Source: Acytostelium subglobosum LB1
Lineage: Eukaryota; Evosea; Eumycetozoa; Acytosteliales; Acytosteliaceae
Length of the DNA: 64,000 nucleotides
Reading direction: 5' to 3'
Assembly (NCBI RefSeq): GCF_000787575.1
Contig: NW_012236523.1
Span: 559,854 to 623,853 of the forward strand
Part shown: positions 1 to 64,000 of the stretch, in pieces
How the letters are laid out: each line of letters begins with the position of its first letter
Position numbering within the stretch: position 1 is the first letter of the stretch
Position numbers and translations under genes: made by a program
The notes under the pieces: generated by a model
Databases searched by the model: none
Told to the model about the DNA's origin: nothing
The model's input: the letters and a program-made list of their open reading frames with translations, nothing else

Positions 1-79
1 ATGTCTCTGGTATGGGTCCAGCCGGACCGGGTCTTTGCACATGTTTGACCAGAGCATTACCATCACCGATCGGTAAGAC
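1..79 (-). other. possible exon fragment at the window edge
   Basis: Read on the minus strand, positions 79 down to 1 are open and give a plausible peptide (VLPIGDGNALVKHV and onward, Pro/Gly-rich). A good acceptor (TTTAG) ends at position 80. The plus strand also has an open frame here that ends in TAA at 73-75, so the strand is not certain. If real, this is an internal or terminal exon of a gene that continues to the left of the window. Too short for any family call. Confidence 0.2.
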
Positions 80-580
80 CTAAACAACACCACCACCAAC
101 GCTGGCCACAACTTTGAGATATATCTGGAAATGGCTGGATGGCTCAGCGTCAGTGAGTCTTTGGGTCAATGATTCATTGATTGAGTAATGGGATGAATGA
201 ATGAATGGAATGAGATATATATTGATAGGTGACATTTATTAACAAGAATGTATGAATGAACGAACTCAGAAGTGAGGGTATCATCATCATTTGGATTATT
301 AAGATAATGGATGGATTGGTGGAAGATTGGGGATGGACGAAAGTTGTGATCATGGTTGGAAGTGGTTGGATGGATGTGGATAATGGGTGGGGCATATAGT
401 ACTACAGGGTTTGTGTAAGGTTAGGAGGCTCTCATCTGGGGCAGGGAACGAACGGTCATCCCAGCAGGCGTCTTCCCTGGGGGCCAACAGCATCGAAAGG
501 GTAGGGGGCGATTAGGGGGCATCTTTGCTGTCGCGACACCTGTTGTGACCACCGTTGTTGGGGCGCGGGACAAGGCACGT
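80..580. other. intergenic, no gene recognised
   Basis: Repetitive TGAATGAATGGA-type sequence between the edge fragment and the 3' end of the next gene. Open frames here are low-complexity and show no family resemblance. It probably holds an intron or the 3' flank. Confidence 0.4.
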
Positions 581-1630
581 TTAGTTCTTGTCGACAGCAA
601 TGTTGGGGTTTGGCATCGATGGAACAACGTAGTAGTACTGCATTGGGTAGTACTGCTGCTGCTGGCCCTGTTGCTGACCATTTGGCATTTGGATGCTTTG
701 GATCTGTTGGCCAAATGGAATGTTGACTGGAACAAAGTATGGCTGTTGTGGCTGCTGCTGTGGAGCTCCAGTGGATGGCGAAGCTGGCTGTTGCTGTGGC
801 ATGGCCTGAGCAAACTGAGCGAGCTGAGCTGGGTAGAAGTTGGCATGCTGTTGTGGCTGAGCCTGTTGTGGCTGCTGAACAGATGGAGCAGCGGCAGAGT
901 TTGACTCGACCTCAATCTCAACAATGCTAGAGACTGGGACGTACTCGCCATTCTTAACCTCAGACTTCAAAGCCTTAATGTATCTGGCGTAGAACTTCAA
1001 GCATGATGCCTATGTTTGTTTGATTGAAGTGATTGATTGAATGAATGAATGGGTGGAATAGTTCCAGTGATTGATTGATTGAATGAGTTAGTGAGTGTGA
1101 GCGATTGATATGAAGTTGTTCGAGAATATACATACGTAGAAGGTGATCTCAATGAGGGGAGAAGATGAAGGACATGACAGACCAACCAGCAGAGACGTAG
1201 TAACCAAAGGCATAGGACATGGTCACGCAATAGAATACGAGGAGCATGTAAAGGAGACATGATAGACCAAAGTGAAGATATACCAAACATAGACGTCTGC
1301 TAAAGATTGAGTATGTAGCAGAGATATATCCAGCTACAACAGCAATCCACCAAAGACCTTGTGGGTTGAACATAAAGACACAGAGCAACTACATTGTTGT
1401 TTGGTTGATTGATTGAGGTGATGTTAGTGAATGATTGAATGAATGGATGAATGAATGATTCGTACAGCTTGATAAAAGACGAATGAGAATGCCCAGATCT
1501 TGCCTCTGATTGAGATTGGGTCGAGAGAGTGATGTGGCTGAGTGACTGTTGTGGCAACTACAGTGACGTGCTCATTGTCGGCAACGTCATTGATTGACAC
1601 CTCCTGTTGTTCGATGACTTCAGCACCCAT
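581..1630 (-). CDS. multi-pass membrane protein with Gln-rich tail, unknown function (frameshift in draft)
   Basis: Three exons on the minus strand: 1630-1466, 1388-1136 and 1009-581. The start ATG is at 1630 and the stop at 581-583. The product is about 281 aa. Exon 1 ends in a hydrophobic stretch (WAFSFVFYQA). Exon 2 is almost wholly hydrophobic (three likely membrane helices with IAVVAGYISATYSIF, LCLVYLHFGLSCLLYMLLVFY and SYAFGYYVSAGWSVMSFIF). Exon 3 begins with a short basic segment (LKFYARYIKALK) and becomes a cytosol-type tail rich in Gln, Pro and Tyr. The exon 2 frame hits a stop just before its donor unless one base is removed from the four-G run at 1156-1159. With that correction exon 2 reads on to FYAS and joins exon 3 in frame, so this looks like a homopolymer sequencing error. 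I do not recognise the family. Confidence 0.6.
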
Positions 1631-3120
1631 TTCTTTGTTATATTATATTTTATATATATATTTGTAGATAATTTGTAAATAAGTAAGTATGTTTGTTTTA
1701 AAAAAGTGACGGATTGATTGTGTGTTGTGAAGGCAGTAGTGATGGTTGATAGTTCGCTAGTGTGTGTGGATGCTGACTGGACAAAACACTTCGTGCCTCA
1801 CTTGGGTATCCAAGCCAATTTTGAAAAATTAAATAAGCAAAAATATGGGAACTACGTTGTTTTTTCGACCTTCCAATCACAATTGTGTGTGGTTCTGATC
1901 CTGGTCCAAACACTGACCAACAACACACACAAACACACATTAGAACAATTAGTGTCTTGATCAATAACATTCTTTTTATGATCTCAAAGAACTAAAGAAT
2001 AACAACCTTGGTTTGGTTTCTGAATGAATGATTGATTGATTGATAAAGATAAGTTTGTTCTTATCACATATAATCACTTATAAATAGATACAGATAATCC
2101 ATTTCTCTATTATTCACCAACTCTCTTTTTGGTACCTTGCACCAAAAATGATTCAACATGTCAGTCGACTCACTTAATATCTCTATCTTTAGTTTTTTGA
2201 TGACTGAGTGATAGACCCGACGTGAAGTTGGATAGAGTCGTTATTATAAAAACGATGCCCATCATTAAATAAAAGTTTGCCATTCTTGCCTGTATTGGCA
2301 TTCGTTTGGCTTTAATAGTCATTACAACCGCGGTTCAAAGGCAAAGAAACAGACCCATTCACTCTTTGAATCAATCTGTGTCTGAAAGGACCTTACCTCT
2401 ATTGTTTGAATGGGGAGGTCCGCAAGTCGAAACAAACTTGGAACATCCCATCAATCAATCAACACACTTGCCACACTTCCCACAAGTTGTGGAGACTACT
2501 CGGATATGCCCCATCAAGGCCCTATGCTCGACGATGCTTCGTTGTAATAATAATAACACAACACACTATTGACTTAATGACATGAAGGCTGTCTCGTTGT
2601 TAACCTTGTGGTAACTAACATAGTTAGATAGTCAATCAATCACACGGCCCCAACACTTTGGTTGTTGGAGCGACCCCTCGCGCCGCATCCACATGTTCCA
2701 TCACATCATACGCTAGTTCTCGCTCCACTGTGAATGCGACAACCTAACCTAATCTACCTCACCTGGTGAACTTAAGTTGGTGTCGTGTCGTGTTCGTGGT
2801 CCACATTTACAAACGACAGGTCCTGTCACACGCTACCAGATGTCCTCTCGCATTCACAGATATTTGGCCTGCTCACCATAGATCTCCTGGCCACCAAGAG
2901 TTGTTCGTTAACCTTTCCTTCGCCAGCTATCACTATCAGTTCACTCTTCACACTTGTTGTACTTACTAAGAATATAACACTGTCTGTTGCTTTGCTTGCT
3001 TGTTGACAGGTACTCACCTTCACAGTATTGATTACCAGTCACCCTTACTTCACTCATCTTTGAACATACATACATATAACAAAGGTTGTTACTGCGCTTA
3101 GCCACTCAACAGCGTATGAT
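1631..3120. other. long intergenic region between divergent genes
   Basis: About 1.5 kb separating the divergent membrane-protein and VPS9 genes, so it must hold both promoters. The AT-rich part next to 1630 has TTGATTGATTGA tracts (about 2027-2044). A perfect 8-bp hairpin (TTTTTGGT, 7-base loop, ACCAAAAA) lies at 2126-2148. Positions 2640-3100 are more pyrimidine-rich and may be a 5' leader of the VPS9 gene. I see no tRNA arms or convincing coding frame; short open frames at 1718-1960, 2306-2572 and 2766-3006 lack any protein-like pattern. Confidence 0.5.
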
Positions 3121-5511
3121 ATGTACTCATTTAAGCATTCAACAACAACCAGACATAATCATCACAACAACAACTACAACAACAACTATAACAACAACGA
3201 GACAAACAACAATAATTATAATATAACAACAACAAGATTAAATCTATTGGATACATTTGATATGATGGTAACCTTTGGTTCCTCCAATCAAACTTCCAAC
3301 AACTCACCATCATTGCTAAGCGGCAGCGGCGGAAACACATTTGTCAACACACTTGGCAACTCATTTGACAATATGGAGCAACTCTCATCCAGTCCATCCA
3401 AGCACAACAATTACAACAACAACTATAACATCAATAGTAATAATAATAACAATAATAATAATAACAACACAATGGTGATTACCGCTGGAAAGGATTCACC
3501 TACTTTGACCAGGAGGTTTAAGAAGTCTCCTGTGTTCATGTCGCCAGTATCCGTGTCAACTACCAGTACCAGCACATCGACTACCACCACACCAAATGCC
3601 AGCCCCTACCAATCTCCCAATGTTAAACAACGTGAGAGTGACAAGGACTCATCATCCTATGATGCCATGGGCAGCTATGTGATGGACCTTCGCGACAACT
3701 TTATCGAGGACTACTCAACAAGGGTTGTTCCTCCAATCAAGTCCACATTACCATCCACACACATAGGCAAGCCACTGCCATTGCCACAATCACCACCACA
3801 ACAACCACAGCCACACCTACCCCAACTACCACAAATACCTCAAGTATCCTCGGCAGTATCCGAACTAAAGATGCAGTTGCTGGAGAGTCTGGATATGTAC
3901 TCGACCCTGACTTCGTCGGTGGACTCTTCGCTGACTACTCAGTCGATGCCAGAGTTGCCGCTTTATACACCAAGGAAGAATTGGATTAATGGCTCAAAGG
4001 TCATGTTGTCTACATACGATCGACGCCACTTCCTCTCACCTACTCGTGGTCGCAAGAGCTTGGGCAAGTCCACAACAACTGGGCCAAGATACCTCACCAT
4101 CACCCGTAGTGTCTCGCAGTATCTCACGCTCAGACCAAAGAAGTCTCGTGGCAACCTTTCCAAGTCTACGTTCGTTGGCGAGGATGTACTGGAGGAGTTA
4201 CAACATCAAGAGCAACAACATAAGGAACAACAGGAGCAACAACAGCAACACCCAGTCGATCAATCGTCGCCAGAGAAGGATGGCGCGTCCATTAGTAGCA
4301 AGTCCAACGATGGACATGCCACCATCAGTCCAAGGAGATTAATGGTATGATAGGTAGATCAACAGTTCAATCACTCAACGTACTTGATTACTAACATCAT
4401 TCATTAATGGGTACTACGGCAACAACAGAGGACTGGAACACTTAGAAAAATATACAAGAACATCAACAAACATATTCACAGCTCTGAGGCAATTGACAAG
4501 AGAACAAAGAAGCTGAGGGAGATCATCGACTCGACAGTGGAGCACACGATCATCAAGCGCTACTTCCCATACGACTTGAACATGGACGTCCAGACCGAGT
4601 TTGAGCTGTGGGTCACCGATGGAAAGTACTCGGAGGGCCGACAGCTCGACGAGATGGTCAAGACTCTGTCGGACGACTGTGATACTACACGCACGGTGAA
4701 GCCAGCCGACGTCGAGGACTTTATCGACCGCTTCACAGACAAGATATTGAACGATCACAAGCTGCAGGATACTGCCAGCTCAATGCCACTGATATACGAC
4801 GACATATCAACACATCACATCATCGCTCAACTCACCAAGCGCATACTCTATCCGCGCATCCAACTCATGACCAAGGCCATCCTAAACAATCACAATGGAT
4901 CAGTGTTGACCACCAAGTACAACAATCAATGTCGCGAGAAAGTGTTATCCATGCGATCCAAGACCATCCAAGAGCTTAACTTACTTCCAAGCGTATGTAT
5001 ACTTCACTTGTGTCAGTGTCTTTCCGTGTTTCCGTGTTTCCAGCGGCCACGCACGAGACTAACCAGGCCCAATCAATCCCAACCAATGTAGTGTTTCCCA
5101 TCGGATGTTGACTTCTCCTACAAGAACCCATTCGAACCAGCTATATCCATTATCAACAGGATACCATCACTCTCTGTACCAATCGATATTATTTATATCA
5201 TTCAAAAGACAATCAGTTGTATACATACTATATCCGTCAGCCTGTTGGACAATGGCAAGAAGTTTAGTGGCATTAGTACTTTGTCGCGACGTGGCAATCC
5301 TGGCCCGTGGTCCGACACCACTGCGCTGGGCGCCGACGAGCTGTTCCCTCTATTCGTCTTTGTACTGATACATTCCGAGGTCATTGGCTGTTCATCATTC
5401 GTAGTATCGCTCCTCCAACACTTCACTCTGAACGATCTGGAAACTGGTGGGGAGTTTGGCTGGTGCTCAGCCTCGTTCCACGCCGCCATTGCCCATCTCA
5501 ATCAACTGTAG
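3121..5511 (+). CDS. VPS9-domain protein (Rab5-type guanine nucleotide exchange factor)
   Basis: Three exons, 3121-4344, 4429-4992 and 5092-5511, all joined in phase 0, give about 735 aa. The first 400 residues are low complexity: Asn-rich (N/Y/H runs), then Ser/Thr/Pro-rich with Gln runs near the end of exon 1. Exon 2 is a well-ordered helical segment (RKIYKNINKHIHSSEAIDKR onward). The last 130 residues match a VPS9 catalytic domain: the GADELFPLFVFVLIHSEVIG segment corresponds to the family GADDLLP block, and the GEFGWCSASFHAAIAHL end corresponds to the usual Y-LT-F-AA helix. VPS9 proteins load GTP on Rab5/Rab21-type GTPases on early endosomes. The helical region before it may be the four-helix bundle that normally packs against VPS9. 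Stop is TAG at 5509. The VPS9 call is firm; the specific Rab target is unknown. Confidence 0.8.
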
Positions 5512-5845
5512 TGATGCGATGCGATGCGATATGATCATTCAAATAAACCGTGCGTGTGTTTGGTCAATCAACCAAGACGAATTGTAGTGGTGGTGTTGTC
5601 GTTGTTGTTGCGTGTGTTGGGCGACTCTCTATCCCCTCAACCAAAAACAGGCCTCATGAATAAATAGATCCACGAATGTCTGATCGAGTTGGACCAATCA
5701 GATTGTTGTTCAACTAAAATGTTTGATCATTGGGGAATGTGTGCTTCTAGTTCTTGTCCCATTGGACTGTTTACTTGGAGACAAGATTGATCCACATTAC
5801 TGACTACTTCACTACTCATTCATACTCCCTAATAACAAACATAGA
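5512..5845. other. intergenic, no gene recognised
   Basis: About 330 bp between two same-strand genes. It should hold the 3' end of the VPS9 transcript (AATAAA at about 5541) and the promoter of the psi-family gene. No tRNA or other structured feature was seen. Confidence 0.5.
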
Positions 5846-8211
5846 ATGAATATAAACATAAAAGTTATCCCTTCACTTGTGATATTAGTATCACTAACAT
5901 TTGTAATAGTACATGGCGCTCAAAGTAGGTACCTTAGATATCTTTCAAAATTGATTGGTTGATTGACTGATTAATAATATGTTGTTAAGGTCCAATTTTC
6001 AATATAGCAGTGATGGATCATCATCCAACTTTAAATAGTAACTTTGATTCATCGAGTTCACAAGGTGGAGTTATCAAACATGTTGTGAGTCAGACCTTGA
6101 ACCCAATCACATTGGTTCCAGAGTTGAACAAAGAGTATCCACTCGATCCAAAGTCCTTTATGGTTAAACCGGAACTATTCCCTACATTCTTTACAAAGAC
6201 CAAAGGTATCAATGCCTATGTACCAATACAATTCAATGTAAATTACTTCCCAGATTCATTTAGACCTGACAAGGAAGAGGTAAAGCCACAATACTATCCA
6301 ATTGACAACAAAGGATTGGATGAGTTACCTGGAATGGGAATATACCGTGACCTCCGAAACTTCTATCATAACTTCCACTTCTGTATCAAAATACATGCCT
6401 TCTTTACTTATGGAGTATGTATCCAGAATTGTAAAGATTATATCAAGTATGGATGTAACTTACTGGAGTTGACAATGACAACTTGTAGGGATCGGAAATC
6501 TTCACAGTCCAGGCCGACGATGATGTCTGGGTATACATCAACAATTCATTAGTATTGGATATAAGTGGATACCATACTCTACAGACCGTATCAGTCAACA
6601 TACCTGGTCTAGGTTTGTCACAAGTATGCTTGATCAATCAATCAATCAATCAATCCATCGCTCAATCACTGACACTCCATTGATCAACAGGGACAAACAT
6701 ATCCTCTGGATTACTTCTATTGTAATAGGTATACACCATCATCTTCATTGGCTATCAAGACTACAATGACTTGGTTGATTCTATGGACTGATTATTGTGG
6801 AATTAGTAATGGTGATGGATCATGTTGTGAAGCATCGGACGATTGTAATGATGATGACTTGTGTACAATCGATACATGCCCATCTCCATTGACCAATGGC
6901 GCCAACTCCACCAACTTTAGACAGTATTGTAATCATACAAGGATCACTTGTGATGAACAGACGAAGTCAGACCTCTGCTTCCAACATCAATGTGAGGGAG
7001 GCAAGTGTGTCGTCGGTGCTAGGAAGACATGTCCACACATCACATGCCATGTAGATACTAGTTGTGATCAAGAGCTTGGATGTCAATATGAACCTCTTTG
7101 CAGGAATGATATATGCCACACTGTACAATGCGTGCCAGGCAACGAGACAACATCAGACACTTGTACACGTTCTCCGATCGACTGTACAGGTAAAGACAAG
7201 TACTGCATGGACTACGCAAGCGACCCAGAGCTGGGATGCACATCCAAGCCCAAGCAATGCGGTCCACCAATCAACTCGACTGAATCAAAGTGCATGAGGT
7301 ACTACTGCACTCCAGGTGTAGGATGCCAGTCATCATTGATGAATCAGACTGAGTGTGATTGTTGTGATCCAACATTGACACCAAAGTGCAAGGTGGCCAC
7401 ATGTAATGTAACAACAGGCAACTGCGACTACACTGATGTATCAATGGTCTCATCAGATGATGATCCCTGTCAAGTGGGTCATTGTAATCCTGACACCGGT
7501 GTGATCACATTCAAGCCAGTAGTGTGCAATGGTTGTCAGACATGTAGCCGGGCTTCTGGAGCTACCCAAGGTCAATGCGTGGATACCGATTCATTGTGTA
7601 CCAGTCCCAATCAATGCAATGTTGGTTCATGTCAGAGTGGCGAATGCAAGACCACCTTAAAGTCATGCGATGATGGTGATCCATGCACAGTCGATTCATG
7701 TAACATCTTGACAGGATGTGACAACTCGCAGCCAGTAGTATGTGCCGACCAAGACCTCTGCCACATTGGTCAATGCACACCAGGTGTTGGATGTACTTCA
7801 GTCGACAGGACATGCCCCACCGAGAGCTTCTGTATCGACTCGATCTGTGATCTACGTTCAGGCTGCGTTACATTCGCTCGACAATGCACGCCACCAGACT
7901 CCAAGTGTCAGAGTGGCACTTGCAACAACTCGACGAGGATGTGTGAGTTCCGTGACATCTCTCCAGTGCCATTCGGTTGCAACAAAGCAGCTGTCATATC
8001 AACTGGTGTTGCCGCTGGTGTCATTGTAGCCGGTGCCATTGTGATTGGTATCCTAGTGTTTGGTGCCAAGAAGGGCTATGACTTTTGGAGGGTATCCAGC
8101 ACGAATGACAAGATTACCTCACTCAATTCCAATCCACTCTATGATGAGCATCCATCAGCTAATGGCGCCAATCCACTCTATGTTGAACAAATAGATAATA
8201 CAGATATTTGA
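5846..8211 (+). CDS. psi-family fibro-slime/cysteine-rich type I membrane protein, copy 1
   Basis: Four exons, 5846-5924, 5990-6414, 6489-6623 and 6691-8211, give about 719 aa. Exon 1 is a signal peptide (KVIPSLVILVSLTFVIVHGA). Exons 2-3 form the PA14/fibro-slime region, with the family hallmark FYHNFHFCIKIHAFFTYG followed by ADDDVWVYINNSLVLDI. Exon 4 holds a long array of Cys-rich CTDC-type repeats (pattern CDDGDPCTVDSC...GC), then a membrane helix (about residues 646-671) and a tail of about 48 residues with two NPLY motifs. This is the architecture of Dictyostelium psi proteins, related to prespore-inducing factor PsiA. The partner and signalling role are inferred from family only. It shares exon structure (a 79-base first exon ending in phase 1) with the minus-strand copy at 34159-36459, so the two are paralogues. 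CTDC repeats occur again at 46359-47398. Confidence 0.88.
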
Positions 8212-8299
8212 ATGAATGTTGTTGAAAGTGAAGGAATCTTCAAATTGTTTCGTTCTTTCATCCATTGAGATTGTGGTTCTCAATGATGTGTGTGGATAA

Positions 8300-8346
8300 C
8301 ACCCACCTGAGGTAACAAGAATTTCGGGGGGTAATTTCTTTATGGG
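8300..8346 (+). repeat. left terminal inverted repeat of the 8.3-kb element
   Basis: Begins CACCCACCTGAGGTA, then after a 4-base mismatch block continues GAATTTC and GGGGGTAATTTCT. It pairs with 9510-9556 read in reverse complement, with about 7 mismatches over 47 positions. The flanking TAA at 8297-8299 is repeated at 9557-9559. Confidence 0.7.
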
Positions 8347-8407
8347 TCAAATTCATAGGACAATGACTGATAGATAGACATAAACGGGTAATAATTGTTG
8401 TTGTTTA

Positions 8408-9295
8408 TTACAAACCAAAGAAGTTCTTGATGTTGCGCATGATGTTGGGTCTATCTGTCACCATTTGGCTTGATGATGACTGGGTTGTAGACTCAGTGTG
8501 AGTGATTGTGTTGGTTCCATGGCTGTTTTGGATATTCATGGTATTGTTGTTGACCTGGAGGTTGTTCTGGATCATTGTGATGGCCGGCTGTGAACCAGCG
8601 CCTGTGGCCTTGATTGTTACATCGTATTGCACATTTACAAGTCCACTGGCGATATGTTAGAGTTATTTGAATTAAGAATGAATGAATGTGTAAACATACC
8701 TTGTTTCCTTGGATGTGATCAGGTTGCCAGTGGACTTCTTGTCGCGCAGCACTACTGTCCTTTGCTTCTTGGTCAATTTCTCTGGATCAATGATGGCCAG
8801 GTCCTTGGATTGCTGGGCAACGAGAGCATTAAAGGACCAATAAAAATAATTAAAAAAAAATAAAAAATCAAAAAGAAAAAAAAGGACCATTCGATCAGAC
8901 ANNNNNNNNNNNNNNNNNNNNNNNNNNNNNNNNNNNNNNNNNNNNNNNNNNNNNNNNNNNNNNNNNNNNNNNNNNNNNNNNNNNNNNNNNNNNNNNNNNN
9001 NAACTCCAGTCAACACCTGTCTCTTTGCCATTGGCTTGTAATGATAAAACGACATCTCTATCTCCTTGACAAGAAAAACCTCTTGCAACACAACAAATAG
9101 TCGCTTGGTAGATGGGATGCCATTGTTGGCCAATGCCTTGGATATATCGCTTGGCCTGACATCATACTTTAGTGCCAACTGTTTATGTTGTATTGTATTA
9201 TCCTCGTGCAATTCCTTAAAGACTTCCTCCATTCTCTCTTTATAGTCCTTTTTCTGTATCCTGGTTGGAGTATTTCTAAGAGGTACGCCTGACAT
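8408..9295 (-). CDS. helix-turn-helix-like protein inside the TIR element, interrupted by the assembly gap
   Basis: Start ATG at 9295 (MSGVPLRNTPTRIQKKDYKE), stop at 8408-8410. The first roughly 98 residues run into the N gap. They include a segment resembling a helix-turn-helix DNA-binding motif (HKQLALKYDVRPSDISKAL). After the gap, an acceptor near 8813 (GCCCAG) starts an exon encoding SKDLAIIDPEKLTKKQRTVV. This ends at a GTATGT donor at about 8701 and is spliced in frame to a last exon from about 8646 (SGLVNVQYDVTIKATGAGSQ onward, Asn/Ser/Thr-rich, ending FFGL). The exon before the gap and the acceptor after it imply at least one intron within or near the gap. Family not recognised. Its position between TIRs suggests an element-encoded or captured protein. 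Confidence 0.5.
8902..9001. other. assembly gap of 100 Ns
   Basis: Exactly 100 undetermined bases, a common placeholder size, so the real gap may be longer or shorter. It sits inside the TIR element and inside its gene. Confidence 0.95.
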
Positions 9296-9509
9296 GTCTT
9301 AAAAATGCTCGTAATAATAGTACATGTAGATGATATCAAAATGATCGTATAATTATATTTGTATAAGATATATTATATATGATTAGATAGTATATGATCT
9401 ATAGAACAACAATATTATCTGTTTGTTTAATAATTTGGGAAATTAATTAAATGAATCACGTCTACAACTATCTCAGACCTGTAACCTTCATCATTCACGC
9501 ACAAATATC

Positions 9510-9556
9510 CCCACAGAGAAATTACCCCCTGAAATTCCGAATACCTCAGGTGGGTG
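9510..9556 (-). repeat. right terminal inverted repeat of the 8.3-kb element
   Basis: Reverse complement begins CACCCACCTGAGGTA and continues GAATTTC, GGGGGTAATTTCT and TGGG, matching 8300-8346. It is followed by the TAA duplication at 9557-9559. Confidence 0.7.
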
Positions 9557-9742
9557 TAAGTTACCATTCGCTCACACTCTCGATCATCACGAACAACCAA
9601 TCAACATCCGAGTTTGGATGGATTCAACAACACTGTCAGTTTAAACACATATATTCAACAAATGATGACACAATGACTTAGGACCTGTCGAACCTTCCAT
9701 ACCATTACACAAATAGATATAGCAATAGAGATATATATAATC

Positions 9743-10468
9743 ATGGAATTGAGGAGAAACAATAACTTACAAAAGACTCTCCATGTACAAAAAAGAAAGT
9801 CTTCCACGCCAACAGGGAAGGCCTCGACTCCAATAAAGTGGTCAACACAAAGGAAACATAAGAAATGGAATCAATCAGCCACTGCCATTCAGAATCGATC
9901 AAATATACCAACAACCTCAAAATATAATGGGAGTAGCTTGAAGCCGATCTATAACATGGTTGACGACGGGGTTTCGCCTATCAAGTGGCGTGTTGGTGTA
10001 ACTCATACCTCCACTTTGGTGCCCCGAATCATTGACTCCGACGATGTTTCCAAGAAGATGAAGTATATACGCAGGGCTGAGGTAGTTCAGTATCTTCAAC
10101 TTGTGGATGATGTCAGAGAGCACTGCCAAAAGTACGTCGCAAAGTTGGCTAGCTTGACGCTCTTATTTGTTTGCACGCCTGCCGAGGCATACAAGCGTGA
10201 CGTCGAAAGTAGACCTGCAGCAGAGTTTCACTATTGGTTCAAGGAGCATGGGAAGTCCTCTGGCCTTCACAAGTTTAATCCAGACGATGGCAGTGTTGTT
10301 ACTTGGATCCAGTTGGTGGAGATCATCGTACCACACAAGTCCCTTCTCCAATTCGCCGCAGCTGTCATTAACTACAAGTACCTGTGCCAGATGCGTATTG
10401 GTGGTACGGTCGATTCTTGGAATGAGCTTAAGATGCTTATCATCAATAGGTTTGCCAACACCCATTAG
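9743..10468 (+). CDS. orphan basic protein, unknown function
   Basis: Single open frame of 241 aa from ATG 9743 to TAG 10466-10468, with no visible intron. The first 80 residues are rich in Lys, Arg, Thr, Ser and Asn and look disordered and nuclear-type (KRKSSTPTGKASTPIKW). The rest is ordered: a helical segment (YIRRAEVVQYLQLVDDVREH), then KYVAKLASLTLLFVCTPAEA and a Trp-containing C-terminal part. No signal peptide or membrane helix is convincing. It lies just outside the right TIR of the neighbouring element. About 25 bases of its coding sequence (near 9887-9912) recur with two mismatches just downstream of its stop (10478-10503), with a weaker second match further on. I do not recognise the family. 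Confidence 0.5.
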   Translation: MELRRNNNLQKTLHVQKRKSSTPTGKASTPIKWSTQRKHKKWNQSATAIQNRSNIPTTSKYNGSSLKPIYNMVDDGVSPIKWRVGVTHTSTLVPRIIDSDDVSKKMKYIRRAEVVQYLQLVDDVREHCQKYVAKLASLTLLFVCTPAEAYKRDVESRPAAEFHYWFKEHGKSSGLHKFNPDDGSVVTWIQLVEIIVPHKSLLQFAAAVINYKYLCQMRIGGTVDSWNELKMLIINRFANTH

Positions 10469-10571
10469 CATGTAACATTCAGAATCTATCAAATACACCA
10501 AAAGAAACAGTTGCTTCAAGTCGATAACAGAGATAAAGAGAGACAGATACATAATGTATATATGTTAGATC

Positions 10572-12196
10572 ATGATGTCAGACAACAACAACAACAATAA
10601 TAATAATAATAATGATGATGATAATGATGAAGTGATATCAATGATGTGTGAGAAGCATAAGAAGAAGGAGAAGGTCATTTGTTGGACTTGCAAGATGTCG
10701 ATGTGCACTGTGAGTATGTCTAATCAGAGAGGTCATGATATGAGTCATGTTGATCACATCAAGGAGTGTTTGATGAAGAAGGAGTATGATGGATTGTGGT
10801 GCATGCCAAGGTTGAATCATCTCTGGAAGACACTTCAACAGTGCGTTGAGTCGTATCAATCATTGGAACAGACACACAAGGAGGTGAGTGATCACTTTGA
10901 GCAACTGTTCAAACTGTTGATGGCACAGGAGCACAAGATCAAGACACCAATCAATGTTCAAATGTCACACATTCAATCAACAAATAACAACATCATCGAT
11001 GAGATCAATGATCTCAATCACATCCTCAACATGTCACATCAAACAGATAGCAACAGCAACCAAGCCAACATGGTTCATGATGTATCTGAAGTGATTGGAT
11101 CAATCCTATCATGTTCAACGATCAATCAGTTCATCAGCAAATTGTCATCAACTCAATCACAACAATCAGAGAAGGATACAGACGCAATCAATGACAATGA
11201 ACTGATGATGATGATCAAGAATCACAACCAACACATGAATGACGTGCAGTATGATCTCACCAAACTCCAAACACAATCAATGAAGAATGAGATGATCAAG
11301 TTGAATGACACCAAGAATAAGATCAAATCATGTCTTGGTCTCATTGAACAAGTTCAACAACCAGCAGTTCAACACCCGTTCAACAATCACATCAATATGA
11401 TTGACGATGGATTCTCATTGCTCTCACTGGACACATTCAAATGGACAACGCACAAGAAGGTATTGCCAAGGAGGGTGGACCATTTCTCAACAGAATGTGT
11501 TTACGCTCGTGGTCACATCTACCAGTTTGGAGGTAGCTCGTCACCAACACGATTCTCGAATCTCACTTGCCGATAATAGCAGTTATGAAGCAGACATAGT
11601 TGGAGTCAGTGGCGGCTCCGATATATCATTATGCTTCGATGGTGACAAGTATATCTATCTCGTCGGTGGAACCAAAGGCACGACTCTTGTGGATCGCTTC
11701 AACATTGACACTCTCCAATTCGAGCAATTTGGCAAGTTACAGTTACCATTTAACGAAGGATATGGAAGCGTGCACCACCACAACAACAAGCTCTACATTG
11801 TTGAATCGATGTTGGATGAAATCAATTTCAGATATTATGGTTACAGAATCAAGACGTTCGACTTAGTTGACCCGCACCAATGATATCCTGATTGAGATAA
11901 AAGGCCTAGATTATGTTCAGGGCGCATGTTTCGATGGCATTGACAACATATTCATCAAGACCAGTGATTCATTCCGACAAGTCACACTGTCCAGCAAGCA
12001 GATGACTGTCCTTGAGCAGTGTCCAGTATATACAAATGGCATAATTATGTATGATGGAACACTTGGTGTCATCTTCAGCATTGGTGGAAAGAATGACAAT
12101 TATCAATATTCAATTCAAGCTAACAAGTGGACATTGATCAATGACAATGATAGGATAAGGAGTCGCCTAAGACCTTTCTTTTTGATACGTGATTAG
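10572..12196 (+). pseudogene. B-box zinc finger / kelch-like family, copy 1, two frameshifts
   Basis: Starts MMSDNN with an Asn/Asp run, then a B-box (C-x2-H-x8-C-x2-C), a coiled-coil region (HKEVSDHFEQLFKLLMAQEH), an Asn/Gln-rich linker, and kelch-like repeats (GHIYQFGG, KYIYLVGG, VDRFNIDT). Comparison with copy 2 at 13703-15319 shows a 2-base deletion near 11555 and a 1-base insertion near 11867 (an extra A in GACTTAGTTG). These split it into three frames, 10572-11576, about 11570-11883 and about 11867-12196. One B-box zinc ligand is also changed: CTVS where other copies have CTVC. The 2-base deletion and lost ligand argue for real decay rather than sequencing error. B-box/kelch proteins of this kind often act as ubiquitin-related adaptors, but no such role is shown here. 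Confidence 0.75.
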
Positions 12197-12580
12197 TCAG
12201 TTATAGTGAGTGGCTTTGTTGTTGAACCATAAGTTGCCAACCCATACATACCTTCAAATATAATTAATCATCATGATTGATACAAAGATACACTCACTGA
12301 CTAAATCAATTATTAATAATTAATATTAAAAGTTTGTAATAATTTAACGATAAATGCCCAACTATCCATCAATACAATCAGATCATCATCACCCACATTC
12401 ATCAGTTCCCAGGGTCCTTCCCATTTACAATCAATCAAAAAAGAATATCATTATTACATTTATATTTATAAGGTGCGTACGATGATAGCATTATGATCAT
12501 CATCATTCATTATCATCAATTTATAGATCAACTCACTTACACTCAATCAAGAATATAGCAATAGACTAGATAATCTTGAT
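12197..12580. other. intergenic, promoter of the type A small gene
   Basis: AT-rich, about 380 bp, with ATCATCATC and AATCAATC tracts. A similar stretch (AAGTTCCAGAGTC, CATTTACAAAC, GTACGA) precedes the second type A gene at 15390-15530, so it is part of the duplicated unit. No gene seen. Confidence 0.5.
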
Positions 12581-12898
12581 ATGACTACTAGGTTAGTATT
12601 GACATTATCAGCCTATCTTTTATGTTTATATCTAGCGTACATTGTCCCGAAAGTGACCGATTGCTACTCATCGGTTAGGGAGATTAATAGATCAAATGAA
12701 ACAAGAACATGTTCATCATTCGCAAGCATAAAAGACATTCAAAGTGAAAGACGAGATATAAATGATATGGTCGCTTCATATGATATGAAAGCTCAATGTA
12801 ATATGCTGATCATAGATTCCTTTCAATATCTTTGTTCGCTCATATTCGTTCCAACATTTTTTATTTATGTCGGATCACAAAGAATCGCCACTCAATAA
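12581..12898 (+). CDS. small cysteine-containing membrane protein, type A, copy 1
   Basis: 105 aa from ATG 12581. A hydrophobic N-terminal segment (LVLTLSAYLLCLYLAYIVP) is a signal anchor or signal peptide. Next is a roughly 50-residue polar loop with three Cys that are conserved in all four members (DCYSS, RTCSSFASI, KAQC). A C-terminal hydrophobic segment (YLCSLIFVPTFFIYVG) follows. Shared pattern: P, then C after 4-6 residues, then R-x-C-[ST]-S-[IF]-A, then a Cys after a helical stretch ending in K. It is closest to 15536-15865 (KVTDCYSS versus KVIDCYSS). I do not recognise the family. Repeated pairing with B-box/kelch genes suggests co-duplication and perhaps linked function. Confidence 0.6.
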   Translation: MTTRLVLTLSAYLLCLYLAYIVPKVTDCYSSVREINRSNETRTCSSFASIKDIQSERRDINDMVASYDMKAQCNMLIIDSFQYLCSLIFVPTFFIYVGSQRIATQ

Positions 12899-13241
12899 AG
12901 CACAGATACTCAATAGAAGATGAGACAGGAACTGACTGGCTCAAGAGACATAGGCTATTGATTCATTCGATTAACATTATCCACATGTAGACTCGTGTCT
13001 GGACATTGAGATGAAGAGCCTCAGTTAAAATCCCGGGATTGGAACCCAAAAATTAGCTTCACAAAAATGCCTGGGGTTGTCGTGGACCTTGAATGTTTGA
13101 AGTTCATTCCCTCAATTACATTGACTATTAATCAATCAATCAATCAAACATGTACGTTATATAACAATCATTATTACATTATCAATATATACACTCACTG
13201 ACTCAATCCAATCTATTATAAAGTATTTTATATATTATATT
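12899..13241. other. intergenic within the duplicated module
   Basis: About 340 bp. It contains a hairpin-prone GGGATTGGAACCC segment at 13031-13050 and a CAATCAATCAATC tract at 13132-13147. The corresponding region before 16276 is partly similar. No gene seen; a tRNA was considered and rejected. Confidence 0.5.
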
Positions 13242-13574
13242 ATGTCAAAGTTATTGTACACAGTAATAGCAACCATATTTCTATGTTATCTAATGTTCAT
13301 TATCCCGATAGCGAATGAATGTGACTCCATGCTAAAGGAATCTAAGGATCGTTTGAATGTAACAAGATTATGTACATCAATTGCTGGTGTCACAGAGGAT
13401 AAAGATGAGATACTAAAACAAGAGATACATGATAGTATCCTTACGTTTAATCTTCGAATGAAGTGTCACAAAATGTCCAATGAGCCCTTGTTAAGTCTCA
13501 TTAAGATCCTTGGCCTTGCTTTGTTTATTCAATACGCACAACAAAGAAACGCCCCTCAAGCTCAAACTCAATAA
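13242..13574 (+). CDS. small cysteine-containing membrane protein, type B, copy 1
   Basis: 110 aa from ATG 13242. N-terminal hydrophobic segment (LYTVIATIFLCYLMFIIPI), a polar loop with three Cys (NECDSM, TRLCTSIAGV, RMKCHKM) aligned with the type A genes, and a weakly hydrophobic C-terminal end followed by a Gln-rich tail (QAQTQ). It is closest to the protein at 16276-16587: both begin MSKLL and share the LNxTRxC[ST]SIAGV core and a QEI-D-I helix. An N-x-T sequon lies in the loop (NVT), as expected if the loop is extracellular. Unknown family. Confidence 0.6.
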   Translation: MSKLLYTVIATIFLCYLMFIIPIANECDSMLKESKDRLNVTRLCTSIAGVTEDKDEILKQEIHDSILTFNLRMKCHKMSNEPLLSLIKILGLALFIQYAQQRNAPQAQTQ

Positions 13575-13702
13575 AGCACTGTACTAAAATGATGTTCACT
13601 CAACGACGTGAAGACTCACACACTCATTAACATTCGTTCGTTCATTCAAATTCATTCAATGTTGTAATAACATAGACAGAGATAAATATACATACATAGG
13701 TG

Positions 13703-15319
13703 ATGATGTCAGACATCAACAACAATATTAATAATAATAATAATAATGTTAATAGATCAATGATATGTCAGAAGCATAAGAAGAAGGAGAAGGTCATTTG
13801 TTGGACATGCAAGTTGACGATGTGCACTGTTTGTGTGTCCGATCACAGTGGACATGAGATGAGTCATGTTGATCACATCAAGAAGTGTTTGATGAAGAAG
13901 GAATATGATGGATTGTGGTGCATGCCAAGGTTGAATCATCTCTGGAGGACACTTCAGCAGTGTGTTGAGTCATATCAATCATTGGAGGAGACACACAAAG
14001 AGGTCAGTGATCACTTTGAACAACTGTTCAAACTGTTGATGGCACAGGAACACAAGATCAAGATACCAATCAATGTTCAAATGTCACACATTCAATCACT
14101 ATCAACAACATCATCAATGAGATCAGCGATGTCAATCACATCCTCAACATGTCACATCCAATTGATAACAACAACAACAAAGTTAACGATGACCAGGATG
14201 TATCTGAAGTGATTGGATCAATCAAATCATGCTCAACGATCAATCAGTTCATCAACACATTGTCATCAATTCAATCACAACAATCAGACAAAGATACAGA
14301 CACAATCAACGACAATGAACTGATGATGATGATAAAGAATCACAATCAACTCATGAATGATGTGCAGTATGATCTCACCAAACTCCCACTCACCTCCAAA
14401 CACAATCAATGAAGAATGAGATGATCAAGTTGAATGACACCAAGAATAAGATCAAATCATGTCTTGGTCTGATTGAACAAGTTCAACAACCAGCAGTTCA
14501 ACACCAATTCAACAATCACATCATCAATATGATTGACAATGGATACTCTGTACTCTCATTGGACACATTCAAATGGACATCGCACAGGAATGTATTGCCT
14601 AGGAAGGTGGACCATAGTTCAACAGCAACAGTTTACATTCGTGGCCACATCTACCAGTTTGGAGGTCACACCTCACCAAAACGATACACTCGTATCTCAC
14701 TTGCCGATAATAAGTGTCATGATGCCAACATTGTTGGAGTCAGTGGTGGCTCCTATATATCAACATGCTTCGATGGTGACAAGTATATCTATCTCGTTGG
14801 TGGACTCGGCGACATAAAGAGACAGAAAAGCGTGGATCGCTTCAACATTGACACTCTCCAATTCGAGCATGTTGGCGAGTTACTAACACCATTTACCGAT
14901 GGTTTGCACCACCACAACAACAAACTCTACCTGGTTGAATCGATGGTTGATGGTAACAATGTTACTTGTATTGGTTACAGAATCAAGACGTTCGACTTGT
15001 TGACCCGAACCAATGAAATACTGATGGAGATAAAATGCACTGAATACATTGAAAGCGCATGTTTCGATGGCATTGACAACTTCTTTGTAAAGACCAATGA
15101 ATTCCATCGAGTCACACTGTCAAGCAAACTGGTGACCGTGCTTGAGCAGTGTCCATCATTTGGCAACTTAATGTATGATGCAACAGCTGATGGTGTCATC
15201 TTCAGCATTGGTGGAAAGAACAAAATCATCTTTATTCAATTCAAGATAACAAATGGACATTGATCAAGGACAATGATATGATGAAGAGTCGTTCAAAGCC
15301 TTTATGTTTAATACATTAG
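13703..15319 (+). pseudogene. B-box zinc finger / kelch-like family, copy 2, at least three frameshifts
   Basis: Full-length by alignment to the intact minus-strand gene at 23421-25022: Asn-rich start, complete B-box (ICQKHKKKEKVICWTCK then CTVCVSDHSGH), coiled coil, linker and kelch repeats (GHIYQFGG, KYIYLVGG). Breaks relative to copy 1: a 1-base difference near 14097, an 11-base insertion near 14390 (CACTCACCTCC), and a 1-base loss near 15228. The open frames are 13703-14212, about 14149-14412 and 14409-15263, with the last residues up to TAG 15317-15319. The upstream ATG at 13700 adds one Met only. It is head-to-tail with copy 1 and followed by a type A small gene, as copy 1 is. Confidence 0.75.
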
Positions 15320-15535
15320 TAATTGTGCTTTGTTGTTGAACCATAAATGCCCATCCATTCATACTTTCAAATCGTCGTCTTCTTTACCCAAATTCAAGCA
15401 AGTTCCAGAGTCTTTCCCTCATTTACAAACTAATCAATCAAACATATATAATAGGTTCGTACGAACAATGATCATCATCAATATAAAGATCAACTCACTG
15501 ATGCTCAATCAAGATAAGCCATCAATACATGATAT

Positions 15536-15865
15536 ATGTCAAAGACAGTGAACACAATCTTGTTCATATTTATATGTTATCTAGCGTACAGTGTCCCGAA
15601 AGTGATCGATTGTTACTCATCGGCTGGGGAGATTAATAGTTTGAAAGAAACTAGATCATGTACATCATTCGCAAGTATAGAAGATATAGAAAGAGAACGG
15701 CGACATATAAATGATATGGCCGTTTCTTATAGTATGAAAGTAGATTGTTATAAGATGGCCATAGAGCCCTTTGAATATCTCTGTTTGCTCATTATGATTC
15801 CACTGTTAATTCATATGTGTTTTACCAGACCACAAAGCAACGCAACTCATACTCATACTCAATAA
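15536..15865 (+). CDS. small cysteine-containing membrane protein, type A, copy 2
   Basis: 109 aa from ATG 15536. N-terminal hydrophobic segment (TILFIFICYLAYSVP), loop with the three family Cys (VIDCYSS, TRSCTSFASI, VDCYKM) and C-terminal hydrophobic segment (YLCLLIMIPLLIHMCF), ending in a Thr/His/Gln tail. Clear paralogue of 12581-12898 (shared KV-DCYSS, ETR-C-SFASI and INDM blocks). Both reading frames stay open despite many substitutions, which suggests they are maintained as proteins while the neighbouring B-box/kelch copies decay. Confidence 0.6.
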   Translation: MSKTVNTILFIFICYLAYSVPKVIDCYSSAGEINSLKETRSCTSFASIEDIERERRHINDMAVSYSMKVDCYKMAIEPFEYLCLLIMIPLLIHMCFTRPQSNATHTHTQ

Positions 15866-16275
15866 AGCATAGATACGACATGTATAGAAGATAATATAAT
15901 GACGACGACAAAGAATATGATCATCATGTTAAAACAAGACACAGGAACTCATGGGGCAAGAGACATAAGTGGTTGTTATTTCTATTGTTGGACAAAAACA
16001 TTCATATGTTTTATTAGTTGTCCATATAGTTGGAGACTGACTGGAGTATTAGGTCCACTTTTGAAACCCATAAATGATCTTCACCTTGGTGCCTGGGGTG
16101 GTGGACCTTGCATGTTTGAGTGACCTTCCCTCACTTACACTGACAATCAGTTAGTTAATCAACCAATCAATCAATCAATCAAACATACGTACGTTAACAA
16201 TCATAAAAACATGATCATCATCAACTGTCACTGACACTCAATCAAGTAAATTAATTACGTTATTAATATCATAAG
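15866..16275. other. intergenic within the duplicated module
   Basis: About 410 bp between type A and type B copy 2. It includes the stretch resembling 13035-13150 and a CAATCAATCAATC tract at about 16166-16182. A 74-codon open frame at 15899-16123 has no counterpart in the first unit and is not supported as a gene. Confidence 0.5.
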
Positions 16276-16587
16276 ATGTCAAAGTTATTGTTCAGAGTAG
16301 TAGTAAGCATAATTTTATGTCATCTAATATACATTATCCCGAAAATGTTTGAATGTAACTCAATGCGTCAGGAATTTGAGACAAGTTTGAATGCAACTAG
16401 ATCATGTTCATCAATCGCTGGTGTAAATGATACAGAGATACATAGACAAGAGATATATGATGGAATAATTACGATTGATATTCAAATCAAATGTTATAAG
16501 TTGATCTCAACGGCCTGTAAAAGTGCTTCTTTAACGAGTTTGATATTCAACCTTTCATTATTTTCAAAAGATAGAGTCACAAAATAA
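16276..16587 (+). CDS. small cysteine-containing membrane protein, type B, copy 2
   Basis: 103 aa from ATG 16276. N-terminal hydrophobic segment (RVVVSIILCHLIYIIP), loop with three Cys (FECNSM, TRSCSSIAGV, IKCYKL) and two N-x-[ST] sites (NATR and NDTE), then a moderately hydrophobic C-terminal segment (SLTSLIFNLSLF). Closest to 13242-13574. It sits immediately upstream of the deleted B-box/kelch stub at 16639, as the first type B gene precedes copy 2. Unknown family. Confidence 0.6.
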   Translation: MSKLLFRVVVSIILCHLIYIIPKMFECNSMRQEFETSLNATRSCSSIAGVNDTEIHRQEIYDGIITIDIQIKCYKLISTACKSASLTSLIFNLSLFSKDRVTK

Positions 16588-16638
16588 GAAATGATCTTGC
16601 CATTAAACTTCAGCCATTTATTCAGTTATAAGATAGAA

Positions 16639-16837
16639 ATGATGTCAGACAACAACACTAATAATGACAATGATGAAGATTGGTCAATGATATGTCAGAG
16701 GCATAAGAAGAAGGAGAAGTTCATTTGGAAAGAACGACAACTATCGGTACTCAATTCAAGATAACAAGTGGACATTGATCAAGGACAATGATAGGATGAA
16801 GAGTCGCTCAGCCCCTTTATGTTTAATACGAGATTAG
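16639..16837 (+). pseudogene. B-box/kelch family stub with large internal deletion
   Basis: Begins exactly like the full-length members (MMSDNN, Asn/Asp run, SMICQRHKKKEKFIW), then jumps at about 16719 straight to the 3' end of the gene (KNDNYRYSIQDNKWTLIKDN in another frame), ending at the family C-terminus with stop TAG 16835-16837. About 1.4 kb, covering most of the B-box, the coiled coil and the kelch repeats, is missing. It is the remnant of a third module unit. Confidence 0.8.
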
Positions 16838-17004
16838 AAAGGTTGATTGATGAATAATAAAGTAATTCAAGTTTGGCATGGATTTGATTAAATCAAGACC
16901 GACTATTTGTTATGGAATGATAACCATCATTTTAAAGATTGTTCATTTGTTTGTTTAAATTATTGATTGTACATTGTTGTAAATATATTGATCGAGATGA
17001 ATGA

Positions 17005-20000
17005 CTACTTGGTCCTGGTCTTGCGGGTGGACTTCTTTGAAGCAATCTCCTCCTCGGCCTCCTCTGCCTCCTTGGCCCTTCTGGTCCTCGAGCTGACTGA
17101 CTTGAGAATCTCGGCGTCGTATCTGCTGATGCTTGCCTTTGATTTCCTTGGCTTCACATCCTCGACCATCTCCTCCTCCTCGACTTCCTCGACATGGGCT
17201 ACCTTGCTCTTGCTGGCGGTCTTCTTTGATGATGACTTCTTCTTTGGCTTGTCTTCCTCGACTTCATCCTGTTCGTCCATCTCAACTACCTTTGACTTTG
17301 AAGACTTGGCAGACTTGGTCGACTTGGTGGTCTTCTCGATGACCTCCTCCTGCTCCTCCTCTTCCACAATCTTCTTTGACTTGGATGACTTTGAGCTCTT
17401 GGTTGGCTTGACCTCTGGCTCTGGGGCGACCTCCTCTACTGTCTTCCTGGAAGCCTTGGACCTAGTAGCCTTGGCTTTGGTTGCCACTTCTACTTCAGGT
17501 TCGGGCTCAGCCACGACCTCTACTGTTCTCTTGGCCTTGGTCTTGGTAGACTTGGTTGGCACCACCACTTCTGGCTCGACAGTTCTGGCCTTCTTGGACG
17601 ACCTTGATGACTTTGTCTCAACAACCTCGGACTCCTCCTCTTCATCGCGCTTCGATCTCTTGAGTGAAGTGGACTTCTTGGAGCGTTTCTTGGTCTCGGG
17701 CTCAACCTCCTCNACCTCCACCTCAGGCTCTGGCTCNGGCTCGNCNACCTTCTTGGACTTCTTNGTGGTGGTGGACTTCCTGCCCTTTGCCTCTATGACA
17801 GGCTCTGGCTCAACTACCTCCTCTTCCACCTCTGGTTCTGGCTCGACCATCTTCTTTGACTTCTTGGTAGCTGTGGACTTCCTGGACTTGGATACGGCAA
17901 CCTCCTCCTCAACAGTCTCTTGCTCTTCCACCTCAGGCTCTGGCTCTGGCTCAACAACAGCCTTCTTTGATCTTCTGGATAAGGACTTTCTTGGTTTGGT
18001 TACCTCTACGATTGGCTCCTCAACCTCCTCTTCCAACTCAGGCTCTGGCTCGGGCTCGACCACCTTCTTGGACTTCTTGGTGGCAGTTGACTTCCTGGAC
18101 TTGGAGGTTGGTACGACAACCTCCTCTTCCTCCTCCTGTACAGTCTCTTGCTCCTCCTCAGGCTCTGGCTCTGGCTCGACAACAGCCTTCTTAGATCTTA
18201 AAGACTTTCTGGCCTTTGACTTGACCTCTACGATTGGCTCCTCGACCTCCTCCTCGACCTCAGGCTCTGGCTCGGGCTCGACCACCTTTTTGGACTTCTT
18301 GGTAGTGGTAGACTTCCTGGACTTAGGTGGTTCAATGACAACCTCCTCTTGCTCCTCGACCTGCTCCTCAACCTCAGGCTCGACCACCTTCTTAGACTTC
18401 TTTGTCTTCTTGGTGACGACCTGATCTTGGATGGTCTCATCCTCCTCCACATTCTTTCTCTTCTTGTGAGATGGAGCAGGTGACTTGGCAGGAGTCATAG
18501 TCCTATCAGGTGTTGACATCACTGGGGTCTGGACCTTGACTGGAGTCTGAGTCTTGACAGGGGTCTTGGCTGGAGTCTGGACCTTGGTTGGAGTCTGCTC
18601 CTTGACTGGAGTCTTGACAGGGGTCTTGGCTGGAGTCTGTGCCTTAGCTGGGGTCTGTACCTTGGCTGGGGTCTGTACCTTGGCTGGGGTCTGTGCCTTG
18701 GCTGGGGTCTGCACCTTGGCTGGAGTCTGCACCTTGGCTGGGGTTTGAGCCTTGGCTGGAGTTTGTGACTTGGAGGGAGTGGAGAACTTGTCTGGTGTTT
18801 GAGGGACATCGTATTGGACTTGTTCCTCGTCGACCATTTCATAGTCCTCGGCAATATCCTCATCACCTTCGACTTCCTCCTCCTCCTCCTCCTCGATGAG
18901 CTCATCCTCCTCCTCGAACTCTTGAGCAGTCTCCTCATCTTGCTGCATCAACTCGTCGGCCTCAGCCTCCTGGTCGTCCATGGCCTCCTCTTGTTCGGCA
19001 TCCTCGACATCAGCCTCAGCGGCGAGAGCATTCTTTTCTTGTTCTTCATCAGATTCAAGGGCTTCGGCGTCCTCCTCCTCCTCCTCCTCCTCGACTTGAT
19101 CGTCTTGGTCGACATCATCTTCGGCAAGCTCGTCAGCGTCCTCTTGTTCTTCGAGGGCAAGCTCGTCTTCCTCGGCCTGGAGCTCCTCGTCTTGCTCGAC
19201 TTCTGCTTGTTCGACTTCATCTTGCTCGTCGTCTTGCTCAACAAGTTCCTCGTCGGCGGTTAGGGCTTCATCGTCCTCCTCCTCAACTTGATCGTCTTGG
19301 TCGGCGACTTCAGCATCCTCCTCGTCTTCCTCGATCAGTTGGTTGACGGCATCAGTGTCCTCCTCCTCGACGGCGAGCTCGGCTTCAGCATCCTCCTCGA
19401 GTTGTTCTTGATCGGCGACTTCGGCGTCCTCCTCATCAATCATCTCGTCCTCGTCTTCGGCATCGAGTTGGTCTTGGTCGGCTGCTTCAGTGTCCACCTC
19501 CTCTTCCTCGACTTGATCGTCTTGGTCAGCGGCTTCAGCTTCTTCGGCGGCCAGCTCATCTTCCTCAACAGCCAGCTCGGCCTCGTCTTCTTCGGCGTCG
19601 ACTTGCTCGTCTTGGTCATCGGCTTCAGCAACCTCATCCTCCTCAACGGCAAACTCGGCCTCATCATCGTCGACTTGGTCGTCTTGATCGGCAACTTCGG
19701 CGTCCTCTTGGTCTTCGACGGCAAACTCCTGCTCTTGATCGGCGGCCTCAGCGTCCTCTTGGTCTTCTTCGGTAGCAAGCTCGGCCTCGTCTTCATCGAC
19801 TTGGTCCTCTTGATCGGCGGCCTCAACGTCCTCCTCTTCCTCGAGGGCTAGCTCCTCATCGTCTTCCTCGACTTGATCGTCTTGGTCAGCGGCTTCAACA
19901 GCCAGCTCAGCCTCATCCTCTTCAGCGTCGACTTGGTCATCTTGATCGGCGGCTTCATCGTCTTCTTGAGCCTCTTCAAGATCCTCCTCGACCTCGTCGG

Positions 20001-22185
20001 TTTCGAGGTCTTGGTCCTCGCCCATCTCCTCGACTTCGACCTCGATCTCGTCCTCAGCATCGTCTTGCTCCTCCAACTCGACCTCTTCATTGACGTCGGA
20101 CTTGGCGGCACTCTTTGGAGTTGCAAACACGCTGCTGGACAGCGAGTTGAACAAGTTGACTGGAGTGGCAGACTTGGGTGTGGCGGTGGCGGTGGTAACG
20201 ACCGATGGAGTGAGGAAGGTTGATGATAATCTGGACACAGAGGTTGGGGTGGCAACAGACTTGCCAGACTTGGGTGTTTGCAGCATGCTGGCGCGACGAG
20301 CTGGAGTGAACATTGTTGAGGCGTCAGTGGCAAAGGTGTCGTCAAACATGACGTGGTCAGTGTCCTCCTGGGCGATCTGCTGGCGGACTGTGCGCTTCTC
20401 GCCGGCAACAGTCTTTGACTGCTTCTGGATTGGAGTGGCCATGGGAGACTCGAGGTGAGCGCCACGGACAAACAGGTTGGGCTTGTTGAGGTTCTTCTCG
20501 TCTGGAGTGTGACGTGGCACGATGACCAATGGCTTCTTGGCGGGCTTCTTCTTGTTGGCCTTCTTCTTGGACTTGGAAGCAGCGACCTGCTCCTCAGCAT
20601 CGGCCTCAACCTCGGCCTCCTCCTCCATCTGCTCGTGGAGGTGCTCAAAGTTCTGCTCCTCCTCGACATGCTCCTCTGGCTCGACCTCGACATCGGGCTC
20701 GGCCTCGAACTCGGCCTCATTGATGATGGCCTCGGCCTTGTCAAACTCGAGAGTCTGGTTCATTGGTGACCTTGCGATGGTCAGCTTCTTGGAGGACATT
20801 GGTGTCTTGCCAAGGGTGGCGGGGGTCGATGGTGGAGTCGCCAATGTCTTGACTGGCGTTGCCTTGGGCAGCAACTGCATTGGGATGGATGTAGTGTTGA
20901 GCGATGGTCTCTGCACTGGGGTGTCGGGTGTCATCTCGATGGCCATCTTGGGGTGTGGCGTCTTGAGAATGCCACGCAGAGGCTTGGACGAGGGAGTCAG
21001 TGCATTGATCTGCACCTGCTTCTTGACGACGTTGTTGTTCACGCTCATTGGAGTGTTGAACATGCCAGCAGCCGACATAACCGATGTGTTGTTGTTGTTG
21101 GAGTAGGCAGAGTAGGGTGTGCTGGGTGGCGACGACACCGAGCTGGGTGTCTGTGGCGTCATCAAGTATGAGCTGTTGCCAGTGGCGTTGGACGAGCCGA
21201 CCGACAGTCGGCTAGTGTTGTTTGGTGTGCTGCTGACAGAAGTGGCGGCACGAGAAGACGATGAGATGAAGGATGTGTCATCGGTGGCGGCCAACGAGAT
21301 GTCATTCTCGTTGTTCTCATCGTTCATCTGGCTGTCCTCATTGTCAATGTCGTTGGCAGTGACGTCAGCGACACTTGTGTCTACGATGGGTTGCATCTTG
21401 ATTGGTTGCTTCTTGAGCTGGGCGTCCTTGGACACGTTGATCTTGGCAACGGTCGAGGGTGGCTTCACGCTGCCCTTGGATGATGTAGTAGAGGACGTTG
21501 AGCTTGTGTCCATCAAGTTCTCCAGAGACTGCAAGGGAATCTTCTTCTATTTTGTCGTTAACAATGATGATGATGTTAGTATGAGTGTAACAGACCGTTC
21601 TGATTGAGTGATTGAATGAACATACCCTCTCGCTCATTGGTAGCTTGGAGAGCTTTGGAGTCTTTGGTGTTGAGCTCAAGTTGGAGGTGTTGAAACGGAA
21701 GTCTGATCCAGAGATGGTGATGATGTCGCCATCCTTCAGTTTGGTTGGCTTGACAACATTGACCTTGTTCAAGTAGGTACCATTGGTCTGGCTCTCATTC
21801 TTCAAGATGACCTATGGTATTGTTCAATTGAATTGAACATGTTAGTAAGGGACTGATTGGAAGGATGATTGATTGATTGAATGTCGCGGCGACACTCACA
21901 TTTCCTTTGCTGTCCTGAGTGATGGACGTATGTAAATCTGATACACCTGGCTTGTGTATTCTAATGTCATTCTCATAGAGTCTATATGTATATGTTTGAT
22001 TGATTGATTGATTGAGTTAGTATATGTATGAATGAATGAAGTGATCATGTGATGTATACTACATACCTTCCAAAGGTGAACTTTTCACCTTGGTCTGGCT
22101 TCAATGGTATTCTAGCATTCTTTGCCTTTGATGCATTGATGATCTCAATGAATGGTACGGAAGATTGTACTACTGTAGTTGTCAT
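17005..22185 (-). CDS. Ki-67-like FHA-domain protein with acidic and TPAK repeats
   Basis: Four exons on the minus strand, 22185-22067, 21981-21900, 21811-21626 and 21546-17005, give about 1642 aa. The first three exons encode an FHA phosphothreonine-binding domain: FTFGR, IRIHKPGVSDLHTSI, NGTYLNK and KLKDGDIITI. These match the Ki-67 FHA pattern closely (Gly-Arg, Ser-x-x-His, Asn-Gly-Thr). The rest is low complexity: Ser/Thr-Pro motifs, then a roughly 400-residue acidic tract built from variants of AADQDDQVEEDE, then TPAKVQTPAK repeats (about 18540-18780). A long array follows in which acidic segments alternate with basic KKSKK and RKS clusters, and the protein ends in Lys/Arg. The architecture suggests a nuclear, chromosome-associated protein, possibly a Ki-67-type surfactant, regulated by CDK phosphorylation at the many TP sites. 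Isolated Ns lie at 17713-17764. Confidence 0.75.
18540..18790 (-). repeat. TPAK-coding tandem repeat in the FHA gene
   Basis: About a dozen 18-21-base units encoding QTPAKV or QTPAKA variants in tandem. Each unit carries a Thr-Pro site. The near-identical codons imply recent expansion. Confidence 0.8.
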
Positions 22186-22863
22186 TGTTTTGTTGTTATT
22201 GTTGTTATATTATTGATTGATATGATTGAATTGATTGAATAGGGTAAATGAATTAAAGTATATAATCTATTATTAAATATATTATATAAAGATGTGAAGA
22301 AGAGATGATGCTGATGCTAATGCTGATGATAAACTAAACTAGGAGATATATACTTAAATATGAACCCTGCTGCTGTTGTTGCTATCAGTCTGACTGTAGT
22401 TGACTATTATTATTATTGTTGTTGTTTATAAACTTCTTAACGTTGACAAGGCGATAGTTATATATACATTCAATGTTGTTTGTATGTGTGAAGAAGTATT
22501 ACTTTGTTATGTATGTATTTGTAAAGTATAATAATGAAGTAATAAATGTTGGTTGGTTGGTTGGATCGATGGATGGAGAGAGAGAGAAAGGAGGGAAGTC
22601 CAACTTCACACCCCCTACCTCATCACCTAAATTGAGTTCCCTCCAAAATCATCACTATTCAAATTCCGTTAAACTCAATAAATTTGAAATTTGGCGCGAA
22701 TTTTTAAATAGTTAATAAAAATTACCCTATGATTCAAATAATTATTAATACAATTAATATTACTATATTTAGTGTTTCCACAAGATGTCATTTCAATTAA
22801 AATAATTATTAATGACTTGATTGATTGAATGATTGAATGTATTGTGGATGGTTTAATCTAGAA
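22186..22863. other. intergenic, AT-rich promoter region
   Basis: About 680 bp upstream of the FHA gene and downstream of the minus-strand B-box/kelch cluster. It holds TTATTATTATTGTTGTTG and AT-only stretches and a GGTTGGTTGGATCGATGGATGG run. No convincing coding frame or tRNA. Confidence 0.5.
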
Positions 22864-23400
22864 TCAAACATTGAGATGAGAATTTTGAATTGGTTCTATC
22901 TTGTTGGTCAATGTCTTTGATAAATGTCCACTTGTTATCTTGGATTGAGTATCGATAGTTTTCATTTCCAAAGATGCTGTATATTCCAAATGTTGGATCA
23001 TACTCCAGCTTTCCATTTCTGGACATTTTTCCAACTTGGTAACCAACTTGATTGTCAATGATACACGGATGAATTCATCGGGCATCTTGAAATAGATGTT
23101 GTCAATACGGTCGAAGCAACTGCCTGTCAATGTATTCTTCAAGAAGCTGTCGAGGAGAACGACTGTGGCCCCCGTCTGCAGGTTGAACGAGAAGAGTTTA
23201 TAGCCCTTATAGGAACTGACCCTCTCGTACTCATTGACCAAGTAGAGCATGTGGTTGTGGTAGTATATTCCATACGATGGATCATACTCCAGCTGACCAT
23301 TGTAATGTTGATGGACTGGTATCTCTGACTAAACTTTCGAATGATAGTAAATATAGGTTTCATTTGTTTGCTTAGGTGTTCCCTCAACTTCCCAGGGAAG
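22864..23400 (-). pseudogene. B-box/kelch family, chimeric kelch fragment
   Basis: On the minus strand a piece of the family C-terminal region (NGQLEYDPSYGIY, about 23300-23263) is joined directly to an internal kelch piece (HNHMLYLVNEYERVSSYKG) that then runs to a family-like C-terminus at 22864 (IEPIQNSHLNV). The frame changes several times. The order C-terminus then middle cannot come from a simple truncation, so this is a recombination product. No B-box is present. Confidence 0.7.
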
Positions 23401-23420
23401 GAACGGGACTTTATTTATAC

Positions 23421-25022
23421 TCAATTATAACTGCTAAGCAAACAGAATGGGGCCACTCGAGTCTTCATCCTGCCATTGTCCTTGATCAATACCCACTTGT
23501 CATTCTGAACAGAGTATTGATAGTTGTCATTCTTTCCACCTATGCTGAAGATTCTACCTAGTGTTGGGTCATACAATAAATTGTTATTTGATGCTGGACA
23601 CTTAGCTAGTATGGTCTTTTGCTTGCTTGACAGAGTGATCCGATGGAATGCACTAGAGGTCTTGATGTAGATGTTATCAATGCCATCGAAACAATCGTTT
23701 TGATATTGACTACCATTAGAAGTTACCTCTAGCAGGAAGACTTGGGCGTGTGTCAACAAGTCGAACGTCTTGACTTGGTAGCCACTATCATTCAGTTTAT
23801 TGACCATGTAGAGTTTGTTGTTCTTGTGGCAGTGCAAGCCACCTTTATCATTGACAAGTGGAGTTTGTAGCTGACAAACATGTTCGAATTGGTGAGTGTC
23901 AATGTTGAAGCGATCCACGCGATTCAATCTCTTGTAGTCCATTATTCCACCAACGAGATAGATGTACTTATCACCATCAAAGCATGATGATATATAGTAG
24001 CCACCATTGACTCCAACAATTTTGCCATCATAACAGCTTTTGTCAGCCAGTGACAATCGAATGTAGCGAGTTGGTGTGAAGTCACCTCCAAACTGGTAGA
24101 TATGGCCGCGGGCGTAAACAGTTGATAGTGTAGGGTTGTCCACCCTCATCGACAGTACATTCTGGAATACATTCTGGTACGGCTTCCATTTGAATGTGTC
24201 CAATGAGAATACACAGTATCCTTTGTCCAGCAGATTGATAATGTCATGTTTGAATGAGTGCTGAACTGCTGGTCGTTGAACTTTCTCAATGATACCAAGA
24301 CATGATTTGATCTTATCCTTGGCGTCATTCAACTTGATTATCTCATCTTTCATTGATTTAGCTTTGAATTGAGTGATATCATACTTCACATCATTCATGA
24401 GTTGATTGTGATTCTTGATCATCGTCATCAGTTCATTGTCACTGAGTGCATTGATACTGTCTGATTGTTGTGATTGAGTTAATGACAATGTGATGATGAA
24501 CTGATTGATCGTTGAACATGATTCGATTGATCCAATTACTTTGGAGACATCTTGGTCCTCTTTGACTTTGCTCTCATTGTTACTATCTGTTGGTAGTGTC
24601 ATGTTGAGGATGTGATTGAGATCATTGATCTCATTGATGATGTTGTTGATAGTTGATTGAATGTGTGACATTTGAACATTGATTGGTGTCTTGATCTTGT
24701 GTTCCTGTGCCATCAACAGTTTGAACAGTTGTTCAAAGTGATCACTGACCTCTTTGTGTGTCTCCTCCAATGATTGATATGATTGAACACATTGTTGAAG
24801 TGTCTTCCAGAGATGATTCAACCTTGGCATGCACCACAATCCATCATACTCCTTCTTCATCAAACATTCCTTAATATGATCAACATGACTCATGTTGTGA
24901 CCATTGTGATTGGACACACAAACAGTGCACATCGACAACTTACAAGTCCAACAAATGAACCTCTCCTTCCTATTATGCTTCTTACATATCATTGATCTCC
25001 CGTCATCATTATTTGTATCCAT
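23421..25022 (-). CDS. B-box zinc finger / kelch-like protein, intact copy
   Basis: Single open frame of 533 aa, ATG at 25022. Residues about 10-50 are a complete B-box (ICKKHNRKERFICWTCK, CTVCVSNHNGHNMSHVD). Residues 70-130 are a predicted coiled coil (QQCVQSYQSLEETHKEVSD). Residues 130-250 are Asn/Ser-rich helices. From about 270 on there are kelch-like blades (GHIYQFGG, KYIYLVGG, NRVDRFNIDT, KIFSIGG-type). This is the only copy in the window with no disruption, so it serves as the reference for the others. B-box plus kelch suggests protein-protein recognition, but there is no RING, so ubiquitin ligase activity is not indicated. Its start is 73 bp from the divergent gene at 25096, so they share a promoter region. 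Confidence 0.8.
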   Translation of the reverse strand: MDTNNDDGRSMICKKHNRKERFICWTCKLSMCTVCVSNHNGHNMSHVDHIKECLMKKEYDGLWCMPRLNHLWKTLQQCVQSYQSLEETHKEVSDHFEQLFKLLMAQEHKIKTPINVQMSHIQSTINNIINEINDLNHILNMTLPTDSNNESKVKEDQDVSKVIGSIESCSTINQFIITLSLTQSQQSDSINALSDNELMTMIKNHNQLMNDVKYDITQFKAKSMKDEIIKLNDAKDKIKSCLGIIEKVQRPAVQHSFKHDIINLLDKGYCVFSLDTFKWKPYQNVFQNVLSMRVDNPTLSTVYARGHIYQFGGDFTPTRYIRLSLADKSCYDGKIVGVNGGYYISSCFDGDKYIYLVGGIMDYKRLNRVDRFNIDTHQFEHVCQLQTPLVNDKGGLHCHKNNKLYMVNKLNDSGYQVKTFDLLTHAQVFLLEVTSNGSQYQNDCFDGIDNIYIKTSSAFHRITLSSKQKTILAKCPASNNNLLYDPTLGRIFSIGGKNDNYQYSVQNDKWVLIKDNGRMKTRVAPFCLLSSYN

Positions 25023-25095
25023 TGTTTATTTATTATTAATTTTTTATTATAAGAATGGTGAATGATATGAGGGCTGTCCTCAAACTTGAATTCAA

Positions 25096-26504
25096 ATGAA
25101 TGAATCTAATGATCAAATTAATGATATAAATACAGATACACCAATGCTCAACCCATTACTAATAAGCTCAATCATTAGGTTGATGCGCACATCTGATGAT
25201 GTTGACAAGAATTGGTCTAGGTCATTGTCATTGGTCAGCTGGTCAATTCATTCAATGATCAGATCGCTGAACACACAGCTGATAATAAATGTCCATTCTC
25301 AATCTAAATGTGATCATGACAGCGACTTTGACGCTAGACCCGAAGACTATGATGACATTGCAATGATTGATTCATTGTATGATGTCACCAAACATCTCGA
25401 CACCAAGTACTCATTGCATCTCACTCAACACATCACCTCGATCATACTGGTCGGTGATGACCACGATGAGGAGAGGGAGAGAAAGAGGAGAGAAGAAAGC
25501 AATTCTGGCATACAAGCGAAAGAACTACAGTCATATTCATCAAGTCAACCACTTGATCACAAGAAGGACATTGCCAAGTCTATTTTTACAATCACTAACA
25601 AGTGTGGCCAAAGTCTCAACCAAGTTCAGGACAGCTGGCAACTCTCATTAGGCAATATGCACTGGACCCACATTCAATCGACTCGATGGTGATCAATTAT
25701 CTGTATTCAGGAGCTATCTATTCTTTGATTGATCATATTCCACACGACAACAATCTGATCAAGACATTGGATCTCAGGTTACTAAATCCAAATATATGCT
25801 GTTATCGTGATTACTGTCGGGAGAAAGACGAATATGATTGTCAGCTGGCAAGTGAGCTATTTGGACGTTGCACCAACATCACATCTCTCACAATCTTCGA
25901 TGAATGTGGCGCTGGCCACTCTGGCTACTCATTGTATGCAGTTGGACAAGCCAAGATGTTCTTTAGAGACATGGATCTCTTGATGCACCTCGAATCGCTC
26001 ACTTTTGACTTCTCACCAAGCTGTGGACATGACCATGCGGATATAATGTATGAGGGCGTGGCCAAGACGTTCTATGAGGAGCTCATCCTGTTCATGAGAC
26101 GACGACCATCGCTCCACACATTCATATTCCACAATAGCTTGGAGAGCAATAATGATGCACATCATCAACCCTTCCTTGAATACCTACTCCAAGATGGTTC
26201 GTGTCCAGTTCAACATGTGTCTTTGCGGACATTTTGTCACGTACCATTGCTTGGTCGACAGATTGACACACTAATCCTTATTGGTTGCTATGAGCCTGAC
26301 GATCAACATTTTGACAAACATATGGAGATGTTCATCAACAATCTCAAGACCTGCGTCACCAATATACTTGATCTGTCTGATTTCACTTTCATTCAAGTAT
26401 CCAAAACTGACAATGCACTCATTGATACAATGCTTCAACCTGGAATCTTCCTTGGCAATGTATACAAACATCCAGACCTGAACTATCGCAGATATAATGA
26501 ATGA
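25096..26504 (+). CDS. F-box/LRR-like protein with one frameshift
   Basis: Two overlapping open frames, 25096-25692 and 25602-26504, read as one gene of roughly 465 aa if a single frame change is allowed between about 25620 and 25660. The N-terminus (LNPLLISSIIRLMRTSDDVD, then RSLSLVSWSIHSMI) resembles an F-box. The C-terminal half has LRR-like spacing (TSLTIFDECG, LESLTFDFSPS, IDTLILIGCYEP). Dictyostelids have large families of such F-box/FNIP/LRR proteins, often serving as SCF substrate adaptors. The call rests on pattern only. No intron explains the frame change, so it is a pseudogene or carries a sequencing error. It shares a 73-bp divergent promoter with the intact B-box/kelch gene. Confidence 0.45.
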
Positions 26505-26534
26505 AAGATTAATTAAACATAATGAATGGATCAT

Positions 26535-27682
26535 TTAATCAAGTATCAAACAATGTCCAGAGTATCTTGAATTAGTTCGATCATTTAACCGGTTATTCTC
26601 TAGGATCAATGTCCACTTGTTATCTTGGATTGAGTAGCGATAGTCGTTATGATTATCATAGATGCTGTATATTCCAAACGATGAATCATACTCCAACTTT
26701 CCATTTCTGATTGGACATGGTGCCAGTTTGGTCTCCAACTTGCTGGACAATGATACTCGTATGAATTCCTCATGCATCCTGAAATAGATGTTATCCACGC
26801 CATCGAAACAACAGCCTGTCAATGTATGCCTCAAGAACTTCTCGAGGATAACCAATCTGGCTCCCGTCTTCACGTCGAATGAGAGGAGTCTGTATTCCAT
26901 TGCGCTGGTCCCAACATATTGATTGACCAGGTAGAGTTTGTTGTTGAGGTAGTACGCGTACTTGTTCTCGCATTGGCCTACAAACCCTATTCCTGATTGG
27001 TGGAAGGTACCAACATGGTTGAACTTGAGCGTGTCGATGTTGAAGCGGTCTACACGGTGAAGCACCTTTTGGTACAGACTGCCACCGACCAGATAGATGT
27101 ACTTGCCACCGTCGAAGTTAGCAGATATTGCGTATCCACCATCGATGCCATAGATCTCGCCATTATAGGTTTGAATGTTGTTGTTGTAACTGAGGGCAAC
27201 GCGCGTGAATCTCGCCGGTGATTGAGCTCCGCCAAACATGTAGACATGGCCGCGAGCGTACACCACTGATGTGGTCGGGGGACTGATCTTGGATTGAGTA
27301 TCGATGGTCGGAATTATTATCAAATATGTTGTATAAACCATATAAAGGATCATATTCCAGCTTTCCAGTTTTGATTGGACACCTTTCCAGTCTGGTCAAC
27401 AACTTGCTGGACAATGTGATTCTGGTGAACTCATTGGACGTCTTGTAATAGATGTTGAAGTGTCTTCCAGAGATGATTCAACCTTGGCATGCACCACAAT
27501 CCATCATACTCATTCTTCATCAAACATTCCTTGATGTGATCAACATGACTCATCTCATGTCCACCGTGATTGGACACACAAACAGTGCACATCGACATCT
27601 TGCATGTCCAACAAATGATCTTCTCCTTCTTCTTATGCTTCTGACATATCAATGACCTATCTTCATCATTATTGTCAGCCAT
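26535..27682 (-). pseudogene. B-box/kelch family, three-piece chimera
   Basis: Read on the minus strand: 27682-27460 is a normal N-terminus (MADNNDEDRSLICQKHKKK, complete B-box, to LWKTLQ). It is joined near 27455 to a C-terminal piece (SNEFTRITLSSKLLTRLERC, GKLEYDPLYGLYN, SIQD). Near 27290 this is joined to a mid-gene piece that starts TTSVVYARGHVYMFGG and runs intact through the kelch blades to a C-terminus at 26535 (SGHCLILD). The last piece is an open frame of about 260 aa. The order N, C, middle, C needs at least two unequal recombination or repair events. No single start can express the whole; expression is doubtful. Confidence 0.75.
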
Positions 27683-27796
27683 TCAATATCTATCTCTCAA
27701 AATATCTCTTTGACAAATTGAACAAACGAACGTTGATGAATGAATGCGAAGAACGAGGCCTGGACCACTTTATTGTTCGTAATTACTATCAATCAA

Positions 27797-29388
27797 TCAA
27801 TCGCAAATCATACATAGATTACTGAATCTTTCAATCTTTCGGTCATTGTCATTGATCAATGTCCACTTGTTATCTTTGATTGAGTATTGATGGTTGCTAC
27901 CCTTTCCATAGATGCTGAATATTCCAAATGATGGATCGTACTCCAGCTTACCATACCTGCAAGGACACTTCGCCATCTTGGTCACCAACTTGCTCGACAA
28001 CCTATATCGAATGAATTCATCGTCGGTCTGACATAGATGTTGTCAACGCCATCGAAACAACATGCCCCCGAACTTGATGTCTTGTTGTCGTGCAGAACCT
28101 CAGTGACACCAGTCAGCAGGTCGAACGAGAGGAGCTTGAAGACCATTCCTCTGGCCTCTTCATAGTTATTGACAAGGTATAGCTTGTTGTTATGGTAGTA
28201 CGCGTATTTGTTGTAGCATTCGCCTTCTTTTGGGTATATTCCAACATGATCAAACTTGAGCCTATCGATGTTGAAGCGATCGACGCGGTCCAACACCTGA
28301 TCGTCCAGACTGCCACCGACCAGATAGATGTACTTTTCGCCATCGTAGCATGTCGATATGCAACGTCCACCACTGACACCAACGATCTCGGCATCATAAC
28401 ATTGATTGTTGTCATCGAGTGAGATGCGGGTGTATCTAGTTAATTCGATGCCGCCAAACAGGTATACATGGCCACGTGCGTACACAACTGACGTGGACAT
28501 GGGATTGATCTTCCAGTTTAAGACAATACTGTGGCTTGAACTCCATTTGGATGTCTCCAGCGAGAACAGTGAGAATCCATTGTCGTTCAATGAGATGATG
28601 TGATGGTTGAATGGATGATCGGTCACATGTTGGACAGGCTCAACGAGATCAAAGCATGATTGAATCTTCTCCTTGATTTCATTCACCATGATAATGTCGG
28701 TAATGATCAATTGAGCTTTGAGTTTAGCCATATCATACTGCACATCATCCATGAGATGATTGTGATTCTTGATCATCTTCATCAGTTCATTGTCACTGAG
28801 TGCACTGATACTGTCCGATTGTTGTAATGATTGAGTTGATGACAATGTGTTGATGAACTGATTGATCGTTGAACATGATTGGATCGATTGGATCACTCTT
28901 GGGACGTCCCGATCCTCGTTGTCGTTGCTATCAACTGGATGTGACATGTTGAGGATGTGATTGAGATCATTGATCTCATTGATGATGTCGTTGATTGTTG
29001 ATTGAATGTGGGACATTTGAACATTGATTGGTGTCTTGATCTTGTGTTCCTGTGCCATCAACAGTTTGAACAGTTGTTCAAAGTGATCACTGACCTCCTT
29101 CTGTGTCTCCTCCAACGATTGATATGACTCAACGCACTGTTGAAGTGTCTTCCAGAGATGATCCAACCTTGGCATGCACCACAATCCGTGATACTCCTTC
29201 TTCATCAAACATTCCTTGATGTAATCAACATGACTCATGTTGTGACCATTATGATTGGACACACAAACAGTGCATATCGACAACTTACAAGTCCAACAAA
29301 TGAACTTCTCCTTCTTCTTATGTATCTGACATATCATTGATCTATCTTCATCATCATTATTACTATTACTCCTGTTGTTGTCTGTCAT
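27797..29388 (-). pseudogene. B-box/kelch family copy with a single frameshift
   Basis: Near-full-length member. The family-like start is ATG at 29388 (MTDNNRSNSNNDDEDRSM). An upstream in-frame ATG at 29436 adds 16 unlikely residues. It has a B-box (ICQIHKKKEKFICWTCK, CTVCVSNHNGH), coiled coil, linker and kelch blades (GHVYLFGG, KYIYLVGG). The frame breaks near 28015: one extra base in the AGACCGACG context changes the expected TDDEFIRYRLSSKL into another frame, which stops at 27982. The correct frame resumes and runs to 27797 (PFCL-type end CMICD). With one break only, a sequencing error is possible. Confidence 0.7.
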
Positions 29389-29436
29389 GTATATGTATCT
29401 CTTTACAACTTTAGTGAAAGAACACAAATGAGACAT

Positions 29437-29960
29437 TCATGGTTTGACGTCAACGCACAATTTTGCAAGCTAGCTTGGTCACTCCATTGTTGGTCAATCT
29501 ATATCGGATGAATTCACTCCCGGTCATGACATAGATATGGTCAACGCCATCGAAATGACAGCCTGCCGCTTTTGATACCTTGACGTCGTACAGAACAGCA
29601 GTGACATGCTACGATGGTGACAAGTACATCTATCTGGTCGGTGGCAGTCTGGGCGATACAGTGTTGAACCGTGTGGATCGCTTCAACATCGACACGCTCA
29701 TGTTGGATATATCCGGAAAGGACAAGGCGCTTTCCAAGATCAATATGTGTACTACCTTAACAACATGCTCTACCTTGTCAACAACTACAAAGATGAGGAC
29801 TACAATAATATATTCTACAGGCTGCTGTCATTCGACCTGCAGACTGGCGTCACTGCTGTTCTGTACGAATGTCCACCACTGACGTGGACATGGGATTGAT
29901 CTTCCAGTTTAAGACAATACTGTGGCTTGAATGTCCGAATGAGTTTGTCGGGATTGTCAT
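29437..29960 (-). pseudogene. B-box/kelch family remnant with an inverted internal segment
   Basis: From 29604 down to about 29450 the minus strand encodes a kelch piece (VTAVLYDVKVSKAAGCHFDG then EFIRYRLTN). Positions 29605-29868 encode the adjoining upstream piece on the opposite strand (CYDGDKYIYLVGGSLGDT then YRLLSFDLQTGVTAVLY). Positions about 29880-29935 are again minus-strand and nearly identical to 28490-28545. One block of about 265 bp has thus been flipped in place within a minus-strand copy. No function expected. Confidence 0.75.
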
Positions 29961-30056
29961 AGCACAACCCTTATTAATAATAATAAATAAAAATATTGCC
30001 TAATCAATCAATCAACCTGGAATCCATTGTATTATTGAAACCATCGACTCACTCAT

Positions 30057-31122
30057 TCATCCGCCAATCTCGTCTGCTTCATCTACATCTACATCCTCTG
30101 TCAATGGTCTTGATATCTCGTCCTGTTGTGGAGGTGTCTGTATCTGACGATAACCATCCTCATCACCATGAGCGTCTTTGTACAAGCAATAGTGCTGAAT
30201 CATGAATACAATATCAAATGCAATGCTAAATATTGACAGGCCAAACTTGACCGGGTCACCAATGAATACCTTCCAGTTGTCTAATGAATGTGATTGATTG
30301 ATTGATTGATTGAATTGTGTGAGTTAGTCCATGATTGAATGAATGAATGATTGAATGAGTGCACCTACCTGCATTGACAGCATCTAATAACATCTGTAAC
30401 AGTGATAGGATACCACCGGAGAAGTCCAGTAGCACATTGCCGATGCTCCAACCATCGGTGCTCTTCTTCTTATAGTTCATAAAGGCTTGGGGCACGTACT
30501 TGATAAAGGTGATGAACAACTTGACGTAGCTGAGATATGTTACAACCCATAGCCAGTTGACTACTCCTCCACCACCTATGCCCAGCACAATAATGATCGA
30601 TATCCATATTCCAATACCTATCAATATTGAATATATCGAGTTCTTTTGATCGCGACGTTCATATATCAAACACTGTCCAATCGTTATGATCGTCAATAAC
30701 AAAGCATGAAGTGAGAATGCACTATTGATTGATTGAATGAGTTAGTGATTGAGAGAGGGAGATTGAACACATGCATTCTAGTTACGTACATGTCGTTAGG
30801 TTGTACAGGGATTGGTGGACCAAACTTATGTAGGTACTCAGCTCTGACGACAGGACTCCAGTAAACAACACAATTGTATATCGAGTAACATATATAACCT
30901 GTAATGTTAAATAACAAGTAATCAAATGATAAACCTATTACTCTGTTGTTGTTATCAATGTATGTTAGTTCATTGATTGATTGATTGACTCGTGTACTAT
31001 ATTAATACATACGACTTCCTTTTATAGTTTAGAATTACTTGTGGATAAAATGATAATGACCAACATACAAAGTAAGCCCAACCTATTATAGCAGATAGGA
31101 CTGTCAATGCATGTGAAGACAT
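30057..31122 (-). CDS. ctns: cystinosin (lysosomal cystine transporter)
   Basis: Four exons on the minus strand, 31122-31013, 30942-30790, 30721-30369 and 30280-30057, give 279 aa. It is a seven-helix PQ-loop protein with two PQ motifs: [13 protein letters not shown] in exon 1 and [14 protein letters not shown] in exon 3. It matches cystinosin throughout ([73 protein letters not shown]). Cystinosin exports cystine from lysosomes by proton symport. The protein starts directly at the first membrane helix and lacks the long glycosylated lumenal N-terminus of the human protein. The C-terminal tail is acidic and contains a [12 protein letters not shown] stretch that may serve sorting. Introns carry AATC repeats in the sense direction. 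High confidence from the continuous family match. Confidence 0.92.
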
Positions 31123-31238
31123 TATTTATATGTATATGTATTATAAGTTGCTTATAACAATGTCTCGAGACAAGTGACAATCTTTAAAGTTAAGATCTTG
31201 TCGACATCCTTCAACTTTTCGAAAAATATCTTCAAAGT

Positions 31239-31258
31239 GGACCCCAGGTAGATGTCAT
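31239..31258 (+). repeat. left TIR of the Harbinger element
   Basis: GGACCCCAGGTAGATGTCAT, perfectly inverted at 33976-33995. A further base (T outside left, A outside right) is also complementary. Confidence 0.9.
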
Positions 31259-31283
31259 TTGTTTCAAATTATTCTATTTATTA

Positions 31284-31905
31284 TTAAATTTTGTTTTCAA
31301 GCAAATACTCTTGCAATTTGTCATTGTTAAGTGACTTTGAAGCAGCCACAATTATCACTCCCCACCAACGACGACCATGGTTGTCTTTGGTCACTGCTCT
31401 TATGCCCTTGTATCTCGGATCAATTGGGATCACAAGTATGTGTTGGTTAGACTTGGGGATGGCAATATGATCCATCTCATGTTGGTCAACTATGCCTTCC
31501 CAACAGTCCCTGGTAACATTGTTAGTTGACAGGCTCACCTCTACAGTATCCTTCTTATCACCAAGGACAGCTTGGACCACCTTAAAGTTGGCATAGGGAA
31601 AACAATAATGGATCTTGACAATACCAGGGCAACCAGTCACTCCAGAAAGATGGTGGAAGGGGTGGATGGTGAGAGAGGCAATTGATTGGGTGACCTCTGC
31701 CAATGGATCCATATCATAATCATCATATATGTTCTCCTCACTCCTTCTGAACTTGAGAGGGGGTGACGCAGGGGTATCATCATCAATCACTAGAGCAGGT
31801 TGGGGGGCACGTCGAGCTTGGCGAGGAATACGTACGAGCACAGGTTCATGTGCAGGTGCAGGAGCAGGTACAGGAGCAGGTGCAGGAGCAGGTGCAGGAG
31901 CAGGT

Positions 31906-31940
<35 letters not shown>

Positions 31941-31960
31941 TGCAGGAGCAGGTTCAGGTC

Positions 31961-31994
<34 letters not shown>

Positions 31995-32417
31995 TGCATG
32001 TGCAGGCCCAGGAGCAGGTTCATGTGCATGTTCAGGTTCTTCAGCTACTTGTCCAGCAGGTGCATCGGGTAGGGGCACTGCAGGTGCTTGTCTGGCAGGT
32101 GCTCTCATTCTCCTTCCTCCAGCATTCACATTGCCCAGTTCGATAACTGCTCTTTCCCTTTCAACTTTATTCTGGATTGACCTTGGAGTGCGATCTAGAT
32201 TTGAGATTTATAATTGGTTAGTATTTTTATCAAATATATTGATTGATTGATTGAATGATGATGATTGATTGGTTGATTGATTGATTGATTGATTCTTACT
32301 ATTTCCAAAATCTGCTAAGAGTTTGGCCGCAATACGATCGTAGTTTAGGCCTTCAGCTACGCTCTGATTGATAACAACCATCTCCTCAGGAGAGAAGTGT
32401 TTGTGAGTAAAAGCCAT
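31284..32417 (-). CDS. Harbinger Myb/SANT-like DNA-binding partner protein with Pro-Ala repeat
   Basis: Two exons, 32417-32300 and 32194-31284, give 342 aa. Residues 1-60 form a Myb/SANT-like trihelix (HFSPEEMVVINQSVAEGLNY, DRIAAKLLADFGN, RTPRSIQNKVER): the third helix has the Arg-Ser-x-x-x-x-Lys pattern of recognition helices. Residues about 80-165 are a Pro-Ala-rich stretch (PAPAPAPAPEP). The last 170 residues are an ordered domain with no clear family (VVQAVLGDKKDTVEVS, RRWWGVIIVAASK). In studied Harbinger elements the Myb-like protein binds the transposase, brings it into the nucleus and recognises the element ends; that role is inferred here. It is divergent to the transposase gene with a shared 0.6-kb promoter region. 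Confidence 0.75.
31850..32040. repeat. hexanucleotide repeat coding Pro-Ala in the SANT-like gene
   Basis: Plus-strand GCAGGT/GCAGGA units in tandem, interrupted by GGTTCA and GGTCCA variants. On the minus strand this reads Ala-Pro. Open frames appear on all sides of it only because of the repeat. Confidence 0.9.
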
Positions 32418-33031
32418 TAATAATTATTATTATCATCTAATATAACTAGATAAACCATTGTATGATAAATATTGTCAATAACAATTTAATTGAGAGGATT
32501 AAGTTGTTACTTAATATCTCAACCTATGACTAATTAAGATCTTCCCTTACATCGGAAATTAAAGAGTGAGAGACAATAGGCCAATATTAAAGATTAGTCT
32601 CTGGTCAATTTGAAATCTATATGAACTTGTTTGGAAAAACTACCTCATTATATCAATCTAAGATGTTCAAGTAAATCTGAAGATTGTACGCACATTTTAA
32701 TTGGTGAAGTAAGTATTATAATAGACAAATGTGTATATATGTCACCTGTCTCAACATAGAACCACAAGTCGGGAAGTATGAGATTTACTGTGAGGAACAT
32801 GACAACTTCTCATTTCAAGTTTGGTGGTCTGTTCTCAACCCACTTCCCAAATTAGATTAGGGGTGTCTGTTGGAACAAATCTTAAGATTGCTTTACACAC
32901 CCCACAAATCGAAACAATAACCCCACCCCATATCGATAACATTCAACTACCACAACTACAACTACTACAACAACAACAAGAATAACAACACATAAGTAAT
33001 AACTGTTTTTAGTGATTAATTAAATCACTTT
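32418..33031. promoter_or_regulatory. divergent promoter region inside the Harbinger element
   Basis: About 610 bp between the two start codons of the transposon genes, AT-rich with a CAACTACAACTACTACAAC run just before the transposase. No additional gene seen. The location implies it drives both genes; specific elements are not identified. Confidence 0.5.
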
Positions 33032-33971
33032 ATGATGGGGTACAAGAGAAAGAAACAGGCAGAGTTCGATGACTATACCGATGTCTCATTCAAAGAGAAA
33101 TTTGGAGTACATAAAGTCGTAGCCAAACAACTCCTTGAGGACATTAAATTCACCGAGCAACACTGGCTGATGTGGACACTGGACTTCTTGCGAAACTACA
33201 ACTCTTTCAACTATAGCTCGGCACACTTTGGAGTATGTGATAAGAACTTCAGAGAGAAAGTTTGGATGGTGATTGACAGTATCAAACAGCTCAGCATCAA
33301 GGTAAGTAGTCTGTCATATGATTGTCCGTACGGACGGTTCGTGAGCATTAGGCATACATACCAGACTAACATCATCACAGCACCGCACACTTTCAAAGAC
33401 TAAGTTCGACAAAGATAAAGAGAGCCTTCCAGATCATGCCGCAGATCATCCTGAAGCAACTATTGCATTGGCTGTCGACTCCACCTTCTGCGACCTGGAG
33501 ACTAAAGACAATGGATTCTACAACGGTGAGAAGAAGAGGTTTGGTGTGAAGTATGAAGTTGCATGTGTAGTTAGAACTGGAGAAATTGTGTGGGTGTCCG
33601 GACCGCATGGGGCATCCGAGGCTGACGTTGACATTTACAGACAAGGGCTTAAGCAAGAATTGATGGCAATTGACAAGGTCAGGGCAGTCGCTGACAAAGG
33701 ATACCAAGGCGAACCTGACACACTAATCACGCCCTTCAAAAAGAAGCAAGGAGCCATTCACCTCCCCCCAATGGAAAAGATCTACAATGACTGGGTTCAG
33801 TCTATTCGATTCATCATCGAGAATATATTCAGTAGCTACAAACTATTCAATGCATTGAATAGACAATTCCGAGGAACAGTGGACCAGCACCGAGATATCT
33901 TTGATGTAATCACATATATCATCAACCTTGACACAAAATTCAAAATTAATCATATTATAAATAAATCCTAA
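33032..33971 (+). CDS. PIF/Harbinger DDE transposase (DDE_Tnp_4 type)
   Basis: Two exons, 33032-33301 and 33381-33971, joined in phase 0 (GTAAGT donor, CACAG acceptor), give 286 aa. Catalytic triad by position in family motifs: first Asp in LAVDSTFCDLE, second Asp in VADKGYQGEPD, and Glu in RFIIENIFSSYKLF. The usual Gly-x-x-x-D-x-x-x-x block between the Asp residues is present as VSGPHGASEADVDIYR. The N-terminal 90 residues are a helical, likely DNA-binding region. It is somewhat shorter than many Harbinger transposases but has all core motifs and no break. The stop is just before the right TIR. It would cut and paste the element at 3-bp targets together with its SANT-like partner. Confidence 0.88.
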
Positions 33972-33975
33972 AAAT

Positions 33976-33995
33976 ATGACATCTACCTGGGGTCC
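33976..33995 (-). repeat. right TIR of the Harbinger element
   Basis: ATGACATCTACCTGGGGTCC, the exact inverse of 31239-31258, followed by the AGT duplication at 33996-33998. Confidence 0.9.
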
Positions 33996-34158
33996 AGTGG
34001 TTTGGTGGTATCGATGAGAATATCCCAGGGTTAGGGCAAGGGTCAAGGGTTGAGGGTTGGGATGGTAGTGAGTTGTTTATTGTGATAATGACCTTGTTCA
34101 AAAAACAGATAATATATAGTGATAGAGATAGATGTGGCAACTACAACAAAGACAATGC

Positions 34159-36459
34159 TTAAGCATTGCTCGACTCTACAAATAGTGGATTGGTACCAGA
34201 TGCAGGATTCTCTGTGTATAGTGGATTGGAACTGGTTGTTGTGATCTTGTTCTCGTTGGCACTCTTCCAGTGGTCATATCCCTTCTTGCCTCCGAATATG
34301 ATGACGGCCAATGCCACAGCACCTGCCACTACAATACCGGCAATGACACCGGTGGAGATCACTGCAGCCTTGTTACAGCCGAATGGTTTGGGCGAGTACT
34401 CGTGGAAGTCACACTTCTGTGTCTCATTGTTGCACACGCCGTACTGGCAGTCGGGATCGGGTGCCACGCACTTGCGAGCGAATTGCATGCAGCCGAGACG
34501 TGGGTCACAGAGCGAGTCCATGCAGAAGTCGCCAGTGTCACAGGTCCTGTTGGTGACGGTGCAGCCGACGCCTGGGGTGCATTGGCCGACGAGACAGAGG
34601 CCCTCATCTGGACAGGACAGCTTCTCAGAGTGATCACAGCCCTTGGTTGGGTCACACTTGTCGATGGTGCATGGGTCGTTGTCCTGGCATGGGATTGATG
34701 TTGCCTTGCACTCACCAGCCTGACAGGTGACGTCTGTGCATTGGTTGGCATGGCTGCACAGAGAGTCGGTGTCGACGCATGTGCCATTGGCAGCCCTGCT
34801 GCACACCTGGCAACCGCTGCACACGACGGGGGTGTAGGTGATCTGGCCGGTGGTCAAGTTGCAGTGGCCAACCATGCACGGGTCGCTGTTGTCGATGACC
34901 ACGTCGGAGTACTCGCATTTCTCGGTGTTAGTGTTGCACTTGGCCACCTTACACATCTCGGTCTTGGATGGATCGCAGCAGCCGCACTCCTTCTCACTCA
35001 GCTTCTTGAAATCACAGCCCTTGCCCGGGGTACAGAAGTACTCGGTACAGGCTTCGGGTGTCTCTGGCATGCAGGTCTTGGGCTGGGACAGACAGCCACT
35101 GGCAGAGTCACAGCTGTAGACAGTGCAGAATTGGTCGGTGCCGTTACAGTTGACTGGAGTGGAATCACAACGGTCCTTGGTTGGGTCGGAGCCTGGCACA
35201 CACTTGAGGCTGGTGCACTTGTCGTTGTTGCTGCACAATGGCTTGTACAACCAGCCTGACTTTGGATCGCAGTGGGTACCAACTTGGCAGGAGATCAATG
35301 GTGCTGGCTTCTTGTCGCCGACCACACATGAACCTCCCTCACACTTGTAGGCGTTACACTTGTCGGCGGCAGTCTGGGCATCACATGTGATCTTGGTGTG
35401 ATTGCAGTACTTTGCGACGTTGTCTGGGTTGGCGCCTGGTGTGATGGCAGCTGGACAGGCATCGATTGTGCACGAGTCCTTGTCATCACAGTCCTTGGAG
35501 GCGGAGCAACATGAAGATCCATCACCATTACAAATACCACAGAAGTCGAACCAGAGGCAACGGACCTCAATGTTGGTATCAATCCTAATTGTGGACTGAT
35601 CAGTGTGTCTCTCACAGTAGTAGAAGTCGAATGGATATGTCTTGCCCTATATTATTCATGATTGATTGATGGAGTGAGTGAGTAATTATGTGATGGAATG
35701 GTTCCTGTATGGATGGAACATACCTTAACCAAATTGAGGGTTGTCAAGTCGACACTGCCCTCCTCGGCAGAATGGAGACCACCGAGATCTACGGCCAACT
35801 TGTTGTTGATGAACACCCAGACATCGTCATCACCTTTGAAGAAGAACTCTTCATTGCCACGGTAGGTAAAGTATGAGTTCAACTTGAGACAGAAGTGGAA
35901 GTTTTGGTATTCACCAAAGGCATCCTTGTACTCGTGTGCCTTGTCATAGTCAACATCCCATCCTTGTCCATTGATTGGGAAGAAGTTCTGATTCTCCATG
36001 GTATAGATACCATTGTTATCCTTCAATGTAAAGGTCAAATCGTATGGGATGAACTTATTGATGTTTGGAGTATTGGAGAAGAATGATGGGAATAAGTCTG
36101 GCTTAATAATACGACCGAATCTCCACAAGTCCTCATCAATAACCAAGTCTGGAATCTTGGTAGTCTCATTCAATGTCTTCTTAACCATTCCAGGTTTCAG
36201 ACCAGTATAAGTACCAACATCAGCTTCAAAGTTTTCATTATATTCTGGATAATGATCAAAGATGGCAACTGTCATTGTGAATGATTCTATTTGTTTGATT
36301 GATTGATTGTTTGTGTTAGTGAGGGTAAGGGCAAGGGCAAGGGCAAGGGTTGATGTTAAAGGTGCAAAGATGGAACATACCTTGACGTTGTCCATTGATG
36401 GACAAGCTTGTTATTAATAGCAGGAGACAAAGTAATATTATTTGATTGTAGTTATACAT
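34159..36459 (-). CDS. psi-family fibro-slime/cysteine-rich type I membrane protein, copy 2
   Basis: Three exons on the minus strand, 36459-36381, 36286-35724 and 35646-34159, give 709 aa. The signal peptide is ILLCLLLLITSLSINGQ. The PA14/fibro-slime domain has YQNFHFCLKLNSYFTYRG and FFKGDDDVWVFINNKLAVDL then GGLHS. The last exon starts at GKTYPFDFYYCERH and holds CTDC-type Cys repeats (CQDNDPCTIDKC and similar), a membrane helix (AAVISTGVIAGIVVAGAVAL) and a tail with NPLYTEN and NPLFVES. First exon length and phase equal those of copy 1 at 5846-8211, but copy 1 has an extra intron inside the domain. Psi proteins act at the cell surface in developmental signalling and cell-type choice; the ligand is unknown. 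The gene lies next to the Harbinger element (164 bp from its right end) and looks undamaged. Confidence 0.9.
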
Positions 36460-37330
36460 TATTGTAATTGTATTTTAAAAGATATAAAGAATGAATAAAT
36501 ATTCTTGATTTATTGTCAAGTAGATTCAAAGGTAAGTGTACCATTGATTAGGGAAGGGACTCGAGGATACACGTGATTGTGCATCCACGTCCTAGAAAAT
36601 ACAATCCCATCAATCCGATCCTATGACCAACGCCAACATCAACACCAACACTTGAACTCTTGATCATTCATTCTCTGGTAATACCGAACACCACTCGCAT
36701 GTACACATGATGACTCTAACGACATCAACTTCAATCGTCAGATCACCTCACGACAAATTCTCTAGAATAATAATTATAATTATTATTTTTCAGATATATG
36801 ATAAAGAGGTTGTTGGGAGAGGATGTGACATTTACATTTACAACATGTTGTAATGAGCGCGTCATTTATCATTGAGCCATGATTGATAGGGTAAAGGCCT
36901 GATCGAGGCCCATCAATGGCGTTGTGAATTCACAGGTACTGATGCCGGGACACGGTAATGGGGGTCAACATGTTGACCTGCGCATCACTTTTAGTTCCAT
37001 TTTGGGTCGTTTTCTGCGCCTCGTCCGATTTTCGGCATCGGATGCCACACGTGCTCTCGTGTGGTATCCACCCAACAAACTTGGTCAACGTTGTTGTGTG
37101 ATTGCGATGGGCCTGGTCAGGTGGATGCATGGATTGATGAATCCGATGCGATGAGATTAATGTCATTCATTCATTCATCCGGTTAGTTAGTCAGATATTT
37201 AGTTGGTTGACATGTTGCCATTGATGCTATTCATAGGCAATGTCGGTTCTCCAAACAATGATTCATTGATTGATTGATTGATTGAATGATTGGTTGATTG
37301 ACCAAGGTATATATTGGATTGTATTATTGA
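36460..37330. other. intergenic, no gene recognised
   Basis: About 870 bp between two minus-strand genes. It contains the psi promoter, a palindromic AATAATAATTATAATTATTATT at about 36767-36787 and a TTGATTGATTGATTGAATGATTGG run at 37264-37290. Two opposed 76-78-codon open frames near 36924-37166 mirror each other and are not protein-like. No tRNA found. Confidence 0.5.
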
Positions 37331-38628
37331 TCAATGCCTGTGTGGCCTGACCTTCTTGTCCTTTGTACCCTTTGCCTTTACCTTCTCCTCCTTCTTCTGT
37401 GATCTCTCTTCTCTTTTCAGTAATTGTTTCTCTTTCTTCAACTTGTACTGTAACTTTGCTTCCTCTTCATCATCCTCATCCTCATCCTCATCCTCATCTT
37501 CATCTTCATCTTCATCCTCATCCTCGCCTTCTTCGTCTTCATTGTCTATGTCGTCCTCCTCCTTGTTATCTGCTTTGTTGGTCTCCTCGTCTTCATCTTC
37601 TTCATCCTCATCCTCGTCCTCTTCGTCTTCATCCTCGTCTTCTTCATCTTCATCCTCATCCTCATTATCGTCATCATCATTTCCATCATCATCATCATCA
37701 TCACTGTAGTCGAACTGACTTGGTAGTGTGACTCTGTTTGGATTGGCAACTAGACCATCTTCGTTGATGTCCAGTTTGGTCAGTCGTTGAAGTGACTCAT
37801 CCTCACACTTCTTGATAAAGTCATTCTGAACCTGTACGACCTCTGCGCTATCCTTGCACTTTGAGTATCTCTCAAACAGATCCTTGTTGACCGTGTAGAA
37901 CGAAGGTCCCCATTTGAATCCACCCAATATCTGATGTGCCTCCTTGTCAAAGCCAGTTATAAACAGGCATGCTGCCACTGCCTCCACACAAGACAACTTG
38001 AAAGGTTTGCCATAGTTCACTGGATTGGCTGCGATGAGGAATGGTACTATTCATACATTCAAAGTCAAAGTTAGTATGAGTTTGAGTATGATTGATAATT
38101 GATTGATTGAATGAATGAGGGTAACTTACATAGTCGATCACAACCACCTCTCATCTTGGCGAATGGTATAGACTCAAGCTTGGCCCATGAACAATCGACT
38201 ACTGATATACCAATCTGTTGTACAATGTCACGATCGCAAGGTGCTATAGACTGCTTTCCATCAGGTCTGTGAGGTCATGAGAGTCAGGGTCAGAGTCATG
38301 CGGGTAATGAATGAACTGATGAATGTACATACGTTAAGACGATACCTCTGAACTTGTTACCGAGTGTGAGTGACTTGACGTAGCCGAGACGTTCGAGCTT
38401 GCGACCTGTACACTTCTTGCTGTCACATTGACCAAAGTCCCACATGGCCAACTTGATAGGGTAGCTCTTGGCGAGTATACGATGTCTCTCCTCACCCTTT
38501 GAACCTGCTATCTCACCTGATGATGCCACTGCTGTTGTAGCCTTACCATCTTGTTCAAATGTCCTCTCCTTATGTTTATTAGTTGGTATCTTCTTTTGTT
38601 TGTTTGAGAATGATGATGATTTAGTCAT
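37331..38628 (-). CDS. tsr3: 18S rRNA aminocarboxypropyltransferase TSR3 (one-base assembly error)
   Basis: Exons 38628-38333, 38266-38130 and about 38047-37331 give about 382 aa. TSR3 transfers an aminocarboxypropyl group from S-adenosylmethionine to a hypermodified pseudouridine of 18S rRNA late in 40S maturation. Matches include AMWDFGQCDSKKCTGRKLER, LGNKFRGIVLT, PDGKQSIAPCDRDIV, VVDCSWAKLESIPF and NPVNYGKPFKLSCVEAVAA, in order. The C-terminus has a long Asp/Glu run (about 37480-37700) and a short basic end, as in many TSR3 proteins. Exon 3 does not join in frame unless one A is removed from the AAA run at 38040-38042. With that removed it reads LPFLIAANPVNYG exactly as in the family, so the extra base is probably a homopolymer error. 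Confidence 0.9.
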
Positions 38629-38924
38629 TATTATTATTATCTCTATAAATATATATTGATTATTATTTGTTTGAAAAGTTAAATGAATGCCCAAGTATCT
38701 TCGAACGACACTCTCGTCTTTTTGTTCGTCTCCCCTCACACACTCACACACCCCACAGACTGGAACTATTCCATGCAATCAATCAACCAAATACACGATA
38801 AGAATTGTTCTAATATATATTGTACATTATATATGTTTATATATATACGTATACCATTCAGAATGATCACTCTGGTTTGTGAGTGAGAGTGATTGAGATC
38901 GATCAATCAATCAAAGGACGACGT

Positions 38925-40400
38925 TTAGACAGCAAAGAGTAGTCCTCTCTCCTTGACCTTTTCGGCGGTCTTCTTGCAGCACCACTCCTCCTCGCACTCT
39001 TGAATGCAGTTCTGTGCGCAAAAGTCGTAGTCCTTGATGTTCTTGTGGATGAACTCTGGTTGGATGGATGTGGAGTGGATGCCGTAGTGATGGAAGATGG
39101 GCTTGACAGACTCGACGATCAGTGCAAAGTCCGAGCCCTCCTCCACGCCAACGTGCACTGTGCCAATCGTCATGCCGTCCACCAGCTGCCACACGTGCAG
39201 GTCGTGCAGACTGAGCACACCCTCGACCTTTCTGATCTTGGTGCGCATCTTGTCCAGGTTGACGCCGTTGGGCACCTGCTGCAAAAGGATGAGTGATGCG
39301 CGCTTCACCAGAGGCACCGACGACAGCATGGTCAAACCGATGATGATGAGACTGCTGACCGGGTCGACGTAGTCGGTCCAGCCGCCGCTCGAGTACTGCA
39401 GGATGATTCCAGTGACCAGCACAAACAGCGAGGCGATGGCGTCGCCGAGGAAGTGGATAAACACACCAAACATGTTGAGGTCCATGCCGCACATCTTTCC
39501 GTCCGAGTGCTTGTCCTTTTTCTTGTGGCTGTCCTTCTTTTTCTTGGTGGCCTCGGCGCCGTGTGAGTGGCCGTGATCGCAAAAGTCCTCGTCGTCAAAC
39601 TTGGCGCTGGCGCGGTGTGAGTGGCCGTGCTCTTGCTCGGCGTCATGTCCGTGACCGTGGCCATGCTTCTCTTTCTTGTGGCCGTCCTTCTTTTTCTCGG
39701 CGCCGTCATGGCCGTGACCATGTCCATGCTTTTCCTTCTTTTCCTTCTTTTTCTCGGTGCCGCCGTGAGCGTGCGAGTGTCCGCCGCCGCCACCGCCGTG
39801 GCTGTGTGCATGTGCCTGGCCCGTGCAGGCAAAGACGATAGTGCCCAGCGTGTTGATGGCCAGACCAGATGCAGCAATCGAGATGAAGACGATGCCCTGC
39901 TCCATTGGCTGGGGGTGGATGAAGCGAGGGATGGCTTCGAGCGCCACGTAGATGCCCATCGAGATGAGGAAGCAGCCGTTGGTCAGACCGCCGAGCACTT
40001 CAGCACGTGCCCAGCCGTAGGACATCTGGTCGTCGGAGCCCCTCTTGGCAGCATTCTGTGCCCACCACGCTACAAACAACGAGATGACATCGGTCAGATT
40101 GTGGAAGCCATCCGACAGCAATGTCAACGATCCAGTATAAATAGCGGCCGTCAGTTCGGCCAATACATAAAACAACGTCAGTACACCAATCGATATCAGT
40201 GCGAATGACTTTGAATTGAATCCTCCACTCCTTTCCTTTCCATGTCCACCATGTGATCCATGTCCTCCATGTCCATGTCCATGTGATCCGTGATCATGTC
40301 CATGTCCATGATCACTGTTTGTTTGATTATGATTGATGGGTGTGAGTGGAATGGTTCCAGATTGATGATGATTGATTGTGTCAGTCCTAACAAGTTCCAT
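38925..40400 (-). CDS. ZnT/CDF-family zinc transporter
   Basis: Single-exon gene of 491 aa, ATG at 40400. It is a cation diffusion facilitator (SLC30) with six membrane helices. The zinc-site helices are intact: helix 2 has [16 protein letters not shown] (His and Asp spaced by three) and helix 5 has [15 protein letters not shown] (again His-x3-Asp). The N-terminus ([15 protein letters not shown]) and the long loop between helices 4 and 5 (about 39530-39800, GHGHDH repeats with KKEK spacers) are His-rich, as in vesicular ZnT proteins. The C-terminal cytosolic domain contains [19 protein letters not shown], a typical CDF motif. It moves zinc out of the cytosol into vesicles or out of the cell in exchange for protons. 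Which dictyostelid Znt it corresponds to cannot be told. Confidence 0.9.
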
Positions 40401-41714
40401 TCAATCACTCTAACTCACTCACTCATTCATTCATTCACTCTCCTGTCCCCTCCTGTCCCCTCCTGTCCTCTGTCGTCCTGTCCTGATCCTGTGTTAACCT
40501 ACTCATTGAGCAGCAATGGCTGAGTATCTTTATCCTTTCGACTCATAGTCTATAAGTATATTATATATATGTTGTATGTGTAGTATTTGTATAAATAATG
40601 ATTGTAATATATGTGTGTATAATGAATGAATATTGTTGATATTTAGTTGAGTAGGGTGATACAGCAAGTATGGAATAATACAACCCCTATTTAGGTTCTG
40701 ATTAGTTATTACTGTTGTGTGTGTGGGTGATTGATTGATTGATTGATTGATTGGTTAAGTGTGTGTGTGAGTGAAAAGTGATGGATATAATGAGAACGAA
40801 AAAAAAAGATATTGATAGAGATAAAGATAAAGATTTAAGTTATCCCTTGACCCACTATTTGTATGAATCGTGGAATGAATGAATGTATTCAGGACCAACC
40901 TAGATTGACTTTTAGTGCCCTCCACAAAAAAAGACTGCCAAGATCAGTCCCAACAAATCAAAACCATTAAAGTTTTGAGAACCCAAGAGATATTTGATTG
41001 ATTCATTCGTTCGGCAGTGAGGTAGCCCCACCTCATACACACCTTATTTTCAACAACACCAATTTGTTTGATTAAAAACACAGTTGTAATCTTGGACCTG
41101 AGAGTGCGAGACAATAATAATCGGCGCGCCATCACCATCAGCACCTCTTTGATCAAACATCACATTACTAACCGTGTAGAAATACGGAGTGTCATAAGAT
41201 AGTTTAGTATTTGTTGACTTTGGATGGAGAGCAGCAAGGAGGAGATACAGGTGCGACCCATGTCAAAGGGCCTTGGAGGTCTTAAAGTTAGCGGGGGCCG
41301 TAGGTCGGTGGAGGTTGGTGTTTAATGACGTCCTTGCCGATACTTAGGTCGTTGTCTTGCCGACTACTCCCTTTGAATTCGCGGGCAACTGTTCATCTGC
41401 AGTCCAACAACATCCTCCATGCACTTTACCGCTGCCAATCAATGACGTCATTCTACTCTATTAATAGATTGACGTTGATTCGAATCGACTCATTCCTTCC
41501 ATCAATCATTCATCATTCATTCTAGATTGCATACATGTATTATGACTGGCTGACTGACTGATGGATAGTTGATTGATTGACAATTGGCAATGAATGAGTG
41601 AACTCTAAGGGGGGTATCACAAAAATCGAACGAAAGATGGTCCAACTTTGAAGATGCCTCATTCCTTCATTGTGAAGAGACATCGCCCAGCCATATATAT
41701 TAACTTAATAATCA
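40401..41714. other. long intergenic region between divergent genes
   Basis: About 1.3 kb between the ZnT (-) and PPR (+) genes. It has tract-like sequence (CCTGTCCCCTCCTGTCCCCTCC at 40441-40470, GATTGATTGATTGATTGATTGG at about 40732-40754). Nothing coding or tRNA-like was recognised. Positions about 41220-41350 are G-rich on the plus strand (AGCGGGGGCCGTAGGTCGGTGG) and could be a noncoding RNA or a leader, without evidence either way. Confidence 0.45.
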
Positions 41715-43278
41715 ATGATAAGAGCTGTTGTTAGTGGATTGTGTCGTAGTCGACAACTACATCGTATTCATCATCATAACTTTATTAGACAGTTCACAAC
41801 AACAATCACAACTTCAACTTCAACACCAACATCATCAACAACAACAACAAAGAATGTGTTGCCAGTTGAGGAAGAGAGAGTAATCGATCCATCTTTAGCA
41901 GATGATGTTGATGTCAATGATGACTTTGGTTGGCTTGCAAAGAGGACAAATAAGAAGGTCACATCAATTATTGAACAGCAACAACTACAACAACAACAAA
42001 GACAACAAAAAGATGAACAAGAGTTGGAGAATGATAAGGAAGAAGATGGAGTGGTAGTGGACGATGAGTTAAGGTTGGAGCTTGAAAAGGTCAGGAAGGA
42101 ATGGGAGAGTGATGCACCGGTCGATGGATCAAACCTGTCGTTCACAACATTGGTTAGAGCAGCGGGAAAGTTGACAAACTCTCAAGACATACATAACTAT
42201 ATCAAGAATAGACTGGCAAGATACAAGGGCGAGATAGAGTTGGAGCATTGTCATCAGTTGATGCGAGAGTTCATCACGCGTGGCAACAAAGTGGTCGTCG
42301 TAGAGCATCTGTTCAACATGCTGGCCAACACCCGTGACTTGACTGTCGAGCGAATGAACCTTGAGGTGTCGGACCCGGGCCTGGCTGCCACCGACGACCC
42401 CGACGCCATCGTCGTCAAGTTGGTGCGACCCACTCGCGAAACATACAATCTGTTGATGGAGTCACATAGTGTCGATGGTGCTGTCGACAAGTGTCTGGCG
42501 CTGCTCGATCTCATGCAGGCAAAGTATGTTGTGCCGGACGAGCGCACCTACCTCCACGTCATCAATGCATACACTGGTAACAACCGAGCGGATGAAGCTA
42601 CAGGCTATCTCAACCATCATATCATCAAGCGTGGACTGATCAAGAGTGAGGACAACTTGGTCGCGGGCATCAACTCAATCATCTATTGTTACGCTCGCGC
42701 TGGCAACTTGGAGCGTGTGGACGGCATGCTCAAATTCATGGCGGACCATCGCCTGCGGCCGAATCACTTCACATTCCAGCACATGGTCGAGGCGCACATC
42801 AAGCGCGAAGACCTGTCCTCTGCTGTCCGTCTGCTACGCCAGCTGGACCAAGCCGACGACATTGCCACCACAACATACTCACTGCATCAGGTGATCGAGG
42901 CATTGAGCCGCGAGTCATTGTTGGAGCAGGTATTCAATCTTTATCAAATGATGCGACGANCCCAACAAGCTGATGGTCGAGTCATTCCTCGCAGACGACT
43001 TCTATCAGCGCGGCGACCTTGTTGCCTCGCGTCAATGGTCACCAAACATCAACACGTACAACGTGCTTGTCGAGGCATGCAGTCGATGCAACAATGTTGA
43101 GCGTGCATTCGAGGTGTTCAACGAGCTACGCCAAGCAGGTCTCGAGCCCAGCATCGAGATCTACTCCAGTCTCGAGGCTCTCTCATTCAAGAATGGACGC
43201 ATCGACCTCTACAACCAAGTATGTGGCGACACCTTCCACATCAAAAAGAGGAAGAACCTGGAAGATGAACTTGATTAA
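41715..43278 (+). CDS. mitochondrial pentatricopeptide-repeat (PPR) protein, one ambiguous base breaks the frame
   Basis: About 520 aa. The Arg/His-rich, acid-free first 30 residues (MIRAVVSGLCRSRQLHRIHH) and a Ser/Thr run look like a mitochondrial presequence. After a Gln-rich stretch, degenerate 35-residue PPR units follow: RETYNLLMESHSVDGAVDKC, DERTYLHVINAYTGNNRADE, RPNHFTFQHMVEAHIKRED and, after the break, INTYNVLVEACSRCNNVERA and PSIEIYSSLEALSFKNGRID. The frame changes at the single N at 42960. Before it the frame runs to MMRR, and the continuing frame is LMVESFLADDFYQRGD, so an indel or base-call failure sits there. PPR proteins bind specific organellar RNAs and help their processing or translation; the target is unknown. 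Confidence 0.8.
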
Positions 43279-43327
43279 AGAGTGATGTGATTGATTGAAT
43301 GTTATTAATTATTAATTATTATTATTA

Positions 43328-44819
43328 TTATTCTGCCTTGGTCTCCTTCTCCTCTTTCTTTGGCGTTGATTCGTTGGAGGTGGCGGTGGTGGTGGTAGCT
43401 GGTACGGCGGCCTCTGTTGTGTTAGATGCCTCAGTGGTGGTCTCAGCAGCAGGAACAGTGGCAGCTGGGACAGGCTGCTTCTCCTTCAAGATGGCGATCT
43501 GCTTCTTGATGTTGGTCTCAAACAATGTGATCTCATCGGGCTTCTTCATGTTGACCAGGAAGCTGTGGAACTTGCCGTCCTCAAACGCAGTGAATCGCAG
43601 TGATTTCTCAGTTGGCGTGTCAATGGTCATTGTTGCAAAGATGGCTACATTCAAGGCCGATCTCTTTGATCCATCAATATTCAATACTGTATCATTGGTG
43701 GCGGAATGGGTCAGGACAAGGATGCCAACGCATGCGGACGAATGGAGTTATTGCGTTATCAATACTTACATAGTCTACTGTTGCCTGTTGTTGTGTTCCT
43801 GTTCAACTTGAGCATTCCAACTCCTCTCTCCTTATAGGACTCGTTGAATATATAGAGCTTGCCTTTAGCCTATAGTGTATGAGTGAGTGTTAGTGTTGTT
43901 GTTCATCATCATGATGGTTGTTCCCTTGAGGCATATGACTTACAGAGCACAATGTCTTCTCATCCTCCTCACCAGTGAGTGTCTGAATAGGCTGTAGGCT
44001 CTCTGATTGAGACAAAGGATCTTGGTTAGATGTTGCCAATGATAGAGCAATTGAATGATAGACTTACGTAGGATTGGAACATATGTTGCAGACTTTGAAT
44101 AGTCCTCACCATCAGCGATGGCTCCGTCGGTGGACTCTGATGAGGCCTCCTTGTTGTTGCCATCGGATTCGGTGGTGGCTTTTGAGAATCCATTGGTGAA
44201 CGATGTCGTCGTGTTTAGGTTGAATGAGAATGGTGATGCGCCAGGTGTCGAGGCGAACGAACTAAAGCTAAATGGACTCTGTAGGATATGTGTCATTGTG
44301 TAAGCGTGGATGCATGAGATGATGATCAACAATACTCATACAGTGAATGGTTTTGAAGGATCTGGATTGGATTGGAATGCCTTGAATGTCCAAGGAGTTG
44401 CTTTGTCCTCTGCCTTGTCGCCATTAGACTTGGCCTCCTCGGTAGTGGTAGTTGGTTTACTTTCTCCACTGGTTTCGGTTTTTGTAGATGTTGATGTTGT
44501 TGATGATGATTCAGTGGCTACTGGTGCTGTAGTCTCTGTCGCTGTCTCTGTCTCTGTCTTTGTTTTCCTGTATTGTTTATATGTTAGTGTGTCGGTTGAT
44601 CGATCATTATGTACAACCAATCAACCTAAACATACTTTGTGGCTTGCTCCTCCTCCTCTGATGTAACCTTTGGTTCATCTGGCTGCTCATCACCTACACT
44701 GCTGGCTTCCTCTAGAGTACGTTTCTTATCTATATCATTCATTCATTGATTGATAAAGTTAGTTAACAATGATGTGATTGATCGTTGACAGTATAACCTA
44801 TGACATATTTACCAGACAT
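43328..44819 (-). CDS. RanBP3/NUP50-like Ran-binding domain protein
   Basis: Seven short exons on the minus strand, 44819-44813, 44729-44636, 44567-44342, 44278-44068, 44002-43944, 43869-43770 and 43686-43328, give 351 aa. The N-terminus is acidic and Ser/Thr-rich with a KKR cluster (DKKRTLEEAS) that may be a nuclear signal. Then come FG-like SPFSFSSF and SPFSFNL motifs. Exons 5-7 form a RanBD1 fold: GEEDEKTLCSAKGKLYIFNE, KERGVGMLKLN, RLLNIDGSKR and a C-terminal helix (ITLFETNIKKQIAILKEK). Such proteins bind Ran-GTP and assist Crm1 or importin-dependent transport at nuclear pores. The tail is Thr/Ala/Glu-rich. Whether it is the RanBP3 or the NUP50 orthologue is undecided. It is convergent with the PPR gene, with about 50 bp between stops. 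Confidence 0.8.
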
Positions 44820-45039
44820 GATTGATTGATTGTAAGTTCGTAAGTTTATGTGTGTATTTATATCTGTATCAGTAACGAGGTCAGTTTAACTTCTAATGAC
44901 TTGAAGACACTTTGGCGGCTTCATGTTCATCAAATTAAATCAATCCCACATTGAGCTCCCTCGACGAGTAACGAAAGGTGTCAATCCTAGCTCATAACTA
45001 ATACACTTGTGATTGTACTACATTACATTAATAACAACA

Positions 45040-45639
45040 ATGACAATATCAGTTGCAACATCACAACAACATCCTCATGTCGATCAAAGATTTACAGTAA
45101 CATCAGATAATTGTTATATATTATTTAGAATGTAGGTAATGAATGATATCATTCAATCACATCATCAATCAACAGACTATCTCTAACATACACATACAAC
45201 TATAAAGTCATACAATTGAGAAGTTGACAAATGAGAGGATTGTTACTATTGTCAAACAGGCAATGATCACATCGTTTGGTGAGCTTGGTGCACCAACAGC
45301 AGGTGTCAAGTTGTTAAAGTATAACCCATTGGAGCATACCTTTATCATTAGATGTAATAGCAGGTATGAAGTTGAATTGAATTGATTGGAATGGAATACT
45401 TTATATAATGTAATATGACCGATACTAACATACTACTTTGACGATGATGACGATGACTACTATATAGCTCTTATAGTGCCGTTTGGGGAGCATTCACCAT
45501 ATTTAGCAATCACCCAAACATACCATGCAACATAGAGATGGTTAAGATCTCCTCATTCCTCACTTCGCTCGTCACAACTTCAAGGTTCTCATTACCTCCT
45601 TCAGCATCAGCTTCAACGACATCATCATCATCTGAATAA
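45040..45639 (+). CDS. RNase P/MRP subunit of the Rpp14/Pop5 family
   Basis: Three exons, 45040-45131, 45208-45363 and 45468-45639, give 139 aa. The N-terminus has an aromatic strand (NCYILFRI). The core matches Rpp14: AMITSFGELGAPTAGVKLLK, then a strand TFIIRCNSSSYSAVWGAFT, then IEMVKISSFLTSLVTTSR. In Rpp14/Pop5 this fold binds the RNA and partner subunits of RNase P and MRP, which cleave tRNA 5' leaders and pre-rRNA. The C-terminus is a short Ser/Ala tail. The match is closer in spacing to Rpp14 than to Pop5, but the family members are alike and I cannot decide firmly. It is divergent from the RanBP3-like gene about 220 bp away. Confidence 0.72.
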
Positions 45640-46358
45640 TCTTCATGGACTCATGAAAGTATATCATGATATGAGTCACATGACATGATGATAATGGATA
45701 AGTCAGTCATGACTTATCTGATTGTTGATCATCCGAACGAACACAACACACACAACACAAACAGAGTCTGATCGATCAACCAGAGTCAGTACATGTGTGA
45801 GAGTGGTCGTTGTAAGTGATGGTTGGTGTGTGTTTATCCCTTCCCAACGACGCACACACATTGGAACCAAGGCATCAATCAATCACATCAAGAGATATAC
45901 CAAGTATGGATAGAGAGAGACTCACATTCATGTGATGATAGAGAGAATGAGTGTGGTGGTTACAAGTTGACATTTAAACATACGGAGAATTACTCGATGC
46001 TGTCCAACGCCCTTCCGTCCGCTGTCTAGATAGCATAGATACCTGCTTACTCACTCTCTCCTCTAAATAGAGCTAATAAACACCGTCAACAACATCATCA
46101 TCATCTAACATCGTACAACAACAACAAATAACCTCTCTTTGTGCCGCTCAACTTGGATAGAGGCACTCAGACAATCAGATATAATACAAATCAATCAATC
46201 AATTAATTAACATTGTTGTTGTTGTTATTGTTGTTGATGTTGAATAGCTGACCTCACCATCTTTCACACCTCTCCACATAATTCTATTTCCATATCCACA
46301 TCCACATTCATTCATTCAATCATTCATTCAATCATTCAATTCGTTATTCCAATCAATC
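45640..46358. other. intergenic, no gene recognised
   Basis: About 720 bp between two plus-strand genes. It has short C-rich and CAACAAC runs, an AATCAATCAATC tract at about 46190-46203 and ATTCATTCAATC repeats at 46309-46345 just before the matrix-protein start. An open frame at 45722-46029 has no protein-like pattern. Confidence 0.5.
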
Positions 46359-47398
46359 ATGTCCATAAATATAACAAGATATCAAAGTCCAAGAAGGACT
46401 AAAATATTATTATTTATTATTTTTATTATATTTACTGTTTCTGAATATAGTCAGATTGTTAATTGTATGATTCAATCAATGTTCAAATCAATCAATCAAA
46501 TCCAGTTATCCTGGAAACTGACCAAACTTGATCAAACCTCCACACACACATAGGCCAAACTGGATGTTCAACAAACTGCGACGACAACAACTCATGTACG
46601 ATGGATACGTGTAGGAATGGAGAGTGTCAACATCAACCATTGCCATGCGATGATTCAAACCTTTGTACTATAGATACGTGTGATACACACTTTGGCTGCG
46701 TGCATACGCCAATCAGTTGCGATGATGGTAGTCTGTGTACATTTGACAGCTGTTCCAACTCGACTGGATGCGTCCACACGCCAATCAGCTGCGATGACGG
46801 CAATGCCTGTACAATCGACAGCTGCTCCAACAGCACAGGATGCGTCAACACGCCAATGTCATGTGATGACAACAACCCTTGTACCAAAGACGTGTGTCTG
46901 CCGGACAAGGGCTGCGTCAATGAGCGAGTGCAGTGCGTCAACACCAAGGGGCCATGCTTCGACACGATTTGCGATACCAACGTTGGCTGTTACCATCGCC
47001 AGCGCGTCTGCGACGACAACAACCCTTGCACAAAGGATCGATGCACCAACTCGACGGGCAAGTGCAGCTTTACGCCAATCGTCTGTGATGATCATAATCG
47101 ATGCACGAACGATCTGTGCGACGCCAAGAAGGGCTGTGTATTCCTGCCGATGGCATGTAACGACAGTGACCCGTGCACAGTGGATCGATGTGACAAGGAC
47201 AAGGGATGCGTGCACACCCCATTGGACTGCGACGATCATAACATGTGCACAGTGGACAGCTGCTCATCTAAAACCGGTGGCTGTGTGCACACCCCATTGT
47301 CCTGTGATGATGGTAATCGATGTACATTGGACACGTGTGATCCATCCACAGGCTGCGTTCATACACATAGGAACTGTGACTCTATACCCAAGTCATAG
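46359..47398 (+). CDS. secreted CTDC-repeat extracellular matrix protein (EcmA/EcmB-like)
   Basis: Two exons, 46359-46464 and 46554-47398, give 316 aa. Exon 1 encodes a signal peptide (KILLFIIFIIFTVSEYS). The rest consists almost entirely of about eleven 24-residue Cys-rich repeats of the form CDDGNxCTxDxC...GCVHTPISC, the Dictyostelium CTDC repeat that builds the EcmA and EcmB stalk and slime-sheath proteins. Here there are far fewer units, with no membrane helix and no PA14 domain, so a small secreted matrix protein is likely. It ends HRNCDSIPKS. Unit sequences are close to each other (CDDGNACTIDSCSNSTGCV), indicating expansion within this gene. Expression in prestalk or stalk cells is inferred only from family membership. 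Confidence 0.85.
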
Positions 47399-47537
47399 TT
47401 CAATAAAATGGATATGGAATGATTCCAATATAACGTCTGGCTGTTGTTGCGCATGATTGAATGGTACTCCATTCATTGTGATTGATTCATTTGATTGATT
47501 GAGTGATTGATGATATAATGTACAAAGTGATGTGATG

Positions 47538-48023
47538 CTAGCTGTCACCAAATAGCCTCCTTCTAAGTTGATTGTTGTTGTTATCGAATATACTAAGGCT
47601 CTCCTTGATAAGCATATCTACATTGTTGATTGTTGACTATATGAATGAATGGTATAAGTTGATTGATGTCCAGATCGTACTCATTCATTCATTGAAACAT
47701 ACTTTGGTATCCCTTGATGTTGATGAGGATGATGACTCAGTTGATGTAGATGAGGCAGAGGAAGAAGGTATTATCATTACATTGACATTGTTTGGTGTTA
47801 TTGTGGATGATGTTGTTGTTGCGACCGTTGCGACCATTGGAGATATGTCCAATGATACTGATGGTGGTGATGACGTCACACTCTCAGATTGATGATTACT
47901 CAGCCATTCCTTGAATCTATGAATGACATTACTATTTGGATGATAGACTACACCATATGCCACCAGTGTTGCAACCAACAAAGTGGCCTTGGTACCGTCA
48001 CGCAAGCCAACATATTGAGTCAT
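47538..48023 (-). CDS. small single-pass membrane protein, unknown function
   Basis: Two exons on the minus strand, 48023-47703 and 47636-47538, give 139 aa. A hydrophobic helix near the N-terminus (TKATLLVATLVAYGVVYH) is preceded by a short charged segment (MTQYVGLRDG), as in tail-in or signal-anchor proteins. The middle is Ser/Thr-rich (residues about 50-105) and the C-terminus basic (NQLRRRLFGDS). No family recognised. The upstream region carries TGATTGATTGAGTG tracts. Confidence 0.5.
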
Positions 48024-48390
48024 CCTTTGTGTGTGTGAGAGTGTGTTTATGATTGATTGAGTGTTAACTATATAACTATATATCTTTGTATACTAAGACA
48101 TGTATTAATGTATGTATGTTATGTAATAATGTATGAATGAATGTACAACATTAAAAGTGATGTAAAGTGAAGAGGACGGAATGACTGATTCAGATGAAGG
48201 TGAGAGGTTCAGCAAAGTGTGAACTCAAGTGAACAACAGCCACACACTTACCACATTACTTTGTTTGTCAAACAACAACTAGCTGTACAGATAATAGATA
48301 CATTCACATAACAACACACACTTATATTAATACACATACATATTTACCTTATATGTACAACAACAAGAACAACAAAGAGGATTAATAATA
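48024..48390. other. intergenic, divergent promoter
   Basis: About 370 bp between the small membrane-protein gene (-) and ATG101 (+), AT-rich, with TGTATGTATG and ACACACAC runs and a CAACAACAAGAACAACAAAG leader before the ATG101 start. No gene seen. Confidence 0.5.
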
Positions 48391-49100
48391 ATGAACGCAC
48401 AACAATATATATTGAAAGAGATTGTAAGTTGTCCTTGAAGGAAGGACCTTGGGTCCTAATCATCACTCACTCAATCACTCACTCAATCACTCAATTACTT
48501 GTTAAGAACTTAGAGTATGCTCAATTGAAAGAGGTTGTTCAATGTATATTACATTGTATACTGTTTCAAAGATGTCTTGGAACTGTGAAACCAAAGGATG
48601 CTTCATTGGATATTGTAGAGTTCACTTATACAAAGTTGGATGATCCACAGACATCAAAGCAGGTCGAAGAGAAGTCTGAGGAATTACTATCATCAATAAT
48701 CAAGAGAAAGGCAAAGACTGCACAGGTATCAGTATCATTCCAAGAGAAGAGACAAAAGACGACATTCTTCTCTTCGGCATCAGAGGTGTGCTGGGAGCAA
48801 TGGATAATATCATTCCAATTGGTACCCTCGATGGATGCCAAACAACTGGCCAATCAGCTGAAAGATACCAATTATAAGATCATCGAACATGTCAATCAAG
48901 ACAAGAACATACCTCCCATTACAGCCAAAGATCAGAATCCATTCCCTTTCACTGTAAGAGTTATAAATGTTGTAGAAATGTCATGTCATCACTGTTTCTA
49001 ACACATCCAAAAGATAACAATAGCAGGCGCAGAGAATGCAGGTGTATTTGATACTTTCTGGAATGTACTTAAACCTCCTCCTTTACTTGGAGGTAAATAA
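48391..49100 (+). CDS. atg101: autophagy protein ATG101
   Basis: Three exons, 48391-48423, 48507-48953 and 49014-49100, give 188 aa. ATG101 is a HORMA-fold partner of ATG13 in the ATG1/ULK1 complex that starts autophagosome formation. Evidence: an N-terminal helix (EYAQLKEVVQCILHCILFQR), then DIVEFTYTKLDDPQ, then VSVSFQEKRQKTTFFSSASE with VCWEQWIISFQLV matching the family VPWEVWTVKV block, and the end ITIAGAENAGVF. The family WF finger is not evident. Fungal yeasts use Atg29/31 instead, while amoebae have ATG101, in line with this call. The Ile-rich first exon encodes only 11 residues. Confidence 0.88.
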
Positions 49101-49321
49101 ACTTTCCTTGGACCAGGCGACAGGATGTATATATGTTAAAAAAAGGTGGAGTTGAAGTTTATTGTAAACTTAAGGTAGTTGGTAGTAGTAGTAGTAGTTA
49201 TTATGTTGGAGTCAGTCTAGTTTGGACATGTAGTGTTACATCGAAGAAACGATGGTAATGAAAAATAGTCAGTCAGTGTATAGACATCATTGGTCCCATT
49301 CTGATTGATCAATCTGGTTGA

Positions 49322-49690
49322 TTAGTGGCATCCACATCCACCACCTCCACCTCCTAGGAGTCCTCCCAAGAGTCCGTTGACAAGACCTCCCAGGTTCAAA
49401 CCACCGCCGCCACCTCCACAACCTCCAGATGGGAATGGAGTGTGAACAATTGGTGGTCTGACCCAATGACCGCCACCACCGCCACCACCTCCACAGAAAC
49501 AGGCAGCACTATTAGCACCTTGACCAGCTCCTCCACCAATTCCACCTCCAATCCTGGCACTGGTGAGTGAGGTGAGCGACCCACCTCCCAGAGAACTTAG
49601 AGCAGCTGTTTGAAAAGGTAAAGTACAAGGTTAGGAGCAAGGTAAAGTAGAGGAATATTAATTATTTATAAGCATACCCATAATAGTCAT
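49322..49690 (-). CDS. HssA-like glycine-rich small protein
   Basis: Two exons on the minus strand, 49690-49678 and 49605-49322, give 98 aa. The start MTIMAALSSLGGGSLTSLTS and the body of Gly runs with Cys and His (AACFCGGGG, SGGCGGGG, GGCGCH end) match the Dictyostelium HssA/2C/7E family, abundant late-development proteins of unknown function. A Pro-rich insert (RPPIVHTPFP) is present. The 13-base first exon is typical of the family. The stop is TAA at 49324-49322. Confidence 0.75.
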
Positions 49691-50325
49691 TTTGTTTTTA
49701 GTTAAGTAGAGTTGGTAGTTAGCTTTGGTTAATTGATAAGCTGGTTTGATGATTATTAAAATTGATTGATTATTTATAATGGATGGTTGGGTGATGGAAC
49801 AGGCATGCGGTCCATGGATTATCCTTGGACTTTTGTAAATTAATCAATAATTATTGATTAATTGTTTAATAATAATATTAATATTAATAATAAAATATCC
49901 ACGTGGATATTAATGTAGATCAACAATTTAAATGGGAGTGTAAGTTGACATTACCCCAAAATAAGGTTCTATTATTCATTAAATATGATTGGTCAAGTCT
50001 GGTCTTTGGTAACTTGTCCATGGTAATAGAATCAACGATCATTGTCACTCAGATAGAATCAAACACCCTCACACACATGCTTCGATCACAATCGTCTGGA
50101 ACATTTATCTGTGTGAGTGTGTGAATAATAATGTAGTTTGGACTGGAAATACAAACCATGGTAATAATACAAAGGAGTAACATGGACGAATCAATCATTG
50201 GGCTATAATTAGTACGATTGGTCAAGATTAAAGAAATTAATAATATGATATCATTGAGCGAGAGAGTTGGATGTATTGGTAAATGGTATTGGCAATGGGG
50301 ATTGCGATCATCATTATCACTAGTG
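49691..50325. other. intergenic, no gene recognised
   Basis: AT-rich 635 bp with a perfect-looking ATTAATAATATTAATATTAAT stretch near 49860-49890 and tracts of TGATTGATT. A 73-codon open frame at 49903-50124 is not protein-like. It probably holds the promoter of the HssA-like gene and the 3' end of the giant gene. Confidence 0.5.
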
Positions 50326-53300
50326 TCAGATAGTAGAGTTGACCTGCTTCATGAACATGTTCTGTAGACAGGAGTTGATGTGAGCATAGTATGTCTCGGG
50401 GAAACAGGCTTTGAAGGTGTCCTTGCAATCATCTCCATTGGCGCTGGAGAACGAAACAATCTCTTGCTCCTCCAGTTGGTTGATGAATCCACCCATACGG
50501 CTAGAGTGCAGTCCAATAAGTCGCATCCATTCAAACAGTTGTTGATCTTCCCAATTGCGATCAATTGATTGATGGATATCTGTGATGAAGCGAGGTGGTC
50601 TGGTCTTCAGGTAGATGATCTTGTTGATGAATGTTGACCTGGCACCTACTGGCATGCCAGCCTCCACCATCTTCTCCTTTAGCACGGCCTCGTTGTGCGC
50701 CATTGCCAATATGAATGTGTCAATGTCCATCTTTGTGAGCATATCAATCAACTTCTTCTTTGAGCCGTCCATCATGTCGGTGAGTGATCTTATCCAATCG
50801 AACAATGTGTCGTTGGTTACATCATCGCCCAATCTCACAGTCACATTAACTGTTGAGCCAGAGCCAATAGCGATTCCAGAGCCGGTGCTACTCGGGCTGA
50901 ATGCAGCTGCAGAGCTAGCTGAAATGTTGGGAGCAGGCTGTGCTTGAGTTGTCGTGGTTGTCGTGGTCGTTGTTGCTGGAGCAGGGGCAGGTTGGAATGG
51001 AGCCAGAGGAACGACTGGTGGGGCAACATATTGACCGGCGGGAGTGACTGGAGCAGCCTGCTGATGAGGTGTATAAACACCAGCTTGTCCTACAGGGTTT
51101 GGTATTGGGAAGCGTTGTTGACCTGGTGTCAATGGCTGCATGGGTATGGCTGGGGCAGGAGATATAGGTTGTGTTGGTGTGCCAGGCTGTGGAGTGTTGG
51201 GAGCAGAGTGATCCTGTGCTTTGCTCTTGCCAGAGTACAACTCATCCTTTGAAAAGATGAACAATACTCCATTTGACTCAATGGTGTCCTTGAACTGTGA
51301 CTTGTCAGTGAGCGAGATCTTTGATGTGCATCTCAAGTGAGTGTCCAAATGTTGTTTGATCTGAATCGAATACAATCCCTTGTTGCTTCCATCGGTGCTG
51401 TCCTCATGACACATCACAGAGTGCAAGGAGTATGAGACACCCTCTGTCTCGGTGATGTAGTACTGAGAGACATCGAGTAGCTCATTGTAGAGGATCTTGT
51501 TGTACTGCTTCTTGGTGTCCACATCTCTGCCGATGCTGATAAAGAGATACTGAGGAGCATCATTCATATGGAACTTGGGCTTATCCCTAATTCCACATTT
51601 ACATCTGTGGAAATGATTGATTGATTGATTGAATCAGTACGAGATTGATTGAATGATTAAGTGATGTACTCACGTCTTTGGTGCTACTGTTTGCTTATCT
51701 TGAGCCCACTTGGCGAATAGCTCACTGATGTTGGTGGTGGCTTCGAGCCTGGAACAGTACTTCTCGATGAAGAGTGGCGTGCTGGTGGAGGACTTCTCAA
51801 GGTTACATTGCGGATTGGAACACACCTGTTTGATGGTGGACTTGAACAGTCGTAGGAGGTTGGCATCAATGTTGGACAGGTTGTCAAGGAGTTTGACGAG
51901 GAACTCGCCTGGCGAGCTCACTGCAGTTGGCAGCAGGGACTCCTTGAACAAAAAGTCATAGAGGTCCTTGATGTCGATCTCTGTCGTGGACTTTTGCTGG
52001 CACTCATAGAAGAAGTTCCTGAATCGCTCAATCACATGACTGTACTCCTTCTGCTTGGTCGTATTGTTCATCGCCAGTGGGTTGCCTGGGATGAAGCGGA
52101 GCCAGTTGAGCAAGCAGTGGAGCGAGGGCTCATCTTGAGTTTCCTTGATGGGTCGGTAGAACTTCTCCAACTCTTCATCGTCCTCCTCGACACTCTCCTC
52201 CTCTTCCTCCTCCTCGGGCTCGGCAATCGGCACATCGTCGGGATTTGGCACGGGCATGTCAGGACCTTCAGCGCCATCTTGGCCGAAAATGTATTGCTCC
52301 TCAAGCTCGCTGTCCTCATCTTCGTCGTCGGGGACGGGCAGCTTCTTGGGCACTTCGTCGTCAAAGTTGGACATGAACATCTCCTTCCACTCATCAGTCT
52401 GCTTGGTGTGGCTCTTGACCTTGAGGTTGGATAGCACCTCGTGGATGGTACGCATGAACAGTGGGAAGTAGGCCACAGGGATGATCTTGGTGGTGCACAC
52501 GGTCATCAGTTGGTAGTCCTTGTAGATGGCAGATGGTGATTGATAGTTCATGTTGCGCAGGAAGCGTCCAACATGGTCGAGGAGTGAGGACTCGGCCTGC
52601 ACCTTTTTGAGTTCCTCGCGACACTTGGGTGATTGAAGTCGCTGAATGATGTCCTGCAGGTAGTTGACCCATTCAATCAATCTATTGTGAATGTGATTGT
52701 CCAGGTCGAAGTTGGTCTCGGAGAACAGGTTGTCGCGCATCTTTGTGAAGTGCTCGAGAACTTCTGGGTCGGGTTTGACGGGCTCGTCGATCGTGTCGGC
52801 GTATAGGTAGCCAAAGCCGAGGTAGATCTGCTTGAACAGCTCGACCACCTCCTTGAGGCACACGGCCGGAATCTTTTGGAGCAGCTGGATTACGCTGGCT
52901 GGAGCCTTGTTGTGAAGCTGGACGGTCGTGGCGGCTTCGGCGATCGTGAGCGCCTGCAGGGCGTCCAGATTCTGAACGTGGATCGTGCGAAGGATGAGCG
53001 AGACGAGGTAGCGACAGAATGATTCGAGTTCCTCGGCGTGCAGCTTGGAGCACTTGCCAACAAACTGGATGCGCACGTTCTCATTGAGGCACTCTAGGCC
53101 AAATACTTGGGTGTTGAGCGCGCTCTTGATCTCGATCAACTCCTTGAGAGACTCGGGTATCAGCAGTTTGACTGGACCGTCGAGGAGAAGGTCGTTGGGG
53201 TCGGCGGGCATGTCCACGAGGAAGGGGAAGTCTGTCTTGTAATGGGAGAAGTGAGTGCCACTTGGGAGGATCTTGCCCGAGGCAAAGAGAATGATGAGCT

Positions 53301-56300
53301 GGTTCTCGATTGTGCGCAGGTCGGGCTTGAATGACGTGCGATCGAATGATTGATACTTGGCAAACGAGTTGTACATGAATTGCTGGAAGTGGGACACGTC
53401 GATGTTTGATCCAATGAGCATGAAGTTCTCGCCAAAGCCGAATGAGATGTTGCCAATGTCGTCTGTGTGGTCGCCTTCAATGATCGCGCGGAACATATCG
53501 CTGCCTGTCTTCTCAACAATGTCGTCACGTAGTTGTATCGCATTGGCCTGCATCTTTGCCATCCAATTGTCGATCAGACTGATCAACAGGCCATCCGATG
53601 CGTTGTCGCGGTTGTAGAGCAGCGTGCCGACCAGGACGTCGTCGCTGAGCTCGTCCAGTACCACCTTCTCGAAGGCTTGGCGCGCACGACATCCACCTTC
53701 GAGCATGTTCATCTGATTGTGCACCTCGACGTAGGACTTCTTGGTGGAGTCCCACATGTTTCTGAACGCGATGATGTCCTTCTCGTTCTCAATGCCCTGC
53801 TGCTCGAGGAAGCTGATGCAGTCGCCAATGGTGCGGTTCACATAGTCTGAGGGCAGACGACGTGCAAAGTACTTGTAGAACGTGTGCAGGAAGGTGACAA
53901 AGTCCGAGAAGTACTTGGACACGCAGATGGTCGAGATGTTGGCGCTGAAGAACTGAAGCAGCTCGGTTTGGTCCTCTCGCGAGATCGTCTCGTGGATGAA
54001 CTGATAGTGGAATAGGGGGCTGTTGAATATGGTCGAGACCTCCTCTCGCACCTTCATTGTGCTGGCCAAGATGGGCGAGCGGCTGGTGGCCACCTCATTG
54101 AGGCGTCCCTTGAGCACCTGATAGTTCCTGCGAATGCCCTCGATCAGCTCCACGAGGTAGTCCTCATATGCGTTCAGGTCTCCGAGAGACTTGTATGAGG
54201 CCATGAGGCGCGGGTCCTGGTTCGTGTAGCCATCGTTCCAGACGGCCAACACAATCTCTGTGATCAGATGATTGGGCTCGACCATGGCGTCGATCAACTC
54301 TTTGTTGAATGAGATCTCTGTAAGCGGGGTGAGCGATCGCAATAGCACATAGTTGGTGAGCGCACCCACGGTCTTGGGCTCGACGTAGTTGGCAAAGTGC
54401 ACGGTGCGATCCGTGAGGTAGGTGAGCTCCTCGTCCTTCGTGATGCGATTGCATGTCCAAGCCATTGTGCCCCAGATCGAGGCGGCGATGATGTTCTTGT
54501 CGATGATCCTGCCCTTCATTGCTTTGGTCTTGTTGGCATCGGCATCGTTGCCCTCGGCCGCCTTGTCATCTGTTCGATATACCATTCCACAATCAATAAA
54601 CTTGCGATACTCGTTCGCTGGGAACAACTGGGCTACCACCGTGGGATAGTTGTTGGTGAGGTGGTACAAATATGTCTTGTTGGACGAACCAATGGATGCT
54701 GCCACAAAGTTGACCAATAGCTGTGCGTTGACGATCTCGCCCTTGGACTTGTTGGGCTTGTTGATGAGTATGTCGTCGAGCGTTGTGCCTTCGAATGTGT
54801 TCTGTATGATCTTCATATAGTATCGCTTGTAGGGCTCTAGGCCGAGTGGCTTGACCACGCTGGAGTCGCTGAGCAGCGATGAGATTGTGTTGAGTGGCTG
54901 GGACTCGTGGTAGCGCTGATAGGTGATCAGGAACAGCGCCATGCGGAGGAAGCCGCACTTCCTGGGCTGGCCCACCGATGAGTTCACCATTGCGATGACC
55001 TCATTGGTCGCGCACCTTGCAATTGCGTCCTTTAGCTGCTTGAATATCTTGCCATCATCCGAAGCCTCGTCCACCATGAATGAGAATAAGGTGGACTCTT
55101 TCAATGAGATGTTGAGCGAGATGTGAAGATGTGTGAGTCCGAGCAATGCCAGCACATCATTGGCCTTGAGCAGCTCAGTCAGTGTGCTGGACGAGTTGAC
55201 CTTGATCAGGAAGTAGACATGGTTCCATCGTGCGTTGTTCTGCTCCTCGACGGGTTTGGCTGCATCGATGTGGAACAGGCGTTGAGCAAAGTGTGTCGCG
55301 AATGGTTTGTTGTTGTCCAAGAACATCTTGAAGTCCTGCAAACTATTGTTGACGTTCAACATTGTGGCCAATCTCTCGATGAGGTATGAGCTGAGGGCCG
55401 CCCGCTTGATCTTGGACAATGTGTCTGTCTCCTTGTCCAACTTGACCCAATCATTGAGCATATCATTGATCAGTGGGCTGTTCGTCTCCCTGAATTGGTC
55501 CAAATAGACAAAGTAGAACACGTTGACCAGGTTGCCATTGCGAGCGATGTTCAACGCGTTCTGACCTTGCTGTTGTCCAAGCAACTGAAGCATTGATGGG
55601 GACAATGGATTGGCCGCATCCAACATCGAAGTAATGGATGGGTTGTGGACGGTTGTGATGGCCAGCTCCTTGAAGTACTGATTGGCAAACTGCTTGATCT
55701 TGTTCTGCATGTTTCTTTTGAACAGGGTGGCGAACCATCCAATGGGTATCTCCTTGACGAAGCCATAGCCAAACTTGGCCGGGTCATGATTGCACAGCTT
55801 CAGCATGTTGCCAAGGTTGTGGGGTGATGAGTGCACGAATGGCTCGACAATGTCCAGGAAGCAGGGTGTACCGATGCGGGGCAGGCAATCGCGGACCAGT
55901 GATTCGTTGAGCTGGTGGAAGAGTGCGGCGAACGTGTCGAGGATATCACACGACTCATATCGCTGCGTGCCAATCTCTTTGTAGGTCTTGAGCAACGACG
56001 CTTGGATGTGCTCCTGGGGACAGGACATGGCAATGCTCACACATATGTTGTATGTGGAGAAGACATGGAAGAACTTGGTGACGTCGGCTGGCTGCTGCTT
56101 CAAGATGATGTCCTCGACCGATACACGGTTGAGCATCTCGCGGATCACGCTGCACCAATTGGTCGTGGTCTCCTTGATCGTGTCCATCATTCCTTGGATG
56201 CCGCGGCTCGTGGCATGGATGTGCTTGCTCAGGATGCCGATGGCCAGCGTGGCGATCATCAACTTGGTCTGCTGGGGCGCCACAACTTTGATACCATTCT

Positions 56301-59300
56301 CTAGTTGCTGCATGATGTCGTCGCCAGTCTGCAACTTCAACAGAGGCGACACCATGTTCTTGAGGAAGAAGATTTCGTTGATGTGGAAGTGGTTGCACAC
56401 GGTCAACATCAGTATGTTGTCGATTTGAACTGGGCGCAGCTTCTGCATGGCCATGCGCACAACTGATATCCAGGTGCTGTCGTTGAACTTCATCGTGCGC
56501 ATGATATAATCCTCCTGGTACTCGCACAACAGTTGTCCATTGGTGTTGATGTGTCGGACGAGCGAGGCGATCGGGTGGCGCTCGACTCTTTCAACGAACT
56601 GTTGATTGATGAAGTCCACACCTCTGTTGGGATGGGTGTTGAGCGTCTGATCAAAGATTGTCTTGATGGCCGCTGCGATTGAATCATAGAGTGGGAGCTT
56701 GGACGAGTAGAGGAAGGGCGAGCGAGAGAGTTTGATGGGTTCGAACCTGGTTTCAATCTTCTCAGAGATCATTGGCACCTTGACACCCTTGATAAAGTTG
56801 AACACCAGCATCTCGTGCAGGTCCTCAGGGCCCTCAGCTGGCGATGAAGGCAGACGAGACACCTGGCGGAATGCGCCATAGTTGGTGAGCATCTCGACGA
56901 TCTTGGCCACGACTGGGTAGACGTAGGACGTCATTGAGTTCTTGATCGAGTCCAGGAAGGAGTGGACGAGCTTGCCCGAGAGAATGAGGTTGGAGATGTT
57001 TGTGAGGATGCGGTGGAACAGCTTCTTTTGGGTCCACTTGCGCGTGACCTTGTTGAGTGTCTGTTTGTACCAGATTGGATGCGCGTTGAACATCTTGCGC
57101 AGACTCTCAGCGTTGAATGGCACGCCAGACAGATTGAGCATCGTGGCGGTGACGTCGTCAAGCTGCTTCATGAACATGTCCTTGAACGACTCCTCGATCG
57201 AGACGGGGTCGATTCGTGTCGGCACGCCATATGCCTTGGCAATCCAAGTTCGAATGTCCACATCGAGTGTCGAGGACTCTGGGGCGTTGACGTCCATCTG
57301 CAGGCCGAGTGAATCGACGTACATGAACTCCATGCCATTGAGGAAGAGCGAGTTGAGCTTTGTTTGATTGTATAGCGAAAACTCTGGCGGGTAGTGGCAG
57401 ATGATGATGAACATCTTTGATGGATCCAGCTCGCTGAACTGGTCGATGATGTAGTTGGTCTGGTGCTGGTTGACCGTGGACATGTCTGCGATCACAAGGC
57501 AGATCTTGGCCTGCATTGACTCCTTGAACCGCTCGATCTCGTTCTGGCAGTCGAAGCTGGTCTTGAATGAACCCAGCTGTATGATGCTGATGATGCCTTC
57601 GCCCACATGTGCCTGGCCCTGGTCAAAGATGTTCTCTAGAAGGTACTTGACGAACTTGTCCATGTGGTCCTTGAGTCGGTGGAGGGTGAGAGACGTCCTG
57701 GTGTACATGACCCACTTGTTTGAGCGAGTCTGATCATCCAGCGCGTACTTCTGGTGGAACAGCGTCTTGAAGAAGCGTAGAAGGTTGAAGTGTTCCTGGC
57801 GCAGGAGGTACTCCTCCATGTATGATTGCGGCAGACTGGTGCATTTGAACATACTCTCAGGACGAGCTATCTGCAGCAGCTTCCAGTTGAGCAGGCGGTA
57901 CTCTGACGTCACTGCATTCTCATCCAAACGATCGTTGGAGATACGCTGTGGCGTGATAGTGGGCTTTCCATTCTTGAGTATGTCCTTGGCGGTCGAGAAC
58001 ACGAGCGAGGAGATAGTCTCCTTTGGTGAGAAACCAGCCAACAATGATTGATTGCTGACACCCGTGTGGAAGCTGTCGACAAAGTGTTGTGAAGAGCGCT
58101 TCAGCTTCTCGAGGAACTCGCGATGGTACTGAAGTGGCTCGTTGACCTCGATGAAGTAGTTGATCAGGTTGTCGATTGAGAGGTAGTACTTCTCGAAACG
58201 GTTGAGCCAGGGCAGCTGTGTCTGGGCCATCCTGGAAAGAGGAAGATGGACGATGATCTTGAAGTCGGGGTGCACAGGGCAGAAGATAGAGTGTGTGCCA
58301 AACGAGACGTTGGCGATGAAGTTCATCGTGCCGTCCGACGCTGAGGGCAGCAGCGAGAAGTAGCGATTGAACACGTCGTAGAAACAAGCCTCGATCAGCT
58401 GGGTGTTGACAAGCACAACCGTGCCACCCTTGGCCATCATGGTCTTGACCTGTGACACGACGTTGACAAGGGCTTCCGTAGTGGTGTCCTTCTCGAACGA
58501 GCCCACTCTGATCACCTTGTGCTCGATGCCTAACTCCTTGAGAGCCATCAGAGATGACTCATTTTCGGTGGGATCAACCAACATGATGTAACGGAATGGT
58601 GCGATGTTGGGATCCGCCTTGGAGTTGAGAACCTCCTGGAGCGACTCCTTAATGCGCAGGATTGTGTTGTCGCGCTCCAACAGCTCGAAACACTTCTTGT
58701 CAAAGCCCGCGACCTTGCTGAGGTCCTTGAAGAACTCAGAGGCGAGCGCCTTGAACTGCTGAGGAGGGATGCCGCCAAAGTTGCGTTCGAGTGAGTTGAG
58801 CAAGACCTTGGGCGAGAAGACTCCCTTGTTGAGCTTGATCTCGCGCTCCAGATGGCGAAGGAAGAAGACAAAGTCACGCTGGTGGAACATGTTCTCCTTT
58901 GTGTCTTGGCTGTGCTTGTTGACCTCGCGATATGACTTGCAGAGAGCCATGCAGATCTGATCTTCAACAACTGTGAGCCTGTGATTGCCAAACAGACAGC
59001 CAATGACCAAGGCCTTCTCGTCTTCGGGCGTGATCGTGGCTGGATGCACAAGCATCATCATACGATTGGTCTTGGCGGCGTCAAGTACCTTGTTTGAGAG
59101 GATGACAACAGCAATGTCCACCGCGCTCTTGTCCATCTTGTGTGATACCTTGTCGAGGTAGTCGTGCATCACCTTCATTGGCGACATGAGATCGTCCACG
59201 AGACCTGCTTCATCAATAGCCGCAACACAATGGTTCTTGCCGTTGGACTTGTCGTATGTCTCTTGACGATTGAGTGCGCGCTCAAACACCGACTTGATCT

Positions 59301-62300
59301 CTGTGTCAGTGGTGTGAGGTGTGCTCTGGTATCGGAATGGATCAGCATTGGGCATCGTCTGCCAGGGCGTGGTCGACTTGTCCTTGGTCGCCTGCTTGTT
59401 GGCGTTCATATTGTTGATGACAATGCCAAAGGACAGCGTCTTCGAGCAGCCGGGTGGGCCAACAATGCATAGGGGGATCTTGCAGTTGATCGCCACAGCA
59501 ATGCAGAAGATGTTGAGCTTGAGAGCCTCGGTGGAGGCGATTCCAGTGGGGATGGCAATCATTCCATCTCGGCAGAAGCTGTTGACAATGTAATCAAAGA
59601 TGTCGCAGTAGTTCCTGAACTGGCCGCGGACAGCCTGTGGAGTGAACTGTGTGTCGTACAACTTGTTGAACGCACTGTGAATCTCGTTACGGGGCTTGCC
59701 AGGTGCTGCACGAATGTAGTATGTGAGGCCCATCGATGTGATGATGGCAAGACAATGAAGGATCTGCTTGTTCTCGGAGAGGTCACCAAAAGAGCACTCG
59801 AGGATCTTGCGACCAACCTCATTCTTGTAGAAGAACTCATACAAGTCGATCGCTCGCATAATGTCACGAATGGAGACATGTGTCTTGGCCTGATTGATCT
59901 TGCGCAGTGCTTCCTGGCCAGCAAGGATGAAATCCCTGAGGTCGCGAGTGGAGTAGTCTGGGCAGATGTCGTGGCGTAGGGCAAAGAGCGAGTCGAGGAA
60001 GGGTGCTTCGTGCATCGCTTCGAATGTGCCATAGTTGAGGAACAGCTGCTTCATTGATGGTGGTGGAGGCTTGACGATGAATGCCAAGTTGCTAGACGTG
60101 GTCAGCTGGGCGCCAGAGAAGTCGATTGAGTTCTTGGCCTCCTTGATGGGGTTCATCGCGCCCACCCAGAAGATGTTGTGTGGGATGATACTCTCGCCAT
60201 CCAGCGTGCCATCGATAAAGATCTCATTGATGAGCGACAGAGTCTCGTTGGGACTCGTGTTGAACTCGTCGATGAACACCACCATCTTGAGGTTCGGGTC
60301 AATCTCGCGCAGCTGGTTGGACTGTGCGATGAACTCTGTGACAGCGATCTTGAACTCTTTGCTTGTGAACTTCTCATGCATGATGATGCGATGGAACAGG
60401 TTCTTGAACTTCACCGAGCAGATCTGTTCAATTGCCTCGACCAAGGTCGCCTTGCTTGTGATCATTGCTTGCTTCTTGTCCTTGATGCCTTGGAGAAGTG
60501 GGCTGGACACATCAATCAACTTGAACTTTGTGAGTTGATAGTTGATCAATTGTTCAAACTCGCCGAACAACATCTCCTGTACTAGCTTGTTGGTCTTGGG
60601 AGCGAGTGGGTCGTCGGCCTTTGGGCTAGTCGCAGCGGCGGGAGCTGGGGGCACTGGCAACTTGGGCTCAAAGTCACACAAGTGTTTGATGGCTGTGATG
60701 ATCTGGTGAGGCGATGCATCACCTGGCAGACGGCTGAGCTCCTCGCGATTGACATTGTTCACGCCCTTGAGCTCAAAGCCATTGACACTGTTCTTGGCGA
60801 TAATGTTGTTGATTCGCTCCTTGAGGTCGTAGAGGATGTCTGGCATCTTGTCATTCTTGGCGTTGATCATCAGTGAGTAGAAGAGTAGGATGAAGGTCTT
60901 GCCGACGCCTGTGTCTCCTGTGAGCACCAATGATCGCTGATTCTTGACTTTGTTATGCAGCGTCATCAATCTGATTGCGAACTCGGGCGTCAACACGTAC
61001 TTGAACTGATGGCACAAGTCGTTGACGATCCATGTGCGGAAGGCAATGCCGAATGAGTGTGCGATGGTAGCGCGGAACTCACCAGGCTGCTGCTTGGCCG
61101 ACCTTAGGGTCTTGAGTGCACGTCCACTCAGCACTGGGTTGGGCGAGAAGTCTATGTACTCAATCTCTACAATCTTTCTCTTCTTCTCTGGGTTCTCCTC
61201 ATCGGGGATCAGGTCTACCATACGAGAGGTGATCATTGGCGGGTTGGCCCAGAGCTCGACAACAGACGCTAGGTCGGGGTCTGACAGTTTGAGAGACTCG
61301 AGCGTGAGATGCGTCAGCAGGTCGAGTGGGGTAACGTCGGGTAGCGGCAGATGATGCTTCTTGAACAGGAAGTACTGATTGATGTAGTCGTCCAGGAAGT
61401 GCAAACGCTCCTCCAGCAGCTTGAAGAAGATGTGCTTCTGAAGCAGGAAGCTGGGGTTGAAGAGGTACGAGGGGAAGTACTTGGCCGGTGCGTTGTTGTT
61501 GTTGTCCTCGTACTTGGCTCTGAGGTGCGCGAGGAACATGTCTATGGTGTCGCCGTCCTTGTACACGGGCAGCTTGCCATCGTCGCGCAAGTAATTCATG
61601 TATGAGATACACTTGCGCTCAGTGTCTGTGAGCTCCCAAGCAGTGTTGGCATATTCGCTGCGCTGTGCAAGCTTGGCAATCAATGGGATGGTCTCGCTGA
61701 TGTAGTCGTCGCATGACTGCTTCTCATTGATGGGCTGACCAATCTCGATGTAGATCTGCAGCATGATGTTGTCTGAGATGTTGACAAACTCGCCGACGCG
61801 CTGTCCACACACAAAGCCTCCCTTGATGATTGGGTAGATGAACTGATTGAAGCTGTCAAAGTCGCAGTATGGGGAGATGGAGAAGTGCACCAGGATGCGC
61901 TTCTTCTGAGCCGCACGAACATTGTGCTTGCGCAGATGCTCAATGAGAGAGCCCGAGTCAAAGTTGGGCCTGATGTACACTTTGATTGGATTGTTCTGTG
62001 GCGAGTATTGCGAGCGAATGAAGTAGGTCTTGCCCGTGCCGCTTGGGCCGCCAACCAGGTTGAGCGAGTCGATGTCGCTGCACTTCTTGAGGCCGGCCAC
62101 CCATTGGTCCTTGAAGTTCTTCCAGTCCGTCGAGAAGGTCTCGTTGTGGGTAGGCAGGAAGTTGAAGAGATCAGTGCTCATCGAGGAGTCGGTGGCGATG
62201 ATATAGACACGCGCCAACTTCTTCTCCTGGTTGATGTAATGCTTGGACAGCCATTGATTGAGGTGGTCCTTGGGTATGCCTACGAGGAAGAATGTGTGGC

Positions 62301-64000
62301 CTTGCATACTCTCCATGATGTTGATAAAGTACTCAACATCCTTGTTGAACGCGTGCGAGTAGAAGATCTGTGAGGGGTGAGGCAGCGTGTCATTGTTGAG
62401 CTGCATCATCACGTTGAAAAGGTTGTGCTTGGACTGGAGGTGCACCAGTTTGGCGCCATAGTCGTGATGTGTGTCCTCGTCGACATCTTGATCGATCACC
62501 TCGATCAGATCCCTGAGGAATTGCCAGATGTCCTTGATGTCGAGGAGATTGGCGTTGGCAGTGAGCACGCGATCAATGTCCACCGGCGACATCTCCGATC
62601 TCGGATAACAATACTTGATGAATGGCAAAAGGACATCGGTGAGCTGTTGCTGATTGATGGGCTGGTTGTTGTCGCGACTGGCCTGAAGCAGTGATGTGAT
62701 GGCTTGGATGAACGATGATAGGCCGTGTGCGCGTAGCAACCAGAGACGTGGCGGCAGGCTGTTGATCAGGCCATTCCATTCATTGAGATGGGTGGATAGA
62801 CGAGCACTGAGTATCTCGAGTGACTCGATGTTGGTCTGCGCGAACGTGGTCTTTAGGATGCCAGTGTGGTACTCGGGATGATAGACGCGATCCAGCTCGC
62901 AGTGGAAGAAGTGAATCTCACGCAGTAGAGTGACGACAGTGCCAAAGCAATCGATCAGTGCCCGTCTGTCCTGTTCCTTCTTTGCGTCGTTGATCTGTGT
63001 GTTGGCGCTGATCTTGAGGCCCTGGATAAAGTCCTCAATCCTCTCCTGGGAGAACTCCAGGTTGGACTTGATCACCCAACCCACAGAGCCATCATCGCAC
63101 TTGGAGCTCTTGGAGATGAACTCTGAGCCCTTGAGGATCTGCGCCACGGTGGGCAGGATCGACTCGGAGTTGTACGTGCCTCCCGCCGAGAGGTAGATGC
63201 CCTTCACGTGTGATATATTGTTGTTGGTGAACGACACACGATTCAGGGAGAAGTCGAGCTGGACCTCATCCACGGGGATCAGTCCCATGATCTCTTTGCA
63301 CAGCTCTGCAATGCTCTCGTATGGCGCGATCTGGACTTCAGGTGGGGCGTTGAGTGATTGGAAGCGCAGGATGAATGGCTGCAAGACATTGTATGAATGA
63401 ATGGTGTTGTTGATCAGGTCCGAGTTGAACTCGTCCGAGATGAGGTTGGCGGTAATGACCTCGGTGGTCTTGGAGAAGCCCTGTATGTTGGCCAAGAACT
63501 CAATCATCTCTGGATTGACCACGATGAAGTATTGTAGCTGCTTGTGAGTGAGACCACCAATCAGATTGGTGATCTTGTTACAGGTCTCTTTGGAGGCCTC
63601 GATCGTCATGTCTGTGTTGTTCAGCTCGTTGAGCAGCTTTTGGATCTCAAACCTGTCCTGATCGTAGTTGGTCACCTTTACGTAGTCCTTGGTCTTGTTC
63701 AACGCCGTGTACAGACAGCTGATGTTTGATTGAATACCAAACAGTGCTGTAGCCTGCGCGATATAATCGTTGAGTGATTGCTTGTCGACGTAGACTTCTT
63801 TGGGGTGGAAGTAGCTGAAGATGGCCTGCAGCTCCTTCTTGAAGTTAATGTGCTTGGCGTCGATGATCTCCTTGAAGATGTCGTTGAGCGGGATGGACGT
63901 GTCCTCTTTGATCAGGTTCTGCATGAATCGATTGGTCTGCTGCACGATCTTGTCAATCGACTTGTTGTTCTTGTAGAATCGGAAGATGATGTTGAACAGA
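50326..64000 (-). CDS. giant RNF213/mysterin-like AAA+ protein, 3' part
   Basis: Two exons visible: 51604-50326 and 64000-51674, the latter open to the window edge without a start, so at least about 4530 aa. It is a dynein-like AAA+ protein with Walker A motifs at about 62019-62055 (GPSGTGKTYF), 60890-60929 (GDTGVGKTFIL) and 59428-59469 (VGPPGCSKTLSFG), and an acidic Walker B (VVFIDEFNTS, about 60260-60285). LPWLNRFEKYYLS at about 58175-58215 matches the conserved RNF213 AAA segment (INRLEKHYL). RNF213 is a large E3 ubiquitin ligase with AAA and RING-type parts. After the AAA core come a helical region, an acidic linker (about 52160-52350), and a C-terminal exon with a Cys pair (CKCG), a Pro/Gln-rich stretch and a SAM-like domain (DDVTNDTLFDWIRSL). 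I could not see a RING. Confidence 0.75.

What the first reader, a model, noticed from the sequence alone, without database searches (positions are those of the whole stretch)
10572..16837. Tandem module: B-box/kelch gene plus two paralogous small Cys membrane proteins
The same three genes occur in the same order twice, followed by a stub of the first gene. The two small proteins per unit (type A and type B) share a hydrophobic N-terminal segment, three Cys at matching places and a C-terminal hydrophobic end, but differ strongly otherwise. Both pairs stay open while the adjoining B-box/kelch copies are frameshifted. I know no described family with this pattern. The arrangement resembles a fast-evolving multigene system, such as cell-surface recognition or self/non-self factors, but that is a guess. 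The partner B-box/kelch genes also form a second cluster at 22.8-30 kb without the small genes.
Basis: partly seen in the sequence, partly recalled or inferred. Interest (0 to 1): 0.72.

Follow-up and report, generated by a model that had tools for sequence, protein, structure and literature searches.

The report
Fast-changing small membrane-protein gene pair
A slime mould carries two copies of a pair of small, fast-changing membrane-protein genes with no relatives found elsewhere in its genome; they look like real genes kept in working order, and their B-box/kelch neighbours are probably just the repeats through which they were copied.

Summary
The arrangement is confirmed. K1-A1-B1-K2-A2-B2-K3 stub lie on one strand of a dictyostelid genome (30.73 Mb; it fits Acytostelium subglobosum). 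The A and B proteins (103-110 aa) are paralogues with an N-terminal hydrophobic segment, a polar middle with three invariant Cys, and a C-terminal hydrophobic segment, weaker in B2. tblastn finds four copies, all here. No family matched credibly in Pfam, NCBIfam or PDB. dN/dS is 0.6-1.8 by pair and method, yet plain neutrality is rejected: of 80,000 neutral simulations none kept all four frames open and 2 kept all four Cys; five indels in the alignable coding part are all multiples of three, against 4 of 19 in spacers. So they are probably real genes with a fixed Cys/hydrophobic frame and fast-changing other positions. Against this, they lack the window's usual codon bias. The kelch family gave 84 matched rows; of the 30 kelch loci held, only K1 and K2 adjoin small genes, and both are frameshifted, at different places. 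Kelch genes are best read as the repeats that duplicated the pair. A recognition or conflict role is plausible, unproven.

The parts
10572..12195 (+). K1: B-box/kelch copy, two frameshifts (near 11560 and 11868)
   Evidence: tblastn of the intact paralogue matches in three successive frames; 70% aa over its residues 2-324; no stop within the three main matched pieces
12581..12898 (+). A1: type A small protein with two hydrophobic segments, 105 aa
   Evidence: open frame; paralogue of A2, B1, B2
13107..13120 (+). upstream motif TTCCCTCANTTACA of B1 (same motif at 15414 for A2, 16126 for B2; shorter variant at 12418 for A1)
   Evidence: the motif plus CTCAATC 70-100 nt on occurs 3 times in the whole genome, all here, reversed control 0
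13242..13574 (+). B1: type B small protein, 110 aa
13703..15318 (+). K2: B-box/kelch copy, three frameshifts (near 14098, 14390-14409, 15215)
   Evidence: none at the same place as in K1
15536..15865 (+). A2: type A small protein, 109 aa
   Evidence: dN/dS to A1 0.84-1.10 by NG86 (two versions), LWL85, YN00 and ML
16276..16587 (+). B2: type B small protein, 103 aa, C-terminal tail remodelled
   Evidence: lacks the CTCAATAAAGCA end of the other three
16640..16837 (+). K3: kelch stub, first ~88 nt fused to the last ~110 nt
12891..12902 (+). CTCAATAAAGCA: the TAA stop of A1 lies inside an AATAAA-like 3' end signal (same at 13567 for B1, 15858 for A2)
   Evidence: the reading as a polyadenylation signal is inference
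22862..29696 (-). second kelch cluster without small genes: one intact copy (23421-25022), the rest broken or partial; a short fragment at 29604-29696 matches on the + strand
   Evidence: no relative of A or B there by profile

Best explanation
A and B are real, lineage-restricted genes for small membrane proteins: a short cytosolic N-terminus, a first hydrophobic segment (signal anchor), a lumenal or extracellular middle of about 55 residues with three invariant Cys, a second hydrophobic segment, and a short tail. An ancestral small gene duplicated, with its promoter, into A and B. Later the K-A-B block was duplicated by unequal crossing-over between flanking copies of the abundant B-box/kelch family, and the kelch copies then decayed. 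Selection keeps the frame, the Cys and the hydrophobic segments, while the other positions change at about the neutral rate or faster. Most likely they work at the cell surface or in the endosomal membrane as disulfide-linked dimers (three middle Cys leave one for a partner), in recognition or conflict with other cells or bacteria. Shown here: open-frame structure, paralogy, uniqueness of the locus by tblastn, maintenance beyond neutral expectation with dN/dS near 1, shared upstream motifs, broken kelch copies. Inferred: translation, topology, disulfides, crossing-over, co-expression, function. The confidence given is for real, maintained genes duplicated with the kelch repeats; for the recognition/conflict role alone I would say about 0.25.
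For: Only 4 copies found in 30.73 Mb, all here. dN/dS 0.60-1.83 over the six pairs by the estimates that converged, against 0.27 for the 5' part and 0.64 for the middle part of K1-K2 and 0.34-0.38 for two kelch genes of the second cluster. Neutral tree simulations with each of the four sequences as root: all four frames open in 0 of 80,000 in total, all four Cys kept in 2 of 80,000. An earlier run of 3000 gave 0 and 0, and a strong N-terminal hydrophobic segment kept in all four leaves in 1 of 3000, while 18 invariant non-Met columns are ordinary under neutrality (mean 15.5, P 0.28): the constraint sits on a few sites. Indels: 5 of 5 multiples of three, against 3 of 16 in two spacers (P 0.003) or 4 of 19 with the third, short spacer (P 0.003); two indels in the unalignable B tail were left out, and with them it is 5 of 7 (P 0.026-0.028). 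The other five frames hold 4-13 stops each. An N-glycosylation sequon stands at the same place, just before the invariant TR.C, in 3 of 4. dS of K1-K2 (0.22-0.25) and A1-A2 (0.31) are similar, which fits one duplication.
Against: Codon usage does not look like that of other genes of the window: frame-1 score -0.13 to -0.29, against +0.19 to +0.36 for eight of the nine other genes scored (six of them used for training) and +0.04 for the ninth; frame 1 is the best forward frame only in A2. No expression data. The mean dN/dS is compatible with neutrality: every bootstrap interval for the full-length pairs includes 1. B1-B2 dS over the whole gene is 0.55, higher than for A1-A2 and K1-K2; leaving out the tail block it is about 0.32 by my own sum. 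The B2 tail is remodelled and its second hydrophobic segment weak. A2 lacks the sequon in the middle region. No structure could be predicted.
Confidence: 0.6

Rival explanations
1. The four ORFs are non-coding or dead: chance open frames carried along by the kelch duplication and evolving neutrally.
For: dN/dS near 1; AT-rich composition and no usual codon bias; identity hardly above that of the spacers (67-75% against 64-71%).
Against: Simulated neutral histories keep all frames open in 0 of 80,000 and all Cys in 2 of 80,000; indel phase; a shuffled background gives 4 such ORFs in 0 of 2000.
Confidence: 0.08
2. Young genes born de novo from intergenic DNA in this lineage, with a weak membrane-related function and no conflict role.
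For: Single locus, no relatives in the libraries searched, intergenic-like composition, short length.
Against: Strict retention of four Cys across both types suggests an established fold. Absence of relatives may reflect only fast change and the lack of other dictyostelid sequences here.
Confidence: 0.25
3. Kelch + A + B is a functional three-gene unit, the B-box/kelch protein being the cytosolic reader of the two membrane proteins.
For: Same order and strand twice; all four copies of A and B lie between kelch copies.
Against: Both adjoining kelch copies are frameshifted, at different places. Kelch genes are in large excess, and 28 of the 30 kelch loci held have no relative of A or B within 1.5 kb, the other two being K1 and K2. 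Selection regimes differ.
Confidence: 0.07

Closest known systems
TgrB1/TgrC1 allorecognition genes of Dictyostelium discoideum
   Same: Two membrane-protein genes that work as a pair (abstract start of PMC11088635 in a search listing) and lie in a local hotspot of duplication and rearrangement (abstract of PMC12324515).
   Different: Tgr proteins are large glycoproteins with IPT/TIG domains (recalled); A and B are 103-110 aa with no Pfam match at E<=1. Polymorphism and cell-contact function are untested here.
Dictyostelid B-box family expansions ('Zinc finger, B-box domain and FNIP repeat-containing protein', OG5 126643)
   Same: The neighbouring genes have a B-box and a high copy number. A Table 2 row seen in a passage of PMC4334915 lists 381 members in A. 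subglobosum against 241 in D. discoideum.
   Different: The genes here carry kelch, not FNIP, matches, and A and B show no match to that family.
Saposin-like amoebapores and ponticulin-like surface proteins of amoebae (recalled)
   Same: Small, Cys-bearing, membrane-related proteins.
   Different: No Pfam match at E<=1 for any of the four. The C-terminal hydrophobic stretch is followed by a polar tail, unlike a GPI signal (recalled rule).

Membership tests
B-box/kelch family (K1, K2, K3) | B-box zinc finger plus kelch repeats | tested here: met
   Intact relatives reach the Pfam cut-off for zf-B_box and Kelch_6 (proteins 6 and 7). K1's open part only reaches sub-threshold B-box and kelch hits; K2 and K3 were not scanned. 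K1 and K2 align to the intact relative along nearly its whole length, K3 at its two ends.
Tgr (TgrB1/TgrC1) | IPT/TIG domains in a large extracellular region (recalled) | tested here: not met
   0 Pfam families at E<=1 for A1, A2, B1, B2; 103-110 aa
Allorecognition system in the functional sense | strain polymorphism and matching-dependent cell interaction | not testable with these tools
   one genome only
Any family with a solved structure | profile match to PDB sequences | tested here: not met
   profile of the four: two matches at E<=10, both ribosomal protein L32 at E 1.4
Any NCBIfam family | match at the curated cut-off | tested here: not met
   only A2 has a line, cystathionine gamma-lyase, E 0.15, 10.9 bits against a cut-off of 634; the other three none at E<=1
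Two-segment membrane protein | two membrane-spanning hydrophobic segments | tested here: inconclusive
   hydropathy 2.06-2.61 for the first segment in all four; second segment 1.74-2.19 in three, 1.18 in B2; no topology predictor at hand
Protein-coding gene under selection | frame kept beyond neutral expectation | tested here: met
   but codon bias not met

The most novel reading that the evidence does not exclude
A and B are the two halves of an undescribed, very fast-evolving recognition or toxin/protection pair of small disulfide-linked membrane proteins in an acellular-stalk social amoeba: a compact counterpart to the Tgr system, spread and remodelled by the kelch repeats around it.
Probability: 0.15. 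Interest if true: 0.75.

Novelty: new member of a known kind. Interest (0 to 1): 0.4.

Why it matters
If the genes are real, they are a clean case of proteins whose frame and Cys are kept while most residues change at about the neutral rate, with neighbouring decayed genes of the same duplication as an internal control. If they prove to be surface recognition or conflict factors, they would give a simple two-gene handle on self/non-self or competition in dictyostelids without a cellular stalk.

Tried and rejected
A weak hit for A1 at C54:501313 (E 0.005, three stops) was looked at in sequence and judged chance. A hit at C35 (E 0.24) with the consensus query was not pursued. Rfam over 9000-31000 gave nothing at gathering scores. 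Scans of viral and prokaryote contigs with the profile found no relative (69 and 80 pattern matches, none confirmed). A joint-exon reading of A and B was considered and dropped because each has its own start and upstream motif and three of four their own 3' signal; introns were not modelled. Two ML dN/dS values (A1-B1 0.08 and A2-B2 0.27, with dS 7.8 and 13.9) were set aside as non-converged; that script then stopped with an error before the comparisons with L006, which were not repeated. Papers: four searches on B-box/kelch or small membrane proteins in dictyostelids listed no paper whose title or abstract start described such a pair (searches listed none at all; one search listed 10; one search listed 9). 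A further one, on social amoeba kelch expansion (9 listed), was no help.
Full report
Setting. The window is G000:C47:559854-623853 of a 30.73 Mb genome in 56 contigs. Genes of dictyostelid type, the large B-box family, and the genome size and window composition (44.7% G+C) point to a dictyostelid. PMC4334915 (passages read) gives 30.9 Mbp and 55.0% A+T for Acytostelium subglobosum, against 66-78% A+T for three other dictyostelids in the same table, with no value for D. purpureum; the identification is an inference, and that assembly (106 supercontigs) is not the one held here. Only the gene at 6766 was tested for, and met, the Dicty_CTDC repeat.

Observation. The order K1-A1-B1-K2-A2-B2-K3 stub is as described. 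Compared segment by segment, the two units are 86.8% identical in kelch, 74.7% in A, 67.4% in B, and 70.5, 64.8 and 63.5% in the three spacers, the last over only 52 aligned bases; the sequence before K1 does not match that before K2 (45.9%). So the duplicated unit begins at the kelch gene and ends in the next kelch copy, as expected if kelch repeats mediated it (inference). K1 has two frameshifts and K2 three, at different places; K3 has lost its middle. The assembly has 6 N in 9000-31000, and 76 of the 84 kelch rows have no internal stop by my count, so sequencing error is not a ready explanation, though not excluded.

The small genes. A1, B1, A2 and B2 encode 105, 110, 109 and 103 residues. 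There are 19 invariant columns, among them four Cys (A1 positions 15, 28, 44, 73), P23, T41-R42 and D62; 92 columns are free of gaps. Ten columns are fixed differences between A and B. All four start with a strong hydrophobic segment; a second lies near the C-terminus and is weaker in B2. A potential N-glycosylation site stands at the same place in A1, B1 and B2 but not in A2. The upstream regions of all four can be aligned (mean column identity 64%, with long gaps), and the firmer evidence is a motif: TTCCCTCANTTACA followed 70-100 nt later by CTCAATC occurs three times in the genome, all here; A1 has a shorter variant. Three of four end in CTCAATAAAGCA, so that the TAA stop lies inside an AATAAA.

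Copy number. tblastn with A2, B1, A1 and a consensus finds these four and nothing credible elsewhere; B2 alone was not used as a query, and the tool does not join exons, so split copies could be missed. The first unit's non-kelch block as DNA matches only itself and unit 2. The kelch query gave 84 matched rows, a few being pieces of one gene, and the tool calls such counts lower bounds. The best 30 rows are held with 1.5 kb flanks. A profile search of all open frames of 25 or more codons in the 56 records then held (window, these loci and others, many overlapping, 319,155 bases) finds strong matches in 20 records, all at this locus; among the 30 kelch loci only L008 (K1) and L029 (K2) have them, and the best other score is E 0.07 in L012, apart from a 25-residue cut piece of A1 in L029. 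The other 54 kelch rows were not examined at the flanks by profile; the single-protein searches cover them.

Selection. dN/dS (NG86): A1-A2 1.02 (bootstrap 0.57-2.01), B1-B2 0.68 (0.41-1.15), A against B 0.86-1.39; kelch K1-K2 0.27 (0.12-0.64) in the 5' part and 0.64 (0.34-1.23) in the middle part. Leaving out the B tail, my own sum of the two other blocks gives about 0.9 for B1-B2. Over all pairs and methods the range is 0.60-1.83, apart from two ML runs that did not converge. An average near 1 could mean no constraint, so I simulated it. With a substitution spectrum from the spacers, a single copy taken to the distance of a pair stays open in 0.6-2.9% of runs. On a four-leaf tree no run of 80,000 kept all four frames and two kept all four Cys, although 18 or more invariant non-Met columns are unremarkable (P 0.28 in 3000 runs, without indels, so over more columns than the 92 of the real alignment). 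The tree used distances near those and an extant sequence as root. Its differences came out at 0.254 for A1-A2 (observed 0.256), 0.298 for B1-B2 (observed 0.329) and 0.387 for A-B (observed 0.349-0.425), so it is close for most pairs and too divergent only for A2-B1. The locus was picked because the frames are open, a bias that these figures do not correct for. The pattern is a small set of fixed sites in a fast-changing background. Positive selection itself is not shown: every bootstrap interval for the full-length small-gene pairs includes 1.

Against a normal gene. Codon usage is unlike that of eight of nine other genes scored in the window. This fits either very young genes or AT-rich fast-evolving ones, and it is the main reason why confidence is not higher.

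Function. With no relatives, structure or expression, function rests on anatomy: small, two hydrophobic segments, three middle Cys, fast change, A/B pairs. I favour a surface or endosomal recognition/conflict role, at low confidence. The kelch neighbours are best seen as passengers and as the substrate for duplication.

Literature. Seen: passages of PMC4334915, passages of PMC5114724, the outline and abstract of PMC12324515, and search listings. No paper was read whole.

Noticed in passing
window 9743-10468 +: A 241-aa ORF directly before K1, with no Pfam match at E<=1 and no second copy found in the genome; its codon score is only weakly positive.
   Followed up: partly
window 22862-29696: The second kelch cluster holds one intact gene; the others are broken or composite, so local decay is general here.
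   Followed up: partly
window 33032-33971 +: Two ORFs that look like pieces of a DDE-type transposase (recalled resemblance, not tested).
   Followed up: no
window 51670-63924 -: A single 4084-aa open frame that resembles giant AAA+ RNF213-like proteins (recalled, not tested).
   Followed up: no
window 17005-21513 -: A 1502-aa frame of acidic and lysine/proline-rich repeats with a few N in the assembly.
   Followed up: no
G000:C47:540660-542249: A kelch gene 69% identical to the intact one of the window lies about 18 kb before the window; no relative of A or B was found in 520001-559853 by profile.
   Followed up: partly
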